Below are positions 1 to 64,000 of a stretch of 64,000 bases of DNA, piece by piece (the first letter of the stretch is position 1; each line of letters opens with the position of its first letter). A program made the translations under genes and the position numbers. Source of the DNA: Burkholderia sp. BCC0506 (lineage in GTDB: Bacteria > Pseudomonadota > Gammaproteobacteria > Burkholderiales > Burkholderiaceae); assembly GCF_902833145.1 (NCBI RefSeq), contig NZ_CADFEN010000010.1, forward strand, positions 62,001-126,000, given 5' to 3'. The notes beneath the pieces were generated by a model. It had not been told where the DNA came from, searched no databases, and worked only from the letters and a program-made list of their open reading frames with translations.

Positions 1-48
1 TCGCGTCGACGGGACGACGACGTCCCGCTTTCCTGAAAGGAGCTATCC

Positions 49-528
49 GTGCAACTGACCCAGTTAGGCGGGCATGTCGCCCAATCCGGCATCGCCGAAC
101 GGCAAAAACACGCGCAGGCGCTGATGTTCGGGATGGCGAACATCGACGAGTACGTGTCCGCCGGCGTGTGCTACGACGCCGCGGCCTATGTCCGCTATCT
201 GCTGCGCGCCGACGCGATGATCGCGCCCGGTGCGCTGCTCGACACGATCGGCCAGCAGTGGAGGACGCGCTTCAATTTCGAGACCGGCGTGCAATGGGAC
301 GGGCGCGCGAGCATTCCGGCGGGCACCGCGGTCGGCTTCGCGCGCGGCGCCAATGTCTTTCATGCCGCGATCGCCGTCGGCGGCACGCGGATCCGCGGGA
401 TCAACGGCGGCCTGCTGGGTGCCGGATGGCTGCGTCCGGTCGACCTGGCGCGCGTGCTGCAGCCGGATCCGGCCGGCGGCTTCGCGTACGATCGCACGAC
501 CATTCGCGTCTATCTGTCGCGGCTGTAG
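49..528 (+). CDS. Hypothetical protein with possible papain/NlpC-like Cys-His pair
   Basis: The function is not recognised. This 159-residue protein starts at GTG 49, chosen because AAAGGAG stands seven bases upstream. There is no signal peptide and no membrane segment. Cys41 sits at the head of a predicted helix (GVCYDAAAYVRYLL). His105 (ANVFHAAIAVGG) follows in a predicted strand, with Asn120 further on. That order and spacing resemble papain-like or NlpC/CHAP peptidase folds, but the resemblance is pattern-level inference only. It stands alone between the window edge and the IclR gene, so the context gives no help. An inactive or unrelated small enzyme is equally possible. Confidence 0.6.
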   Translation: MQLTQLGGHVAQSGIAERQKHAQALMFGMANIDEYVSAGVCYDAAAYVRYLLRADAMIAPGALLDTIGQQWRTRFNFETGVQWDGRASIPAGTAVGFARGANVFHAAIAVGGTRIRGINGGLLGAGWLRPVDLARVLQPDPAGGFAYDRTTIRVYLSRL

Positions 529-796
529 ACTGTCCGGCGTCGAATCTCTCGCTGTCTTCGCACTTCCCCGCAGGCGGCCGCCTTCCCGGCGTCCGGCGAT
601 TTCCGCATGGCGTCGCGCGGCCCAACGCTGCTATCCTCTCGACCTTGAACGACGCGTCATGGCGGCGTGGACGCGCATGCTGCATCGCGGCGGCGCGCGC
701 CGGTGCGAGCCCATGCGCGCACTGAGGTAGCATGCTTGAATATCCACGACGATCGATGACCTGTTTCGTGACCGATTTCCTTCCGTCCATGTCCAC

Positions 797-1690
797 ATGG
801 TCAAGACAACGATGAGCGGCGCACCTGAGCCGGCGGCGTCCGGCGACGAAGAATCGTCGGGCGGCGCTTCGTCCTATCTGGTGCCGGGGCTCGAACGCGG
901 GCTGCGGATCCTTGCCGAATTCTCCGCGCGCGAGCCCGTGCTCGGCGCGCCCGAGCTGTCGAAGCGCATCGGCATTCCGCGCACGACCACGTTCCGCCTG
1001 CTGCAGACGCTCGAGGCGCTCGGTTTTCTCGAACGCGTGAACGGCGACCGCTATTTCCGGCTCGGCGTCGGCGTGCTGCGGCTCGGCTTCGAATACCTGA
1101 ATTCACTGGAACTGACCGATCTCGGCACGCCCGTGCTCGAACGGCTGCGCGATTCGACTGGGCTGTCGACGCACCTGCTGATCCGCGACCAGCGTGACGT
1201 GGTGTTCGTCGCGAAGGCGCAGAGCAATGCATCGATGTTCGGTTCGGTGAAGGTGCACGTCGGCACGCGCCTGCCCGCGCATGCGACCGTGCATGGCCAT
1301 GTGCTGATGGGCGACCTGACGCGCGATGCGATGCGGCAGCTCTATCCGGAGAAGAAACTCGAACCGTTCACCGAGCGCACGCCCGGCACCGTCGACGAGC
1401 TGTACGACCGCGTGCGGCATTACGCGCGGCTCGGCTACGCGGTCAGCGAGGCGGCGTTCGAGAGCGGCATTTCGGCCGTGACCGCGCCCGTGCGCGATCA
1501 TTCGGGCTCGATCGTCGCGGCGATCACCGCAACGGTGCCGCGCTCGGAGATCGGCGAGGCCGGCGAGAAGGAACGGCTCGTCGAGGCCGTGTGCGGCGCG
1601 GCGGTCGACCTGTCGCAACGGCTGAACTATCGTCCGCTCGAAAGCGATCCGACGTTCGCGCATGCGCGCCACAAGGTCGCGATGTTCTGA
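797..1690 (+). CDS. IclR-family transcriptional regulator (copy 1)
   Basis: This is a DNA-binding regulator of 297 residues, or 292 if ATG 812 is used. The N-terminal winged helix-turn-helix (about residues 28-90) is followed by the IclR effector-binding domain, with the typical HGHVLMGDL and SAVTAPVRD segments. It is a close paralogue of the regulator at 7338-8195: the 55 residues from SYLVPG to GFLER differ at only five positions, while the effector domains diverge more. It lies next to the porin and the Rieske operon, whose promoters carry matching palindromes, so it is a good candidate regulator of both. Its inducer is unknown. The start is uncertain because no strong ribosome-binding site precedes either ATG. 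Confidence 0.9.
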   Translation: MVKTTMSGAPEPAASGDEESSGGASSYLVPGLERGLRILAEFSAREPVLGAPELSKRIGIPRTTTFRLLQTLEALGFLERVNGDRYFRLGVGVLRLGFEYLNSLELTDLGTPVLERLRDSTGLSTHLLIRDQRDVVFVAKAQSNASMFGSVKVHVGTRLPAHATVHGHVLMGDLTRDAMRQLYPEKKLEPFTERTPGTVDELYDRVRHYARLGYAVSEAAFESGISAVTAPVRDHSGSIVAAITATVPRSEIGEAGEKERLVEAVCGAAVDLSQRLNYRPLESDPTFAHARHKVAMF

Positions 1691-1748
1691 TCCGTCGAAC
1701 GAGCCGCGTCGCGCGGCTTCGCCGAGCGCCGACAGCAGTCGTCCATGA

Positions 1749-1785
1749 GGAAAGAGCAGCCCCGGGGCTGCTCTTTTCGTTTCGG
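1749..1785. terminator. Bidirectional terminator between IclR and porin genes
   Basis: An uninterrupted palindrome, AAAGAGCAGCCCC followed by GGGGCTGCTCTTTT, lies between two convergent genes. It has T residues on the plus side and A residues on the left side, so it can end transcription from both the IclR gene and the porin gene. Confidence 0.85.
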
Positions 1786-1812
1786 CATCGCGGCTGCCGC
1801 GCCCGCCGGCGG

Positions 1813-2892
1813 TCAGAACGAGTGGTGAATGCCGGTCAGCACGATCACCTGGTTCGCGGTGCTCGACACGCCGGCCGTGAAGAACGCGGCCTTCGCTCCG
1901 CCCGAACCGTGTTCGTACAGCACGTTCGCATACAACTGCGTGCGCTTGGACAACGCGTAGATGTCGCCGAGCTCGACCTGCGTCCAGCGGCGGCCGGCCA
2001 GCGTCGTGGTCGCCGCGCCGCCCGCGATCGTGTTGAACGCGCTGCTGCGGTAGTTCACGCCTGCGTCGTAGCTCTGGAACGTGTCGGAAAACCCGTTCGA
2101 CTGCATCTTCACGCGCGTGTAGAGGCCGTGCACGAGGAAGTCGCCGATCTGGTACGACGCGCCCGCGCCGATGTTCTCGACCTTGCTGGCGAGATAACCG
2201 TTCGCGGTGTTCTGCCCCTGGAACGACGCGATGCCCGTCTGGCCGATCAGGATCGCGCGGTCGTGCTCGTTCGAGTAGACGGCCGACGCCTTGAACGGCC
2301 CGTTCGCGTAGTTCAGCGCGACGCCGACCGATTTGCCAGTCGAGAAGTTCGTCGTGTTGCCGAGCGCGAGCGTCGCCGCGGCCGAGAAGCCCGCGAAGCT
2401 CGGCGAACGGTACTTGATCGAATTGTTGTACGGCACGTTGCCGGTCGCGGCGAGCCCGTCGATGTTGCCGGGGTGGAACGCAAACCAGCTCAGCGCGAGG
2501 TACGCGGTGCTGAGCGGATCGAGATAGTCGAACGTCAACGGCGTCTGGCGGCCGAGCGTCAGCGTGCCGTAGCGCTCGGCGCTGAGGCCGACGTACGCCG
2601 CGCGGTTCCATATCGTGTTCGCGGTCGCGAACTGGCCGTTGTTCGTATAGAAGCCGTTTTCCAGCTGGAAGATCGCCGACAGCCCGTCGCCGAGGTCTTC
2701 CTTGCCTTTCAGGCCCCACCGGTCGGGCTGCGTATTGCCCTGGATCATCGCCCACTTCGCATGGCCGCCGACGTTGTTCACATACGCGACACCCGCATCC
2801 ATGCTGCCGTACAGCACCACGCTGCTCTGCGCCCACGCGCCCGACGCGGCGCCGATTCCGATGACTGCCGCTGCTACCGCATGCTTGACCAT
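1813..2892 (-). CDS. Outer-membrane porin, Gram-negative (betaproteobacterial OmpC-like) family
   Basis: This is a trimeric-type general porin of 359 residues. A signal peptide ends near AWA/QSS (about residue 22), and the mature protein begins SSVVLYGSMDAGVAYVNN, the usual first strand of Burkholderia porins. The rest is rich in alternating beta-strands and ends in the C-terminal Phe (GIHHSF) needed for outer-membrane assembly. AGGAG precedes the start. It is divergent from the Rieske oxygenase operon and has the same operator type in its promoter. It therefore probably admits the aromatic substrate into the periplasm, working with the MFS carrier at 15293-16693. Substrate specificity cannot be read from the sequence. 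Confidence 0.95.
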   Translation of the reverse strand: MVKHAVAAAVIGIGAASGAWAQSSVVLYGSMDAGVAYVNNVGGHAKWAMIQGNTQPDRWGLKGKEDLGDGLSAIFQLENGFYTNNGQFATANTIWNRAAYVGLSAERYGTLTLGRQTPLTFDYLDPLSTAYLALSWFAFHPGNIDGLAATGNVPYNNSIKYRSPSFAGFSAAATLALGNTTNFSTGKSVGVALNYANGPFKASAVYSNEHDRAILIGQTGIASFQGQNTANGYLASKVENIGAGASYQIGDFLVHGLYTRVKMQSNGFSDTFQSYDAGVNYRSSAFNTIAGGAATTTLAGRRWTQVELGDIYALSKRTQLYANVLYEHGSGGAKAAFFTAGVSSTANQVIVLTGIHHSF

Positions 2893-2990
2893 TTGATCTC
2901 CTGACTCTCCAACCTGATGAAAACGTGTTGTGACGGCCTGCGCGGGGACGGCCGGCCGTCGCGCATGGTCATCGCCGAGTGGGCTTTCTT

Positions 2991-3010
2991 ATGTTCCATA
3001 TAAGGAACAT
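2991..3010. promoter_or_regulatory. Putative IclR operator, porin side
   Basis: This is a perfect inverted repeat, ATGTTCC-N6-GGAACAT. On the minus strand a likely promoter is TTGTCC (3057-3052), 16 bases, then TATACT (3035-3030), placing transcription start near 3023. The palindrome would then cover roughly +13 to +32 of the porin transcript, a position suited to repression. The sequence type fits known IclR operators; the binding protein is inferred. Confidence 0.7.
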
Positions 3011-3253
3011 CATGCCTTTGATGGAATGGAGTATAGAGGCGTCATGCGCGCGGACAAAAATAAATTTTTCGGGACGGATGGGCGCCGTCGTGAGACCCGG
3101 CGGCACGGCTTGATGTCTTGAAAAAGCCGATAAACCCTCGCAATAAAACAAAAAATTACATTCGATAAGGTAGGCGAGGGGGATGGCGGATCTGTGCGTC
3201 GGTGTTTTCCCTAGGACATGCAGCTTTTTATTTTGATCGCGGAACGTCGCTCC

Positions 3254-3259
3254 TATAAT
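3254..3259 (+). promoter_or_regulatory. -10 box of the Rieske operon promoter
   Basis: A perfect TATAAT lies 78 bases before the ferredoxin start. The best -35 candidate is a weak TTTTGA at 3231-3236 with 17-base spacing, as expected for a promoter that is weak or needs activation. Transcription would start near 3266. Confidence 0.6.
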
Positions 3260-3275
3260 CACCATCCATAAACTG

Positions 3276-3305
3276 TTGTTCCTGATATGGAACAAATCGG
3301 AACAA
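3276..3305. promoter_or_regulatory. Putative IclR operator, Rieske operon side, plus an extra half-site
   Basis: A perfect inverted repeat TTGTTCC-N6-GGAACAA lies at 3276-3295. A further GGAACAA at 3299-3305 repeats the right arm exactly ten bases on, one helical turn. The element starts 16 bases after the -10 box, so it overlaps the early transcript just as the porin-side palindrome does. It is the same 7-6-7 design with the same GTTCC/GGAAC core, which points to one regulator for both promoters. Confidence 0.7.
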
Positions 3306-3336
3306 ACCGAGTGTCGCTCAGAAGGAAGGGTGTGAG

Positions 3337-3654
3337 ATGTCTGAACAATGGATTTGCGCCGGTCACGCCGGCGCGCTGTCGGAAGACACGCCGATCGAGT
3401 TCAAGCGGACCGACGGCGTGGAAATCGGGATCTACCGCGTCGGCGACGACGTGTATGCGCTCGAGAACGTGTGCCCGCATGCGTACGCGCTGCTGACGCA
3501 GGGGTTCGTCGACGAAGGCACGGTCGAATGCCCGCTGCACGAGGCCGTGTTCGACATCAGGACGGGCGAATGCCTGAAGGGGCCGGGCGGCCGCGCGCTG
3601 AAGCAGTACGCCGTGCGCCTCGCCGGCGAGGAAATCCAGATCAAGGTGGACTGA
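3337..3654 (+). CDS. Rieske [2Fe-2S] ferredoxin of a ring-hydroxylating oxygenase
   Basis: This 105-residue electron carrier passes electrons from a flavin reductase to the oxygenase. The cluster ligands are clear: C46-P-H48 and C65-P-L-H68, the Rieske C-x-H...C-x2-H pattern of the bphF/carAc type of ferredoxin. GAAGG stands before ATG 3337. It is the first gene of the operon, with the oxygenase two genes downstream (4031). The matching GR-type reductase is far away at 14010, near the operon's end. Confidence 0.93.
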   Translation: MSEQWICAGHAGALSEDTPIEFKRTDGVEIGIYRVGDDVYALENVCPHAYALLTQGFVDEGTVECPLHEAVFDIRTGECLKGPGGRALKQYAVRLAGEEIQIKVD

Positions 3655-3655
3655 C

Positions 3656-3967
3656 ATGAAACCAGCGACCGTCAACTTCAATCCCTTCCTGAAGCCGTGG
3701 GTGGCGCCGCAGCCGAACAACGTCGCGGGCAAGGGGCAGATCGAGATTCCCGGCCAGGCCGAGAACCAGGTCTGGCAGAACCGCAAGGCCGAACCCACCC
3801 AGTACGAGAACGACCTCGGCGATGCGCTCGAACGCGTGTTCGAGCGCGGGGCGACCGAGCTGGACGATGTCGTCGCGGGCCTGAACCGCATCGGCTTTCG
3901 CGCGCCGGACGGCACCGCGTGGACCGCGGAGCGTTTTCGCGCCGAAATGGCCTCGCTGGCGGAATGA
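3656..3967 (+). CDS. Small protein with recombinase-like helix-turn-helix C-terminus
   Basis: The protein has 103 residues and starts one base after the ferredoxin stop. Residues 1-50 are polar and rich in Pro, Asn and Gln (FNPFLKPWVAPQPNNV). The C-terminus (GLNRIGFRAPDGTAWTAERF) matches the short helix-turn-helix seen in serine-recombinase-like domains. As I recall, small proteins of this kind recur beside Rieske oxygenase genes in proteobacteria. No catalytic residue is visible and the role is unknown. A structural or assembly partner of the oxygenase is as likely as DNA binding. Confidence 0.75.
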   Translation: MKPATVNFNPFLKPWVAPQPNNVAGKGQIEIPGQAENQVWQNRKAEPTQYENDLGDALERVFERGATELDDVVAGLNRIGFRAPDGTAWTAERFRAEMASLAE

Positions 3968-4030
3968 ACGCCCCGACCGCGCCGCGCGCCTGAGCGCCGG
4001 CCCGACGACAACCGCATCCGGAGCACACTG

Positions 4031-5101
4031 ATGACGTCCCCCGACCAACACGAAACCCAACACGACGCGGTTCGCGACTATCTCGACCGCGGCATCAAGA
4101 ACTACTGGTATCCCGTTGCACCGAGCTGGCAGGTGTCGAATGCACCGGTCGGCCTCACGCGCCTGTCCGAGCAGATCGTGCTGTGGCGCGATCACGACGG
4201 CAAGGTCCATGCGCTGGAAGACCGTTGCCCGCACCGCGGCGCGCGCCTGTCGCTCGGCTGGAACCTCGGCGGCAACATCGCATGCTGGTATCACGGCATC
4301 GAAGTCGACGGCGGCGGCACGGTCAACCGCGTGCCGGCCGTATCCAACTGCCCGCTCGAAGGCACGAAGTGCGTGAAGTCGTATCCGGTCGAAGAGAAGG
4401 CCGGCGCGATCTTCCTGTGGTTCGGCGACGAAGCGCACGGCGAGCCGGCGCCGCTGAACCTGCCGGAAGAACTGGTCGCCGACGAATACGCGCACTTCCT
4501 GTGCGTGTCGAACTGGAAGTGCAATTACCAGTACGCGATCGACAACGTGATGGACCCGATGCACGGCGCGTATCTGCACGCGAGCTCGCACTCGATGGCC
4601 GAAGGCGACAAGCAGGCCGAGATGCGCGTGCGCAAGACGGAAACGGGCCTGATGTTCGAGAAGATCGGCCAGCGCGACGTGAACTTCGACTGGGTCGAGC
4701 TCGGCGAAACCGGCTGCCTGTGGATGCGCCTCGCGATTCCGTACAAGCAGAAGTTCGGCCCGGGCGGGAACTTCGGGATCACCGGCTTCGCGACGCCGGT
4801 CGACGGCGACCACTGCCAGGTCTATTTCTGGCGCACCCGCAAGGTCAGCGGCTGGCAGCGCGACGTGTGGCGCTTCATGTACCGCAACCGCCTCGAAGGC
4901 CTGCACTGGGACGTGCTCGAGCAGGATCGCTACGTCCTCGAAAGCCTCGCGCCGCACGCGCGCGATCACGAATACCTGTACCAGCACGACGTCGGCATCA
5001 CGCGCGTGCGCCGGATGCTGCGCCAGCGTGCGCAGGAGCACCTGGCCGCGCTCGACGCGCACCGTGCGGCGCGCGCCGCTGCGGAGCCGACGAATGGCTG
5101 A
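4031..5101 (+). CDS. Rieske non-haem iron oxygenase, alpha subunit
   Basis: This 356-residue protein is the catalytic component of an aromatic-ring hydroxylase or O/N-demethylase. The Rieske cluster is bound by C66/H68 and C85/H88 (CPHRG ... CWYHG). The mononuclear iron site reads D171-N-V-M-D175-P-M-H178-...-H183, so the electron-bridging Asp, both His ligands and the 2-His motif are intact. No beta-subunit gene occurs in the operon, so it is probably a homotrimer, like carbazole or dicamba-type oxygenases. The substrate cannot be told from sequence. It overlaps the next gene by eight bases, indicating translational coupling. Confidence 0.93.
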   Translation: MTSPDQHETQHDAVRDYLDRGIKNYWYPVAPSWQVSNAPVGLTRLSEQIVLWRDHDGKVHALEDRCPHRGARLSLGWNLGGNIACWYHGIEVDGGGTVNRVPAVSNCPLEGTKCVKSYPVEEKAGAIFLWFGDEAHGEPAPLNLPEELVADEYAHFLCVSNWKCNYQYAIDNVMDPMHGAYLHASSHSMAEGDKQAEMRVRKTETGLMFEKIGQRDVNFDWVELGETGCLWMRLAIPYKQKFGPGGNFGITGFATPVDGDHCQVYFWRTRKVSGWQRDVWRFMYRNRLEGLHWDVLEQDRYVLESLAPHARDHEYLYQHDVGITRVRRMLRQRAQEHLAALDAHRAARAAAEPTNG

Positions 5102-5864
5102 GTTCGCTCCGGTCGTCGCGCTGCCGGGGCGCCGCGTGCTTGTCACGGGCGGCGCGCGCGGTCTCGGCGCCGCCTTCGTGAAGGCGCTGGTCGAAGCGGG
5201 CGCGCAGGTCGCGTTCGGCGACGTGCTCATCGACGAGGGCCGCGCGCTCGCCGCGCAGCTCGCGCAAGCCGGCCACACCGCGCACTTCTTCGCCCTTGAC
5301 CTCGCCGACCCGGCCAGCATCGACGCGTTCGTCGCGCAGGGCGCGGCGGTGCTCGGCGGCGTCGACGCGCTGATCAACAACGCGGCGATCACGAACTCGG
5401 GCGGCAAGCTGTCGACCGAGCTCGACGTGTCGACGTGGGACGCCGTGATGAACGTGAACGTGCGCGGCGTGTGGCTCGTCAGCAATGCGGCGCTGCCGCA
5501 CCTCGCGCAATCGGGCCGCGGCGCGATCGTGAACCTCGCATCGGACACCGCGCTGTGGGGCGCGCCGAAGCTGCTCGCGTACGTCGCGAGCAAGGGCGCG
5601 GTGATCGCGATGACGCATGCGCAGGCGCGCGAGTTCGGCGCGCACGGCGTGACGGTCAACGCGATCGCGCCGGGGCTCACCGAAGTCGAGGCGACCGCCT
5701 ACGTACCGGCCGAGCGCCATGCGTTCTACCTGCAGGGCCGTGCGCTGACGCGCGCGCAGGTGCCCGACGACGTGACGGGCCCCGTGCTGTTCCTGCTGTC
5801 GGACGGCGCGCGCTTCGTGACGGGTCAACTGCTGCCGGTCAACGGCGGCTTCGTAATGAATTGA
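5094..5864 (+). CDS. SDR-family NAD(P)-dependent oxidoreductase (operon copy 1)
   Basis: This is a 256-residue classical short-chain dehydrogenase. It has the cofactor loop TGGARGLG near residue 20, NNAA near 100, and the catalytic Y-V-A-S-K followed by a Lys-directed helix near 160-170. ATG 5094 is chosen because MAEF...VLVTGG gives the family-length N-terminus and overlaps the oxygenase stop. In this operon it could oxidise a cis-dihydrodiol or a hydroxylated intermediate formed by the Rieske oxygenase. That role is inferred from position only. Confidence 0.9.
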   Translation: MAEFAPVVALPGRRVLVTGGARGLGAAFVKALVEAGAQVAFGDVLIDEGRALAAQLAQAGHTAHFFALDLADPASIDAFVAQGAAVLGGVDALINNAAITNSGGKLSTELDVSTWDAVMNVNVRGVWLVSNAALPHLAQSGRGAIVNLASDTALWGAPKLLAYVASKGAVIAMTHAQAREFGAHGVTVNAIAPGLTEVEATAYVPAERHAFYLQGRALTRAQVPDDVTGPVLFLLSDGARFVTGQLLPVNGGFVMN

Positions 5865-5898
5865 ATCGCAGTTTTCACTCGGAATGAAGGAGAGGACG

Positions 5899-6426
5899 AT
5901 GGCGGACGCCGATCTCGAACGCAAGTCGTGGGACCAGCCGGAAGGCACGAGCTTCAACGAATGGATGGAAGGGCGCGTCGCGCGCTACGCGACGCGGCGC
6001 TACGACTGGGACGCACTGAAGTTCCAGGCCGACTACGACCCGAAGTACCGCCGTGCGCAGATGCGCTATGTCGGCACGGGCGGCACGGGCGTCGCGAAGG
6101 ACGTCAACACGGTGCCGGCCGGCAACTTCACGTTCTCGACGATGGTCATCCCGGCCGGCAACATCGGCCCGAGCCACATTCATATCGACGTCGAGGAAAT
6201 CTTCTTCGTGCTGCGCGGCAAGATGAAGGTGATCTGCGAGCGCGACGGCGAGACGTGGGAAGCGATCCTCGGCGAGCGCGACCTGATCTCGGTGCCGCCG
6301 GGCGTGTATCGCACGGAAATCAACATCGGCGAGGAAGATGCGCTGATGTGCGTGATGCTCGGTTCGCCGAAGCCGATCACGCCGACGTATCCGCCCGATT
6401 CGCCGCTCGCGAAGATCAAGCGTTGA
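5899..6426 (+). CDS. Cupin-domain protein
   Basis: This single-cupin protein has 175 residues. Motif 1 is intact (GPSHIHIDVEE: H-x-H-x3-E), so it should bind Fe, Mn or Ni. It ends in a Pro-rich tail (PITPTYPPDSP). AAGGAGAGG sits just before ATG 5899; the earlier ATG 5884 would overlap that site and is rejected. Cupins in aromatic operons can be isomerases, dioxygenases or small-molecule binding proteins. Which applies here is not clear. It lies between the first SDR and the alpha/beta hydrolase. Confidence 0.85.
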   Translation: MADADLERKSWDQPEGTSFNEWMEGRVARYATRRYDWDALKFQADYDPKYRRAQMRYVGTGGTGVAKDVNTVPAGNFTFSTMVIPAGNIGPSHIHIDVEEIFFVLRGKMKVICERDGETWEAILGERDLISVPPGVYRTEINIGEEDALMCVMLGSPKPITPTYPPDSPLAKIKR

Positions 6427-6444
6427 GACGGGGCGGGTAAAGCA

Positions 6445-7341
6445 ATGCGTGTCATCGACAAACGTGAACGCGACCGCACGGCGGCGTTCGCCGCGCTGCT
6501 CGGACAGTTTCCCGAGCAGCGTTGCGCGGCCGGCGCGGCGGGCACGATCGGCTATCGCGAGGCCGGCGCGCGGCATGCGGGGCGCACGCTGCCCGTCGTG
6601 CTGCTGCACGGGATCGGCTCGGGCGCCGCATCGTGGGTGCGCCAGCTCGACACGCTCGGCGCATCGCGGCGCGTGCTCGCGTGGGATGCGCCCGGGTACG
6701 GCGTGTCGACGCCCGTGCACGGCGCGTCGCCGGCCGCCGCCGATTACGCGGCATCGCTGAACGCGTGGCTCGAGGCACTCGGCATCGAACGCTGCGTGCT
6801 GGTCGGCCACTCGCTCGGCGCGATCATCGCGGGCGGTCTCGCCCGCGTGATGCCCGCGCGGATCGCCGGCCTGCTGCTGGTGTCGCCCGCGGGCGGCTAC
6901 GGCAGCGCACCGGCCGACACCCGCGAATCGCGCCGCGACGCGCGGCTCGCGATGCTCGCGGCACTCGGCCCGGCCGGGCTCGCCGAGCAGCGCAGCGGCA
7001 ACATGCTGTCCGGCTTCGCGAACGAGGAGGCGCGCGCGTGGGTGCGCTGGAACATGGCGCGCATCGTGCCGGCCGGCTATGCGCAGGCCACGCACCTGCT
7101 CGCGAACGCCGATCTCGCCGCCGATCTCGCCGGCTTTCGCGGCCGCACGGCCGTGGCCGTCGGCGCGAACGACGCGATCACGCCGCCCGCCGCGTGCGAG
7201 CGGATCGCCGCGGCCGCGCAGGTGGGGCTGCAGGTGATTCCGCAGGCCGGGCACGCCGGCTACGTGGAAGCGCCGGACGTGTATTCCGCATTGATCGATA
7301 CGTTCTGCCGTCAGTGCGATACGCAGTGGGGGCTGGCATGA
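6445..7341 (+). CDS. Alpha/beta hydrolase, possible meta-cleavage-product hydrolase
   Basis: The 298-residue enzyme has an oxyanion segment LLHGIGSGAASW, nucleophile Ser123 (GHSLG), Asp243 (GANDAITPP) and His270 (QAGHAGYVEAP), a complete catalytic triad. The fold class includes C-C bond hydrolases that act after extradiol ring cleavage. The operon also encodes an extradiol-type VOC protein (13051), so that role is plausible, but an esterase or amidase role is not excluded. The stop overlaps the start of the IclR gene by four bases (ATGA). Confidence 0.85.
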   Translation: MRVIDKRERDRTAAFAALLGQFPEQRCAAGAAGTIGYREAGARHAGRTLPVVLLHGIGSGAASWVRQLDTLGASRRVLAWDAPGYGVSTPVHGASPAAADYAASLNAWLEALGIERCVLVGHSLGAIIAGGLARVMPARIAGLLLVSPAGGYGSAPADTRESRRDARLAMLAALGPAGLAEQRSGNMLSGFANEEARAWVRWNMARIVPAGYAQATHLLANADLAADLAGFRGRTAVAVGANDAITPPAACERIAAAAQVGLQVIPQAGHAGYVEAPDVYSALIDTFCRQCDTQWGLA

Positions 7342-8195
7342 GCGAACCGCTGCAACGAAACGAAACCGACAACGCGAGGACCGAAGCCAGCTACGTGGTG
7401 CCGGGCCTCGAACGCGGGCTGCGGATTCTCGCCGAATTCTCGCCGCGCGAGCCCGTGCTCGGCGCGCCCGAGCTGTCGAAGCGCCTCGGCATTCCGCGCA
7501 CGACGGTGTTCCGTCTGCTGCAGACGCTCGAGTCGCTCGGCTTTCTCGAGCGCGCGGACAAGGATCGCAACTACAAACTCGGCATCGCCGTGCTGCGGCT
7601 CGGCTTCGAATACCTGAGCTCGCTGGAGCTGACCGATCTCGGCCTGCCGGTGATCGAGAGCCTGCGCGATGCGACCGGTTTCACGACGCACATCGTGATC
7701 CGCGACGGCCGCGACGTGGTGTTCGTCGCGAAGGCGCAGAGCCAGGCGCCGGTGTTCAGCTCGATCCGTGTGAACGTCGGCACACGGCTGCCCGCGCATG
7801 CGACGACGCACGGCCACGTGCTGATGGGCGACCTGTCGCTGAAGGAGCTGCACGCGCTGTATCCGGAAGGCGTGCTGAACCGGATGACGAGCGCGACGCC
7901 GGAAACGGTCGACGCACTGTACGAAGCGATCCGCGAGGATGCGCTGCGCGGCTACGGCGTCAGCAATTCGTCGTTCGAACGCGGGATCTCGGTCGTCACC
8001 GCGCCGGTGCGCAACGAGACGCAGAAGATCGTCGCGTGCATCACGGTGACGGTGCCGCGTCCGGAGATCGACGCGGCGTTGATCGCCGACGGGCTGATCG
8101 ACAAGGTGCAGCGCGCGGCGGCGGAATTGTCGCGGCGCCTCAATTACCGCTCGGATGACGAGCACACGTTCATGAAAGCTTTAGGACTCCGATGA
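7338..8195 (+). CDS. IclR-family transcriptional regulator (copy 2)
   Basis: This 285-residue IclR regulator is embedded in the catabolic operon. ATG 7338 overlaps the hydrolase stop (ATGA), and the end overlaps the following SDR start. The winged HTH is almost identical to that of copy 1 (50 of 55 positions from SY[VL]VPG to GFLER), so both should recognise the same DNA. The effector domain differs more, for example around residues 130-200. Because it is transcribed with the operon it may feed back on the 2991 and 3276 palindromes. Its position mid-operon, among catabolic genes, is unusual. Confidence 0.93.
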   Translation: MSEPLQRNETDNARTEASYVVPGLERGLRILAEFSPREPVLGAPELSKRLGIPRTTVFRLLQTLESLGFLERADKDRNYKLGIAVLRLGFEYLSSLELTDLGLPVIESLRDATGFTTHIVIRDGRDVVFVAKAQSQAPVFSSIRVNVGTRLPAHATTHGHVLMGDLSLKELHALYPEGVLNRMTSATPETVDALYEAIREDALRGYGVSNSSFERGISVVTAPVRNETQKIVACITVTVPRPEIDAALIADGLIDKVQRAAAELSRRLNYRSDDEHTFMKALGLR

Positions 8196-8981
8196 TCCAG
8201 ATCGATCTGACCGGGCAAGTGGCGGTGGTGACGGGCGGTTCATCCGGCATCGGCCTCGCGACGGCCGAGCGGTTCCTGCAGGCCGGCGCGTCGGTCGCGA
8301 TTTGCGGCCGCGACGGCGACCGTCTCGCACGCGCCGAAGCGATGCTGCGCGACAGGTACGCTGGCGCTCAATTGCTGGCCGCGCGCTGCAACGTACTCGA
8401 CGAAGGCGACGTGACGGCGTTCGCGCAAGCGGTGTCCGCGCGCTTCGGCCGTGCCGACATGCTGGTCAACAACGCCGGCCAGGGCCGCGTGTCGACCTTC
8501 GCCGATACGACCGACGACGCCTGGCGCGAAGAACTCGAACTGAAGTACTTCAGCATCATCCGCCCGACGCGCGCCTTCCTGCCGCTGCTGCGCGATGCGG
8601 CCGCGCCGACGATCACCTGCGTGAACTCGCTGCTCGCGCTGCAGCCGGAGCCGCACATGGTCGCGACGTCCTCGGCGCGCGCGGGCGTGCTGAGCCTCGT
8701 GAAGTCGCTCGCGACCGAACTGGCGCCGCAGCGCATCCGCGTGAACTCGATCCTGATCGGCATCGTCGAGTCGGGGCAATGGCGCCGCCGCTACGACACG
8801 CAGGCGCAGCCCGGCGAAAGCTGGGAAGAGTGGACGGGCGCGCTCGCCCGCAAGAAGAACATTCCGCTGAATCGCTTCGGCAAGCCCGATGAGGCCGCCT
8901 GGGCGCTTTTTTATCTCGCAACGCATCTGTCGTCCTACACGACGGGCAGCCATATCGACGTTTCTGGAGGCTTTGCACGCC

Positions 8982-8989
<8 letters not shown>
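8192..8989 (+). CDS. SDR-fold protein lacking the canonical catalytic Tyr-Lys
   Basis: The 265-residue protein has a normal SDR cofactor loop (VTGGSSGIG, residues 13-21) and NNAG near 93-96. The region that should hold Y-x-x-x-K instead reads T159-S-S-A-R163. The surrounding helix (AGVLSLVKSLATELAP) aligns well, so this looks like a true substitution and not a frame error. Known family members with this replacement are usually annotated only as SDR oxidoreductases. It may bind NAD(P) with altered chemistry, or be non-catalytic. It overlaps the genes on both sides. Confidence 0.88.
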
Positions 8990-11469
<2,480 letters not shown>

Positions 11470-11541
11470 CCGGACCCTGGAGCGTTCGCCCGCGCCACGG
11501 CGAGGGCGGGCGTGCAGAGACAGATTTGTGGGACTTGTGAC

Positions 11542-13032
11542 ATGACTCCTTTCGATACGAGCCTCGTGCCCGACGGCAACATCCTGATCGGCGGCGCGTG
11601 GCGGCGCGGCCGTGGCGCGCCTTACGCGAGCATCTATCCGGCCGACCAGTCGGTGAACATGGAAGTGTCGACGGCGAACGCGGAAGACGCGGTCGAGGCC
11701 GTCGTGGCGGCCGATGCCGCCTGGCGCCGCGCCGACTGGGCCGGGCTCAAGCCGCACCAGCGCGCGCAGCTGCTGTACCGCATCGCCGACCTGATCATGC
11801 AGCGCCACGAGGCGCTCGCGCACCTGCAGCGCCGCGACAACGGCAAGCCGATCGGCGAGACGCGCGTGCTGGTGGCCAGCGCCGCGAACACGTTCCGCTA
11901 TTTCGCGGCCTGCCTCGAAACGCTCGACGAAGAACTGACGCCGTCGCGCGGCGATTACCTGACGATGAGCGTGTACGAGCCGATCGGCGTGATCGCGGCG
12001 ATCACGCCGTGGAATTCGCCGATCGCGTCCGATGCGCAGAAGCTCGCGCCGGCACTGGCCGGCGGCAATGCGGTGGTGCTCAAGCCGGCCGAGGTCACGC
12101 CGCTCGTGTCGCTCGCGCTGGCCCGCATCTGCGAGGAAGCCGGCGTGCCGAAGGGCGTGCTGAGCGTGCTGCCGGGCAAGGGCTCGGTGATCGGCGACGT
12201 GCTCGTGCGTCACCCGCTCGTGAAGAAGGTGTCGTTTACCGGCGGCACCGAAGTGGGCCGCGGCATCGCGCGCATCGCGGCCGAGAAGCTGATGCCCGTG
12301 TCGCTCGAACTCGGCGGCAAGTCGCCGACGATCGTGTGCGACGACGCCGATCTCGATCATGCGGTGAACGGCGTGCTGTACGGCATCTTCAGTTCGTCCG
12401 GCGAAGCGTGCATCGCCGGCTCGCGCCTGTTCGTGCAGCGCGCGGTGTACGGCGCGTTCATGCAGCGCCTGGTGGCCGGCGCACGCAAGCTGCGCGTGGG
12501 CGACCCGTTGCGGCCCGACACGCAGATGGGCCCGCTGATCACCGCGAAGCATCGCGAGTCGGTCGAACGCTACGTCGCGCTCGGGCTGGAAGAAGGCGGC
12601 CGGCTGCTGTGCGGCGGCGAGCGGCCGTCGGGCGACGGGCGCGAGCATGGCTTCTTCTATCAGCCGACGATACTCGAAGGCTTGCCGAACAGCGCGCGCA
12701 TCTGCCAGGAGGAAATCTTCGGGCCGGTGCTGGTCGCGATGCCGTTCGACGACGAAGCGTCGCTGATCGCGCAGGCGAACGACAGCGTGTTCGGCCTCGC
12801 GGCCGGCATCTGGACGCGCGACTACAAGCGCGCGTGGCGCATCGCGCGAGCGCTGGAGACGGGCACCGTCTGGATCAACACGTACAAGCTGTTCTCGATC
12901 TCCACGCCGTTCTCGGGCTGGAAGGAGAGCGGGATGGGGCGCGAGAAGGGGCGTCTCGGCATCCGCGAATACATGCAGCAGAAGAGCCTCTACTGGGGCT
13001 TGAACGACGCGCCGCTGCCGTGGGCGAACTGA
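11542..13032 (+). CDS. NAD(P)-dependent aldehyde dehydrogenase
   Basis: The 496-residue aldehyde dehydrogenase is complete: Asn158 (TPWNSP), Glu256 (LELGGKSP) and the nucleophile Cys290 (SSGEACIAGSR). The length is normal. The start is not certain: GTG 11512 is in frame, has GAGGG upstream and would add ten residues. ATG 11542 gives the usual N-terminus before LIGGAW. In context it probably oxidises the aldehyde made by the thiamine enzyme or by ring-cleavage product hydrolysis. Confidence 0.93.
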   Translation: MTPFDTSLVPDGNILIGGAWRRGRGAPYASIYPADQSVNMEVSTANAEDAVEAVVAADAAWRRADWAGLKPHQRAQLLYRIADLIMQRHEALAHLQRRDNGKPIGETRVLVASAANTFRYFAACLETLDEELTPSRGDYLTMSVYEPIGVIAAITPWNSPIASDAQKLAPALAGGNAVVLKPAEVTPLVSLALARICEEAGVPKGVLSVLPGKGSVIGDVLVRHPLVKKVSFTGGTEVGRGIARIAAEKLMPVSLELGGKSPTIVCDDADLDHAVNGVLYGIFSSSGEACIAGSRLFVQRAVYGAFMQRLVAGARKLRVGDPLRPDTQMGPLITAKHRESVERYVALGLEEGGRLLCGGERPSGDGREHGFFYQPTILEGLPNSARICQEEIFGPVLVAMPFDDEASLIAQANDSVFGLAAGIWTRDYKRAWRIARALETGTVWINTYKLFSISTPFSGWKESGMGREKGRLGIREYMQQKSLYWGLNDAPLPWAN

Positions 13033-13050
13033 GCGAAGGGGAATGACGCA

Positions 13051-14013
13051 ATGAGCATCTTGGGAATCGAGCAGATCACGTACGGTGTCGACGATCTCGC
13101 GACCTGCCGGCGTTTTTTTGCCGACTGGGGGATGAAGGAAGTCGCGCACGACGACACGCGCGCCCGTTTCGAGACGATGAACGGCTGCACCGTGCTGGCC
13201 GTGAAGGCCGACGATCCGTCGCTGCCGCCCGCGTTCGAAGCGGGCCCGACGCTGCGGGAAGTCACGTGGGGCGTCGCGACGCGGGGCGAGCTCGACGCGT
13301 TGCGCACGAAGCTCGCCGGCCAGCCCGGCTATTACGCGCAGGACGATGCACTCGGCTGCATCGATCCGAACGGAATGGCGATCCGCATCGAAGTCACGCG
13401 CAAGCGCGCACTCGACATCACCGGCTCGCCGTCGAACGTGTGGGGCCAGGCGCTGCGTGTCGACCAGCCGAGCCCGATCTATGCACGCGCGGAGCCGGTC
13501 GAGGTCGGGCACGTGGTGTTCTTCACGAACTGCCTCGACGCGCAGGAAAAGTTCTATCACGAACTGCTCGGCTTCGAGACGTCGGACCGTTATCCGGGCC
13601 GCGGCGCGTTCATGCGCTGCGCGCCGCACGGCGGCCATCACGACCTGTTCCTGCTCGCGCTGCCGAACGGAAAACGCGGCCTGAACCACGTCGCGTTCAC
13701 CGTGCGCGACATCCACGAAGTGTTCGGCGGCGGCATGCACATCGACCGCTGCGGCTGGGAAACGCAACTCGGCCCGGGGCGTCATCCGGTGTCGTCCGCA
13801 TACTTCTGGTACTTCCAGAACCCGGCCGGCGGCCTGATCGAGTACTACGCGGACGAGGACGTGCTGACGCCCGAGTGGCAGCCGCGCGAATTCGAGCCGG
13901 GCCCGACCGTGTTCGCCGAATGGGCCGTCGATGGCGGCCTCGACGGCCACACGCGCCGGCAGAAGAACGCGAAGGCGCCGGAAGGCAAGTTCATGACGGA
14001 GCGCAAATCGTGA
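13051..14013 (+). CDS. Two-domain VOC protein, probable extradiol ring-cleavage dioxygenase
   Basis: The 320-residue protein has two vicinal-oxygen-chelate domains. The second carries a full set of extradiol dioxygenase residues: metal ligands His154 (VGHVVFF), His213 (LNHVAF) and Glu264 (GLIEYYAD), plus likely catalytic His197 (GGHHDLF), His245 (GPGRHPVSS) and Tyr254 (YFWYF). The layout matches the BphC type. It should open a catechol formed upstream in the pathway. The C-terminal tail (PTVFAEWAVDGGLDG) is longer than in BphC. It overlaps the reductase gene by four bases. Confidence 0.88.
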   Translation: MSILGIEQITYGVDDLATCRRFFADWGMKEVAHDDTRARFETMNGCTVLAVKADDPSLPPAFEAGPTLREVTWGVATRGELDALRTKLAGQPGYYAQDDALGCIDPNGMAIRIEVTRKRALDITGSPSNVWGQALRVDQPSPIYARAEPVEVGHVVFFTNCLDAQEKFYHELLGFETSDRYPGRGAFMRCAPHGGHHDLFLLALPNGKRGLNHVAFTVRDIHEVFGGGMHIDRCGWETQLGPGRHPVSSAYFWYFQNPAGGLIEYYADEDVLTPEWQPREFEPGPTVFAEWAVDGGLDGHTRRQKNAKAPEGKFMTERKS

Positions 14014-15254
14014 GCGAAACGAACTCGCAGGAATCGGCCGCGCCGGGCACGGTCGTCGTGATCGGCGGCGGCCAGGCCGCCGGCTGGGTGCTGAAGACGC
14101 TGCGCGCGGAAGGCTTCGCGGGCCGCCTCGTGATGATCGCCGATGAGCCGCATCTGCCGTACGAGCGCCCGCCGCTGTCGAAGGCCGTGCTGGCCGGCGA
14201 CGCCGGCATCGACACCGTGCGCGTCGTGCGCCCAGACGAATTCGACGCGCTGAACGTCGAAGCGTGGCAGCCCGAACGCGCGACGTCGATCGATCGCGCG
14301 CGCCGCGTGGTGACCACCGAAAGCGGCCGCGAGATCGCATACGACCGGCTCGTGATCGCGACCGGCGGCACGTCGCGCCGCCTGCCCGAGGCGCTCGTCA
14401 GGACCCCGAACCTGCATTACCTGCGCACGCTCGACGAAGCGGCCGCGCTCGGCGAGAAGCTGCGCGCGAGCCGGCGCGTGCTCGTGATCGGCGGCGGGTG
14501 GATCGGTCTCGAAGTCGCGGCGACCGCGCGCAAGCTCGGCGTCGACGCGGTGGTCGTCGAAGGCGCGTCGCGCCTGTGCGGCCGCTCGGTGCCGCGGATC
14601 GTGTCCGACTTCCTGCTCGACCTGCATCGCTCGAACGGTGTCGACGTGCGGACGGGCGCGGCGCTCGCGTCGCTCGACCCGCAGCCGGACGACGCGTCGA
14701 AGGTGCGCGCGACGCTCGCCGACGGCACGACGATCGACGCCGATTTCGCGGTGGCGGGCATCGGCCTCGCGCTGAACGCATCGCTCGCGAGCGACGCGGG
14801 GCTCGCGGTCGACGACGGCATCGTCGTCGACGAATACGGCGCGACGAGCGACCCGGCGATCTTCGCGTGCGGCGACGTCGCGAACCATCACAACGGCTGG
14901 CTCAAGCGCCGTGTGCGGCTCGAATCGTGGGCCAACGCGCAGAACCAGGCGATCGTGGCGGCGAAGGCCGTACTCGGCGTGCGCGCACCGTACGCGGAGA
15001 TTCCGTGGTTCTGGTCCGATCAGTACGACGTGAACCTGCAGATCCTCGGCGATCTGCCGGCCGATGCGCAGCTCGTCGTGCGCGGCGATCTCGCCGCGCG
15101 CCGCGCGACGCTGTTTTTCGTGGGCGACGGGCATGTGAGAGGTGTCGTCGCCGTGAACAACGCACGCGAGCTGAAGCTCGCGCGCAAGTGGATGAACCAG
15201 GGCCGGGCAGTGGATACGGAAGCCCTGGCAGACACGACCCAAGCGCTTGCCTGA
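14010..15254 (+). CDS. FAD-dependent ferredoxin reductase (GR-type) of the oxygenase system
   Basis: The 414-residue flavoprotein starts at GTG 14010, overlapping the VOC stop (GTGA). It has an FAD loop (VVVIGGGQAAG), the segment LPYERPPLSK typical of BphA4-type reductases, an NAD loop (VLVIGGGWIGLEVAA) near residue 157, and FACGDVAN for FAD binding near 290. It is expected to pass electrons from NADH to the Rieske ferredoxin at 3337. That it lies ten genes from the ferredoxin but in the same transcript supports one co-expressed system. Confidence 0.92.
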   Translation: MSETNSQESAAPGTVVVIGGGQAAGWVLKTLRAEGFAGRLVMIADEPHLPYERPPLSKAVLAGDAGIDTVRVVRPDEFDALNVEAWQPERATSIDRARRVVTTESGREIAYDRLVIATGGTSRRLPEALVRTPNLHYLRTLDEAAALGEKLRASRRVLVIGGGWIGLEVAATARKLGVDAVVVEGASRLCGRSVPRIVSDFLLDLHRSNGVDVRTGAALASLDPQPDDASKVRATLADGTTIDADFAVAGIGLALNASLASDAGLAVDDGIVVDEYGATSDPAIFACGDVANHHNGWLKRRVRLESWANAQNQAIVAAKAVLGVRAPYAEIPWFWSDQYDVNLQILGDLPADAQLVVRGDLAARRATLFFVGDGHVRGVVAVNNARELKLARKWMNQGRAVDTEALADTTQALA

Positions 15255-15292
15255 CCGGCCCAACCCGGAAAGAGATCCAGGAGATCCCCCGC

Positions 15293-16693
15293 ATGAGCAC
15301 TTTCGACAACGTCGTGGCCGGCAGGGCCACGATGGAAGCTGCCGCCTCCACGCCCGGCGCGATCATCGCGCGGCTCGAGCGGCTTCCGGCCAACGCGATG
15401 CAGATCCGCGCGCGCGTGCTGATCGGCACCGCGACGTTCTTCGACGGTTTCGACGTGATCACGATCGCGGCGACGCTGCCGCTGCTGATCCACAAATGGG
15501 GGCTGTCGCCGACGCAGATCGGCATGCTGATCGCGTCCGGCGCGATCGGCCAGCTGATCGGCGCATTCCTGTTTCCCGCGCTCGCGGAAAGGCACGGCCG
15601 CGTGAAGGCGATCGCATGGAGCTCGGCCGTGATCGGCATCACCAGCATCGCGTGCGGCTTCGCGCCGACGTTCGAGGTGTTCGTGCTGCTGCGGATCCTG
15701 CAGGGGCTCGGGCTCGGCGGCGAGTTGCCGGTCGCCGCGACGTACATCAACGAGATCACGCGCGCGCATGGCCGCGGCCGCTTCGTGCTGCTGTACGAGA
15801 TCGTGTTCCCGATCGGCCTGCTCGTGTCGATGGCGCTCGGCGCGTGGCTCGTGCCGCGCTTCGGCTGGGAGATCATGTACTTCGTCGGCGGGTTGCCGGT
15901 GATCCTTGCGCTGGTGCTCACGCGCTTCGTGCCCGAATCGCCGCGCTGGCTCGCATCGCGCGGACGGCTCGCGGAAGCCGGGCGCGCGGTCGGCGTGTTC
16001 GAGGAATCGGTGCGCGGCGAGCTGCCGCCGGTCACGCAGGTCGCCGCGTTCGACGAGATGGTGCGCCAGCATCCGAAGCGCAGGATGAGCGACCTGTTCA
16101 GCGCCGCGTATCGCAAGCGCACGCTCGCGGTGGCGACGTTGTGGGCGACCTGCGGGTTCATCCAGTACGGGCTGTCGACGTGGCTGCCGACGATCTACAA
16201 GAACTTCTATCACGCGCCGCTGCAGCTCGCGCTGAACCTCGCGGTGATCGGTTCGGTGATGGGCGTGCTCGGGTCGCTGGCCTCCGCGCTGCTGGTCGAC
16301 AAGCTCGGCCGCAAGCCGGTGATCGTGTGGTCGTTCGTGCTGTGCGCACTGTCGCTGGCGCTCGCCGGCATCTATCACGCGTCGTCGGTGTATGTGGTCG
16401 CGGTCTTCTGCTCGTTGTCGCTCGGGCTGATGGCGTCGGGCTTCATTACCGCGTACGTCTATACGCCGGAGCAGTATCCGACGAGCATCCGCGCGTCGGG
16501 CTGCGGGCTCGGCAGCGCGTGGCTGAAGATCGCGTCGTTCGTCGCGCCGATGGTCGTGCCGCACGCGATCATCGGCGGGAACCTCGCGCCGGCGTTCTAC
16601 CTGATCGGCGTCGTGCCGCTGATCGCGGCGCTGACCGTGCACTTCGTCGGGATCGAGACGAAAGGGAAAGTGCTGGAGGCACTGGAGGCGTAA
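15293..16693 (+). CDS. MFS transporter, aromatic acid:H+ symporter-like
   Basis: This 466-residue inner-membrane carrier has twelve predicted helices. Helix 1 contains FFDGFDVITIA, the Asp-containing motif of the aromatic acid/H+ symporter and related families, and the helix 2-3 loop holds a GRVKA-type sequence. GAGATC and neighbouring purines precede ATG 15293. It closes the catabolic operon and is followed by a strong terminator. It most likely imports the pathway's substrate after passage through the divergent porin. Confidence 0.92.
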   Translation: MSTFDNVVAGRATMEAAASTPGAIIARLERLPANAMQIRARVLIGTATFFDGFDVITIAATLPLLIHKWGLSPTQIGMLIASGAIGQLIGAFLFPALAERHGRVKAIAWSSAVIGITSIACGFAPTFEVFVLLRILQGLGLGGELPVAATYINEITRAHGRGRFVLLYEIVFPIGLLVSMALGAWLVPRFGWEIMYFVGGLPVILALVLTRFVPESPRWLASRGRLAEAGRAVGVFEESVRGELPPVTQVAAFDEMVRQHPKRRMSDLFSAAYRKRTLAVATLWATCGFIQYGLSTWLPTIYKNFYHAPLQLALNLAVIGSVMGVLGSLASALLVDKLGRKPVIVWSFVLCALSLALAGIYHASSVYVVAVFCSLSLGLMASGFITAYVYTPEQYPTSIRASGCGLGSAWLKIASFVAPMVVPHAIIGGNLAPAFYLIGVVPLIAALTVHFVGIETKGKVLEALEA

Positions 16694-16724
16694 GCGTATT
16701 CCGCTGCGTGGATGAGGCGAACCG

Positions 16725-16762
16725 GAAAGGCCCGGGCGATGCGCGCCGGGCCGTTTCGTTTC
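16725..16762 (+). terminator. Terminator of the catabolic operon
   Basis: The hairpin GAAAGGCCCGG ... CCGGGCCGTTTC lies 36 bases after the transporter stop and is followed by a T-rich run. It ends the fourteen-gene unit. Confidence 0.8.
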
Positions 16763-16865
16763 GGGGTGCTGCCGTAGCCGCGGGCAGGGTGCCGGGCATA
16801 CGCGATTGTTGACGCGTGGCTGGCGTGGTCTAATTCACGGTGCCGATTCCATCAGACGAATTGCC

Positions 16866-17417
16866 ATGCCCCTGTTCGAACCCGTCACACTGCCTACTTC
16901 CCGCCTCGTCCTGCGGCCGCTTCGCGACGCGGACGCACCGACTTTCTTCGAGATCTGGTCCGATGCGGAAGCGATGCGCTATTTCTCGTTCTCGCCGATG
17001 ACGCGGATCGAACAGGCCGAGGCGCGCGTCGCGCGCAACGTGCAGACGTCCGCGAGCGGGGAGAGCCTGGTCTGCGTGCTCGAACTGCGGGAAACCGGCG
17101 AAGCGCTCGGCGAGTGCTCGCTGTTCCACGCGAACGAACAGTGCCGGCGCGCGGAGATCGGCTTCAGCCTGCGGCGCACGTTCTGGCGTGGCGGATACAT
17201 GCGCGAAGCGGCGTCGGCGTTGATCGATCATGCGTTCGGCACGCTGCGGCTGAACCGGCTCGAGGCCGATATCGATCCACGCAATGCCGCGTCGGCGGGG
17301 CTGCTCGAACGGCTGGGTTTCGTCCGGGAAGGGCTGCTGCGCGAGCGCTGGATCGTCGGCGACGAAGTGTCGGACAGCGCGCTGTACGGGTTGCTGGCGA
17401 GCGATCGCGGCGCGTAA
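16866..17417 (+). CDS. GNAT-family N-acetyltransferase (RimJ/RimL-like)
   Basis: The 183-residue protein belongs to the RimJ/RimL branch: it opens with TSRLVLRPLRDADAPTFFEIW and contains the acetyl-CoA-binding region RRAEIGFSLRRTFWRGGYMREA, then NAASAGLLERLGF. ATG 16866 is chosen because it gives the standard N-terminus; an in-frame ATG 60 bases upstream would add unrelated residues. The target, whether a ribosomal protein N-terminus or a small molecule, cannot be told. It is monocistronic. Confidence 0.88.
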   Translation: MPLFEPVTLPTSRLVLRPLRDADAPTFFEIWSDAEAMRYFSFSPMTRIEQAEARVARNVQTSASGESLVCVLELRETGEALGECSLFHANEQCRRAEIGFSLRRTFWRGGYMREAASALIDHAFGTLRLNRLEADIDPRNAASAGLLERLGFVREGLLRERWIVGDEVSDSALYGLLASDRGA

Positions 17418-17491
17418 GTGGCCGACTTGCCGGATTCGCGGCGCGAACGTACGCTTGATCGATACCACGATCGACCGACAGGTTATCGACC

Positions 17492-17893
17492 ATGCAAGCC
17501 CATCCTTTGCGTCTTTCCCCCGGCGACGATCTGCGCGGCGCCATCGAGGCCGCGCTCCACCAGCACGATGCGCATGCGGCCTTCGTGATCCAGGGCATCG
17601 GCAGCCTGAGCGTCGCGCAGTTGCGCTTCGCCGGCGTCGATCGGCCGACCGCGCTGCGCGGCGACCTCGAAATCCTGACGCTGGCCGGCTCCGTATCGCC
17701 GGACGGCGCGCACCTTCATATATCGATCTCGGATGCAGCCGGCCGCGTGACGGGCGGCCATGTCGCGAGCGGCTGCGTGGTGCGCACGACGGCCGAGATC
17801 CTGCTCGCGCTGCTGCCCGCGCATCGCTTCTCGCGCGAGCCGGACGCGGGCACCGGCTTCAACGAACTGGTGATCCGGCGCGAGTCTTCGTGA
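17492..17893 (+). CDS. PPC (DUF296) domain protein
   Basis: The 133-residue protein is almost entirely one PPC domain: ALHQHDAHAAFVIQGIGSLS at the start, then the conserved HLHISISDAAGRVTGGHV and CVVRTTAEILL. Bacterial stand-alone PPC proteins form trimers. In plants the domain is fused to AT-hooks, but no DNA-binding tail is visible here. The function in bacteria is not established. It follows the acetyltransferase after 74 bases and converges on acnB. Confidence 0.85.
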   Translation: MQAHPLRLSPGDDLRGAIEAALHQHDAHAAFVIQGIGSLSVAQLRFAGVDRPTALRGDLEILTLAGSVSPDGAHLHISISDAAGRVTGGHVASGCVVRTTAEILLALLPAHRFSREPDAGTGFNELVIRRESS

Positions 17894-17956
17894 GCCGGGC
17901 GGGGCTGCCACATCCACGCCGCGATGCGTCGATCGCGACGTCGTTTCCGCGCCGCA

Positions 17957-17993
17957 TAAAAAAAGCGCCGCGGCCTTTCGGCCTGCGGCGCCT
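17957..17993 (-). terminator. Terminator of acnB
   Basis: Read on the minus strand, a GCGCCGCAGGCC/GGCCGCGGCGC hairpin is followed by seven T residues (A-tract at 17958-17964 on the plus strand). It stands about 50 bases after the acnB stop. Confidence 0.85.
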
Positions 17994-18040
17994 GTCGGGG
18001 CGCTGCGACGTCGACCACCCGCCGCAGCCCGATTGCGTGC

Positions 18041-20626
18041 CTAGATCTGCACGGTGTCGGCCACTTCCTTGAAGTCTTCGATCTGGTCGAAGTTCATGTA
18101 CTGGTAGATCTTGTCGCCGTTCGCGGTGAGCACGCCCATGTCGGCCATGTACTCTTCCTTGGTCGGGATCTTGCCCAGACGCGAGCAGATCGCCGCCAGT
18201 TCAGCGGAGCCGAGGTACACGTTCGTGTTCTTGCCCAGGCGGTTCGGGAAGTTGCGGGTCGACGTCGACATGACCGTCGCGCCTTCGCGCACCTGTGCCT
18301 GGTTGCCCATGCACAGCGAGCAGCCCGGCATTTCGGTACGCGCGCCGGCCGTGCCGAACACGCCGTAGTGACCTTCCTCCGTCAGCTGCTTCTGGTCCAT
18401 CTTGGTCGGCGGCGCGACCCACAGCTTGACCGGAATGTCGCGCTTGCCTTCGAGCAGCTTCGACGCGGCGCGGAAGTGACCGATGTTGGTCATGCACGAG
18501 CCGATGAACACTTCGTCGATCTTCGCGCCGGCCACGTCGGACAGCGTCTTCACGTCGTCCGGGTCGTTCGGGCAGGCGACGATCGGCTCGTGGATGTCGG
18601 CGAGGTCGATCTCGATGACGGCCGCGTATTCGGCGTCGGCATCCGGCGCGAGCAGTTGCGGGTCGGCCAGCCACTGTTCCATCGCGGCGATGCGGCGCTG
18701 CAGGCTGCGCGGATCCTGGTAGCCCTGCGCGATCATCCACTTGAGCAGCGTGATGTTGCTGTTCAGGTACTCGATGATCGGTTCCTTGTTCAGGCGCACC
18801 GTGCAACCGGCAGCCGAACGCTCGGCGGACGCATCCGACAGCTCGAACGCTTGCTCGACCTTCAGGTCGGGCAGGCCTTCGATTTCGAGGATGCGGCCCG
18901 AGAAGATGTTCTTCTTGCCCTGCTTCGCGACCGTCAGCATGCCTTGCTTGATCGCGTACAGCGGAATCGCGTTGACGAGGTCGCGCAGCGTGACGCCCGG
19001 CTGCATCTTGCCCTTGAAGCGGACCAGCACCGATTCCGGCATGTCCAGCGGCATCGTGCCGGTGGCGGCCGCGAACGCGACCAGCCCCGAGCCCGCCGGG
19101 AAGCTGATGCCGATCGGGAAGCGCGTGTGCGAATCGCCGCCGGTGCCGACGGTGTCGGGCAGCAGCATGCGGTTCAGCCACGAGTGGATCACGCCGTCGC
19201 CCGGGCGCAGCGCGATGCCGCCGCGCGTGCTGATGAAGTTCGGCAGCGTCTGGTGCGTCTTCACGTCCACCGGCTTCGGATACGCGGCGGTGTGGCAGAA
19301 CGACTGCATCACGAGGTCGGCCGAGAAGCCGAGGCACGCGAGGTCCTTCAGTTCGTCGCGGGTCATCGGGCCGGTGGTGTCCTGCGAGCCGACCGAGGTC
19401 ATCTTCGGTTCGCAGTACGTGCCCGGGCGCACGCCCTGGCCTTCCGGCAAACCGCACGCGCGGCCGACCATCTTCTGCGCGAGCGAGAAGCCCTTGCCGC
19501 TGTCGGCCGGCTGGTGCGGCAGGCGGAACAGCGTCGACGGCGGCAGGCCGAGCGCTTCACGCGCCTTCGCGGTCAGGCCGCGGCCGATGATCAGCGGAAT
19601 GCGGCCGCCGGCGCGCACTTCGTCGAACAGCACGTCGGACTTCACCTGGAATTCGGCGATGACCTTGCCGTCCTTCAGCGCCTTGCCTTCGTACGGGCGC
19701 AGTTCGACCACGTCGCCCATGTTCATCTGCGACACGTCGAGCTCGATCGGCAGCGCGCCGGCATCTTCCATCGTGTTGTAGAAGATCGGGGCGATCTTGC
19801 CGCCGAGGCACACGCCGCCGAAGCGCTTGTTCGGGACGAACGGGATGTCTTCGCCGGTGAACCACAGCACCGAGTTGGTGGCCGACTTGCGCGAGGAGCC
19901 GGTGCCGACCACGTCGCCGACGTAGGCGACCAGGTGACCCTTTTCCTTCAGCGATTCGATGAACTTGACCGGGCCGCGCTTGCCGTCTTCTTCCGGCGTG
20001 ATGCCGGGACGCGCGTTCTTCAGCATCGCGAGCGCGTGCATCGGGATGTCCGGGCGGGTGGTGGCGTCCGGCGCCGGCGACAGGTCGTCGGTGTTGGTTT
20101 CGCCCGTGACCTTGAACACGGTGATGGTCAGGCTTTCCGGCACTTCCGGACGGCTCGTGAACCATTCGGCATCGGCCCAGCTCTGCAGCACGGCCTTCGC
20201 ATGTGCATTGCCCTTGTCGGCGAGTTCCTTCACGTCATGGAACTGGTCGAACATCAGCAGGGTTTTCTTCAGCGCGTCGGCGGCCACCGCGGCGACGGCT
20301 TCGTCGGACAGCAGTTCGATCAGCGGCTGGATGTTGTAGCCGCCGAGCATCGTGCCGAGGAGTTCGGTCGCGCGTTCGCGCGAGATCAGCGGGCAGGCGG
20401 TCTCGCCCTTCGCGACGGCGGCCAGGAAGCCGGCCTTCACGCGAGCGGCTTCGTCGACGCCGGCCGGGACGCGGTGGGTGATCAGGTCGAGCAGCGTCTG
20501 CTCTTCGCCGGCGGGCGGGTTCGTCAGCAGTTCCACCAGTTCGGCGGTTTGCTGAGCCGTCAGCGGCAGGGGAGGAATACCGAGCGCGGCGCGGGCGGCC
20601 ACGTGAGCACGAAAGTTTTCAAGCAT
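18041..20626 (-). CDS. acnB: Bifunctional aconitate hydratase 2 / 2-methylisocitrate dehydratase
   Basis: This 861-residue enzyme interconverts citrate and isocitrate through cis-aconitate, and can act on 2-methyl-cis-aconitate. The AcnB domain order (HEAT-like, swivel, then catalytic domains) is apparent. The 4Fe-4S region contains the late CSLCMGNQ motif. [16 protein letters not shown] at 20626 matches the usual AcnB start; 34 further in-frame upstream codons look untranslated. It is monocistronic. A promoter-proximal palindrome at 20746-20757 suggests repressor control. Confidence 0.97.
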
Positions 20627-21088
20627 GGGGAGACCTGCTGATATTGCGTTGGAGGGGAAGGCCTTGCCGGCACTCCGGGGCTGTTCCAGGCACTGCTTTG
20701 AGCGGGATTCTAATCTCAATGGTGTCAAACGTCAAATGTCTTATGTCTTATATAAGAGTTGGTGCGGAAGATGCCGCGGGAGCTGGGAGCTGGGAGCCGA
20801 CGGCCTTGCCGGGCGCGGCTCGACGGGCGGATGTCGGGCGTTCGCTCCGGTCGTGGATGTCGAATCGATCTGCACAAGTACGCAGGAAACGGCACACACG
20901 GTGCGCGTTCGGGGGCTAGGCTTCCTGTCGCCCAGCTTGCAATCGGGTTTCGGCGCGGGAGGCGGAAACGGATGCACGCCTGTCGAATCGGCTCAAGCGA
21001 CAGCGATTTCCTCGATCCCGGCGCACGACATGCGCGCCAGATCGGCGCGGCGACGAAGCCTGGGCGGTGGTGCCGCGCGCGGCGCGGC
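20627..21088. other. Intergenic region upstream of acnB
   Basis: These 462 bases hold the acnB leader and its palindromic control element (20738-20757). From about 20770 to 21088 I see GC-rich sequence with no convincing gene, and only weak hairpins near 21075-21095 that could end the minus-strand gene to the right. Confidence 0.6.
20738..20757. promoter_or_regulatory. Putative repressor site upstream of acnB
   Basis: The perfect 12-bp palindrome TCTTATATAAGA (20746-20757) directly follows a GTCTTAT direct repeat (20738-20744), about 120 bases before the acnB start. Dense short symmetry of this kind is typical of GntR-type sites, but the regulator is not in the window. Confidence 0.5.
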
Positions 21089-21562
21089 TTATTGCCGTTT
21101 GGCGCGATACGCGTCGAGATTCTTGCGCGCCTGCGCACGGATCGCGCGCTGCACGAAAGGCGTCCAGCCGAGCAGCGCGCCTTTCATTCCGAGCGCCTGG
21201 CGCGCCCAGCGCCACAGGTCGAAATGGTCGCGATGCTCGACGATGCGCCCGTCGCGGAACCGGAAGCGCGCGTCGATCCGGTTGACCACCATCCGTCCGG
21301 TCGCGGCAAACCGGTAGTGCGCGGTCCATTTCGCGCGCCCGGTCTGGTCGTCCGCGGCGACTTCGCCGAACGTCAGCGAGAATTCCTGGGCCCGCGCAAC
21401 GAGCATCCGCCACATGTCCCGCGCGTGCTCGCCGCGCAGTTCGCCGAACGCGGGATCGCTGAATACGATGTCGTCGGCGTAGCACGCGAGCATCGCGTCG
21501 ATGTCGCGCTGCTGGAAGGCCGTGTAGAAGCGCTGGATCAACTCGGTGTTCGGATGCGTCAT
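21089..21562 (-). CDS. NTF2-like / SnoaL-type nuclear transport factor 2 family protein
   Basis: The 157-residue protein contains one NTF2-like cone-shaped domain: ELIQRFYTAFQQRDIDAMLACYADDIVFSDPAFGELRG-type N-terminus (residues 7-44) and the strands WTAHYRFAATGRMVVNRIDARFRF. Family members include small isomerases, hydrolases and non-catalytic ligand binders, so no reaction is assigned. ATG at 21562 (MTHPNTEL) is chosen for family length; the frame stays open upstream but without a family-like sequence. Confidence 0.85.
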   Translation of the reverse strand: MTHPNTELIQRFYTAFQQRDIDAMLACYADDIVFSDPAFGELRGEHARDMWRMLVARAQEFSLTFGEVAADDQTGRAKWTAHYRFAATGRMVVNRIDARFRFRDGRIVEHRDHFDLWRWARQALGMKGALLGWTPFVQRAIRAQARKNLDAYRAKRQ

Positions 21563-21699
21563 GTCGGGTGTAGCGGGAAAGGGGGGGCGGACGGCGACGT
21601 CCGTCGAAACGTTGATCGGGAAAGCGGCGGCAGGCCGCGCGAATCGGCGCCCGCGCCCGCGACGTGGGGCGCGGCCGGCTCGCCGCCGGATGATACGCG

Positions 21700-21948
21700 T
21701 CAGCGGGCCGCCATCGCGACGTCCTGATCGCTTCGGCCCGTCACCAGGCAGCCCGACATGAAGGCCTCGCTCTGGCTGCCGGCGGCGGCTTCGCCGAAGC
21801 CGCGACCGAGCGCGTCGGCCTTGACCTGCGCGGCGCCTTGCTCGCAGGCGAGCGGGCTGGCGTCGCGGCCCTGCGCGTGCAGGATCGCGCGATCGCCGAT
21901 GAGATACGCCAGCAGGGCAAAAACAGCGATATGGACGGCTCGTCTCAT
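21700..21948 (-). CDS. Small exported protein, unknown
   Basis: The protein has 82 residues. The N-terminus MRRAVHIAVFALLAYLIGDRAILHAQG reads as a signal peptide cleaved near HAQ (in two parts: basic start, then hydrophobic core). The mature part has two Cys (ACEQG and SGCLV) that could form one disulfide in the periplasm. GGAGAC stands before the start. I do not recognise the family. Confidence 0.65.
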   Translation of the reverse strand: MRRAVHIAVFALLAYLIGDRAILHAQGRDASPLACEQGAAQVKADALGRGFGEAAAGSQSEAFMSGCLVTGRSDQDVAMAAR

Positions 21949-22257
21949 GGTTCGTCTCCTCGTCGCTCAAGCGTAACGCGGACACGTTCGACGAAGCACT
22001 TGGGGCTTCCCCCGGTAAACGTCTGCTGAAAGCGGGGGCGGGGCGATCCTGTCCTGTTTTTTCCGTCGCCGTTCGGCGGGCAGGCAATGCGCGCGAGTTT
22101 GACGAATGTCAGGGTACGGGCGGGCGGCGGCGGTCGCGCGGCCGTTCAAGGCGATAGCATGAATGCATGACTTGACGGAACGCGATGCGGGTCAACGCAT
22201 CGGGTCCGGCAAGCAGGCAGGTATTGAATATCGCTGTCGAAATAGTGAGGAATCCAA
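21949..22257. other. Non-coding region before the 36-residue membrane protein
   Basis: No credible gene is seen in these 309 bases. A perfect inverted repeat GATGCG-N6-CGCATC lies at 22184-22201, 56 bases before the small gene, and could be a regulator site. The first 35 bases hold the ribosome-binding site of the minus-strand exported protein. Confidence 0.5.
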
Positions 22258-22368
22258 ATGTTGAACGTCTCGTCCGTCCTGATCAGTCTTGCTCCGATGT
22301 GGGCCATCCTGCTGCTGGCGTCGTCGGCGGCCGCCTATTTCGTGTTCTGGCGCAAGGCCATCGACTGA
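22258..22368 (+). CDS. 36-residue single-pass membrane protein
   Basis: ATG 22258 opens a 37-codon frame ending TGA at 22366-22368. GTGAGG lies seven bases upstream, a good ribosome-binding site. The product has one clear hydrophobic stretch (WAILLLASSAAAYFVFW, about residues 15-31) and ends in RKAID, so the positive-inside rule puts the C-terminus in the cytoplasm. It resembles no small respiratory subunit that I recognise. Evidence is the start signal plus the membrane helix only; expression is not shown. Confidence 0.6.
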   Translation: MLNVSSVLISLAPMWAILLLASSAAAYFVFWRKAID

Positions 22369-22419
22369 GGGCTGCGCGGCGGCGTGCGCACGATGCGTAC
22401 GCGCGCCGCGCCGCTCCCG

Positions 22420-22854
22420 TCACTGCACCTCCGTCACCGGCACATTCGAAATCCGCACCAGCCGGGCCATCACGCTGCGCCGAAACACCGACATCAATGC
22501 GTGCAGCGGATCGCGTCTCGGCGCGGCCACGACGATCTCGTCGCACCCGGTTTCGGCCGCCGCGGCCGCGATCGTATCGGCCACCGGCCCGACCTTCATC
22601 ACGACGCTGAACTTCACGCCCGCATCGCGCAGGATGCGCTCGGCCATCGCAAGATCGTCGGTCGCGAATCGTGTCTCGATCGCGCGCAACCGCGACAGCG
22701 GGTGATAGGCCTCGAGCCGCGTCGATTCGAGCGGCGCCTGCACGTTGATCAGCACGACCTCGGATGCGCAGCGCTCGCGATACAGGAATGTCGCGTGGCG
22801 AACCGCCTGAAGCGAGCGCGGCGAGTGGCCGACCGGAACCAGCAGCTTGAGCAT
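22420..22854 (-). CDS. Universal stress protein (UspA family)
   Basis: The 144-residue single-domain Usp begins MLKLLVPVGHSPRSLQAVRHA. The region that usually carries the ATP-binding G-x2-G-x9-G-S/T loop reads VVAAPRRDPLHALMSVFRRS, without the glycines. It is therefore probably a non-ATP-binding type, like classical UspA. It converges on the 36-residue membrane protein and has no partner gene. Confidence 0.85.
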   Translation of the reverse strand: MLKLLVPVGHSPRSLQAVRHATFLYRERCASEVVLINVQAPLESTRLEAYHPLSRLRAIETRFATDDLAMAERILRDAGVKFSVVMKVGPVADTIAAAAAETGCDEIVVAAPRRDPLHALMSVFRRSVMARLVRISNVPVTEVQ

Positions 22855-23221
22855 GGACGATGAACCCGGAAACGAAGTGCTTTCAGCGTAGCGGGCGGCC
22901 TGACGAAACGATCTAAAGAGATCGGCTGGCCGCGTAAAAATGTCGTTAACGCGCGCGGTCCCGTGACGCAGCGATTAAAAATATAAGAAATTTAAGTTTA
23001 TGCGCATAAACGATTTCATCCACCGTGACGGCCTGCGAGTTTGGCATGGAGCGCCCGGATTCAGTCGGATCCTCAATGAATCGCGACGGAAAATATCGGA
23101 GGTCGGGGATCCGGCGTCACGTAGAGTAGAGCATCGGCCGCGGCGCGGCCGCCTCCCGGCGGGCATGGGAGCGCGCGCCGTCGAGCGGCCCGCCATTCCA
23201 TTCCGGTTCCAGGAGACCCGC
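22855..23221. other. Intergenic region between UspA and amidase
   Basis: These 367 bases carry the divergent control signals of both genes. The segment 22970-23015 is strikingly AT-rich and contains the perfect 14-bp palindrome TTTATGCGCATAAA (22997-23010). The amidase frame is open from ATG 23000, inside this palindrome, but the residues before 23222 do not look like amidase and no ribosome-binding site supports them. Confidence 0.55.
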
Positions 23222-24712
23222 ATGCCGCACGGCGCCCCGCAGCTTCTCGCTCCCGCTCCCGCTTCCATTTCCGTCGATCCGATCGTGCGCCTGTCGGCCG
23301 GCGAGCTCGCGTCGGCGATCCGCAGCAAGGCGGTGTCGTGCGTCGAGACGATGCGCGCGTATCTCGATCACGTCGAGCGCGTGAACGGCGCGATCAACGC
23401 GATCGTCGCGCTGCGCGACCGCGCTGCGCTGCTGGCGGAAGCCGCGGAAAAGGATGCGGAACTGGCGCGCGGCGCGTACCGCGGCTGGCTGCACGGGATG
23501 CCGCAGGCGCCGAAGGATCTGGCGATGACGAAGGGGCTGCGGACCACCTACGGCTCGCCGATCTTCCGCGAGAACGTGCCGCACGCCGATTCCGTCGGCG
23601 TCGCACGGATGCGCGCGGCGGGCGCGATCTTCATCGGCAAGACCAATACGCCCGAGTTCGGACTCGGTTCGCACACGTTCAACGAGGTCTACGGCGCGAC
23701 GCGCAACCCGTACGACTTGACGAAGAGCGCGGGCGGCAGCAGCGGCGGCACGGCGGCGGCGCTCGCGTCGAGGATGCTGCCGGTGGCGGACGGCAGCGAT
23801 TTCGGCGGGTCGCTGCGCAATCCGGCCGCGTTCTGCAATATCTACGGCTTCCGTCCGTCGCAGGGGCGCGTGCCGCGCTGGCCGGGCGTCGACGTGTTCA
23901 TGCAGCAGCTCGGCATCGAAGGGCCGATGGGCCGCACCGTCGGCGACGTCGCGCAACTGCTCGCGATCCAGGCCGGCTACGACCGCCACGATCCGCTGTC
24001 GCTCGCGGAAGATCCGGCCGTGTTCGCGCAGCCGCTCGACGCGGACCTGCGCGGCAAGCGCATCGCGTGGGTCGGCGACTGGAACGGCTATCTCGCGACC
24101 GAGGCCGGCGTGCTCGCGCAGTGCGAGCACGGGCTGGCGACGCTGCGCGAGATCGGCTGCGACGTCGATGCCGCGCTGCCGGCGTTCGCGCCCGACCGGA
24201 TCTGGCGCCTGTGGCTCACGCATCGGCACCTGCTGTCGGGCGGCGGCCTGCTCGCGCACTATCGCGATCCGGCGCGCCGCGCGCTGCTGAAGCCCGAGGC
24301 GATCTACGAGGTCGAGGGGCTGCTCGCGATGCAGGGCGCGGCCGTGTTCGACGCGAGCGTCGAACGGACCGCGTGGCATCAGGCGGTGCTGAACTTCTTC
24401 GAGCGTTACGACTTCATCGCGGCGCCGACCGCGCAGGTGTTCCCGTTCGACGTCGACCAGCGCTGGCCGAAGGAGATCGCGGGCCGCGCGATGGACACGT
24501 ATCACCGCTGGATGGAAACGGTCGTGCCGTGGACGCTGGCCGGCTGCCCGGTGATCAACGTGCCGGTCGGGTTCAACGATGCGGGGCTGCCGACGGGCAT
24601 GCAGCTGATCGGGCGTCCGCGCGCCGATCTCGCGGTGCTGCAGCTTGCGCGCGGCTACGAGCGGGCGGCCGACTGGGTCGCCCGGCGCGTGCCGGCGTGG
24701 ATGGCTGCGTAA
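23222..24712 (+). CDS. Amidase (amidase-signature family)
   Basis: The 496-residue hydrolase has the Ser-cisSer-Lys triad of the amidase-signature fold: Lys in PKDLAMTKG, cis-Ser in [15 protein letters not shown] and nucleophile Ser in [19 protein letters not shown] stands eight bases before ATG 23222, which decides the start. It lacks the GatA tRNA context, so it should cleave small amides. The substrate is unknown, and it is transcribed alone. Confidence 0.92.
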
Positions 24713-25032
24713 CACCGCGGCCGGCAGGTCGCAGCCGGTAGCCGGGTGACGAAACGGGCAGCGACGCGCTGTCCGTCGGGTTTTGCATCGTTCGACGCGA
24801 CGCTCGTCGGCGCAGGCCGGAACCGGCATCCATTGATGCAGCCGGAGAAAGAATCGCGACGCGTGCACGGCATCGCGCGGCAAACGTACGCGAATCTGCG
24901 CGACGGGGCGCGTCGGCGGCCGAATTGCAAGCGGCGGCGCCGCCTGATTTCGTTTCGATGTGTTTCAGTCGTTGCGGCGGCGCGCGACGCGCTTCGACAA
25001 TATTGCCTCGTCAATTCGGGCACGAGGGAAAC
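24713..25032. other. Intergenic region, no recognised element
   Basis: Apart from the GAGGG ribosome-binding site of the next gene, these 320 bases show no clear promoter, hairpin or gene. Open frames here have no sensible composition or start signal. Confidence 0.5.
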
Positions 25033-25719
25033 ATGAAGCACATTCGCGCGACGGGCCGGCATCTGGCCTCGGCAGGCATCGCGTTCGGCATCCTGGCGAG
25101 CGGCGCCGCACACGCGCAACTCGACCTGCAGTCGATCGGCGCGTCGCTGCTCGGCGGCGGGCAACAGCAGGCGGCGCCGGCGCAGGGCGGCATCGCGCAG
25201 TTGCTGCAGGCGTATGTCGGCGCGAACCAGCAGGTGCTGAGCGGCCAGTCGTCGCTCGCGTCGGCGATGGGGCTGACGGGGGCGGCCGGGCAGGCGCAGC
25301 AGGCCGCGAGCCAGTTGTCCGGCGGCGACGCGCTGTCGCCGGCGGTGCTGTCGCAGATGGGCGGCGCGCAGCAATCGGTGTCGCAGGCGCTTGGCCAGGC
25401 GTTCGCGAGCGGCGGCGCGACGCACGGCCCGATCGACAAGCAGGCGTTCAGCAACGGCCTCGCGTCGCTCGGGCAGGGGCTCACGCAGTATTCGCAACTG
25501 CAGTCGGGGCTCGGCAGTCTCGGCTCGACGAGCGCCGCGTCGCTGTTGCAGGCGGGCCTGAATCCGCAGAACATGCAGGCCGCGACGTATATCGCGCAAA
25601 GCGCGCCGGGCCAGTTGCAGTCGCTCGCGGCGACGCTCGGCCAGGCCGTGCAGTTCGCGACGAGCCAGGGCATTTCGGTGCCGTCGGTCGCGTCGTCCGC
25701 GTTGAAGCTGCTGCCATAA
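25033..25719 (+). CDS. Secreted Gln/Ala/Ser-rich protein, unknown
   Basis: The protein has 228 residues. It has a signal peptide with cleavage after AHA near residue 30 (ASGAAHA/QLDLQS). The mature protein is low-complexity, rich in Gln, Ala, Ser, Gly and Leu, with repeated heptad-like pieces (SLGQGLTQYSQLQSGLGSLG, AQSAPGQLQSLAATLGQ). It contains no Cys and no catalytic motif. This suggests an extended helical or aggregating secreted protein. GAGGG precedes ATG 25033; upstream in-frame codons are not signal-peptide-like. Confidence 0.75.
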   Translation: MKHIRATGRHLASAGIAFGILASGAAHAQLDLQSIGASLLGGGQQQAAPAQGGIAQLLQAYVGANQQVLSGQSSLASAMGLTGAAGQAQQAASQLSGGDALSPAVLSQMGGAQQSVSQALGQAFASGGATHGPIDKQAFSNGLASLGQGLTQYSQLQSGLGSLGSTSAASLLQAGLNPQNMQAATYIAQSAPGQLQSLAATLGQAVQFATSQGISVPSVASSALKLLP

Positions 25720-25844
25720 CGGGGCGCCGATGCGCGCGCGATGCGTGGCCGGCATCGCGCGCGTCGACCGCGAACAATAGTCCCGCCCACCATGGGGATT
25801 TCGCGCGATGCTATCGTGGCGTGTTCCCTTATCGGTGCCGGTTC

Positions 25845-26675
25845 ATGACTGACTTGTTCGATCTCTCGCGCTATTTCTCCCGCATCGGCTACGACGGCCC
25901 GGCCGAGCCGACGCTCGACGTGCTGCGCCGGCTGCATCTGCTGCACCCGCAGGCGATTCCGTTCGAAAACCTCAATCCGCTGACCGGCGCGCGCGTCGCG
26001 CTCGATCTGCCCGCGCTCGTCGACAAGGTGATCGAACGTCGCCGCGGCGGCTACTGCTTCGAACTCAACAAGCTGTTCCACACCGCGCTCACGACGATCG
26101 GTTTTTGCGTGACGCCGCTGATCGCGCGCGTGCGCTGGATGCGGCCGCCCGAGGTCGTCACCGCGCAGACGCACATGCTGCTGCGCATCGATCTCGACGG
26201 CGCGGCGTGGCTCGCGGACATCGGCTTCGGCAGCGCGACGCTGACCGCACCGCTGCGCTTCGTGCCCGGCGAGCGGCAACAGACGCCGCATGGCGCGTTT
26301 CGCGTGATCGACGCGCCGGTCGTCGGCGAATTCGACATGCAGTTCGAGATTCCCGACGGCTGGCAGACGACCTACCGCTTCTCGCTGAAGCCGGCCGAGT
26401 GGATCGATTACGAGGCCGCGAACTGGTTCACGTCGACGTATCCCGAATCGATCTTCGTGAACGACCTGATCGCGTGCCGCGTGCTGCCGGACGGGCGCGC
26501 GGCGCTGCTCAACACCGTGCTGACGCTGCGCGACGCGGCGGGGGCCGGGCGCACGGTCGCCTTCGACAACGCAGCCGACTGGGCCGCGTGCCTGCGCGAC
26601 ACGATCGGCATCGATACGGCGGGATTCGATCTCGACGCGCTGTTTGTACGGCTTGCGGCGCGAACGGCGCGGTAA
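25845..26675 (+). CDS. nat: Arylamine N-acetyltransferase
   Basis: The 276-residue enzyme transfers acetyl from acetyl-CoA to arylamines. The Cys-His-Asp triad is complete: Cys71 (RGGYCFE), His110 (AQTHMLL) and Asp125 (ADIGFGS). The N-terminus YFSRIGYDGP and IPFENLNPL are typical. ATG 25845 gives the family start although the ribosome-binding site is weak. It is monocistronic in appearance. Confidence 0.94.
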   Translation: MTDLFDLSRYFSRIGYDGPAEPTLDVLRRLHLLHPQAIPFENLNPLTGARVALDLPALVDKVIERRRGGYCFELNKLFHTALTTIGFCVTPLIARVRWMRPPEVVTAQTHMLLRIDLDGAAWLADIGFGSATLTAPLRFVPGERQQTPHGAFRVIDAPVVGEFDMQFEIPDGWQTTYRFSLKPAEWIDYEAANWFTSTYPESIFVNDLIACRVLPDGRAALLNTVLTLRDAAGAGRTVAFDNAADWAACLRDTIGIDTAGFDLDALFVRLAARTAR

Positions 26676-26747
26676 CGCGGACGCACGAAATCCGACGGCG
26701 GTCCGCACGCGGGCCGCGATCCATCCACCATCGCCCCGATTGACTTT

Positions 26748-26771
26748 TGCTAGATTGCTAGCATACTAGTA
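26748..26771. promoter_or_regulatory. Three contiguous 8-bp palindromic boxes (MetJ-like array)
   Basis: TGCTAGAT, TGCTAGCA and TACTAGTA follow each other without a gap. The second and third are perfect palindromes. CTAG, normally rare in such genomes, recurs every eight bases at 26750, 26758 and 26766. Ribbon-helix-helix repressors of the MetJ type bind exactly such 8-bp tandem boxes. The array covers the spacer and -10 of a likely promoter (TTGACT 26740-26745, 16 bases, CATACT 26762-26767) directly before the ribbon-helix-helix gene. Confidence 0.7.
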
Positions 26772-26774
26772 TCC

Positions 26775-26951
26775 ATGACCGACGAAGAAGTGAAGCAATT
26801 CAACGTGTACCTGCCGCTCGGCCTGATCCGGCAGGTCAAGCATCGCGCCATCGAGACGGAGCAATCGCTGTCCGCGCTGGTGGCCGACGCGTTGCGCGCG
26901 TATCTGGCCGCGCCGCCGCCCGGCGCGGAACCGTCCAACCAGGAGGAGTGA
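26775..26951 (+). CDS. Ribbon-helix-helix (CopG/Arc-like) protein
   Basis: This 58-residue protein opens with [20 protein letters not shown], a beta-strand followed by a helix as in CopG/Arc repressors, then [18 protein letters not shown] as the second helix. The tail is Pro-rich. No ribosome-binding site is visible, and the predicted transcription start (about 26774) abuts the ATG, so translation may be leaderless. It probably represses its own operon through the 8-bp boxes just upstream. The VOC gene follows after one base. Confidence 0.8.
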
Positions 26952-26952
26952 C

Positions 26953-27303
26953 ATGTCGTCCGAGCGAATCGAAGCCGTGTATCTGACCACGCACAACTGG
27001 GGCAAGTCGGCGAAGTTCTTTCAGGCGCTGGGCTTCAGGCTGGAATTCGAAACCGACCACAATTCGGGCCAGTTGCGCCGCGGCGACGGTCCGTTCCTGT
27101 TCATCGCCGAAGTGCCGCCGAGCGAAACGCCCGACATGCAGGTCGTGATCAAGGTGGCCGACGAGCAGGCGGTGCAGCCCCAGCCGATCGTCGATGTCGT
27201 CACGCGGTTCGAGGATACGCACTGGGGCACGCGCGACATGACCGTGCGCGATCCGGACGGCCGGGTGTGGCGCCTGCAGGCGCCGGGCAAGCAGCGCGCG
27301 TGA
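26953..27303 (+). CDS. Single-domain VOC (glyoxalase/bleomycin-resistance-type) protein
   Basis: The 116-residue protein is one VOC domain: AVYLTTHNWGKSAKFFQALGFRLEFET at the start, and MTVRDPDGRVWRLQAPG at the end. AGGAGGAG within the preceding stop region gives a strong ribosome-binding site. Known relatives are glyoxalase-like enzymes or drug-binding resistance proteins that work as dimers. The substrate is unknown. It lies between the ribbon-helix-helix gene and a methyltransferase gene, in one operon. Confidence 0.85.
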   Translation: MSSERIEAVYLTTHNWGKSAKFFQALGFRLEFETDHNSGQLRRGDGPFLFIAEVPPSETPDMQVVIKVADEQAVQPQPIVDVVTRFEDTHWGTRDMTVRDPDGRVWRLQAPGKQRA

Positions 27304-27310
27304 GATCGAC

Positions 27311-28174
27311 ATGACGGATCTCCGCGAAGACGACGCGCCCGACAGCACGGCCGCGCGCGTCGCGCTGTGGCGTGCGCTGCACGTCGCACTCGATGCGCCG
27401 CCGCACGTGCTCACGGACGAAATCGGGCTGCGATTGCTCGCGCCGGCACCCGGCTGGCAGCAGCGCGGCGACATGGATCCGCAGTTCACGCGGCCGTTTC
27501 GCGCGTCGATCGTCGCGCGGGCGCGCTTCATCGAGGATCTCGTGGCCGAGCAGGCCGCGCGCGGCGTGAGCCAGTACGTGATCCTCGGCGCGGGGCTCGA
27601 CAGCTTCGTGCAGCGCCGGCCGGACATGGCGTCGCGCGTGACGGTGTTCGAAGTCGACCAGCCGGCGCCGCAGCGCTGGAAGCAGCGCCGCCTGGTCGAA
27701 CTCGGTTTCGGCGTGCCCGACTGGCTGCGTTTCGTGCCCGTCGATTTCGAGGCGAAGCAGTCGTGGCGCGACGCGCTCGTCGGCGCGGGCTTCGATGCCG
27801 GCCAGCCGGCGGTCGTGGTCTCCACCGGCGTCAGCATGTATCTGACGCGCGAAGCGAATGCGGCCGCGCTGCGCGAAGTCGCGTCGCTCGCGCCGGATTC
27901 GACGTTCGCGATGACCTTCCTGTTGCCGCTGGAGCAGGCGGATCCGGACGTGCGCCCGGGGCTGGAAATGGCCGCGAAGGGCGCGCGGGCGAGCGGCACG
28001 CCGTTCATCAGCTTCTTCGTGCCGGCCGAGATCCAGGCGCTCGCACGGGAGGCCGGCTTCGCGCGGGCCGAACACGTGTCGGCCGCCGAGCTGACGCGCC
28101 GTTATTTCGCCGGGCGCACGGACGGTCTGCGGCCGCCGAACCGCGCGGAAGAGCTGCTGGTCGCGACGGTCTGA
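27311..28174 (+). CDS. Class I SAM-dependent methyltransferase (leucine carboxyl methyltransferase/Tcmp family)
   Basis: The 287-residue protein shows the hallmarks of the Ppm1/TcmP-type family: RARFIEDLVAEQAARGVSQYVILGAGLDSFVQR, with the SAM loop LGAGLDS, and an EVDQPAPQRWKQRR acidic-loop segment. VSTGVSMYLTREA is the conserved post-III region. It follows the VOC gene by seven bases. Family members O-methylate carboxylates or small metabolites; the substrate here is unknown. Confidence 0.88.
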   Translation: MTDLREDDAPDSTAARVALWRALHVALDAPPHVLTDEIGLRLLAPAPGWQQRGDMDPQFTRPFRASIVARARFIEDLVAEQAARGVSQYVILGAGLDSFVQRRPDMASRVTVFEVDQPAPQRWKQRRLVELGFGVPDWLRFVPVDFEAKQSWRDALVGAGFDAGQPAVVVSTGVSMYLTREANAAALREVASLAPDSTFAMTFLLPLEQADPDVRPGLEMAAKGARASGTPFISFFVPAEIQALAREAGFARAEHVSAAELTRRYFAGRTDGLRPPNRAEELLVATV

Positions 28175-28187
28175 CCCGTCGCGATCG

Positions 28188-31100
28188 TCATGCGCGTTCG
28201 AGCACGGCCATTTCCCGCACGACCACGAGCAGCACCGCGAGGCTCGCGCCGCCGGACGCACGCAGATCCGCGAGCAGGTGCTCGTAGCGCGCGAGCGCGG
28301 CCTCGCGGCGCGCGCGCCACGCGCCGACGATCGTCTCCGGCGTGGTCGAATCCGGCGATTCCGCGAGCGCGCTCGTCGCGAGCGTGCGCTTGAGCCGCGC
28401 AACTTCGGCGAGCGCGGCGGCGCGGGCGAGCATGTCCCAGTGCGTCGGCGTCGGCAGGTTCGCCGCGCGGTCGCCGATCCACCCGTAATTGAGCAGCGTG
28501 CCGAGCGAGAAGTAGACGCCGGCGACGAGTTCGAGGCTGCGGTTGCAGGTCGCCGCCACTTCGGCGATGTCGAGCAGCGCGGCCGAGATGTCGCCGCTCG
28601 CGACGCGTACCGCGAGCGCGCTGTCGACGCCAGCGTCGACCAGCGCGCGCTGCCGTTCGGACAGCGCATCGAGATCGTCGGCCGGCAGCAGCGACGGCAG
28701 TTGCGGCGCGAGCCGCGCGGCGGCATCGCGACAGCGTGCGATCAGTTCGGCGACGCCGCCGTCGGCCACCGCGCCGGACTGCAGATGCCGCAGGAACCAC
28801 AGCGCCGCACGCTCCAGCAGCCGCGCGACGTCGATGAACATGCGCGCCTGCACGTCGTCGGCCACACGGTTGTCGAGCGCGTCGATGTCGCGCCATACCG
28901 CATCGAGGTCGAACACGTCGCGCGCCATGATGCATGCGCGCACGATGTCGCCCGGCTGCGCGTCGGTTTCCTCCATCAGCCGGTGCACGAATGCACAGCC
29001 GACGCGGTTCACGAGCGCGTTGGTCAGGTGCGTCGCGAGAATCTCGCGGCGCAGCGGATGGCGGCGCATCGGCTCGCTGAAGCGCTGCTGCAGCGGCTTC
29101 GGGAAGTAGTCGACGAGCATCGCGGCCACCAGCGGATCCTCGGGCACGTCGGATTCGAGCAGCGCGTCGTAGAGCCACATCTTGCTGTACGCGAGCAGCA
29201 CCGCGCGCTCCGGCGACGTGAGGCCCAGCTTCGCGGCCTGCCGTTCGGCGACTTCGTCGTCGGTCGGCAGGAATTCGATCACGCGGTTCAGGCGGCCCGC
29301 GCGTTCGAGCCAGCGCATCAGCCGCGCCTCGGCGTCGAGCAGCTCGACCGCGTAGCGGCCCGCGATCGACAGCGCCTGCGTCTGGTAGTAGTTGTCGCGC
29401 AGCACGAGCAGCCCGACTTCGTCGGTCATCTCGGCGAGCAGCGCGTTGCGCTGCTTCTCGGTCATCTCGCCATCCGACACGACGAGCCCAAGCAGGATCT
29501 TGATGTTGACTTCGTGATCCGAACAATCGACGCCGGCCGAGTTGTCGATCGCATCGGTGTTGATGCGCCCGCCGCGCTGCGCGAACTCGATGCGGCCGAA
29601 CTGCGTGCAGCCGAGGTTGCCGCCTTCGCCGACGACCTTGCAGCGCAGGTCCGCGCCGTTCACGCGCACCGCGTCGTTCGCGCGGTCGCCGACCTGCGTG
29701 TGGGTTTCGCGCGCCGCCTTCACGTAGGTGCCGATGCCGCCGTTGTACAGCAGGTCGACCGGCGCCTGCAGGATCGCGCGGATCAGCTCGGTCGGCGGCA
29801 GCGCGTGCGCGTCGATGCCGAGCGCGGCCTGTACGGCCGGCGACAGCGGGATCGTCTTCGCGGTGCGCGGATACACGCCGCCGCCCGCCGAAATCACCGA
29901 GGTATCGTAGTCGGCCCAGCTCGAGCGTTCGAGCGCGAACATGCGCTGACGCTCCGCGAAGCTCGTCGCCGGGTCGGCGTTCGGGTCGAGGAAAATGTGC
30001 CGGTGATCGAACGCGGCGACGAGCCGGATATGCGGCGACAACAGCATCCCGTTGCCGAACACGTCGCCGGACATGTCGCCGATGCCGACCACGGTGAAGT
30101 CGGTGGTCTGCGTATCGATGCCCATCTCGCGGAAGTGCCGCTTCACCGATTCCCACGCGCCGCGCGCGGTGATCGCCATCTTCTTGTGGTCGTAGCCGAC
30201 CGAGCCGCCGGACGCGAACGCGTCGTCGAGCCAGAAGCCGTATTCGTGCGAAATCGCGTTCGCGTAGTCGGAGAACGTGGCCGTGCCCTTGTCGGCGGCG
30301 ACGACGAGATACGGATCGTCGGCGTCGTGGCGCACCACGTCGGGCGGCGGCACGATCGCGTTGCCGGCGAGGTTGTCGGTGAGGTCGAGCAGCCCCCGCA
30401 GGAACGTCTGGTAGCACGCGATGCCTTCGCGCATCCAGGCTTCGCGATCGCTCGGCGGCGGCGGGTTCTTCACGACGAAGCCGCCTTTCGAGCCGACCGG
30501 CACGATCACGACGTTCTTCACCATTTGCGCCTTCATCAGCCCGAGCACCTCGGTGCGGAAATCCTCGCGGCGATCGGACCAGCGCAGGCCGCCGCGCGCG
30601 ACGCGCCCGCCGCGCAGGTGCACGCCCTCGACCCGCGGCGAGTACACCCAGATCTCGAACATCGGCTTCGGTTCGGGCAGGCCGGGCACCTTCGCCGGAT
30701 TGAACTTGAACGACAGGTACGGCTTCGGCTCGCCGTTCGCGTCGGCGAGGAAGTAGTTCGTGCGCTCGGTCGCGTTGATCACGCCGAGGAACTGGCGCAG
30801 GATGCGGTCCTCGTCGAGGTTCGGCACCTGGTCGAGCGCGCCTTCGATCGCCTTCAGCAGCCGTTCGGCCTGCACGTCGCGCGTGTCGCCGATACGCGGG
30901 TCGAAGCGCAGCACGAACAGCTCGACGAGTTGCCGCGCGATTGCCGGGTTGCCGGTCAGCGCGCGTTCGATGTACGCGTCGCTGAAGGTCGAGCCGACCT
31001 GCCGAAGATATTTCGCATACGCGCGCAGGATCGTCACTTCGCGTGCGCTCAGGTGCGCGCGCAGCACGAGGCGGTTGAAGTCGTCGTTCTCGATCCGGCC

Positions 31101-33029
31101 GCTCCAGATCCGGTCGAACGCATCCTCGAACAGGCCTTTCACGCGCTCGATGTCGAACTCGGTATCGTCGGCCAGCTCCAGGCCGAAATCGTGTACCCAC
31201 GCATGCGCGCCATCCTGCGTCTGGATCCGGTAAGGCCGCTCCTCGTCGACGCGCACGCCGAGATGTTCGAGCATCGGCAGGCTGCGCGACAGCGCGATCG
31301 GGTCGCCCGCGCGATACACCTTGAAGCGGAACGCGCGCGGCTCGGCCTCGATCGGCCGGTACAGGTTCATCGCGAGCTGGCCCGAGCCCTTCACGCGCTC
31401 GATCAGCTCGATGTCGCGCACGGCCGTGCGCGCCGGATAGTCGTCGCGATAGCCGGCCGGGAACGACTCGGCATAGCGCTGCAGCAGGCGGTTGCCTTGC
31501 TCTTCGCCGAATGCGTCGAGCAGTGCGTCGGCGAGATCGTCCTGCCAGCGGCGCGTCACCTGCACGAGCCGCGTTTCGAGCTCGCGCGTGTCGACGTCGG
31601 GCATCGTGCCCGGTTCGGCATGGACGACGAAATGAATGCGCGCGATCGCCGATTCCGACAGCAGCGGCGTGAATTCGACGTTCACGCCGTTGTACGCGTC
31701 GACCAGCAGCTTCGCGATGCGGCGGCGCAGGTCGGTGTTGTACTTGTCGCGCGGCACGAACACGAGGCACGACACGAAGCGGTCGAACCGGTCGCGCCGC
31801 ACGAACAGGCGCGTGCGCTGGTGTTCCTGCAGGCGCAGGATGCCGAGCGCGATGTCGTAGAGCTGGTCTTCGTCAGCCTGGAGCAGCTCGTCGCGCGGAT
31901 AGGTTTCGAGCACCGTCACGAGCGACTTGCCGAGATGCCCCTTCGGCAGGAAGCCCGCGCGCCGCACGATGTTCGCGCACTTGCGGCGCACGATCGGGAT
32001 TTCGGCGCTCGACACCATGTAGGCGGTCGACGTGTAGAGCCCGATGAAGCGTCGCTCGCCGGTGACCTTGCCGTCGGCGCCGACGAGTTTCACGCCGACG
32101 TAGTCGAGATAGCCGGGGCGGTGCACCGTCGCGCGCGAATTCGCCTTGGTCAGGAAAATCGGCCATGCGCCGTTGATGATGTCGGCCGCGGCCGGCGGCA
32201 GCGGCGTCACGTCGGGTGCGCCGGACGTGCGCAGCGATTCGCGCAGGATGCCGAAGCCCGAGCCCTCGATGCCGCGCAGGCCGAAGCCCGTGCCGTCCGA
32301 TACGAGCGCGTAGTCGCGCTGGCCGAGGAACGTGAAGTGGTCGGCGGCCATCCATTCGAGGAACGCGCGCGCCTCGATGTCCTCCGCGCTCGATTCGCGC
32401 GCCTTCATCTCCTTGATCGTCGCGCGGACGATGTCGACGATCTTCGGCCAGTCCTCGACCGACGCGCGCACGTCGCCGAGCACGCGTGCGATGTCTCCGC
32501 GCAGCGTGTCGAGCAGTGCGGCGTCGCCGCAGCGGTCGACTTCGAAATGGATGAAGGAAGCGAGTTGCGACTGGCCGTCGCTGGAGGCCGCACCGCCCGC
32601 GTCGACGCGCTCGATGCCGCCGCCGGCGCCGCGCCAGATGCGGAACACCGGATGCAGCGCCGAATGCAGCGCGAGCCCGAGACGGTTGATGGCCATCGTC
32701 ACCGAGTCGACGAGGAACGGCATGTCGTCGTTGACGATCTCGATCACCGTGTGGTCGGAATGCCAGCCGTGCTGTTCGAGGATCGGGTTGTACACGCGCA
32801 GGCGTTCGCTGCCGGGCACGAATTTCTGGGCGGTCTGCCAGTGGGCCATCGCGGCGCCGTACAGGTCGGCGATGCCGCGGTTCTGCAGATCGTCGGCGTC
32901 GACGAAATCGTAGTAATGACGCAGGAAGGGTTCGACGATCCGGAACGTGGCTTCGGGCAGGCGCGCACGCGCGAATTCGACGACGTCGGAGAGCAGGTGT
33001 GCGACGACTTCCTCGTTCTTCGCTTCCAT
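28188..33029 (-). CDS. NAD-specific glutamate dehydrogenase, 180-kDa type
   Basis: This very large (1613-residue) enzyme oxidises glutamate to 2-oxoglutarate with NAD, the GdhB/GDH180 type. The N-terminal third has ACT-like regulatory segments. The catalytic core lies near residues 800-1100 with the glutamate-binding VGSKGGFVVK loop (about 848) and the nucleotide-binding GIGDMSGDVFGNGML. ATG 33029 (MEAKNEEVVAHLL) has GGAGAC upstream and gives the family length; further upstream codons are not conserved-looking. It probably feeds amino-acid carbon into the TCA cycle. Confidence 0.96.
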   Translation of the reverse strand: MEAKNEEVVAHLLSDVVEFARARLPEATFRIVEPFLRHYYDFVDADDLQNRGIADLYGAAMAHWQTAQKFVPGSERLRVYNPILEQHGWHSDHTVIEIVNDDMPFLVDSVTMAINRLGLALHSALHPVFRIWRGAGGGIERVDAGGAASSDGQSQLASFIHFEVDRCGDAALLDTLRGDIARVLGDVRASVEDWPKIVDIVRATIKEMKARESSAEDIEARAFLEWMAADHFTFLGQRDYALVSDGTGFGLRGIEGSGFGILRESLRTSGAPDVTPLPPAAADIINGAWPIFLTKANSRATVHRPGYLDYVGVKLVGADGKVTGERRFIGLYTSTAYMVSSAEIPIVRRKCANIVRRAGFLPKGHLGKSLVTVLETYPRDELLQADEDQLYDIALGILRLQEHQRTRLFVRRDRFDRFVSCLVFVPRDKYNTDLRRRIAKLLVDAYNGVNVEFTPLLSESAIARIHFVVHAEPGTMPDVDTRELETRLVQVTRRWQDDLADALLDAFGEEQGNRLLQRYAESFPAGYRDDYPARTAVRDIELIERVKGSGQLAMNLYRPIEAEPRAFRFKVYRAGDPIALSRSLPMLEHLGVRVDEERPYRIQTQDGAHAWVHDFGLELADDTEFDIERVKGLFEDAFDRIWSGRIENDDFNRLVLRAHLSAREVTILRAYAKYLRQVGSTFSDAYIERALTGNPAIARQLVELFVLRFDPRIGDTRDVQAERLLKAIEGALDQVPNLDEDRILRQFLGVINATERTNYFLADANGEPKPYLSFKFNPAKVPGLPEPKPMFEIWVYSPRVEGVHLRGGRVARGGLRWSDRREDFRTEVLGLMKAQMVKNVVIVPVGSKGGFVVKNPPPPSDREAWMREGIACYQTFLRGLLDLTDNLAGNAIVPPPDVVRHDADDPYLVVAADKGTATFSDYANAISHEYGFWLDDAFASGGSVGYDHKKMAITARGAWESVKRHFREMGIDTQTTDFTVVGIGDMSGDVFGNGMLLSPHIRLVAAFDHRHIFLDPNADPATSFAERQRMFALERSSWADYDTSVISAGGGVYPRTAKTIPLSPAVQAALGIDAHALPPTELIRAILQAPVDLLYNGGIGTYVKAARETHTQVGDRANDAVRVNGADLRCKVVGEGGNLGCTQFGRIEFAQRGGRINTDAIDNSAGVDCSDHEVNIKILLGLVVSDGEMTEKQRNALLAEMTDEVGLLVLRDNYYQTQALSIAGRYAVELLDAEARLMRWLERAGRLNRVIEFLPTDDEVAERQAAKLGLTSPERAVLLAYSKMWLYDALLESDVPEDPLVAAMLVDYFPKPLQQRFSEPMRRHPLRREILATHLTNALVNRVGCAFVHRLMEETDAQPGDIVRACIMARDVFDLDAVWRDIDALDNRVADDVQARMFIDVARLLERAALWFLRHLQSGAVADGGVAELIARCRDAAARLAPQLPSLLPADDLDALSERQRALVDAGVDSALAVRVASGDISAALLDIAEVAATCNRSLELVAGVYFSLGTLLNYGWIGDRAANLPTPTHWDMLARAAALAEVARLKRTLATSALAESPDSTTPETIVGAWRARREAALARYEHLLADLRASGGASLAVLLVVVREMAVLERA

Positions 33030-33220
33030 GGCGGTCTCCTGGGCGGGTGGCCATCGGCTGCTGCGTCTGTCCGGCATTATGCGCCGATTGCGTGACAAAG
33101 CGATGTGCGGGCGCACAACGGAGGCGGACGGCAGCGCCCGCGTGCGGCGTCCTGAGCGGGCGCCGCGGTGCAGGGTTGACGGCAGGACGGGCGGGCCGGA
33201 AGCGACGGTGCCTTCGTCGC

Positions 33221-33409
33221 TCAGCCCTCGTCGCTCCACAGCTTGCCGGCGGTCGCCCAGTTCTCCTTCTTCACGTCGGTCAGGATGATGTCGACCGAGC
33301 CCGGCGTGCAGCCGAGCGTCTCGCACGTGACGCGCGTGATCGCTTCGACGAATGCGCGCTTCTGGTCGACGGTGCGCCCTTCGAACAGCTGGATATTGAA
33401 AGTCGGCAT
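33221..33409 (-). CDS. 4-oxalocrotonate tautomerase-family protein
   Basis: The protein is 62 residues, the typical monomer length. Met is followed by Pro (MPTFNIQLFEGRT), giving the N-terminal catalytic proline after Met removal, and the LFEGRTVDQKRA segment is typical. TDVKKENWATAG is the usual C-terminal half. GAGCATCC stands upstream, a modest ribosome-binding site. It lies between the class II aldolase and glutamate dehydrogenase genes, all on the minus strand. Confidence 0.9.
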   Translation of the reverse strand: MPTFNIQLFEGRTVDQKRAFVEAITRVTCETLGCTPGSVDIILTDVKKENWATAGKLWSDEG

Positions 33410-33472
33410 GGCGGATGCTCCGGTTGGGATTGAACGATTGACGATGAGCGATTCGGTCGGGCGGATGCGGCG

Positions 33473-34249
33473 TCAGTCGCGATACGACGGATCGATCCGG
33501 TCGAGGCGACGCAGCAGCGCCGGCCATTCCAGTTCGCCTTCGATCGCGCCGCCATCGCGCAGTTGCTCGGCGGTGCGTTCGGCGACGGCCGGCTCCGGCA
33601 GCACGAGCGGCCCGCCGCCTGCCTGCGCGCGCAACTGGATGTCGCATGCCTTGATCAGCGTATCCATCAGCACATAGGCTTCGGCGACGGTCCGGCCGAC
33701 CGTCAGCGTGCCGTGATTGCGCAGCAGCATCGCGGATTTCGCGCCGAGGCTCGCGGTCAGCCGCGCGCCTTCGGCCGGCGAGAACGCGAGCGCCTCGTAG
33801 TCATGGTACGCGAGGTCGCCATGAAAGCGCAGCGCATGCTGCGACGCCGGCAGCAGCCCGTCGCGCTGGATCGACACGGCGATGCCGGCCGTATTGTGCA
33901 GGTGCATCACGCACACGGCGTCGGCGCGCGCCGCGTGCACGGCCGCATGCAGCGCGAAGCCGGTCACGTTGACCGCGTGCTCGCCGTCGCCGATCCGGTT
34001 GCCGGCCAGGTCGATCTTCACGAGGTTCGATGCGCGCACCTCGTCGAACGTGAGGCCGAACGGGTTGATCAGGAAGTGGCCGGGCTCGCCGGGCACGGTC
34101 GCGGACAAATGCGTGTAGATCAGGTCGTCCCAACCGTTCAGCGCGACGAGCCGGTACGCGGCGGCGAGGTCGACGCGCAGCTTGCGTTCGGCGTCCGAAA
34201 TCGGGCCGCCGGGCTTCACGGCATCAGGACGGTGTGCGAATGACGACAT
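33473..34249 (-). CDS. Class II aldolase/adducin-family protein
   Basis: The 258-residue protein has the class II aldolase fold: DLAAAYRLVALNGWDDLIYTHLSATVPG, the metal ligands in MHLHNTAG, and a third His in LRNHGTLTVG. Such proteins are aldolases, epimerases or related decarboxylases; the adducin-like variants have unknown substrates. Its start overlaps the end of the urea-transporter gene by 26 bases, so the two are probably co-translated. Confidence 0.9.
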   Translation of the reverse strand: MSSFAHRPDAVKPGGPISDAERKLRVDLAAAYRLVALNGWDDLIYTHLSATVPGEPGHFLINPFGLTFDEVRASNLVKIDLAGNRIGDGEHAVNVTGFALHAAVHAARADAVCVMHLHNTAGIAVSIQRDGLLPASQHALRFHGDLAYHDYEALAFSPAEGARLTASLGAKSAMLLRNHGTLTVGRTVAEAYVLMDTLIKACDIQLRAQAGGGPLVLPEPAVAERTAEQLRDGGAIEGELEWPALLRRLDRIDPSYRD

Positions 34250-35117
34250 CGGGTTCTCCGAGGGTGAAGCGGCGCGCGACGGTTACGGTTACCCATGACG
34301 CAAGCGCGAACGGGGCCGTGAACACGGGGACGTCCACGCACGTCGCGAGCCACTGGATCAGCGCGGCGAGGGCGGCGGCCGCGAGCGCCGCACGCGGGCC
34401 GCGCGGCATCAGCGCGAGCGCGGCGAGCGCACCGTTGAAGCCGAGCAGGCCGTCGGCGAACGACGCGCCGCTTGCGCCGAGCGCGACCAGCAACACGGTC
34501 GACACGAGCGCGCCGCCGAGCGCGAACGCGGCCGCGCGGCGCGACGCGATGGCGAGGCCGGCGACGATCAGCACGCCGGCCCACGCGCCGTGCGCGAAGG
34601 TGGTCTGGGCGACGCCCGACAGCAGCGCGTCGGCGGCGGAATCGAACGTGAGCACCGGGCTGGCGTTCGCGCCGTCCGCATGCTGCAATGCGACGAACGG
34701 CAGCCACAGCGCGGTGACGGCCAGGCACGGGCTCGAATACGGGCACTGGCGCCAGCGGGCGAGCGGCATGCGCATCGCGCGTTGCACGAGCGCCGCGCCG
34801 ATGGCAACCAGCGGCACCAGCGCGACCGCGGCGAGTTGAGCGGGCGCGAACAGCACGGCGATCAGCGCGGCCAGCGCGCCGTTGAAGCCGTGCAGCCCCC
34901 GTTCGACGTCGCGGCGTTCGGCGCCCGTCAGCACGGCGGTCATGCTGGCGGCGGCCGAGCCGACCAGCGCGGCGCACGCGAGCCGCAGATCGGTCAGCGC
35001 GAGCGCGGCGAGCAGCAGCGCGCCGGTGAGCGCATTCGCCTGCAGCACGACCTGCCCGATGCCGCGCAGCAGGATGCGCAGGTCGATCGATGGCGTGGCG
35101 GGGCGGGCGGTCGGCAT
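34224..35117 (-). CDS. Urea transporter-family membrane protein
   Basis: The 297-residue protein is a two-repeat membrane channel of the UT family (PF03253 type). Each half carries a GLHGFNGALAAL / GLLGFNGALAAL segment, the characteristic twin motif near the urea filter. About ten helices are predicted. No urease gene is present in the window. Its partner gene is a class II aldolase, so it may conduct another small neutral solute. ATG 35117 is used because the longer frame lacks membrane-like start residues. Confidence 0.88.
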   Translation of the reverse strand: MPTARPATPSIDLRILLRGIGQVVLQANALTGALLLAALALTDLRLACAALVGSAAASMTAVLTGAERRDVERGLHGFNGALAALIAVLFAPAQLAAVALVPLVAIGAALVQRAMRMPLARWRQCPYSSPCLAVTALWLPFVALQHADGANASPVLTFDSAADALLSGVAQTTFAHGAWAGVLIVAGLAIASRRAAAFALGGALVSTVLLVALGASGASFADGLLGFNGALAALALMPRGPRAALAAAALAALIQWLATCVDVPVFTAPFALASWVTVTVARRFTLGEPDVVIRTPS

Positions 35118-35178
35118 GATGGCGGCGGAGCTGGACGAGCCGCGAGCATAGGACACAATCCCATGCACCGGAATAGGG

Positions 35179-35198
35179 AATCCTGGATAGTCAGGATT
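35179..35198. promoter_or_regulatory. Perfect palindrome in the divergent urea-transporter / glycolipid-binding region
   Basis: The inverted repeat AATCCTG-N6-CAGGATT lies between two divergent genes, 61 bases from the urea-transporter start and 43 bases from the plus-strand gene. The form suggests a dimeric regulator (GntR-like spacing), not in the window. Confidence 0.5.
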
Positions 35199-35241
35199 TG
35201 TGCAACGATGCCCCGTGGCGGGCAAACCGGGAGGCGGAAAC

Positions 35242-35796
35242 ATGCGTGAGGTACGGTGGGCGTCGCTCGAAGGCGACGGGGTCGAACATCTGACGTTCGA
35301 CCGGAGCGACGGTGCGATCGTCGTCGAAAGCGCGGTGGTCGGCCAGCGGTACGGCCGCGCGTACGGGCTCGCGTACCGGGTCGAGTGCGATGCGCAATGG
35401 CGCGTGACCTACGCGGTGCTCAAGGTGATGGGCGGCGGCACGCTCGAGCTGCACGGCGACGGGGCCGGGCACTGGCGCGACGGCTCAGGCCAGGAGTTGC
35501 ACGAGCTGGATGGCTGCATCGACATCGACATCGCGGCGACGCCGTTCACGAATGCGTTGCCGATCGGCCGCCTCGGCCTCGCGCGCGGCGAGCGGCGGCC
35601 GATCGACGTCGCGTACATCTCGACGCCGGATCTGAAAGTCACGCCCGTGAAGCAGGCTTATGCGTGCATCGAGCCGGGCCGCCGCTATCGCTACGAAGGC
35701 ATCTTCCGGAATTTCACGGCGGAGATGGACATCGACGATGACGGGCTCGTGATCGACTACGAAACGCTGTTCAGGCGCCTGCCGCCGCTGCGCTGA
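35242..35796 (+). CDS. Putative glycolipid-binding domain protein (PF06475 type)
   Basis: The 184-residue protein opens MREVRWASLEGDGVEHLTF and shows the family sequence VMGGGTLELHGDGAGHWRD and LDGCIDIDIAATPFTNALPIGRL. It is predicted to be a beta-barrel-like lipid-binding fold without signal peptide or membrane segment. The function of the family is not established. GGAGG stands before ATG 35242. Its last 40 bases overlap the 3' end of the convergent hydrolase gene. Confidence 0.85.
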   Translation: MREVRWASLEGDGVEHLTFDRSDGAIVVESAVVGQRYGRAYGLAYRVECDAQWRVTYAVLKVMGGGTLELHGDGAGHWRDGSGQELHELDGCIDIDIAATPFTNALPIGRLGLARGERRPIDVAYISTPDLKVTPVKQAYACIEPGRRYRYEGIFRNFTAEMDIDDDGLVIDYETLFRRLPPLR

Positions 35797-36695
35797 ACGG
35801 CCGCTCCCGTTCGCGTGGCCGGCGCCGCCGCCGGTACTGCGGCGTCCGCCGGCCGCTCGTGCGCGGCCGCGAAACGGTCGATCCGCGACGCGATCATGTC
35901 CGGGTGGCGCAGCACGATCCAGTGCGTGCCGTCGATTTCCTCGCGCACGTGCTCGCCGAGCCAGCGGTCGAGGCCGACCGACATCTCGGGCGTCACGTAG
36001 CGGTCGCGTACGGGCACCAGGATCTGCACCGGCGCCTGTGCGTACCGTTCACGCGGCTTGCGCGCTCGCGCGAGGAAGTTCGCGCGGTACATCTGGATCC
36101 CGTTCAGCGCGTTCTTCAGTTGCACGGGATCGGGCTCGGCGCGCACGCGTTCGGTGAGCTGCAGCCAGCGCGGCCACAGCGCGGCCCCGCCGAGCCGCCA
36201 TGCCAGCGACGGCACGACCGGCAGATGGAAGAACGCGATGTACCACGACTTCAGGCTCTGCCTGAGCCGCATCTTCGCGCGGAACACGTGATCGAGGCAT
36301 GGACCGGAAATCGACGTGTACGACGCGATGCGGCCGCGCAACGCCGGATCGGTCACGGCCTCCCAGCACTGGATCGAGCCCCAGTCGTGGCCGACCAGGT
36401 GGAACGGCCGGCCGCCGCAGGTCGCGTCGGCCACCGCCTTCAGGTCGCCGGCGAGCCGCTCCAGCGTGTAGTCGGCGCGGCGGCGCGGCGCATCGGATGC
36501 GCCGGCGCCGCGCACGTCGTATGCGATCACGCGGTAGCGCTTCGCGAGCCGCGCACGGATCGGCGCCCACACGGCCGCCGAGTCGGGATAGCCGTGCACG
36601 AGGATCAGCGGCGGCGCGCGACGCGACCCGCTGACGTAGACGGCGAGCTTCACGTCGCCGGACTGGACGGTGAGCATCGCGTGAGCGCGCGTCAT
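35757..36695 (-). CDS. Alpha/beta hydrolase (epoxide hydrolase/haloalkane dehalogenase-like)
   Basis: The 312-residue hydrolase has LVHGYPDSAAVW (oxyanion region), the nucleophile elbow LVGHDWGS with Asp instead of Ser, and DGTHWIVLRHPD near the C-terminus for the catalytic His. An Asp nucleophile in GHDWG is the epoxide hydrolase/dehalogenase pattern. It is the last gene of the monooxygenase operon and could act on an ester or epoxide product. ATG 36695 is five bases from the upstream gene's stop. Confidence 0.88.
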   Translation of the reverse strand: MTRAHAMLTVQSGDVKLAVYVSGSRRAPPLILVHGYPDSAAVWAPIRARLAKRYRVIAYDVRGAGASDAPRRRADYTLERLAGDLKAVADATCGGRPFHLVGHDWGSIQCWEAVTDPALRGRIASYTSISGPCLDHVFRAKMRLRQSLKSWYIAFFHLPVVPSLAWRLGGAALWPRWLQLTERVRAEPDPVQLKNALNGIQMYRANFLARARKPRERYAQAPVQILVPVRDRYVTPEMSVGLDRWLGEHVREEIDGTHWIVLRHPDMIASRIDRFAAAHERPADAAVPAAAPATRTGAAVQRSGGRRLNSVS

Positions 36696-36699
36696 CGCG

Positions 36700-37605
36700 T
36701 CATGCCTGCGCGACCGAATGCAGCGGCACGCGGCGCGGGGCCGCTTGCGCCGCATAGCGCGCGTTGGTCGCGTCGATGTTCTCGAGCAGCGTATCTAGCT
36801 CCTTCAGATACTGATGGTTGTCGTGATCCCACGGGTGGAAGCCGGGCCGGAAGTAGTCGAGCCATTCGCGCGCGATGCTCGGGAACACGCCGTTCTTCGG
36901 GCTGTACAGATACTTCACGAGGCGCCACATGCCGCCGAACTTGCCGTGTTCGCGACGGTGCGCGCGCATCAGGCGCACGTGGAAGTCGAACACGATCGCC
37001 CAGAAGAACACCGTCGTCACCAGCATCGTGCCGGTGCGCAGCAGGTAGCTGCCGAGGCCCGGTTTCATCACGGTGCGCCACACGTCGTAGGACACCGCCT
37101 TGTGCTCGGTTTCCTCCATCGCGTGCCACATCCACATCTGCTGGTAGCCTTCGACCGAGCCGTCGATCCGGTGCTCGTGGCCCGACAGCAGCTGGTTCGC
37201 GAGGATCGCCGTGTAATGCTCCAGCGCGATCGTGATCGCCAGCTGCATCGAGTGCGGCAGCACCTTCTTGAACCAGCCGAGGATCCTCCACAGACGCTTG
37301 TCGAGCTTGTGCGCGGGCAGGCCGCACGCCTGCAGCAGATCGTTGTACTCGATGTGCTCGCGCGTGTGCATCGCTTCCTGGCCGATGAAGCCGAGCACCT
37401 GCTTCTTCAGCTCGGGGTCCTCGATCCGGTCGCGGTAATTGCGCACCGAATCCATGAAGAAGCGTTCGCCGGCCGGGAACAGCAGCGACAGCGCATTCAT
37501 GAAGTGCGTGACCGGCACGCCCTGCACGTGCCAGTCCTTCGCGCGTTCGGGCGGCAGCGCGAAACGGATGTCGCGCCGCACCGGCATCATGTTCGGTGTC
37601 GTCAT
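36700..37605 (-). CDS. PF10118-type metal-dependent hydrolase
   Basis: The 301-residue protein carries two Glu/His metal-ligand helices: GQEAMHTREHIEYND and MEETEHKAVSYD, as in PF10118 proteins, which look like diiron/ferritin-like helices although databases call them metal-dependent hydrolases. A membrane-type hydrophobic stretch (TMLVTTVFFWAIVF) follows. It overlaps the upstream SDR gene by four bases (ATGA). No substrate is known; the operon suggests lipid or ketone oxidation. Confidence 0.87.
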   Translation of the reverse strand: MTTPNMMPVRRDIRFALPPERAKDWHVQGVPVTHFMNALSLLFPAGERFFMDSVRNYRDRIEDPELKKQVLGFIGQEAMHTREHIEYNDLLQACGLPAHKLDKRLWRILGWFKKVLPHSMQLAITIALEHYTAILANQLLSGHEHRIDGSVEGYQQMWMWHAMEETEHKAVSYDVWRTVMKPGLGSYLLRTGTMLVTTVFFWAIVFDFHVRLMRAHRREHGKFGGMWRLVKYLYSPKNGVFPSIAREWLDYFRPGFHPWDHDNHQYLKELDTLLENIDATNARYAAQAAPRRVPLHSVAQA

Positions 37606-38531
37606 GATTGTTCTCCCTGATTGCCTGCATTGTTGTAGGTGGCGTGCACCGGGGCCGGTGCCGGCGTGCCGCGTGCGGCACGGCGGGCCTTCGCGGCCTC
37701 GCGGCGCGTCGCGAGCACGACGAGCGCCTGGTAGGCGGCGGGCAGGATGCGCGCCATCCAGTCCGCGCCCTTCGCGTCGCGGCCGATCAGCACGCGACGC
37801 TGGTTCTTGCGCACGCCGGCGAGGATCGTGCGCGCGGCGTCGTCGGCGGTCGTGATGAAGAACTTCTCGAAGTTGTCCTTGCCTTGCTGTTCGCTCTCGC
37901 AGATGAAGCCGACCATGTTCTTCGAGACGCGGCTCGACTGCGCGATGTTCGTGCGGATGCCGCCCGGATGCACGCAGGTGGCCGACACGCCGCACTTCAT
38001 CATGTCGAGTTCCTGGCGCAGCGATTCGGTGAAGCCGCGCACCGCGAACTTGGTCGCGTTGTAGCCGCTCATGCCCGGCTGCGCGAAGATCCCGAAGATG
38101 CTCGACGTGTTGATCACGTGGCCGTCGCCCGATGCCTTCAGGTGCGGCAGGAACGCCTTCGTGCCGTGCACGACGCCCCAGAAGTTGATGTTCACGATCC
38201 ATTCCAGATCGCTGTATTCCATGCCCTCGATCGTGCTCGACAGCGCGACGCCCGCATTGTTGAAGATCAGGTTGACCTTGCCGTGTTCCTTCGCGGTGTC
38301 GTCGGCCCACGCGAACATCGCGTCGCGATCGCCGACGTCGAGCACGCGCGTCGACACGCGCACGTTCGGCGCGATCGTGCGGACGATCCGTTCGGTTTCC
38401 GCGAGGCCGACGCCGTTCTTGTCGGCGAGCGACACGTGGCAGCCGGCCTGCGCGAGCTGGATCGCGAGCGCGCGGCCCATGCCCGAGCCGGCGCCCGTGA
38501 TCGCGGCGACCTTGTTGGCGAAATCTCTCAT
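37602..38531 (-). CDS. SDR-family oxidoreductase
   Basis: The 309-residue dehydrogenase has TGAGSGMG (about residue 13), NNAG near 92 and the intact Y-N-A-T-K active site (SGYNATKFAVRGF). A C-terminal extension of about 50 residues follows the core and ends in a low-complexity tail. It sits directly after the Baeyer-Villiger-type monooxygenase gene and could supply that enzyme's ketone by oxidising an alcohol. That sequence is inferred from gene order. Confidence 0.92.
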   Translation of the reverse strand: MRDFANKVAAITGAGSGMGRALAIQLAQAGCHVSLADKNGVGLAETERIVRTIAPNVRVSTRVLDVGDRDAMFAWADDTAKEHGKVNLIFNNAGVALSSTIEGMEYSDLEWIVNINFWGVVHGTKAFLPHLKASGDGHVINTSSIFGIFAQPGMSGYNATKFAVRGFTESLRQELDMMKCGVSATCVHPGGIRTNIAQSSRVSKNMVGFICESEQQGKDNFEKFFITTADDAARTILAGVRKNQRRVLIGRDAKGADWMARILPAAYQALVVLATRREAAKARRAARGTPAPAPVHATYNNAGNQGEQS

Positions 38532-38551
38532 GTCGTGGCTCCTTGTGGGGC

Positions 38552-40135
38552 TCAGGCCGCTTCGGCGGACGTGGACGCGGAAGCGGCCGGCGCGGCGGCG
38601 GGCCGCGCGGTCGTGTCGTGTTGCGGCGCGCGATACGCGTGGTAATCGGCGATCGAGAAGCGCGCGGTGGCCTGGCGGAAACGCCAGGTGAAGCCCGGCC
38701 ACAGCGTCGTGTTCTTGCCGGTGCGCGGGTCGAGGTACCAGCTCTTGCAGCCGCCCGTCGACCAGATCGCCTTCTTCAGCTTGCCCTGCAGGTCGCTGTT
38801 GAACTGCGCCTCGACGAGCGGGCGTACCTCGATCGCGTCCGCGCGTTCGCGGCGCATCGCCTGCAGCGCGCCGAGGATGTATTCGATCTGCGACTCGATC
38901 ATGAACACCATCGAGTTGTGGCCGAGACCCGTGTTCGGGCCGACGATCATGAAGAAGTTCGGGTAGCCGGGCAGTGTCGTGCCGAGATACGCGTGCGCGC
39001 CGTCGCGCCACGCATCGACGATGTCGAGCCCGCCGCGGCCGATGATCGCGCCGCGCGGATACGGGTCGGCCACCTGGAAGCCGGTGCCGTAGATCAGGCA
39101 GTCGACTTCGTGGCGACGGCCGTCGGTCGTCACGACCGCGTCGGCCTCGATGTGGTCGATGCCGGTCGTGATCACGTCGACGTTCTTGCGCGACAGCGCC
39201 GGGTAGTAGTCGTTCGAGATCAGCACGCGCTTGCAGCCGAGCGTGTAGTTCGGCGTGACGGCCTTGCGCAGTTCCGGATCGGGGATCTGCTTGCGGATGT
39301 GGCGCAGCGCGAGCTTCTGCACGTTCTTCATCAGCGACGGATGGATCGCGAAGCCGAGCACGCGCGATTCGAGCATCCAGTAGATGCCGCTGCGCACGAC
39401 CTTCTGCGTGAACGGCAGCGTGCGGAACAGCCATTGCTCGAAGCCGCTCAGGTTGCGATCGGGCTTCGGCATGATCCACGGCGGCGTGCGCTGGAACAGC
39501 GCGAGCGACTTCACGCGCGGTGCGATCTGCGGCACGAACTGGATCGCGCTCGCACCGGTGCCGATCACCGCGACGCGCTTGCCTTCGAGCGGGTAGTCGT
39601 GATCCCACTGCTGCGAATGGAACGCGCGGCCCCGGAAGGTTTCGACGCCGGGAATCGCCGGCAGCGCGGCGCGCGACAGGCCGCCCATGCCCGACACCAG
39701 CACGCGCGCGGACAGCCGCTTGCCGTTCGCGAACGTGAGGCGCCAGCGTTGCGCGGCTTCGTCGTACTCGGCGCGCTGCAGCTCGTGATTCAGCCGCAGG
39801 TGCGGGCCGACGCCGAAGCGCTGCACGCAGTCTTCCAGATACGCGCGGATTTCCGGCTGCGGCGCGAACATGCGCGTCCACCGCGGGTTCGGCGCGAACG
39901 AGAACGAATAGACGTGCGATTGCACGTCGCACGCACATCCGGGGTAGTGATTGTCGCGCCACGTGCCGCCGACCGACGCGGCCTTCTCGAGGACGACGAA
40001 GTCGGTCACGCCCGTTTGCTTCAGGCGGATCGCCATCCCGAGGCCGGCGAAGCCGGTGCCGATGATGGCGATGTCGATGGTTTCGTCCGGGCCGTCGTGG
40101 CCGGGTGGACCGAAAGGCAACGTGCGAGCATTCAT
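38552..40135 (-). CDS. Baeyer-Villiger-type flavin monooxygenase
   Basis: The 527-residue flavoprotein has the FAD loop GTGFAGLG, the second Rossmann loop GTGASAIQF, and the Baeyer-Villiger fingerprint FRGRAFHSQQWD (F-x-G-x3-H-x3-W-D). It should insert oxygen next to a ketone using NADPH and O2. ATG 40135 is chosen since GGAG lies eight bases upstream; ATG 40159 has no ribosome-binding site. It heads a four-gene operon with an SDR, a PF10118 protein and a hydrolase. The promoter holds a 7-6-7 palindrome (40168-40187). Confidence 0.92.
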   Translation of the reverse strand: MNARTLPFGPPGHDGPDETIDIAIIGTGFAGLGMAIRLKQTGVTDFVVLEKAASVGGTWRDNHYPGCACDVQSHVYSFSFAPNPRWTRMFAPQPEIRAYLEDCVQRFGVGPHLRLNHELQRAEYDEAAQRWRLTFANGKRLSARVLVSGMGGLSRAALPAIPGVETFRGRAFHSQQWDHDYPLEGKRVAVIGTGASAIQFVPQIAPRVKSLALFQRTPPWIMPKPDRNLSGFEQWLFRTLPFTQKVVRSGIYWMLESRVLGFAIHPSLMKNVQKLALRHIRKQIPDPELRKAVTPNYTLGCKRVLISNDYYPALSRKNVDVITTGIDHIEADAVVTTDGRRHEVDCLIYGTGFQVADPYPRGAIIGRGGLDIVDAWRDGAHAYLGTTLPGYPNFFMIVGPNTGLGHNSMVFMIESQIEYILGALQAMRRERADAIEVRPLVEAQFNSDLQGKLKKAIWSTGGCKSWYLDPRTGKNTTLWPGFTWRFRQATARFSIADYHAYRAPQHDTTARPAAAPAASASTSAEAA

Positions 40136-40167
40136 CCGGGTGTCTCCGATCTGGCTCATTTTTGAAT

Positions 40168-40187
40168 GTTACATTGTTCGATGTAAC
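40168..40187. promoter_or_regulatory. Putative operator of the monooxygenase operon
   Basis: A perfect inverted repeat, GTTACAT-N6-ATGTAAC, lies 33 bases before the chosen start. A possible TTGCGA -35 (40214-40209) and a weak -10 place the transcription start inside it, so a bound dimer would block initiation. The regulator, perhaps TetR type, is not in the window. Confidence 0.6.
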
Positions 40188-40337
40188 GATAGTGGGTGAA
40201 CCGGGAAATCGCAAGAGGCTAGAAGGGGCGCTCTAAGCGCCGGAAACCAGACGGGAAAAGGCTGAGCGGGGTTTGGAACGGTTCGGTTTCCGCAATGCGG
40301 GATGACCGGAAACGGCCGTCGGCTGGGCGACGGAGGA

Positions 40338-40370
40338 AAGAAACGGCACCGCCGTTGCGCGGCGGTCCGT
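40338..40370 (-). terminator. Terminator after the YhhN gene
   Basis: On the minus strand, an ACCGCCG/CGGCGGT hairpin 12 bases past the stop codon is followed by GTTTCTTTC. The T-tract is imperfect. Confidence 0.6.
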
Positions 40371-40381
40371 TTGAAACGGTA

Positions 40382-41122
40382 TCAGGGACGGATCGAACGG
40401 GCGGCCGTCTCATGGAAAACCCCGGCCACGATCGTGACCTGCGCGAGCGCGTAGAGGCCCCAGATCGGGTAGTCGATGCCTGGAAAGCCGCCAAGGAACC
40501 GGCCGACGCCGATCAGCGTGTCGGAGCCGACGAAGATCAGGCCGCCGACGGCGATCAGCGGGCCGCGCGAGCGGGCGGCGAGCGCGAAACTCGCCATCGC
40601 GCACAGCACGAGCATGTAGACGGCGACCGGCGCCACCAACTCGCCGAGGTGCGGGAAGAACGCGACGTAGAACGCCGGCGCGGCGATCCACAGCCCGACG
40701 AGCGCGACGATGCGCCAGCCGTGCGGCCGCGCGCGCCACCGGAAGAAGATCGCGCAATAGCACACGTGCGTGAGCAGGAAGGCGCCGAGGCCGAGGACGA
40801 ACGACAGCGGCCAGTCGGGCAGCGCGAGCAGCACGTCGCCGAGCACGGCGGTCGCGAGCGCCGCGCACAGCCACGCGCGTTCGCGCGGCGCACCGCAGGC
40901 GCTGCCCGCCGCGAGCAGCAGGATGCCCATCGCGGCTTTCGCGGCAGCCTGGCCCGGATAGGGTGCGGCGGCGAGCGACAGGCCGTACAGCAGTGCCGCG
41001 GCGATGGCGAGCGGCCAGAGCCGGCGGTAGGGGGCGGGGAGCGTGGCGATCAAGGCGGGTGTCTCCGGGTTGTTGTTTTCTGCGGTGGACGGCGCGCCGT
41101 CGAGGGCGCGGTTGCCGGCCAT
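40382..41122 (-). CDS. Lysoplasmalogenase-like membrane protein (YhhN family)
   Basis: The 246-residue integral membrane protein has about eight helices and the conserved YhhN segments: GDVLLALPDWPLSFVLGLGAFLLTH and, later, GLIFVGSDTLIGVGRFLGG, whose polar residues line the family's active site. Known relatives (TMEM86 family) cleave the vinyl-ether bond of lysoplasmalogen; bacterial substrates are unclear. The first 30 residues are polar and variable. It is monocistronic. Confidence 0.88.
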   Translation of the reverse strand: MAGNRALDGAPSTAENNNPETPALIATLPAPYRRLWPLAIAAALLYGLSLAAAPYPGQAAAKAAMGILLLAAGSACGAPRERAWLCAALATAVLGDVLLALPDWPLSFVLGLGAFLLTHVCYCAIFFRWRARPHGWRIVALVGLWIAAPAFYVAFFPHLGELVAPVAVYMLVLCAMASFALAARSRGPLIAVGGLIFVGSDTLIGVGRFLGGFPGIDYPIWGLYALAQVTIVAGVFHETAARSIRP

Positions 41123-41407
41123 TATCCGGAAGAACCGGCGCGCGCAAACCGGCGAATCCTTCTAGGAACGCGCGATGGCCAGCGACGTCGCCGCCGGATT
41201 TTTCCGCGCGTTGCCCCGGCTGAACCGGGGCAACGGCGTCGATTCGGCTTGCTATGATCGCCGCGGCATTGCCGTTGTCGCCGGCGATGCCCCGGCTGGC
41301 CGCGCGACCGGATGCGCGAGCCGGTGCATGTCCGATGAATCCCCGCCGTGCCCGGCCCGTGCGCTCATGCGAAGGGCGGCCCGGCCTCCACGAAAACAGG
41401 TCCGACC

Positions 41408-42376
41408 ATGACCGAACTTCTCCACGGCGACGGCGCGATCCGTCGCACGACGCCGTACGGCTCGTCGATCGAAAACACCTATGCGGGCGTGCTGTCGTTC
41501 ATGCGCCGCAATTACTCGCGCGCGCTCGACGGGATCGACGTCGCGATCTCCGGCGTGCCGCTCGATCTCGCGACGACCTATCGTTCCGGCGCGCGGCTCG
41601 GGCCGGCCGCGATCCGCGCGGCGAGCGTGCAGCTCGCGGAGCTTCATCCGTATCCGTGGGGCTTCAATCCATTCGACGACCTCGCGGCCGTCGACTACGG
41701 CGACTGCTGGTTCGACGCGCACAACCCGCTGTCGATCAAGCCCGCGATCGTCGAGCATGCGCGCACGATCCTGCGTGCCGGCGCGAAGATGCTGACGCTC
41801 GGCGGCGACCACTACATCACGTATCCGCTGCTCGTCGCGCACGCGGAGCGCTACGGCAAGCCGCTGTCGCTGATCCATTTCGACGCGCACTGCGATACGT
41901 GGGCCGACGACGATCCGGACAGCCTCAATCACGGGACGATGTTCTACAAGGCCGTGAAGGAAGGGCTGATCGATCCCGCGACGTCGGTGCAGGTCGGCAT
42001 CCGCACGTGGAACGACGATTTTCTCGGGATCGAGCGGCTCGATGCCGCGTGGGTGCATGACCATGGTGCGCGGGCGGCGGTCGAGCGGATCGTCGAGATC
42101 GTCGGCACTCGGCCTGCGTATCTGACCTTCGACATCGATTGCCTCGATCCGGCGTTCGCGCCGGGAACGGGGACGCCGGTGGCGGGCGGGTTGTCGTCCG
42201 CGCAGGCGCTGGCGATCGTGCGGGCGCTCGGCGCGGTGAATCTGGTGGGGGCAGACGTGGTGGAGGTGGCGCCTGCGTACGATCATGCCGACATCACGGC
42301 GATCGCGGCCGCGCACGTGGCGTGCGACCTGCTGTGTCTGTGGCGGCAGAAGAAGCTGGCGCAGGCGTTGAAGTAG
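41408..42376 (+). CDS. speB: Agmatinase/ureohydrolase family enzyme
   Basis: The 322-residue enzyme has all six ligands of the binuclear Mn site: His135 (GGDHYIT), Asp159, His161 and Asp163 (DAHCD), and Asp242 and Asp244 (DIDCLDP). It is expected to hydrolyse agmatine to putrescine and urea. The fold also serves guanidinobutyrate and guanidine hydrolases, and sequence alone does not settle which. ATG 41408 follows AGGTCC, a weak ribosome-binding site. No riboswitch structure was found upstream. Confidence 0.88.
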   Translation: MTELLHGDGAIRRTTPYGSSIENTYAGVLSFMRRNYSRALDGIDVAISGVPLDLATTYRSGARLGPAAIRAASVQLAELHPYPWGFNPFDDLAAVDYGDCWFDAHNPLSIKPAIVEHARTILRAGAKMLTLGGDHYITYPLLVAHAERYGKPLSLIHFDAHCDTWADDDPDSLNHGTMFYKAVKEGLIDPATSVQVGIRTWNDDFLGIERLDAAWVHDHGARAAVERIVEIVGTRPAYLTFDIDCLDPAFAPGTGTPVAGGLSSAQALAIVRALGAVNLVGADVVEVAPAYDHADITAIAAAHVACDLLCLWRQKKLAQALK

Positions 42377-42385
42377 GTGAACGGA

Positions 42386-42424
42386 CGCATGCCGCCGGGG
42401 CGATGTGCGCGTCGGCGGCATGCG
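42386..42424. terminator. Hairpin between convergent agmatinase and ilvA genes
   Basis: An 11-bp perfect stem (CGCATGCCGCC / GGCGGCATGCG) with a 17-base loop lies between two convergent stop codons. It lacks a clear T-tract on either side, so it is an atypical terminator or a transcript-end stabiliser. Confidence 0.5.
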
Positions 42425-42433
42425 CTTGCCGTA

Positions 42434-43954
42434 CTACAGGAACAGGCGATAGGCGAGATTGTTGCCTTCCTCGACATACGGATAGCCGAGCGCCGCGAGA
42501 AAGCGTTCGAATTCGGCGCGATCGGCCTGCGGCACCTGCAGCCCGACGAGGATCGAGCTGTAGTCCGCGCCCTGGTTGCGGTAGTGGAACAGGCTGATGT
42601 TCCAGTCCGGCGCCATCGACGACAGGAACTTCATCAGCGCGCCCGGCCGTTCCGGGAATTCGAAGCGGAACAGGCGCTCGTCGAGCGCGAGCGGCGAGCG
42701 GCCGCCGACCATGTAGCGGATGTGTTCCTTCGACAGCTCGTCGTGCGTCAGGTCGACGCTCTTGAAGCCGTGCGACTCGAAGTTCGCGGCGATCTCCGCC
42801 GATTCGCCGCGGCGCTTGATCTGCACGCCGACGAAGAGATGCGCGGATTGCGCATCGGCGATCCGGTAGTTGAACTCGGTGACGTTGCGATCGCCGACGA
42901 GCGAGCAGAAGCGCTTGAAGCTGCCGCGCTCCTCGGGGATCGTGACCGCGAACACGGCTTCGCGCGCTTCGCCGACCTCCGCACGCTCGGCGACGAAGCG
43001 CATCCGGTCGAAGTTCATGTTCGCGCCGGACGTGACCGCGACGAGCGTCCGGTTCTCGATGCCTTCGCGTTCCGCGTACAGCTTCGCGCCGGCGACCGCG
43101 AGCGCGCCGGACGGCTCCAGCACGCTGCGCGTGTCCTGGAACACGTCCTTGATCGCCGCGCACAGCGCGTCGGTGTCGACCGTGACGACGCCGTCGAGGA
43201 ATTCGCGGCACAGCCGGAAGGTTTCCTCGCCGACGAGCTTCACCGCGGTGCCGTCCGCGAACAGGCCGACTTCGCTCAGCTCGATGCGTTCGCCCGCGTC
43301 CAGCGACTGCTTCATCGCGCACGAATCCTCGGCCTGCACGCCGATCACCTTGATCTCCGGGCGCACGGCCTTCACGTACGCGGCGACGCCGGACGCGAGC
43401 CCGCCGCCGCCGATCGGCACGAAGATCGCGTGGATCGGGCCCTGGTGCTGGCGCAGGATCTCCATCGCGATCGTGCCCTGGCCGGCGATCACGTACGGGT
43501 CGTCGAACGGATGGACGAACGTGAGGTCGCGCTCCTGCTGGACCTTGACCGCGTGCGCGTACGCGTCGCTGTACGATTCGCCCGCCTGGATCACCTCGAC
43601 GCTCGGGCCGCCGTGCGCGCGCACCGCGTCGACCTTCACCTGCGGCGTCGTGACCGGGACGACGATCACGGCCTTGATCCCCATCCGCGCCGCCGAGAAC
43701 GCGACGCCCTGCGCGTGGTTGCCGGCCGACGCGGTAATCACGCCGCGCGCGAGCGCATCCGCCGGAATGTGCGCCATCTTGTTGTACGCGCCGCGCAGCT
43801 TGAACGAGAACACCGGCTGGTTGTCCTCGCGCTTCAGGTACACGGCGTTGCGCAGCCGGGCCGACAGGTTGCGGGCGGGTTCGAGTTCCGTCTCGATCGC
43901 GACGTCGTAGACGCGCGCGGTGAGGATTTTCTTCAGGTAATCGTGGGATGCCAT
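42434..43954 (-). CDS. ilvA: Threonine ammonia-lyase, biosynthetic
   Basis: The 506-residue enzyme converts threonine to 2-oxobutanoate, the first step to isoleucine. The PLP domain has the Schiff-base Lys in FSFKLRGAYNKM, SAGNHAQGVA, and the glycine-rich phosphate loop PIGGGGLASG. Two ACT-like regulatory domains occupy about residues 330-500 (AVFAVTIPEERGSFKRF; LFRFEFPERPGALMKF), as in isoleucine-inhibited IlvA. ATG 43954 gives the standard MASHDYLKKILTARVYDVA start. Confidence 0.97.
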   Translation of the reverse strand: MASHDYLKKILTARVYDVAIETELEPARNLSARLRNAVYLKREDNQPVFSFKLRGAYNKMAHIPADALARGVITASAGNHAQGVAFSAARMGIKAVIVVPVTTPQVKVDAVRAHGGPSVEVIQAGESYSDAYAHAVKVQQERDLTFVHPFDDPYVIAGQGTIAMEILRQHQGPIHAIFVPIGGGGLASGVAAYVKAVRPEIKVIGVQAEDSCAMKQSLDAGERIELSEVGLFADGTAVKLVGEETFRLCREFLDGVVTVDTDALCAAIKDVFQDTRSVLEPSGALAVAGAKLYAEREGIENRTLVAVTSGANMNFDRMRFVAERAEVGEAREAVFAVTIPEERGSFKRFCSLVGDRNVTEFNYRIADAQSAHLFVGVQIKRRGESAEIAANFESHGFKSVDLTHDELSKEHIRYMVGGRSPLALDERLFRFEFPERPGALMKFLSSMAPDWNISLFHYRNQGADYSSILVGLQVPQADRAEFERFLAALGYPYVEEGNNLAYRLFL

Positions 43955-44542
43955 GGGCGCTCGCGTGCAGTGCGGATGCAGACGGTAAAGGGTCAATGAT
44001 AGCGCCAAGGGTCCGCGCGCACGCAAGCGGCATGCCGGGGAGGCGGCCGCGGGCGGGCGCGTGCGTGCCGGCGGGGTGGGGCATTCGCATCGCCGGGCGC
44101 CGCCTTTTACCGGTTTAACCGCGTGGTTACCGACCGGACGGACGGCGAATGATCGTACGAAACCGCGCCGAGCCCCGCCCGGCGCGGCTCGCGGCGATAG
44201 CCCCACGACCTGTCCGGCGTGTCACGGGCGGCCCGATCATGGGTTAGAATTCCGTTTTGAATCAAGGATTCGGAAGATGCAGAGGCACCCTCGGATCGCA
44301 CCGTTGAAGCCGACGCCGCGCGCAGCCAGCCCCGCGGCCGAACGGCATGCGCGCCGCGCGCGATCGTGCTGATGGTCCCGAGTGCCGCCAGGCCCTGTCG
44401 CCGGCCAGGAGGGGCGAGTCGCCCGCTCCGGCCCCATGAAGGACAGCCGCGCGCCTGGTAACAGAACAGATTTCCCCAAGATTGCGCCCACGCGCTTGCC
44501 GACGCCCGTGCACGGTGTATCGGCCCTCCGAGTCGTCCGAAC
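43955..44542. promoter_or_regulatory. Divergent ilvA / FAD-FeS oxidoreductase promoter region
   Basis: These 588 bases hold no credible gene. For ilvA a -10-like TATCAT lies at 44001-43996 on the minus strand. For the plus-strand gene TAGAAT at 44245-44250 is a good -10 candidate, which implies a leader of about 285 nucleotides before ATG 44543. A small hairpin GAATC/GATTC stands at the start of that leader (about 44259-44271). GGTTTAACC and GGTTACC near 44115-44130 are symmetric but imperfect. Confidence 0.5.
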
Positions 44543-47500
44543 ATGAACGCACCACAAGTTTTCGATCCGCATGGCGCGGCCGCCGCCGTCGCCGCCGACC
44601 CCGCGCCCCGCTTGCGCGAGATTCCCTACAACTACACGTCCTTCTCGGATCGCGAGATCGTGATCCGCCTGCTCGGCGAAGAGGCGTGGGCGGTGCTCGA
44701 CGAACTGCGCGCCGAGCGCCGCACGGGCCGTTCGGCACGGATGCTGTATGAAGTGCTCGGCGACATCTGGGTCGTGCGTCGCAACCCGTACCTGCAGGAC
44801 GACCTGCTCGACAACCCGAAGCGCCGCGCGCTGCTGATCGAGGCGCTGAACCACCGCCTGACCGAGATCGGCAAGCGCCGCAGCGCCGACCTCACCGAGC
44901 ATCGCGACGAAGCCGGCCGCGAGCGCGCATCGCGCGTCGAGATGCTCGAGCGCGCCGCGCAGCGCGCGGTCGACGAATTCGCCGACGAGTTCGACAAGAT
45001 GGCCGAGCTGCGCCGCCGCGCGACCAAGGCGCTCGGCCGCTGCACGCAGAAGGACAACATCCGCTTCGACGGGCTGTCGCGCGTGTCGCACGTGACCGAC
45101 GCGACCGACTGGCGCGTCGAATACCCGTTCGTCGTGCTGACGCCCGATACCGAAGCCGAGATCGCCGCGCTGATCAAGGCGTGCTTCGAGCTCGGCCTGA
45201 CCGTGATCCCGCGCGGCGGCGGCACCGGCTACACGGGCGGCGCGGTGCCGCTCACGCCGTTCTCGGCGGTCATCAACACCGAGAAGCTCGAACAGCTCGG
45301 CGCGGTCGAGCTGACGGAGCTGCCGGGCGTCGCGCACAAGGTGCCGACGATCTTCTCCGGCGCGGGCGTCGTCACGCGTCGCGTGACGGAAGCGGCCGAA
45401 GCGGCCGGCTACGTGTTCGCGGTCGATCCGACGTCGCTCGACGCATCGTGCATCGGCGGCAACGTCGCGATGAACGCGGGCGGCAAGAAGGCCGTGCTGT
45501 GGGGCACCGCGCTCGACAACCTGGCCTGGTGGCGGATGGTCGACCCGGACGGCAACTGGCTCGAGGTCACGCGCCACGAGCACAACCAGGGCAAGATCCA
45601 CGACATCGCGGTCGCGCGCTTCGAGCTGAAGTGGTTCGACGGCGCGTATGCGCCGGGCGAGAAGCTGCTCAAGACCGAGATGCTCGAGATCGAAGGCCGC
45701 CGCTTCCGCAAGGAAGGGCTCGGCAAGGACGTGACCGACAAGTTCCTGGCCGGCCTGCCGGGCGTGCAGAAGGAAGGCTGCGACGGGCTCATCACGTCCG
45801 CGCGCTGGGTGCTGCACAAGATGCCCGCGCACACGCGCACCGTCTGCCTCGAATTCTTCGGCCAGGCGCGCGAGGCGATCCCGAGCATCGTGGAAATCAA
45901 GGACTATCTGTTCGAGACGTCGAAGCAGGGCGGCGCGATCCTCGCGGGCCTCGAGCACCTCGACGAGCGCTACCTGCGCGCGGTCGGCTACGCGACCAAG
46001 AGCAAGCGCAACGCATTCCCGAAGATGGTGCTGATCGGCGACATCGTCGGCGACGACGCCGATGCGGTCGCGCAGGCGACGTCCGAGGTGATCCGGATGG
46101 CGAACGGCAAGAGCGGCGAAGGCTTCGTCGCGGTCAGCGCGGAGGCGCGCAAGCGCTTCTGGCTCGACCGCAGCCGCACGGCCGCGATCGCGAAGCACAC
46201 GAACGCGTTCAAGATCAACGAAGACGTCGTGATCCCGCTGAACCGGATGGGCGAGTACACCGACGGCATCGAGCGGATCAACATCGAGCTGTCGCTGAAG
46301 AACAAGCTGCAACTGGTCGACGCGCTCGAAGCGTTTTTCCGCGGCGGCAACCTGCCGCTCGGCAAGACCGACGACGCGAACGAGATCCCGAGCGCCGAAC
46401 TGCTGGAAGACCGCGTGCAGCAGGCGCTGGAGCTGCTCAAGCGCGTGCGCGCACGGTGGGAATTCGTGCGCGACCGGCTCGACCAGCCGCTGCGCGAGGC
46501 GCAGCACTACCTGGTGCAGCTCGGCTACGAGGCGCTCGCCGAGAAGTTCGCGGATCGCGCGGACGAGCAGCCCGGCGCGACCGTGTTCCACATCACGCAG
46601 GACCGCACGGTCCGCATCTCGTGGAAGCAGGAGATCCGCGCGGAACTGCGCGCGATCTTCAACGGCGGCGCGTTCAAGCCGATCCTCGACGAAGCTCAGG
46701 CGATCCACAAGCGCGTGCTGCGCGGCCGCGTGTTCGTCGCGCTGCACATGCACGCGGGCGACGGCAACGTCCACACGAACATCCCGGTCAACTCCGACAA
46801 CTACGAGATGCTGCAGGACGCGCACGCGGCCGTCGCACGCATCATGACGCTCGCGCGCTCGCTCGACGGCGTGATTTCCGGCGAACACGGGATCGGCATC
46901 ACGAAGCTCGAGTTCCTGACCGACGACGAGATCGCCGAATTCCGCGCGTACAAGCAGCGCGTCGACCCGAACGGCCGCTTCAACAAGGGCAAGCTGCTCG
47001 ACGGCGCGGACCTGCGCAACGCGTACACGCCGAGCTTCGGGCTGATGGGCTACGAGTCGCTGATCATGCAGCAGTCCGACATCGGCGCGATCGCCGATTC
47101 GGTGAAGGACTGCCTGCGCTGCGGCAAGTGCAAGCCGGTGTGCGCGACCCACGTGCCGCGCGCGAACCTGCTGTACAGCCCGCGCAACAAGATCCTCGCG
47201 ACGTCGCTGCTGGTCGAGGCGTTCCTGTACGAAGAGCAGACGCGCCGCGGTGTGTCGATCAAGCACTGGGACGAGTTCAACGACGTGGCCGACCACTGCA
47301 CGGTGTGCCACAAGTGCGCGACGCCGTGCCCGGTGAAGATCGACTTCGGCGACGTGACGATGAACATGCGCAACCTGTTGCGCAAGATGGGCAAGAAGAA
47401 GTTCAACGCCGGCAATGCGGCGGGCATGTTCTTCCTGAACGCGACGAATCCGCAGACGATCAACCTCGCGCGCGGCGTGATGATGGGTGTGGGCTACAAG

Positions 47501-48568
47501 GTGCAGCGCTTCGCGAACGACATGCTCAAGAAGGTCGTGACGAAGCAGACGCAGCACCCGCCCGCGACGACCGGCAAGCCGCCGGCGGTCGAGCAGGTGA
47601 TCCACTTCGTCAACAAGAAGATGCCGGGCAACCTGCCGAAGAAGACGGCGCGCGCGCTGCTGGACATCGAGGACAACAAGATCGTGCCGATCATCCGCAA
47701 CCCGAAGTCGACGACCGTCGATTCGGAAGCGGTGTTCTACTTCCCGGGCTGCGGCTCGGAGCGCCTGTTCTCGCAGGTGGGGCTGGCCACGCAGGCGATG
47801 CTGTGGGAGGCGGGCGTGCAGACGGTGCTGCCGCCGGGCTACCTGTGCTGCGGCTATCCGCAGCGCGGCTCGGGCCAGTACGACAAGGCCGAGAAGATCG
47901 TCACGGACAACCGCGTGCTGTTCCACCGCGTCGCGAACACGCTGAACTACCTGGACATCAAGACGGTGGTCGTGTCGTGCGGCACGTGCTACGACCAACT
48001 GGCCGGGTATGAATTCGACAAGATCTTCCCGGGCTGCCGGATCATCGACATCCACGAGTTCCTGCTCGAGAAGGGGATGAAGCTCGACGGCGTGACGGGC
48101 ACGCGCTACATGTATCACGACCCGTGCCACACGCCGATCAAGACGATGGATCCGGTGAAGCTCGTCAACGAGCTGATGGGCGCGGAGAAGGACGGCTACA
48201 AGATCGAGAAGAACGATCGCTGCTGCGGCGAGTCGGGCACGCTCGCGGTCACGCGTCCGGACGTGTCGACGCAGGTGCGCTTCCGCAAGGAAGAAGAGAT
48301 CCGCAAGGGCGCGGCGAAGCTGCGCGCGATTCCGGTGGTGGCGGGCGATGCGCCGGCGCCGGCCGCCGCGGGCGCGAACGGCCCGGACGTGAAGATCCTG
48401 ACGAGCTGCCCGTCGTGCCTGCAGGGCCTGTCGCGCTACAACGAGGATGCGAACATCGAAGCCGACTACATCGTGGTCGAAATCGCGCGCCAGGTGCTCG
48501 GCGAGAACTGGATGGCCGATTATGTCGCACACGCGAACAATGGCGGGATCGAGCGCGTGCTGGTCTAA
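44543..48568 (+). CDS. FAD/4Fe-4S oxidoreductase with DUF3683 (D-lactate-dehydrogenase/GlpC-like fusion)
   Basis: This 1341-residue protein has five parts: DUF3683 (about 20-180); FAD-binding 4 (about 190-330, [17 protein letters not shown] near 222); FAD-oxidase C-terminal (to about 810, with [12 protein letters not shown]); two 4Fe-4S motifs, [11 protein letters not shown] near 855 and [12 protein letters not shown] near 919; and two CCG domains ([10 protein letters not shown] near 1062, YHDPCHTP near 1190). It should oxidise a 2-hydroxy acid, probably D-lactate or similar, and pass electrons to the membrane. It is a natural fusion of Dld-like and GlpC-like units, long but intact. Confidence 0.93.
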
Positions 48569-48655
48569 TGCGGGCATGACGACCGCCCGACCGGGCAACG
48601 GATGAGAGCGGGCGCCGGCGCCGACGCGCCGGCGTCCGTGCACAAGGGAGCGACG

Positions 48656-49099
48656 ATGGAATGCGTGTTTTGCCGTGAAGACGGCGGCGAGGTGCTCTGG
48701 CAGGACGACATGCTGCGCGTCGTGCTGGCCACGGGCGAGCACGACTACCCGGGCTTCTGCCGGGTCATCTGGGGCGCGCACGTCGCCGAGTTCTCCGATC
48801 TCGGCGAGCCCGAGCGGGCACATCTGATGCGCGTGGTCTACGCGGTCGAGCGGGCCGTGCGCCGCGTGATGCAGCCGAACAAGGTGAATCTCGCGAGTCT
48901 CGGCAACATGGTGCCGCACGTGCACTGGCACGTGATTCCGCGCTTTTCCAACGACGCCCATTTTCCGCAGCCCGTGTGGGCGCCACGCCAGCGCAGCGTG
49001 TCCGAGGCGCTCTTGCGCTCGCGCGCGGCGCAGGCCTCGCTGCTGCACAATGCGGTGCGCGAGGAAATTCAACGCATGACCGATTCGAGGCAGCCATGA
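48656..49099 (+). CDS. HIT-family protein
   Basis: The 147-residue protein has the HIT active-site motif HVHWHVIPR, and an N-terminal CVFC pair (CVFCRED) that could bind zinc. HIT proteins hydrolyse or transfer nucleoside phosphates. GGGAG lies before ATG 48656; an upstream in-frame ATG at 48602 is less likely because the residues it adds are low-complexity. Its stop overlaps the DUF971 start by four bases (ATGA). Confidence 0.93.
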   Translation: MECVFCREDGGEVLWQDDMLRVVLATGEHDYPGFCRVIWGAHVAEFSDLGEPERAHLMRVVYAVERAVRRVMQPNKVNLASLGNMVPHVHWHVIPRFSNDAHFPQPVWAPRQRSVSEALLRSRAAQASLLHNAVREEIQRMTDSRQP

Positions 49100-49509
49100 G
49101 CGGTTTGACTTCCACGACGCCGATTCCGTCCGGCGTCGTCGTGCACGCGGTGTCGCGCGTGCTCGAATTGCAGTACCCGAACGGCGAGAGTTACCGGATT
49201 CCGTTCGAGCTGATGCGCGTGTATTCGCCGTCGGCCGAGGTGCGCGGCCACGGGCCCGGCCAGGAGACGTTGCAGACCGGCAAGCGTGAAGTGACGATCA
49301 CCGCGCTCGAGGGCGTGGGCAACTACGCGCTGCAGCCGACGTTCTCCGACGGCCATTCGACCGGCATCTACTCGTGGGACCTGCTGTACGAGCTGGCGAC
49401 GCAGCAGGACGCGCTGTGGCGCGACTATTTCGACAGACTGAAGGCCGCGGGCGTCGAGCGCGACGCCCCGATGCAGGCGGCCAGCGCGCCGCACGGCCAC
49501 TGCCACTGA
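49096..49509 (+). CDS. DUF971 protein (gamma-butyrobetaine hydroxylase N-terminal-like)
   Basis: This 137-residue protein is one DUF971 domain: [34 protein letters not shown] and [26 protein letters not shown]. The C-terminus ends HGHCH, a possible metal site outside the domain. The domain has been linked to iron-sulfur chemistry, not proven here. It is translationally coupled to the HIT gene and precedes the ubiquinone cluster. Confidence 0.9.
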
Positions 49510-49561
49510 AATCGACGGCGCCCGCTCGGCGCCGTCTTGCCATTTACTGAGGATCAACGCG

Positions 49562-50293
49562 ATGAGCAAAACCCACTTCGGCTTCGAAAGCGTCGAGGAA
49601 AACGAAAAAGCGAAGAAAGTGGCGGGCGTGTTTCATTCGGTCGCGAGCAACTACGATCTGATGAACGACCTGATGTCGGCGGGCATGCACCGCGCGTGGA
49701 AGGCGTTCACGATCGCGCAGGCGAACGTGCGCCCCGGCTTCAAGGTGCTCGACATCGCGGCCGGCACCGGCGACCTGACCAAGTCGTTCGCGAAGGCGGC
49801 CGGGCCGACGGGCGAGGTCTGGCATACCGACATCAACGAATCGATGCTGCGCGTGGGCCGCGACCGGCTGCTCGACAAGGGCATCGTGACGCCGTCGCTG
49901 CTGTGCGACGCCGAGAAAATCCCCTTTCCGGACAACTACTTCGATGTGGTCACGGTCGCTTTCGGGCTGCGCAACATGACGCACAAGGACGTCGCGCTCG
50001 CCGAGATGCGCCGCGTGACGAAGCCCGGCGGCCGCGTGATGGTGCTGGAATTCTCGAAAGTCTGGGATCCGCTGAAAAAAGCGTACGATCTGTATTCTTT
50101 CAAAGTATTACCGTGGCTTGGCGACAAGTTCGCGAAAGATGCTGAAAGTTATCGGTATCTTGCTGAATCTATCCGGATGCACCCCGATCAGGACACGCTG
50201 AAGACGATGATGGAACAAGCGGGCCTCGACGCCGTCAAATATTACAATTTGTCAGGTGGCGTGGTAGCTTTACACCTCGGAACCAAGTACTAA
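49562..50293 (+). CDS. ubiE: Ubiquinone/menaquinone C-methyltransferase
   Basis: The 243-residue SAM-dependent enzyme methylates the benzoquinol ring in ubiquinone synthesis. It has the opening [23 protein letters not shown] loop [11 protein letters not shown] and [18 protein letters not shown], and the C-terminal [17 protein letters not shown], all hallmarks of UbiE. It stands before the Tim44-like, ubiJ and ubiB genes. GAGGATC stands before ATG 49562. Confidence 0.97.
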
Positions 50294-50334
50294 GGGGTTC
50301 TTTCCATACATTCGCCTTACATCTGGAGAAGCTG

Positions 50335-51366
50335 ATGTCCGAATCGCGTTCGTTGTTCAACCGTAGCAAGCCGTCGAAGCCGTGGGCTCGACGGGTCGGC
50401 ACGCTGCTGATGGTCGGCCTGCTCACGGCCGGCACGTTCGCGTCGCTCGACGCCGAAGCCAAGCGCATGGGCGGCGGGCGCAGCATCGGCCGCCAGAATT
50501 CCACCGTCACGCAGCGCCAGGCCACGCCGCCGGCGCAACAGCCGATGCAGCAGGCCGCGCCGTCGCAGGCGCAGCGCACGAATCCGGCCGCGCCCACGCC
50601 GGCCGCGCAGCCCAACCGCTCGCGCTGGCTCGGGCCGATCGCCGGCCTCGCGGCCGGTCTCGGCATCGCGGCGCTGCTGTCGCACTTCGGTCTCGGCGGC
50701 GCGTTCGCGAGCATGATGGCGAACGTGATCGTGATCGCGCTGCTCGCGATGGTCGGCATCTGGCTGATCCGCAAGTTCATGAATCGTCGCCGCCCGCAGG
50801 AGCCGGCGTATTCGGTCGGCGGCGCGTCGTCGTCGTCGGGCGGCTACTCGCAAGGCCCGTCGTTCCAGCAGGGCAACACCGGCGGCAACTACGCGGGTAG
50901 CGGCAGCAGCTATGCGAACGAAGCGCAAGGCGTGTTCGGCGGCGGCGCAGCGGCCGCCGGCGCGGCAGCGGCGGCAGCGGCGCCGCTGCAGGTGCCGGCC
51001 GGCTTCGACACCGAAGCGTTCCTGCGCAGCGCGAAAGTCTACTTCGTGCGCCTGCAGGCGGCGTGGGACCAGGGCAACCTGGCCGACATCCGCGAGTTCA
51101 CGACGCCGGAAATGTTCGCCGAGATCAAGATCGACCTCGATTCGCGCGGCAACGACGCGAACCAGACCGACGTCGTGCAGCTCGACGCGGAACTGGTCGC
51201 GATCGAGGATCGCGGCATCGAGCAGTCGGCGAGCGTGCGCTTCCACGGTCTGATCCGCGAATCGGCGAACACGTCGGCGGCGCCGTTCGACGAGGTGTGG
51301 AACCTGTCGAAGTCGGGCAGTCAGGGCTGGCTGCTCGCGGGTATCCAGCAGATCAACACGCACTGA
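50335..51366 (+). CDS. Tim44-like domain membrane protein
   Basis: The 343-residue protein starts with a basic segment and a hydrophobic signal anchor (about residues 20-38). A low-complexity Gln/Pro/Ala linker follows, then two hydrophobic helices (AGLAAGLGIAALLSH and MMANVIVIALLAMVGIWLI, about 110-150), a Ser/Gly-rich linker, and the Tim44-like domain (about 230-340, VYFVRLQAAWDQGNLADIREF). The role in bacteria is unknown, but it is often near ubiE. GGAGAAGC precedes ATG 50335. Confidence 0.88.
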   Translation: MSESRSLFNRSKPSKPWARRVGTLLMVGLLTAGTFASLDAEAKRMGGGRSIGRQNSTVTQRQATPPAQQPMQQAAPSQAQRTNPAAPTPAAQPNRSRWLGPIAGLAAGLGIAALLSHFGLGGAFASMMANVIVIALLAMVGIWLIRKFMNRRRPQEPAYSVGGASSSSGGYSQGPSFQQGNTGGNYAGSGSSYANEAQGVFGGGAAAAGAAAAAAAPLQVPAGFDTEAFLRSAKVYFVRLQAAWDQGNLADIREFTTPEMFAEIKIDLDSRGNDANQTDVVQLDAELVAIEDRGIEQSASVRFHGLIRESANTSAAPFDEVWNLSKSGSQGWLLAGIQQINTH

Positions 51367-51481
51367 GCGTGGCCGGCGGCCCGCGCTGCCGGGCGCCCGG
51401 GCAGCGGTCGCCGCACTGCGACCGCTTGCCGCCCGGGTGTACGGTCAGGCACGGTCTGCCGTCGATCCGACGTTACAATAG

Positions 51482-51520
51482 AAACCCGCGTGGGCGCCCG
51501 GCCCGCGCGGGTTTTTTCTT
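51482..51520 (+). terminator. Terminator after the Tim44-like gene
   Basis: The stem AAACCCGCG / CGCGGGTTT with a long loop is followed by TTTTTTCTT. It sits 116 bases after the Tim44-like stop and just before ubiJ, so part of the transcription may read through. Confidence 0.7.
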
Positions 51521-51530
51521 TCCCAGCCCG

Positions 51531-52157
51531 ATGACTTTTGCCGCCAAGCCTTTTGCTGCTGCCGTCAATCACCTGCTCGCACGCGAATCCTGGGCGCGCG
51601 ACCGCCTGATTCCGTATGCGGGCAAGACTGCCCGGATCGACGTGCCTCCCGTCACGCTCACGCTGCTGGTGCAGCCCGACGGTTACCTGTCGGCCGTCGA
51701 CGCTCACGACGCGCAACAGGTCGATGTGTCGATCGCGCTCGCCGGCGACACGGTCGCCGCGTTCCTGCAGGGCGGCCAGGCGGCCGTGATGAAGCACGTG
51801 AAGATCGAAGGCGACGCGGAATTCGCGACGCAGATCGCAAAGCTGGCCGAGCACCTGCGCTGGGAACCGGAGGAAGATCTCGCGAAGCTGGTCGGCGACG
51901 CGGCCGCGTACCGGATCGCGACGGTCGTGCGCGACGCCGGCGCGCGCGCGCGCCGCACCGGCCGCAACGTGCTCGATTCCGTCGCCGAATACTGGCTCGA
52001 CGAGAACCCGCAAGTCGTCCGGCGCGCGTCGCTCGGCGGCTTCGACGCCGAACTGGCGCGCGCACGCGATGCGCTCGCGCGGGTCGAAAAGCGGGTCGAG
52101 CGACTCGAACAAAAAATCGGCGCGCGCGCGGGTTCCGGCCCGCGCGGCGCGCACTGA
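51531..52157 (+). CDS. ubiJ: Ubiquinone biosynthesis accessory factor, SCP2-domain protein UbiJ
   Basis: The 208-residue protein contains an SCP2 sterol-carrier-like domain (about residues 15-115: VNHLLARESWARDRLIPYAGKTARIDV, then MKHVKIEGDAEFATQIAKLAE) and a coiled-coil C-terminus (ARARDALARVEKRVERLEQKI), the UbiJ architecture. It binds ubiquinone intermediates in the Ubi complex. ATG 51531 stands directly after a terminator. It precedes ubiB by 12 bases, in the common ubiE-ubiJ-ubiB order. Confidence 0.93.
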   Translation: MTFAAKPFAAAVNHLLARESWARDRLIPYAGKTARIDVPPVTLTLLVQPDGYLSAVDAHDAQQVDVSIALAGDTVAAFLQGGQAAVMKHVKIEGDAEFATQIAKLAEHLRWEPEEDLAKLVGDAAAYRIATVVRDAGARARRTGRNVLDSVAEYWLDENPQVVRRASLGGFDAELARARDALARVEKRVERLEQKIGARAGSGPRGAH

Positions 52158-52169
52158 GGGCCGCAGGGC

Positions 52170-53747
52170 ATGCGCATTTTCCGTTTCATCAAGATTGTCT
52201 ACACCGTCATCCGCTTTGGTCTCGACGAAGTGATGCTGTCCCGGATCGACGACCGGCGCGTGAAGCTGCTGTTGCGGATCACGACGATCGGCCGCCGCTT
52301 CTCCGATCCGCCCGCCGTGCGGCTGCGCCACGCGCTCGAAAGCCTCGGCCCGATCTTCGTGAAGTTCGGCCAGGTGCTGTCGACGCGCCGCGACCTGCTG
52401 TCGGTCGATTTCGCGAACGAACTCGCGAAGCTGCAGGACCAGGTGCCGCCGTTCGATTCGGCCGTCGCGATCGCGATCATCGAGAAGTCGCTCGGTGCGC
52501 CCGTCGACGAGCTGTTCGACGAATTCGAGCGCGAGCCGATCGCGAGCGCGTCGATCGCACAGGTGCATTTCGCGAAGCTGAAGCAGGGCGCGCATGCGGG
52601 CAAGGCGGTCGCCGTCAAGGTGCTGCGCCCGAACATGCTGCCGGTGATCGATTCCGACCTCGCGCTGATGCGCGACATCGCGACGTGGACCGAGCGCATG
52701 TGGGCCGACGGCCGGCGCCTGAAGCCGCGCGAGGTCGTCGCCGAATTCGACAAGTACCTGCACGACGAGCTCGACCTGATGCGCGAGGCCGCGAACGGCA
52801 GCCAGCTGCGCCGCAACTTCGCGGGCCTCGACCTGCTGCTCGTGCCCGAGATGTTCTGGGATTTCTCGACGTCGCAGGTGCTCGTGATGGAGCGCATGAC
52901 CGGCGTGCCGATCAGCCAGGTCGAGACGCTGCGCTCGGCCGGCGTCGACATCAAGAAGCTCGCGCGCGAAGGCGTCGAGATCTTCTTCACGCAGGTGTTC
53001 CGCGACGGCTTCTTCCATGCGGACATGCACCCCGGCAACATCCAGGTGAGCCTCGACCCGAACACGTTCGGCCGCTACATCGCGCTCGATTTCGGGATCG
53101 TCGGCGCGCTGTCCGATTTCGACAAGAACTACCTCGCGCAGAACTTCCTCGCGTTCTTCAAGCGCGACTACCACCGCGTCGCGACGCTGCACCTCGAATC
53201 GGGCTGGGTGCCGCCCGAGACGCGCGTCGAGGAGCTCGAAAGCGCGATCCGCGCGGTGTGCGAGCCGTATTTCGATCGCGCGCTGAAGGACATCTCGCTC
53301 GGCCAGGTGCTGATGCGCCTGTTCTCGACGTCGCGCCGCTTCAACGTCGAGATCCAGCCGCAGCTCGTGCTGCTGCAGAAGACGATGCTGAACGTCGAAG
53401 GGCTCGGCCGCTCGCTCGACCCCGAACTCGACCTGTGGAAGACCGCGAAGCCGTATCTCGAGCGCTGGATGACCGAGCAGATCGGCCTGCGCGGCTGGTA
53501 CGAGCGCTTCAAGGTCGAAGCGCCGCAGTGGAGCAAGACGCTGCCGCAGTTGCCGCGCCTGATCCACCATGCGATGGCCGCGCGCCACGACGCGCCGCGC
53601 GCCGCGAGCGAGGAGCTGATGCGCCAGATCCTCGTCGAGCAGAAACGGACGAACCGGCTGATGCAGGCGTTGCTGATCTTCGGGCTGGCCGTCGGCGTCG
53701 GCGCGCTCGTCGCGCGCGTGCTGCTCGCGCTCGCGTACGGCACCTGA
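52170..53747 (+). CDS. ubiB: Ubiquinone biosynthesis regulatory kinase-like protein
   Basis: The 525-residue atypical kinase of the ABC1/ADCK family has the KFGQ motif (residues 65-68), which blocks canonical protein-kinase activity in this family, then HADMHPGN near 290, DFGIVG near 310, and C-terminal membrane helices ([20 protein letters not shown]). It supports ubiquinone synthesis, probably by moving lipid intermediates. AGGGC stands before ATG 52170. Confidence 0.96.
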
Positions 53748-53762
53748 CCGGGGAGCACGGCG

Positions 53763-54389
53763 ATGTCCGCTCCGAAGCAACCTGCCGCACCGTCGGCCGC
53801 CGATTTCACGACGCGCGACCCGGGCAGCGCGTCGTTCTGGAACGAGCGCTTCGAGCGCGGCGTGACGCCGTGGGAATTCGGCGGCGTGCCGGACGGCTTT
53901 CGCGTGTTCGCGCAGCGGCGCGAGCCGTGCGCGGTACTGATTCCCGGCTGCGGCAGTGCGCAGGAGGCCGGCTGGCTCGCGCAGGCCGGCTGGCCGGTGC
54001 GTGCGATCGATTTCGCCGCGCAGGCGGTCGCTGTGGCGAAGGCGCAGCTCGGCGCGCACGCGGACGTCGTCGAGCAGGCCGATTTTTTCGAGTACCGGCC
54101 GCCGTTCGACGTGCAATGGGTGTACGAGCGTGCGTTCCTGTGCGCGTTGCCGCCGAGCCTGCGCGCGGGCTATGCGGCGCGGATGGCCGAGCTGTTGCCC
54201 ACGGGCGGCGTGCTGGCCGGCTATTTCTTCGTGGTCGCGAAACCGAAGGGGCCGCCGTTCGGGATCGAGCGTGCCGAACTCGACGCGCTGCTTGCGCCGT
54301 ATTTCGAGCTGGTCGAGGATGTGCCCGTGACCGATTCGCTGGCCGTGTTCGACGGGCACGAGCGCTGGCTCACGTGGCGCCGCCGCTGA
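53763..54389 (+). CDS. TPMT-family methyltransferase
   Basis: This 208-residue protein matches the thiopurine S-methyltransferase family: FWNERFERGVTPWEFGGVP, the SAM loop LIPGCGSAQEAGWLA and the later DFFEYRPPFDVQWVYERAFLCALPP. Bacterial members methylate small thiols, selenium or tellurium compounds, or other metabolites. It follows ubiB by 15 bases. GGGGAGC precedes ATG 53763. Confidence 0.9.
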   Translation: MSAPKQPAAPSAADFTTRDPGSASFWNERFERGVTPWEFGGVPDGFRVFAQRREPCAVLIPGCGSAQEAGWLAQAGWPVRAIDFAAQAVAVAKAQLGAHADVVEQADFFEYRPPFDVQWVYERAFLCALPPSLRAGYAARMAELLPTGGVLAGYFFVVAKPKGPPFGIERAELDALLAPYFELVEDVPVTDSLAVFDGHERWLTWRRR

Positions 54390-54434
54390 TGTGCGGGCGT
54401 CGCGGCCATTGCCGGAGCGCGCCGGGGTTTCGGC

Positions 54435-54440
54435 TATAAT
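54435..54440 (+). promoter_or_regulatory. -10 box before the FmdB gene
   Basis: A perfect TATAAT lies 45 bases before ATG 54485. No strong -35 is seen at a proper distance (TTGCCG is 20 bases upstream). It would start a transcript carrying the zinc-ribbon, DUF502 and aspS genes. Confidence 0.5.
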
Positions 54441-54484
54441 TCAAGGTTTTGCAAGCCGTTTCCAGTTTCTGCGGGAAAAATATC

Positions 54485-54838
54485 ATGCCGATCTACGCCT
54501 ATCGATGCGAAGCGTGCGGTTTCGCGAAGGACGTGCTCCAGAAGATGAGCGATGCGCCGCTGTCGCAATGCCCTGAATGCGGGAAGGATGCCTTTCGCAA
54601 ACAGGTGACCGCCGCCGGTTTCCAGCTGAAGGGCTCGGGGTGGTATGTCACCGATTTCCGCGGCGGCTCGGGCGGCACCAGCGCACCGGCGACGGCGTCG
54701 GGCGACGCGGCGCCCGCAGCACCGGCGGCGGAGGCCGCGCCTGCTGCTGCCGCGCCTGCCGCGGCGAGCGGTTCGGGCAGCACGACGACGACGAGCGCCG
54801 CGCCGGCTCCGGCCGCGACGCCCGCCGCCGGCAGTTGA
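54485..54838 (+). CDS. FmdB-family zinc ribbon protein
   Basis: The 117-residue protein starts MPIYAYRCEACGFAKDVLQKM, with Cys pairs C8-x2-C11 and, later, CPECGKDAF, a complete zinc ribbon (about residues 5-45). The C-terminal half is an Ala/Pro/Ser/Thr-rich low-complexity tail. The function is unknown; relatives are named after a formamidase regulator. ATG 54485 is chosen because MPIY is the universal start of this family. Confidence 0.93.
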   Translation: MPIYAYRCEACGFAKDVLQKMSDAPLSQCPECGKDAFRKQVTAAGFQLKGSGWYVTDFRGGSGGTSAPATASGDAAPAAPAAEAAPAAAAPAAASGSGSTTTTSAAPAPAATPAAGS

Positions 54839-54899
54839 CCGTCGCGGCCCGGCCGGGTCGCGACCAACCCGCGCTTCCGGCGCGGCTCATTGACGGCAG

Positions 54900-55550
54900 A
54901 TGATGAAAAAGACGACCCTGAAAACGGTGTTTCTGACCGGCCTGCTGGTTCTCGTCCCGCTCGCGATCACGCTGTGGGTGCTCGGCCTCATCATCGGCAC
55001 GATGGATCAGACGCTGCTCCTGCTGCCCGAATCGTGGCAGCCCGAGCGGATGCTCGGCTTCCATCTGCCGGGGATCGGCGCGGTGCTGACGCTCGCGTTC
55101 ATCTTCGTCGTCGGGCTGGCCACGCAGAACTTCATCGGCCAGAAGCTCGTCACGTGGTGGAACGCGGTCGTGCGTCACATCCCGGTCGTCGGGCCGATCT
55201 ACACGAGCGTCAAGCAGGTATCGGACACGCTGCTGTCGAGCAGCGGCAATGCGTTCCGCAAGGCGCTGCTGATCGAATACCCGCGCCGCGGCTCGTATAC
55301 GATCGCGTTTCTGACCGGCACGCCCGGCGGCGACGTGGTCAACCATCTGACGGAAGAGTACGTGAGCGTGTACGTGCCCACGACGCCGAACCCGACGTCG
55401 GGCTTCTTCCTGATGCTGCCGAAGAGCGAAGTCATCGAACTCGACATGTCGGTCGATGCCGCGCTCAAGTACATCGTCTCGATGGGCGTCGTGGCGCCTT
55501 CGGCGCCGGCTCCGGCGCCCGCCCGCCGTCCCGTCGAGCCGCCGCTGTAA
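54900..55550 (+). CDS. DUF502-family membrane protein
   Basis: The 216-residue inner-membrane protein has two N-terminal helices (TVFLTGLLVLVPLAITLWVLGLI and LTLAFIFVVGLATQNFIG), then the conserved WNAVVRHIPVVGPIYTSVKQVSDT and VYVPTTPNPTSGFFLMLPKSEV. The family has no assigned function but is usually next to aspS in betaproteobacteria, as here. The last 20 residues are Pro/Ala-rich. Confidence 0.92.
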   Translation: MMKKTTLKTVFLTGLLVLVPLAITLWVLGLIIGTMDQTLLLLPESWQPERMLGFHLPGIGAVLTLAFIFVVGLATQNFIGQKLVTWWNAVVRHIPVVGPIYTSVKQVSDTLLSSSGNAFRKALLIEYPRRGSYTIAFLTGTPGGDVVNHLTEEYVSVYVPTTPNPTSGFFLMLPKSEVIELDMSVDAALKYIVSMGVVAPSAPAPAPARRPVEPPL

Positions 55551-55617
55551 GTAAAGAATCATCGCCCGGGCCGCGCGTTGCGGCGCCCGTTGATCAAACC
55601 GAACGAAAGCAAACATC

Positions 55618-57420
55618 ATGTCGATGCGTACTGAATACTGCGGTCTCGTGACCGAACACCTGCTGGGCCAAACCGTGTCGCTGTGCGGCTGGGTGCAGCG
55701 CCGCCGCGATCACGGCGGTGTGATCTTCATCGACCTGCGCGATCGTGAAGGCCTCGTGCAGGTGGTGTGCGACCCGGATCGTGCCGAGATGTTCGCGACC
55801 GCCGAAGGCGTGCGCAACGAATTCTGCGTGCAGGTCAAGGGCCTCGTGCGCAACCGTCCGGAAGGCACGGTCAACGCCGGCCTGAAGAGCGGCAAGATCG
55901 AAGTGCTGTGCCACGAACTGAACGTGCTGAACGCATCGGTCACGCCGCCGTTCCAGCTCGACGACGACAACCTGTCGGAAACGACGCGCCTCACGCATCG
56001 CGTGCTCGACCTGCGCCGTCCGCAGATGCAGCACAACCTGCGCCTGCGCTACCGCGTCGCGATCGAGGCGCGCAAGTACCTCGACGAGCAGGGCTTCATC
56101 GACATCGAAACGCCGATGCTCACGAAGAGCACGCCGGAGGGCGCGCGCGACTACCTCGTGCCGTCGCGCGTGAACGCGGGCCAGTTCTTCGCGCTGCCGC
56201 AGTCGCCGCAGCTGTTCAAGCAGCTGCTGATGGTCGCGAACTTCGACCGTTACTACCAGATCACCAAGTGCTTCCGCGACGAGGATCTCCGCGCCGATCG
56301 TCAGCCCGAATTCACGCAGATCGACTGCGAGACGTCGTTTCTCGGCGAGCAGGAAATCCGCGACCTGTTCGAGGACATGATCCGTCACATCTTCAAGACG
56401 ACGATCGACGTCGAACTCGACGCGAAATTCCCGGTGATGCCGTACTCGGAAGCGATGGCGCGTTTCGGCTCCGACAAGCCGGACCTGCGCGTGAAGCTCG
56501 AGTTCACCGAGCTGACCGATGCGATGAAGGACGTCGACTTCAAGGTGTTCAGCACGCCGGCCAACGCGAAGGACGGCCGGGTCGCGGCGCTGCGCGTGCC
56601 GAAGGGCGCCGAGCTGTCGCGCGGCGACATCGACGGCTACACGGAATTCGTGCGCATCTACGGCGCGAAGGGCCTTGCGTGGATCAAGGTCAACGAGAAG
56701 GCGAAGGGCCGCGACGGCCTGCAGAGCCCGATCGTCAAGAACCTGCACGACGCGTCGATCGCGGCGATCCTCGAGCGCACCGGCGCTGAAGACGGCGACA
56801 TCATCTTCTTCGCGGCCGACCGCGCGAAGGTCGTCAACGACAGCCTCGGCGCACTGCGCCTGAAGATCGGCCATTCGGAATTCGGCAAGGCGAACGGTCT
56901 CGTCGAGGCGGGCTGGAAGCCGCTGTGGGTCGTCGACTTCCCGATGTTCGAATACGACGACGAAGACGCGCGCTACGTCGCCGCGCACCACCCGTTCACG
57001 AGCCCGAAGGACGAGCACCTCGAGTACCTCGAGACCGACCCGGGCCGCTGCCTCGCGAAGGCGTACGACATGGTGCTGAACGGCTGGGAAATCGGCGGCG
57101 GCTCGGTGCGTATCCACCGCGAGGACGTGCAGAGCAAGGTGTTCCGCGCGCTGAAGATCGGCGCGGAAGAAGCGCAGGCGAAGTTCGGCTTCCTGCTGGA
57201 CGCACTGCAGTACGGCGCGCCGCCGCACGGCGGTATCGCGTTCGGTCTCGACCGCATCGTCACGATGATGGCCGGCGCCGATTCGATCCGCGACGTGATC
57301 GCGTTCCCGAAGACGCAGCGTGCGCAGGATCTGCTCACGCAGGCGCCGAGCCCGGTCGACGAGCGTCAGCTGCGCGAGCTGCACATCCGTCTGCGTCAGC
57401 CGGAGCAGCCGAAGGCGTAA
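55618..57420 (+). CDS. aspS: Aspartyl-tRNA synthetase
   Basis: The 600-residue class II synthetase has the N-terminal OB fold for the anticodon ([18 protein letters not shown]), motif 2 around [20 protein letters not shown], a bacterial GAD insertion (about 290-410), and motif 3 in [10 protein letters not shown]. Residues His32 and Gly83 match the pair described for non-discriminating AspRS, which also charges tRNA-Asn. The cell would then need GatCAB. ATG 55618 gives MSMRTEYCG. Confidence 0.97.
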
Positions 57421-57471
57421 CGCGCATTCGCACCTCGTCGTGTGTGCGGCCACGCACGCACGACACCCATG

Positions 57472-57500
57472 AAAAGGCGCAGCAATGCGCCTTTTTCGTT
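57472..57500 (+). terminator. Terminator after aspS
   Basis: AAAAGGCGC and GCGCCTTTTT form a nine-base stem around AGCAAT, followed by CGTTTTTT. It lies about 50 bases past the aspS stop. Confidence 0.88.
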
Positions 57501-57579
57501 TTTTGCGGTACAGTCGCAGCACTTGCCGTACGTTCGGAGCACCGGGTCGACGCACGGCCTCGTGCCGCATGAAACCAAG

Positions 57580-58074
57580 ATGACGAAGCCGCCGAAAATC
57601 CCCGAATCCGTTCTCGTCGTGATCTACACGCCCGACCTCGATGTGCTCGTGATCAAGCGTGCCGACCAGCCCGATTTCTGGCAATCGGTCACCGGTTCGA
57701 AGGACACGCTCGACGAGCCGCTCGCGCTCACCGCCGCGCGCGAAGTGGCCGAGGAAACCGGCATCGCGGTCGGCTCGCCGGATGTGCCGGCCGCCGCGCT
57801 CGTCGACTGGCATCACCGGATCGAATACACGATCTATCCGCAATACCTGCACCGCTATGCGCCGGGCGTCACGCGCAACGTCGAGCACTGGTTCGGCCTG
57901 TGCGTGCCGCATCGCGTCGACGTGACGTTGTCGCCGCGCGAGCATGTGGACCATGCATGGCTGCCGTTCCGCGAGGCGGCCGCACGCTGCTTCTCGCCGT
58001 CGAACGCCGAGGCGATCCTGCAATTGCCCGCACGCGTGGCACTCGCGCGTGCGCCGCACGGCTCGTCCGCATGA
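57580..58074 (+). CDS. nudB: Dihydroneopterin triphosphate diphosphatase
   Basis: The 164-residue Nudix hydrolase has the Nudix box GSKDTLDEPLALTAAREVAEETGI (G-x5-E-x7-REVAEE-x-G), and the family opening PESVLVVIYTPDLDVLVIKRAD. It removes pyrophosphate from dihydroneopterin triphosphate in folate synthesis. It follows aspS, as NudB often does. Its last codons overlap the start of the cardiolipin synthase gene (ATGA). Confidence 0.94.
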   Translation: MTKPPKIPESVLVVIYTPDLDVLVIKRADQPDFWQSVTGSKDTLDEPLALTAAREVAEETGIAVGSPDVPAAALVDWHHRIEYTIYPQYLHRYAPGVTRNVEHWFGLCVPHRVDVTLSPREHVDHAWLPFREAAARCFSPSNAEAILQLPARVALARAPHGSSA

Positions 58075-59345
58075 ATGCGGAGACCCGCAAGCGCTTCGCG
58101 CAATTGCGGCAGATGTTCCTGCAGGAGCGCGGCTCCGCGTCGCGGCTCGCGTTTACGGTCGGCAACACGGTGCGGCTGTGCGAAACCGGCGGCGAATTCT
58201 TCCAGGCGCTGATCGAACGGATCGACGCCGCCCGCGAGCAGGTGATGCTCGAAACCTATATCTTCTGCGACGATGCGGCCGGCCGCCCGGTGTCGGACGC
58301 GCTGATCCGCGCGGCGCAGCGCGGCGTGCGCGTGCGCGTGATCACCGACGGCATCGGCACCGCGCGCCTGCCGCTGTTCGATACGTGGGCCGAATCCGGC
58401 GTCGAGCACTGCATCTACAACCGCTTCCTGTTCGGCCGCTTCGGCTTTTCGCGCACGCACCGCAAGCTCGCGGTGATCGATCATGCGATCGCGTTCTGCG
58501 GCGGCATCAACATCGTCGACGACTACACGCAGGGCAGTGCGACGCTGCCGTTCCCGCGCTGGGACTTCGCGGTCGAGATGGCCGGGCCCGCGGTGTCGGA
58601 CGTGCGCGCCGCGTTCGAACTGCAGTGGCACCGGATCCGGTTCGGCCACAAGCCGTATGCGCAGTACGCGGCCGGGCTGCACGGCGGCGAGGCGTTCCCG
58701 GACATGTTCCGGCGCTGGATGCGCAGCCACCGGTGGATCAAGGCCGGCGCGCTGCGGGTCGTGACCGAGCCGAGCGTCGCGTTCGTCGCGCGCGACAACG
58801 TCGTGAACCGCCGTGCGATCGAAAAAGCCTATCTCGCGGCGATCGGCCAGGCACGCCAGCGGATCCTGCTCGCCAATCCGTATTTCATGCCGGGCCGCAA
58901 GCTGCGCCGTGCGCTGACCGGCGCGGCCCGGCGCGGCGTCGACGTGCGGGTGCTGATCGGCCGCAAGGAGTTCGCGGCGCTCGATACGGCCGTGCCGTTC
59001 CTCTATCACACGCTGCTGCGCGCGGGCGTGCGCGTCGCCGAATACGACAAGACGATCCTGCACGGCAAGGTCGCCGTGATCGACGACAACTGGGCGACGG
59101 TCGGCTCATCGAATCTGGACGCGTTGAGCCTGATGCTGAACAATGAAGCGAACGTCGTGCTGGTGCGCTACGATGCCGTGACGAACCAGTTGCGCGACGC
59201 GATCGCCACCGCGTTCGCCGAAGGCCGGGAAATCGACGCCGCGCGCTACGCCGCGCGCCCGCGCGTCGAGCGGCTGCTGAACTGGCTCGCGTACACCGCA
59301 TACCGTCTCGTGATGAAGGCACTGACGGTCGGCGGGTACGACTGA
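58071..59345 (+). CDS. clsB: Cardiolipin synthase B-type phospholipase D enzyme
   Basis: The 424-residue enzyme has two HKD motifs: HRKLAVIDH near residue 130 and HGKVAVIDD near 331, both complete with GS/GG partners (CGGINIVDD; VGSSNLDALS). Such enzymes link phosphatidylglycerol units to make cardiolipin. A C-terminal hydrophobic end (LLNWLAYTAYRLVMKAL) may bind the membrane. ATG 58071 overlaps the nudB stop by four bases. It is the ClsB length, without the N-terminal membrane helices of ClsA. Confidence 0.92.
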   Translation: MNAETRKRFAQLRQMFLQERGSASRLAFTVGNTVRLCETGGEFFQALIERIDAAREQVMLETYIFCDDAAGRPVSDALIRAAQRGVRVRVITDGIGTARLPLFDTWAESGVEHCIYNRFLFGRFGFSRTHRKLAVIDHAIAFCGGINIVDDYTQGSATLPFPRWDFAVEMAGPAVSDVRAAFELQWHRIRFGHKPYAQYAAGLHGGEAFPDMFRRWMRSHRWIKAGALRVVTEPSVAFVARDNVVNRRAIEKAYLAAIGQARQRILLANPYFMPGRKLRRALTGAARRGVDVRVLIGRKEFAALDTAVPFLYHTLLRAGVRVAEYDKTILHGKVAVIDDNWATVGSSNLDALSLMLNNEANVVLVRYDAVTNQLRDAIATAFAEGREIDAARYAARPRVERLLNWLAYTAYRLVMKALTVGGYD

Positions 59346-59500
59346 CGCCGAGTAAGCATTCGCTTCAAAAATCTGTCCGCACGTTCGTGCGGAAAAGCCG
59401 CTCCGGGCCCGCCGGAATCGCGCAAAATAGCGGCTCGGTTAGACACCGGTTTCTAATAATTTCCTTGTTTCGCGAGCGGCCGCACTCAATAATAGTACGG

Positions 59501-59530
59501 CCGTTCGATTTTATTCGAACCCCCGAACGG
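59501..59530. promoter_or_regulatory. Nested inverted repeats before the TetR gene
   Basis: GTTCGA-N6-TCGAAC (59503-59520) is a perfect 18-bp palindrome. Its left arm CCGTTCG (59501-59507) also pairs with CGAACGG at 59524-59530. The element lies 14-43 bases before ATG 59545, an autoregulatory position for a TetR dimer. Binding is inferred. Confidence 0.5.
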
Positions 59531-59544
59531 TTACAGAAAAAGCT

Positions 59545-60144
59545 ATGCGAAAAGGCGAACAGACGCGTGCCGCGATACTCGAAGCTGCTTTGGACCTCGC
59601 CAGCCGTGACGGGCTGGAGGGGCTGACGATCGGCCTGCTGGCCGAGCGCATGCAGATGAGCAAGAGCGGCGTGTTCGCGCACTTCGGATCGCGCGAGGAC
59701 CTGCAGGTCGAGGTCGTCCGCGAATACCACCATCGTTTCGAGAACGAGGTGTTCTTTCCGAGCCTGCGCGAGTCGCGCGGTCTGCCGCGTCTTCGGGCGA
59801 TGCTGGCGCGCTGGATCGAGAAGCGCATCCAGGAGGTGACGACCGGGTGCATCTACATCAGCGGCGCAGTGGAGTACGACGACCGGCCGGACAGCCCCGT
59901 GCGCGAGCAGTTGATCGCGAGCGTGACCGCCTGGCGTGCCGCGTTGCTGCGCGCCATTTCGCAGGCGATGGAAGAAGGGCATCTGCGCACGGACACGGAT
60001 CCGGAACTGATGCTCTTCGAGTTGTACAGCTTCACGCTCGGCCTGCATCACGACGCACGCTTCCTGCATTCGCCGGACGCCGTGCGCCTCACGTGGGCCG
60101 CGCTGGAAAAGACGATTGTTTCGTATCAGAGCGAGAGCCGTTAG
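59545..60144 (+). CDS. TetR/AcrR-family transcriptional regulator
   Basis: The 199-residue regulator has an N-terminal HTH (TRAAILEAALDLASRDGLEGLTIGLLAERMQMSKSGVFAHFGSRE, residues 6-50), then a helical ligand domain. It lies 58 bases before an acyl-CoA dehydrogenase gene and is likely co-transcribed, so it probably senses acyl-CoA and represses beta-oxidation genes, as PsrA/FadR-type TetR proteins do. The effector is inferred from context. Palindromes at 59501-59530 are candidate operators. Confidence 0.92.
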   Translation: MRKGEQTRAAILEAALDLASRDGLEGLTIGLLAERMQMSKSGVFAHFGSREDLQVEVVREYHHRFENEVFFPSLRESRGLPRLRAMLARWIEKRIQEVTTGCIYISGAVEYDDRPDSPVREQLIASVTAWRAALLRAISQAMEEGHLRTDTDPELMLFELYSFTLGLHHDARFLHSPDAVRLTWAALEKTIVSYQSESR

Positions 60145-60202
60145 CGGCGCGTGACCCGCCCGCCAGGAGCTCGAGCCGTTTTGCCCACCTTTGGAGAGAG
60201 TC

Positions 60203-61990
60203 ATGGGACAGTACGCCGCGCCGCTGCGCGACATGCAATTCGTGTTGCACGAGCTTCTGAACGTCGAAGCCGAAGTCAAGCAAATGCCCAAGCATGCGGA
60301 CCTCGACGCCGACACGATCAACCAGGTCCTCGAGGAAGCGGGCAAGTTCTGCTCCGAGGTACTGTTCCCGCTGAACCAGGTCGGTGACCGCGAAGGCTGC
60401 ACGTACGAAGGCGACGGCGTCGTGAAGACCCCGACCGGTTTCAAGGAAGCCTACCAGCAATACGTCGAGGCCGGCTGGCCGGCGCTCGGCTGCGATCCGG
60501 ACTACGGCGGCCAGGGCCTGCCCGCGTTCGTGAACAACGCACTCTACGAAATGCTGAACTCGGCGAACCAGGCATGGACGATGTATCCGGGCCTGTCGCA
60601 CGGCGCCTACGAATGCCTGCACGCGCACGGCGCGCCGGAGCTGCAGCAGCAATACCTGCCGAAGCTCGTGTCGGGCGAATGGACGGGCACGATGTGCCTG
60701 ACCGAGCCGCACTGCGGCACCGACCTCGGCATCCTGCGCACCAAGGCCGAACCGAACGGCGACGGCTCGTACTCGATCAGCGGCACGAAGATCTTCATCT
60801 CGAGCGGCGAGCACGACATGTCGAAGAACATCATCCACCTCGTGCTCGCGCGCCTGCCGGACGCGCCGCAAGGCACGAAGGGGATCTCGCTGTTCATCGT
60901 GCCGAAGTTCATTCCGGACGCCGCGGGCGAGCCGGGCGAGCGCAACGGCATCAAGTGCGGCTCGATCGAGCACAAGATGGGCATCCACGGCAACTCGACG
61001 TGCGTGATGAACCTCGACGGCGCGAAGGGCTGGATGGTCGGCGAGCCGAACAAGGGCTTGAACGCGATGTTCGTGATGATGAATGCCGCGCGCCTCGGCG
61101 TCGGCATGCAGGGCCTCGGCCTCACGGAAGTCGCTTACCAGAACTCGCTGACGTACGCGAAGGAACGCCTGCAGATGCGTTCGCTGACCGGCCCGAAGGC
61201 ACCGGACAAGCCGGCCGACCCGATCATCGTGCACCCGGACGTGCGCCGCATGCTGCTCACGCAGAAGGCCTACGCGGAAGGCGCGCGCGCGTTCACGTAC
61301 TGGTCCGCGCTGCAGATCGACAAGGAGCTGTCGCACGCCGACGAAGCGGTGCGCAGGGAAGCGGCCGACCTCGTCGCGCTGCTCACGCCGATCATCAAGG
61401 CGTTCCTGACCGACAACGCGTTCGAGTGCACGAACCACGCGATGCAGATCTACGGCGGCCACGGCTTCATCTCCGAGTGGGGCATGGAGCAGTACGTGCG
61501 CGACGCGCGAATCAACATGATCTACGAAGGCACGAACTCGATCCAGTCGCTCGACCTGCTCGGTCGCAAGGTGCTCGGCGACATGGGCGCGAAGCTGAAG
61601 AAGTTCGGCAAGCTCGTCACCGAATTCGCGGAAGCGGAAGGCGTGAAGCCGGAGATGGCCGAGTTCATCAACCCGCTCGCGGACATCGGCGACAAGGTGC
61701 AGAAGCTGACGATGGAAATCGGCATGAAGGCGATGCAGAACCCGGACGAAGTCGGCGCGGCCGCCGTGCCGTACCTGCGCACCGTCGGCCACCTGGTGTT
61801 CTCGTACTTCTGGGCGCGGATGGCGCGTCTCGCGCTCGACAAGGAAGCGTCGGGCGATCCGTTCTACAAGTCCAAGCTTGCGACGGCCCGCTTCTACTTC
61901 GCGCGCCTGTTGCCTGAAACGGCCGCGACGATCCGCGCCGCGCGCGCCGGCTCGAAGACGCTGATGGAAGTCGACGAATCGCTGTTCTGA
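60203..61990 (+). CDS. Acyl-CoA dehydrogenase
   Basis: The 595-residue flavoenzyme oxidises acyl-CoA to 2-enoyl-CoA. It has the N-terminal helical domain, the beta domain (MCLTEPHCGTDLGILRTKA) and the catalytic Glu in MIYEGTNSIQSLDLLGRKVL. The C-terminal extension matches the large ACAD class with an extra C-terminal domain. GGAGAGAG precedes ATG 60203. With the following hydroxyacyl-CoA dehydrogenase/hydratase it forms a beta-oxidation operon. Confidence 0.95.
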   Translation: MGQYAAPLRDMQFVLHELLNVEAEVKQMPKHADLDADTINQVLEEAGKFCSEVLFPLNQVGDREGCTYEGDGVVKTPTGFKEAYQQYVEAGWPALGCDPDYGGQGLPAFVNNALYEMLNSANQAWTMYPGLSHGAYECLHAHGAPELQQQYLPKLVSGEWTGTMCLTEPHCGTDLGILRTKAEPNGDGSYSISGTKIFISSGEHDMSKNIIHLVLARLPDAPQGTKGISLFIVPKFIPDAAGEPGERNGIKCGSIEHKMGIHGNSTCVMNLDGAKGWMVGEPNKGLNAMFVMMNAARLGVGMQGLGLTEVAYQNSLTYAKERLQMRSLTGPKAPDKPADPIIVHPDVRRMLLTQKAYAEGARAFTYWSALQIDKELSHADEAVRREAADLVALLTPIIKAFLTDNAFECTNHAMQIYGGHGFISEWGMEQYVRDARINMIYEGTNSIQSLDLLGRKVLGDMGAKLKKFGKLVTEFAEAEGVKPEMAEFINPLADIGDKVQKLTMEIGMKAMQNPDEVGAAAVPYLRTVGHLVFSYFWARMARLALDKEASGDPFYKSKLATARFYFARLLPETAATIRAARAGSKTLMEVDESLF

Positions 61991-61998
61991 CGCGAGTC

Positions 61999-62025
61999 CG
62001 GGCGGTGCGCGCCGCGCGCCGCCCG
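61999..62025 (+). other. Strong GC hairpin inside the beta-oxidation operon
   Basis: CGGGCGGTGCGC and GCGCGCCGCCCG form a 12-bp stem (one G-U pair) around a three-base loop. There is no T-tract, so it is not a normal terminator; it could stabilise the upstream mRNA or cause partial stopping. Confidence 0.5.
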
Positions 62026-62103
62026 AACGCAACGGTTCCTGGTACTCACTTCGCCGTGCAGCCCTCACATTCCGCGCTGCACGACACTATCCGGAGACAT
62101 CCC

Positions 62104-64000
62104 GTGAGCAATTTCCTGATTCGCAAGGTCGCCGTGCTGGGCGCCGGCGTGATGGGCGCGCAGATCGCCGCGCATCTCGTCAACGCGCGCGTGCCGGTGC
62201 TGCTGTTCGACCTGCCGGCCAAGGAAGGCCCGAAAAACGCGATCGCGCTGAAGGCGATCGAGAACCTGAAGAAGCTGTCGCCCGCGCCGTTCGGCGTGAA
62301 GGACGACGCGAAATACCTCGAAGCGGCGAACTACGAGGACGACATCGCGAAGCTCGCCGAATGCGACGTCGTGATCGAGGCGATCGCCGAGCGGATGGAC
62401 TGGAAGCACGACCTGTACAAGAAGGTCGCACCGCACATCGCACCGAACGCGATCTTCGCGACCAACACGTCGGGCCTGTCGATCACGAAGCTGTCCGAAG
62501 GTTTCTCGGACGAGCTGAAGGCGCGCTTCTGCGGCGTGCACTTCTTCAACCCGCCGCGCTACATGCACCTCGTCGAGCTGATCCCGACCGCGCATACGCG
62601 TGCCGAGATCCTCGACCAGCTCGAAACCTTCCTGACGAGCGTCGTCGGCAAGGGCGTCGTGCGCGCGAAGGACACGCCGAACTTCATCGCGAACCGCGTC
62701 GGCATCTTCTCGATCCTCGCGGTGATCACCGAGGCCGCGAAGTTCGGCCTGCGCTTCGACGAAGTCGACGACCTGACGGGCAGCCGCCTCGGCCGCGCGA
62801 AGTCGGCGACGTTCCGCACCGCGGACGTGGTCGGCCTCGACACGATGGCGCACGTGATCAAGACGATGCAGGACAACCTCGCCGACGATCCGTTCTTCCC
62901 GGTCTACCAGACGCCCGCCGTGCTCGCCGAACTGGTGAAGCAGGGCGCGCTCGGCCAGAAGACGGGCGGCGGGTTCTACAAGAAGGAAGGCAAGGCGATC
63001 AAGGTGCTCGACGCGAAGACGGGCACCTACGTCGATTCGGGCGCGAAGGCGGACGAAACCGTCGGCCGCATCCTGAAGCGCCCGCCGGCGGAGCGCCTGA
63101 AGCTGCTGCGCGAGACGGATCATCCGCATGCGCAGTTCCTGTGGTCGATCTTCCGCGACGTGTTCCACTACATCGGCGTGCATCTCGAATCGATCGCCGA
63201 CAACGCGCGCGACGTCGACCTCGCGATCCGCTGGGGCTTCGGCTGGAACGAAGGCCCGTTCGAAGGCTGGCAGGCCGCCGGCTGGAAGCAGGTCGCCGAG
63301 TGGGTGCAGGAAGACATCGCGGCCGGCAAGGCGCTCGCGAACGTGCCGCTGCCGTCGTGGGTGCTCGAAGGCCCGGTCGCCGAGAAAGGCGGCGTGCACA
63401 CGGCCGAAGGCTCGTGGGCGCCGGCCGCGAAGCGCTTCGTGCCGCGTTCGGACCTGGCCGTGTACGGCAAGCAGGTGTTCCGCGCGCCGCTCATCGGCGA
63501 AGCCGGTGCCGACCCGAAGACGTACGGCAAGACGCTGTTCGAGACCGACGCGGTGCGCGCATGGGTCGACGATCGTGCCGGTGAAGACGACGTCGTGATC
63601 GTGTCGTTCAAGTCGAAGATGAACACGATCGGACCGAGCGTGATCGACGGCCTCGTGCAGGCGATCGAACTCGCGGAAAAGGACTACAAGGGCGTGGTGA
63701 TCTGGCAGCCGACGTCGCTGAAGCTCGGCACGCCGGGCGGCCCGTTCTCGGCCGGCGCGAACCTCGAGGAGGCGATGCCCGCCTTCATGATGGGCGGTGC
63801 GAAAGGCATCGAGCCGTTCGTGAAGAAGTTCCAGGAAGGCATGCTGCGCGTGAAGTACGCGAACGTGCCGGTCGTCGCGGCCGTATCGGGCATCGCGCTC
63901 GGCGGCGGGTGCGAGCTGATGCTGCACAGCGCGAAGCGCGTCGTGCACGTCGAGAGCTACATCGGTCTCGTCGAAGTGGGCGTCGGCCTCGTGCCGGCCG
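62104..64000 (+). CDS. 3-hydroxyacyl-CoA dehydrogenase / enoyl-CoA hydratase fusion (partial)
   Basis: The gene starts at GTG 62104 and runs off the window, so 632 residues are visible. The N-terminal NAD domain has VLGAGVMGAQIAAHL and TNTSGLSI; the hydroxyacyl-CoA dehydrogenase C-terminal region follows (FIANRVGIF, KTGGGFYKKEG). A crotonase domain starts near residue 490, with the acyl-CoA loop (AVSGIALGGGCELMLH) at the end. The order is dehydrogenase then hydratase, opposite to FadB. It acts in beta-oxidation with the dehydrogenase upstream. Confidence 0.92.
   Translation, partial: MSNFLIRKVAVLGAGVMGAQIAAHLVNARVPVLLFDLPAKEGPKNAIALKAIENLKKLSPAPFGVKDDAKYLEAANYEDDIAKLAECDVVIEAIAERMDWKHDLYKKVAPHIAPNAIFATNTSGLSITKLSEGFSDELKARFCGVHFFNPPRYMHLVELIPTAHTRAEILDQLETFLTSVVGKGVVRAKDTPNFIANRVGIFSILAVITEAAKFGLRFDEVDDLTGSRLGRAKSATFRTADVVGLDTMAHVIKTMQDNLADDPFFPVYQTPAVLAELVKQGALGQKTGGGFYKKEGKAIKVLDAKTGTYVDSGAKADETVGRILKRPPAERLKLLRETDHPHAQFLWSIFRDVFHYIGVHLESIADNARDVDLAIRWGFGWNEGPFEGWQAAGWKQVAEWVQEDIAAGKALANVPLPSWVLEGPVAEKGGVHTAEGSWAPAAKRFVPRSDLAVYGKQVFRAPLIGEAGADPKTYGKTLFETDAVRAWVDDRAGEDDVVIVSFKSKMNTIGPSVIDGLVQAIELAEKDYKGVVIWQPTSLKLGTPGGPFSAGANLEEAMPAFMMGGAKGIEPFVKKFQEGMLRVKYANVPVVAAVSGIALGGGCELMLHSAKRVVHVESYIGLVEVGVGLVPA

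What the first reader, a model, noticed from the sequence alone, without database searches (positions are those of the whole stretch)
1813..16693. Possibly undescribed aromatic-degradation cluster
Porin, Rieske ferredoxin, oxygenase alpha alone, reductase, extradiol-type VOC, alpha/beta hydrolase, cupin, two SDR-fold proteins, thiamine enzyme, aspartate-dehydrogenase-like protein, aldehyde dehydrogenase, MFS carrier and two IclR regulators form one unit. I do not recognise this combination as any named pathway. A route of hydroxylation, ring cleavage, C-C hydrolysis, decarboxylation and aldehyde oxidation fits the enzyme set. The substrate is unknown.
Basis: inference. Interest (0 to 1): 0.7.

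Follow-up and report, generated by a model that had tools for sequence, protein, structure and literature searches.

The report
Likely kynurenic acid degradation gene cluster
A widespread bacterial gene cluster looks like the complete machinery for eating kynurenic acid, a tryptophan breakdown product, by a route whose chemistry I recall as decades old but whose genes I could not find named in print.

Summary
It is no one-off: 64 of 67 full-length named loci carry the same ten-gene core; 213 of 398 family genomes carry its oxygenase; versions occur in Klebsiella, Acinetobacter, Novosphingobium, Paracoccus and Streptomyces. Two perfect palindromes in the divergent promoter region occur nowhere else in the 7.29 Mb genome.

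Best explanation (confidence 0.6): catabolism of kynurenate via 7,8-dihydroxykynurenate. The recalled order (Rieske dioxygenation, diol dehydrogenation, extradiol cleavage to a 2-oxo acid, reduction, decarboxylation, aldehyde oxidation) matches RHO, SDR1, VOC, SDR2, ThDP enzyme and ALDH one to one. I infer that cupin and hydrolase then open the pyridine ring, giving 2-oxoglutarate and iminosuccinate, the aspartate dehydrogenase's substrate; the balance closes. Variants add RidA, a hydroxynicotinate-hydroxylase-like enzyme, or a Mo-hydroxylase. No tryptophan dioxygenase or kynureninase gene adjoins any locus, and no enzyme has been tested. Eight kynurenate literature searches showed no gene assignment in their listings.

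The parts
797..1690 (+). IclR-family regulator A (PcaR/PobR-like)
   Evidence: Pfam IclR_C + HTH_IclR; TIGR02431 below cut-off; 79% DNA identity to regulator B over 682 bases
1813..2892 (-). outer-membrane porin, divergent
   Evidence: Pfam Porin_4 6e-48; palindrome about 100 bases upstream of its start
2992..3009 (.). palindrome TGTTCC-N6-GGAACA, putative IclR operator (porin side)
   Evidence: with the next site the only two places in 7.29 Mb
3277..3294 (.). palindrome TGTTCC-N6-GGAACA, putative IclR operator, 42 bases before the ferredoxin gene
   Evidence: an exact copy of the pattern somewhere in 49 of 80 named loci
3337..3654 (+). Rieske [2Fe-2S] ferredoxin
   Evidence: Pfam Rieske 1.9e-18; motif CxH-x17-CxxH
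3656..3967 (+). HTH_62 small protein, beside the oxygenase gene; role unknown
   Evidence: PF20552 4.6e-30; only match in the genome; present in 77 of 80 loci
4031..5101 (+). ring-hydroxylating oxygenase alpha; proposed kynurenate 7,8-dioxygenase
   Evidence: Rieske + VanA_C; closest solved structure dicamba O-demethylase; CPH..CWYH and DPMHGAYLH motifs
5094..5864 (+). SDR1, classical; proposed cis-dihydrodiol dehydrogenase
   Evidence: adh_short; Y-x3-K in 96 of 96 aligned rows, 95 distinct sequences once the own-genome copy is dropped, window included
5899..6426 (+). cupin; proposed ring-opening dioxygenase of the dihydroxypicolinate
   Evidence: Cupin_2; HxH-x4-E with Arg in place of the last His; best sequence and fold hits are Ni-quercetinase (weak)
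6445..7341 (+). alpha/beta hydrolase; proposed hydrolase of the ring-opened amide
   Evidence: Abhydrolase_6; GHSLG nucleophile motif
7338..8195 (+). IclR-family regulator B
   Evidence: Pfam IclR_C + HTH_IclR
8192..8989 (+). SDR2, non-classical; proposed C=C reductase of the ring-cleavage product
   Evidence: NF005468 481 bits, cut-off 266; no Y-x3-K in any of 92 aligned rows (91 distinct sequences); best structure 3lf1
8982..10649 (+). thiamine-diphosphate enzyme; proposed 2-oxo acid decarboxylase
   Evidence: three TPP domains; NF005470 974 bits, cut-off 495; Glu and GDG-x-N motifs
10642..11469 (+). L-aspartate dehydrogenase; proposed iminosuccinate/aspartate step
   Evidence: Asp_DH_C + NAD_binding_3; NF009826 572 bits, cut-off 479; NVH aligned to NIH of 2dc1
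11542..13032 (+). aldehyde dehydrogenase
   Evidence: Aldedh 5e-172
13051..14013 (+). VOC/type I extradiol dioxygenase; proposed 7,8-dihydroxykynurenate 8,8a-dioxygenase
   Evidence: Glyoxalase domain, HpaD and catechol 2,3-dioxygenase matches below cut-offs; H154, H213, E264 invariant in 7 of 7 and 16 of 16; fold hits 2 to 50 are extradiol dioxygenases, hit 1 is an uncharacterised 'glyoxalase', 3b59
14010..15254 (+). FAD ferredoxin reductase of the dioxygenase
   Evidence: Pyr_redox_2 + Reductase_C; HcaD/AndAa-like, below cut-offs
15293..16693 (+). MFS carrier, aromatic acid/H+ symporter type
   Evidence: TIGR00895 227 bits, below its cut-off of 419

Best explanation
The unit is a substrate-induced catabolic operon for kynurenate (4-hydroxyquinoline-2-carboxylate) or a very close 4-oxoquinoline-2-carboxylate. 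Inferred flow: porin and MFS take it up. Dioxygenase (alpha + ferredoxin + reductase) makes the 7,8-dihydrodiol; SDR1 oxidises it to 7,8-dihydroxykynurenate; VOC cleaves C8-C8a to a 2-oxo acid on a dihydroxypicolinate. SDR2 reduces the side-chain double bond, the ThDP enzyme decarboxylates, ALDH oxidises the aldehyde, giving 5-(2-carboxyethyl)-4,6-dihydroxypicolinate. Newly proposed end: the cupin oxidatively opens the pyridine ring, the alpha/beta hydrolase splits the amide into 2-oxoglutarate and iminosuccinate, and aspartate dehydrogenase turns the latter into aspartate (RidA hydrolyses it in some variants). IclR proteins control both promoters through the palindromes. Shown: gene content, conservation, intact motifs, palindrome uniqueness, element balance. 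Inferred: every substrate and reaction, and the regulation.
For: Family calls for all 16 genes. No hydratase/aldolase is among the 16 genes; instead there is a ThDP enzyme plus ALDH, the signature of the kynurenate route (recalled), which needs a 2-oxo acid next to the ring. Step-by-step element balance closes and the N-bearing C4 fragment is iminosuccinate, the aspartate dehydrogenase substrate. The ten-gene core recurs in 64 of 67 full-length named loci and in a Streptomyces. Nitrogen-related additions: RidA beside the second oxygenase type in 9 genomes, a FAD monooxygenase in 5 loci, a Mo-hydroxylase in 5 genomes. The FAD monooxygenase's best solved relative is 6-hydroxynicotinate 3-monooxygenase, followed by tropone 2-monooxygenase. 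In a 29.6-kb Vibrio stretch no oxygenase, HTH_62 or separate SDR1 match is found and the FAD monooxygenase lies beside the rest, as expected if it makes the same catechol from a phenol such as xanthurenate. The palindrome links that monooxygenase to the pathway in L014 (exact) and in L172, L173 (one mismatch). All 213 oxygenase-positive family genomes also encode tryptophan 2,3-dioxygenase; a protocatechuate dioxygenase control gives 201 of 213.
Against: No tryptophan 2,3-dioxygenase or kynureninase gene lies in any of 177 loci except the one fetched for it; kynurenine formamidase and aminotransferase were not searched. The tryptophan 2,3-dioxygenase link is weak: 17 of the 20 listed genomes lacking it are under 3 Mb (81 more not listed), and Klebsiella and Acinetobacter, which carry the cluster, are not known to me to make kynurenine. 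SDR2 lacks the catalytic Tyr/Lys in 92 of 92 rows, so its reductase role is a guess. The cupin lacks the last metal-binding His, and its fold matches are weak and mixed with isomerases. In Paracoccus, Nitratireductor, Pseudosulfitobacter, Vibrio and Streptomyces the VOC matches are only 28-34% and mostly partial, and in the first three the cupin is a longer protein at 31-32%, so those steps may differ. The Mo-hydroxylase's best solved relative is 4-hydroxybenzoyl-CoA reductase, with azaarene-type enzymes second and fourth. The chemistry of the route is recalled; I read no primary paper on it (not held).
Confidence: 0.6

Rival explanations
1. Same chemistry, but the physiological substrate is another quinoline carboxylate: xanthurenate, quinaldate or a related plant or microbial 4-quinolone acid, with kynurenate an intermediate or side substrate.
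For: Funnel enzymes differ between lineages: FAD monooxygenase in 5 loci, Mo-hydroxylase in 5 genomes; Vibrio stretch without a detectable Rieske oxygenase.
Against: The window version has neither funnel enzyme among its 16 genes and starts with a dioxygenase plus a diol dehydrogenase, as expected for an unhydroxylated benzo ring bearing the 4-oxo-2-carboxylate.
Confidence: 0.17
2. Meta-cleavage pathway for a nitrogen-free or simple aromatic acid; the aspartate dehydrogenase only recycles nitrogen or feeds NAD synthesis.
For: The front end resembles ordinary three-component dioxygenases (AndAa/AndAb/HcaD-like scores) and extradiol enzymes.
Against: No 2-hydroxypentadienoate hydratase, aldolase or acylating aldehyde dehydrogenase among the 16 genes; aspartate dehydrogenase recurs in 72 of 80 loci and in Klebsiella, Acinetobacter, Novosphingobium, Paracoccus, Vibrio and Streptomyces; RidA and hydroxynicotinate-hydroxylase-like partners.
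Confidence: 0.15
3. Degradation of a different N-aromatic whose cleavage also leaves an amino-C4 unit, by reactions not in any textbook.
For: SDR2 and the cupin are catalytically unusual, so their steps could differ from those assigned.
Against: The ordered match of six enzyme classes to a recalled route would then be coincidence.
Confidence: 0.08

Closest known systems
Kynurenate ('quinoline') branch of bacterial tryptophan catabolism, studied with Pseudomonas extracts (Hayaishi and co-workers, 1960s; recalled; one title, Horibata 1961, seen in the reference list of PMC11354673)
   Same: Recalled order of enzyme classes: dioxygenation, diol dehydrogenation, extradiol cleavage, reduction, 2-oxo acid decarboxylation, aldehyde oxidation; glutamic acid synthesis is named in that title.
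   Different: Genes were not, to my knowledge, assigned; here a cupin, a hydrolase, an aspartate dehydrogenase and an HTH_62 protein are added, and substrate use is untested.
Anthranilate dioxygenase AndAaAbAcAd and phenylpropionate dioxygenase HcaEFCD
   Same: Separate Rieske ferredoxin and FAD reductase of the same families.
   Different: The matches are below the equivalog cut-offs; the alpha subunit is of the VanA_C type and no beta subunit gene is among the 16.
Dicamba O-demethylase / carbazole 1,9a-dioxygenase type oxygenases (alpha only)
   Same: Among the best solved relatives of the oxygenase; alpha-only architecture.
   Different: Followed here by a classical diol dehydrogenase, which O-demethylases do not need.
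Classical meta-cleavage pathways (HpaD, XylE, BphC routes)
   Same: Extradiol enzyme with His-His-Glu and an alpha/beta hydrolase.
   Different: No hydratase, aldolase or acylating dehydrogenase; a ThDP enzyme and aspartate dehydrogenase instead.

Membership tests
Kynurenate 7,8-dihydroxy pathway | Enzyme classes for all recalled steps encoded together | tested here: met
Kynurenate 7,8-dihydroxy pathway | Element balance compatible with an aspartate dehydrogenase step | tested here: met
   (the last two steps are my proposal; a hydrolytic ending giving glutarate balances too)
Kynurenate 7,8-dihydroxy pathway | Genetic linkage to kynurenine genes | tested here: not met
   no TDO or kynureninase match in 176 of 177 loci, the other being the locus fetched for TDO; many loci are short; not a strict requirement, since kynurenate can be taken up
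Kynurenate 7,8-dihydroxy pathway | Co-occurrence with tryptophan 2,3-dioxygenase in the family | tested here: inconclusive
Kynurenate 7,8-dihydroxy pathway | Conversion of kynurenate by the enzymes | not testable with these tools
   needs growth test and enzyme assay
Rieske ring-hydroxylating oxygenase | CxH..CxxH cluster motif and D-x2-H-x4-H iron site | tested here: met
Type I extradiol dioxygenase | Two His and one Glu iron ligands, extradiol fold | tested here: met
   model has low confidence from residue 220 on
L-aspartate dehydrogenase | Curated equivalog score and conserved His | tested here: met
   (that this His is catalytic is recalled)
Classical SDR (SDR2) | Catalytic Y-x3-K | tested here: not met
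   0 of 92 rows, 91 distinct sequences
Cupin dioxygenase (quercetinase type) | Three His and one Glu metal ligands | tested here: not met
   last His is Arg in 19 of 19; works-like claim only
Classical meta-cleavage operon | Hydratase, aldolase and acylating aldehyde dehydrogenase | tested here: not met
   none among the 16 genes

The most novel reading that the evidence does not exclude
This is the long-missing complete gene set for aerobic kynurenate and xanthurenate mineralisation, with three new enzyme activities: a cupin that oxidatively opens 5-(2-carboxyethyl)-4,6-dihydroxypicolinate, an alpha/beta hydrolase that splits N-(2-oxoglutaryl)aminofumarate, and a non-classical SDR that reduces the ring-cleavage product. 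Nitrogen is recovered directly as aspartate, and HTH_62 is a new small partner of a Rieske oxygenase rather than a DNA-binding protein.
Probability: 0.33. Interest if true: 0.75.

Novelty: new variant of a known kind. Interest (0 to 1): 0.6.

Why it matters
Kynurenic and xanthurenic acids are signalling tryptophan products. If the assignment holds, it gives genes to enzyme steps that I recall as lacking sequences for sixty years. It would show which soil, plant-associated and clinical bacteria (Klebsiella and Acinetobacter records carry the set) can remove these compounds, and replace generic annotations ('aspartate dehydrogenase', 'thiamine pyrophosphate-binding protein', 'recombinase-like helix-turn-helix') with testable functions in hundreds of genomes (at least 577 relatives of the oxygenase).

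Tried and rejected
Anthranilate, indole-acetate, flavonoid, phthalate and cumate pathways were considered from memory and dropped: none that I recall combines a ThDP decarboxylase with aspartate dehydrogenase. No tryptophan dioxygenase or kynureninase neighbours were found. A structural argument for the cupin was weak: mean pLDDT 69.7, TM 0.39 to the best hit. The VOC model has low confidence from residue 220 on, so no pocket analysis was made. A Pseudomonas aeruginosa version (PA3504-PA3511) is recalled; the only tool hint is structure 3lf1, Q9HYA2, and a paper search for those locus tags found nothing. A first paper search on the enzyme set found nothing. The tryptophan 2,3-dioxygenase association was kept but given little weight after the control. 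Palindrome counts cover whole loci; matches with two mismatches are probably chance.


Full report
WHAT IS THERE. The window lies in a 7.29 Mb genome; the best named matches of its oxygenase are Burkholderia. From 797 to 16693 it encodes sixteen intact, tightly packed genes, fourteen of them in one direction from the ferredoxin gene to the MFS gene, with six overlaps of 4 to 8 bases. Two things were missed: a 103-aa HTH_62 protein at 3656-3967 (the only member in the genome), and two palindromes TGTTCC-N6-GGAACA at 2992-3009 and 3277-3294. With one mismatch allowed, 0.02 matches are expected in the window by shuffling and two, both exact, are found. The exact pattern occurs at just these two places in the whole genome, with no match for the reversed control pattern. 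One copy sits about 100 bases before the porin start, the other 42 bases before the ferredoxin start, so porin and operon probably share one IclR-type control. The two IclR genes are 79% identical in DNA over 682 bases.

CONSERVATION. Gene order around them is nearly constant. Among the 67 loci of at least 20.9 kb, 64 hold all ten core genes (oxygenase, HTH_62, SDR1, cupin, hydrolase, SDR2, ThDP enzyme, aspartate dehydrogenase, ALDH, VOC); the three exceptions are L076, L089 and L092, and in L092 the missing genes may lie past the end of the stretch. Of all 80, aspartate dehydrogenase is found in 72, the other core genes in 71 to 80; FdR (62) and MFS (4) are often cut off by locus ends. The oxygenase is present in 213 of 398 genomes of the family, 12 of 300 of the order and 1 of 274 of the class (the own genome, at a stricter limit). 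Annotated records, checked by tblastn, show the ten-gene core in Caballeronia, Klebsiella aerogenes and K. pneumoniae (some genes there are split or not listed in the table), Acinetobacter baumannii and Novosphingobium. It is also in a Streptomyces, another phylum, where VOC matches at only 30% over 168 residues. Paracoccus, Nitratireductor and Pseudosulfitobacter have it with divergent VOC (28-33%) and a longer, divergent cupin (31-32%); their HTH_62 is by annotation only. The electron supply is swapped freely: ferredoxin plus FAD reductase; a VanB-type reductase (23 of 177 loci); or, in the three records, a FAD oxidoreductase next to a flavodoxin. An exact palindrome occurs in 49 of 80 named loci, one mismatch in 15 more, two in 9, none in 7 (whole loci counted).

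WHAT IT DOES. The chemistry below is recalled, not read; [quoted passage not shown] In that route kynurenate is dioxygenated at C7-C8, the diol is dehydrogenated, the catechol is cleaved between C8 and C8a to a picolinate carrying a 3-carboxy-3-oxopropenyl chain, the chain is reduced, the 2-oxo acid is decarboxylated and the aldehyde is oxidised. The cluster has one enzyme class for each step: Rieske system, classical SDR1 (Y-x3-K in 96 of 96 aligned rows), VOC with invariant H154, H213 and E264 and an extradiol fold (low model confidence from residue 220 on), SDR2, ThDP enzyme, ALDH. Ordinary meta-cleavage operons use a hydratase and aldolase instead; none is among the sixteen genes.

THE END OF THE ROUTE is my proposal. 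The dihydroxypicolinate has nine carbons. If the cupin oxygenates the C4-C5 bond and the hydrolase cuts the resulting amide, the products are 2-oxoglutarate and iminosuccinate, and all steps balance. Iminosuccinate is what aspartate dehydrogenase interconverts with aspartate. This explains why that gene recurs in the set, and why an imine-deaminase family protein (RidA) accompanies the second oxygenase type in nine genomes. A purely hydrolytic ending, giving glutarate, also balances. The cupin's best sequence and fold hits are Ni-quercetinase, and third in the fold list is 5-nitrosalicylate 1,2-dioxygenase. The scores are weak, isomerases are interspersed, and its last metal-binding His is Arg in 19 of 19.

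NITROGEN CLUES. A FAD monooxygenase occurs in five loci; its nearest solved relative is 6-hydroxynicotinate 3-monooxygenase, then tropone 2-monooxygenase. In Caballeronia M1242 an exact palindrome lies between this gene and the operon of the second oxygenase type, and single-mismatch copies lie between the porin gene and the SDR1 operon. In the 29.6-kb Vibrio nigripulchritudo stretch neither the oxygenase nor HTH_62 nor a separate SDR1 is found, and the monooxygenase lies beside the remaining genes, in two frames; the rest of that genome was not searched. The simplest reading is that it makes the same catechol from a phenol such as xanthurenate. On Caballeronia plasmid pNK84 a second cluster carries, after oxygenase, ThDP and VOC genes, a three-subunit Mo-hydroxylase; its large subunit recurs in four more genomes at 63-66%. 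Its nearest solved relative is 4-hydroxybenzoyl-CoA reductase, with 6-hydroxypseudooxynicotine dehydrogenase second and quinoline 2-oxidoreductase fourth, so a quinaldate-hydroxylase role is only a guess.

RESULTS AGAINST. No tryptophan 2,3-dioxygenase or kynureninase gene lies in any of the other 176 loci, many of them short; formamidase and aminotransferase genes were not sought. In the own genome that pair is on the same contig, about 150 kb beyond the window. All 213 oxygenase-positive genomes of the family have tryptophan 2,3-dioxygenase, 84 have it without the oxygenase and 101 have neither; a control gene gave 201 of 213. This is weak support, because 17 of the 20 listed genomes lacking both are under 3 Mb (81 are not listed). 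SDR2 lacks Y-x3-K in 92 of 92 rows, so it is not a normal alcohol dehydrogenase, but C=C reduction is unproven.

LITERATURE. Eight searches bearing on kynurenate degradation, seen as listings and in part capped (25 of 417, 15 of 1,118, 12 of 19), plus passages of PMC11354673 and PMC5897657, showed no gene assignment. Two further searches, on the enzyme set and on P. aeruginosa locus tags, returned nothing. The library lacks most subscription and older papers, so an existing assignment cannot be excluded.

VERDICT. A real, widely conserved catabolic unit, probably for kynurenate or a near relative, with a directly testable enzyme order. The chemistry is probably old; the gene assignment and the ending are what would be new.

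Noticed in passing
window 3656-3967; L010, L011, L012, L102 (adjacent); L097, L099, L100 (three ABC-transporter genes apart): HTH_62 ('recombinase-like') genes accompany the Rieske oxygenase gene in these versions of the cluster across two phyla; a partner of the oxygenase looks likelier than a DNA-binding role.
   Followed up: partly
window 8192-8989: SDR2 has T/S-S-x-A-R where classical SDRs have Y-x3-K, in 92 of 92 aligned rows; a solved structure, 3lf1, exists for a close relative.
   Followed up: partly
L097, L099, L100: Three alphaproteobacterial versions carry a flavodoxin-domain protein next to the FAD oxidoreductase, perhaps a flavodoxin-fed Rieske oxygenase.
   Followed up: no
L098 19241-20325: The Vibrio nigripulchritudo FAD monooxygenase match is split over two frames; either a frameshift or a sequence error.
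   Followed up: no
L013 and L105 (Caballeronia NK8 pNK84): One plasmid carries two related clusters with the same ferredoxin and HTH_62 accessions and near-identical VOC proteins, the second with a Mo-hydroxylase and an SRPBCC protein.
   Followed up: partly
CP125156.1 (L103): A 5.37 Mb Klebsiella pneumoniae record labelled plasmid carries metK, speA and tkt and is evidently a chromosome.
   Followed up: no
window 38552-40159: Flavin-binding monooxygenase-like gene elsewhere in the window; not studied.
   Followed up: no
window 16866-20626: Downstream neighbours are a GNAT acetyltransferase, a PCC-domain protein and aconitase B, so the cluster appears to end with the MFS gene.
   Followed up: yes
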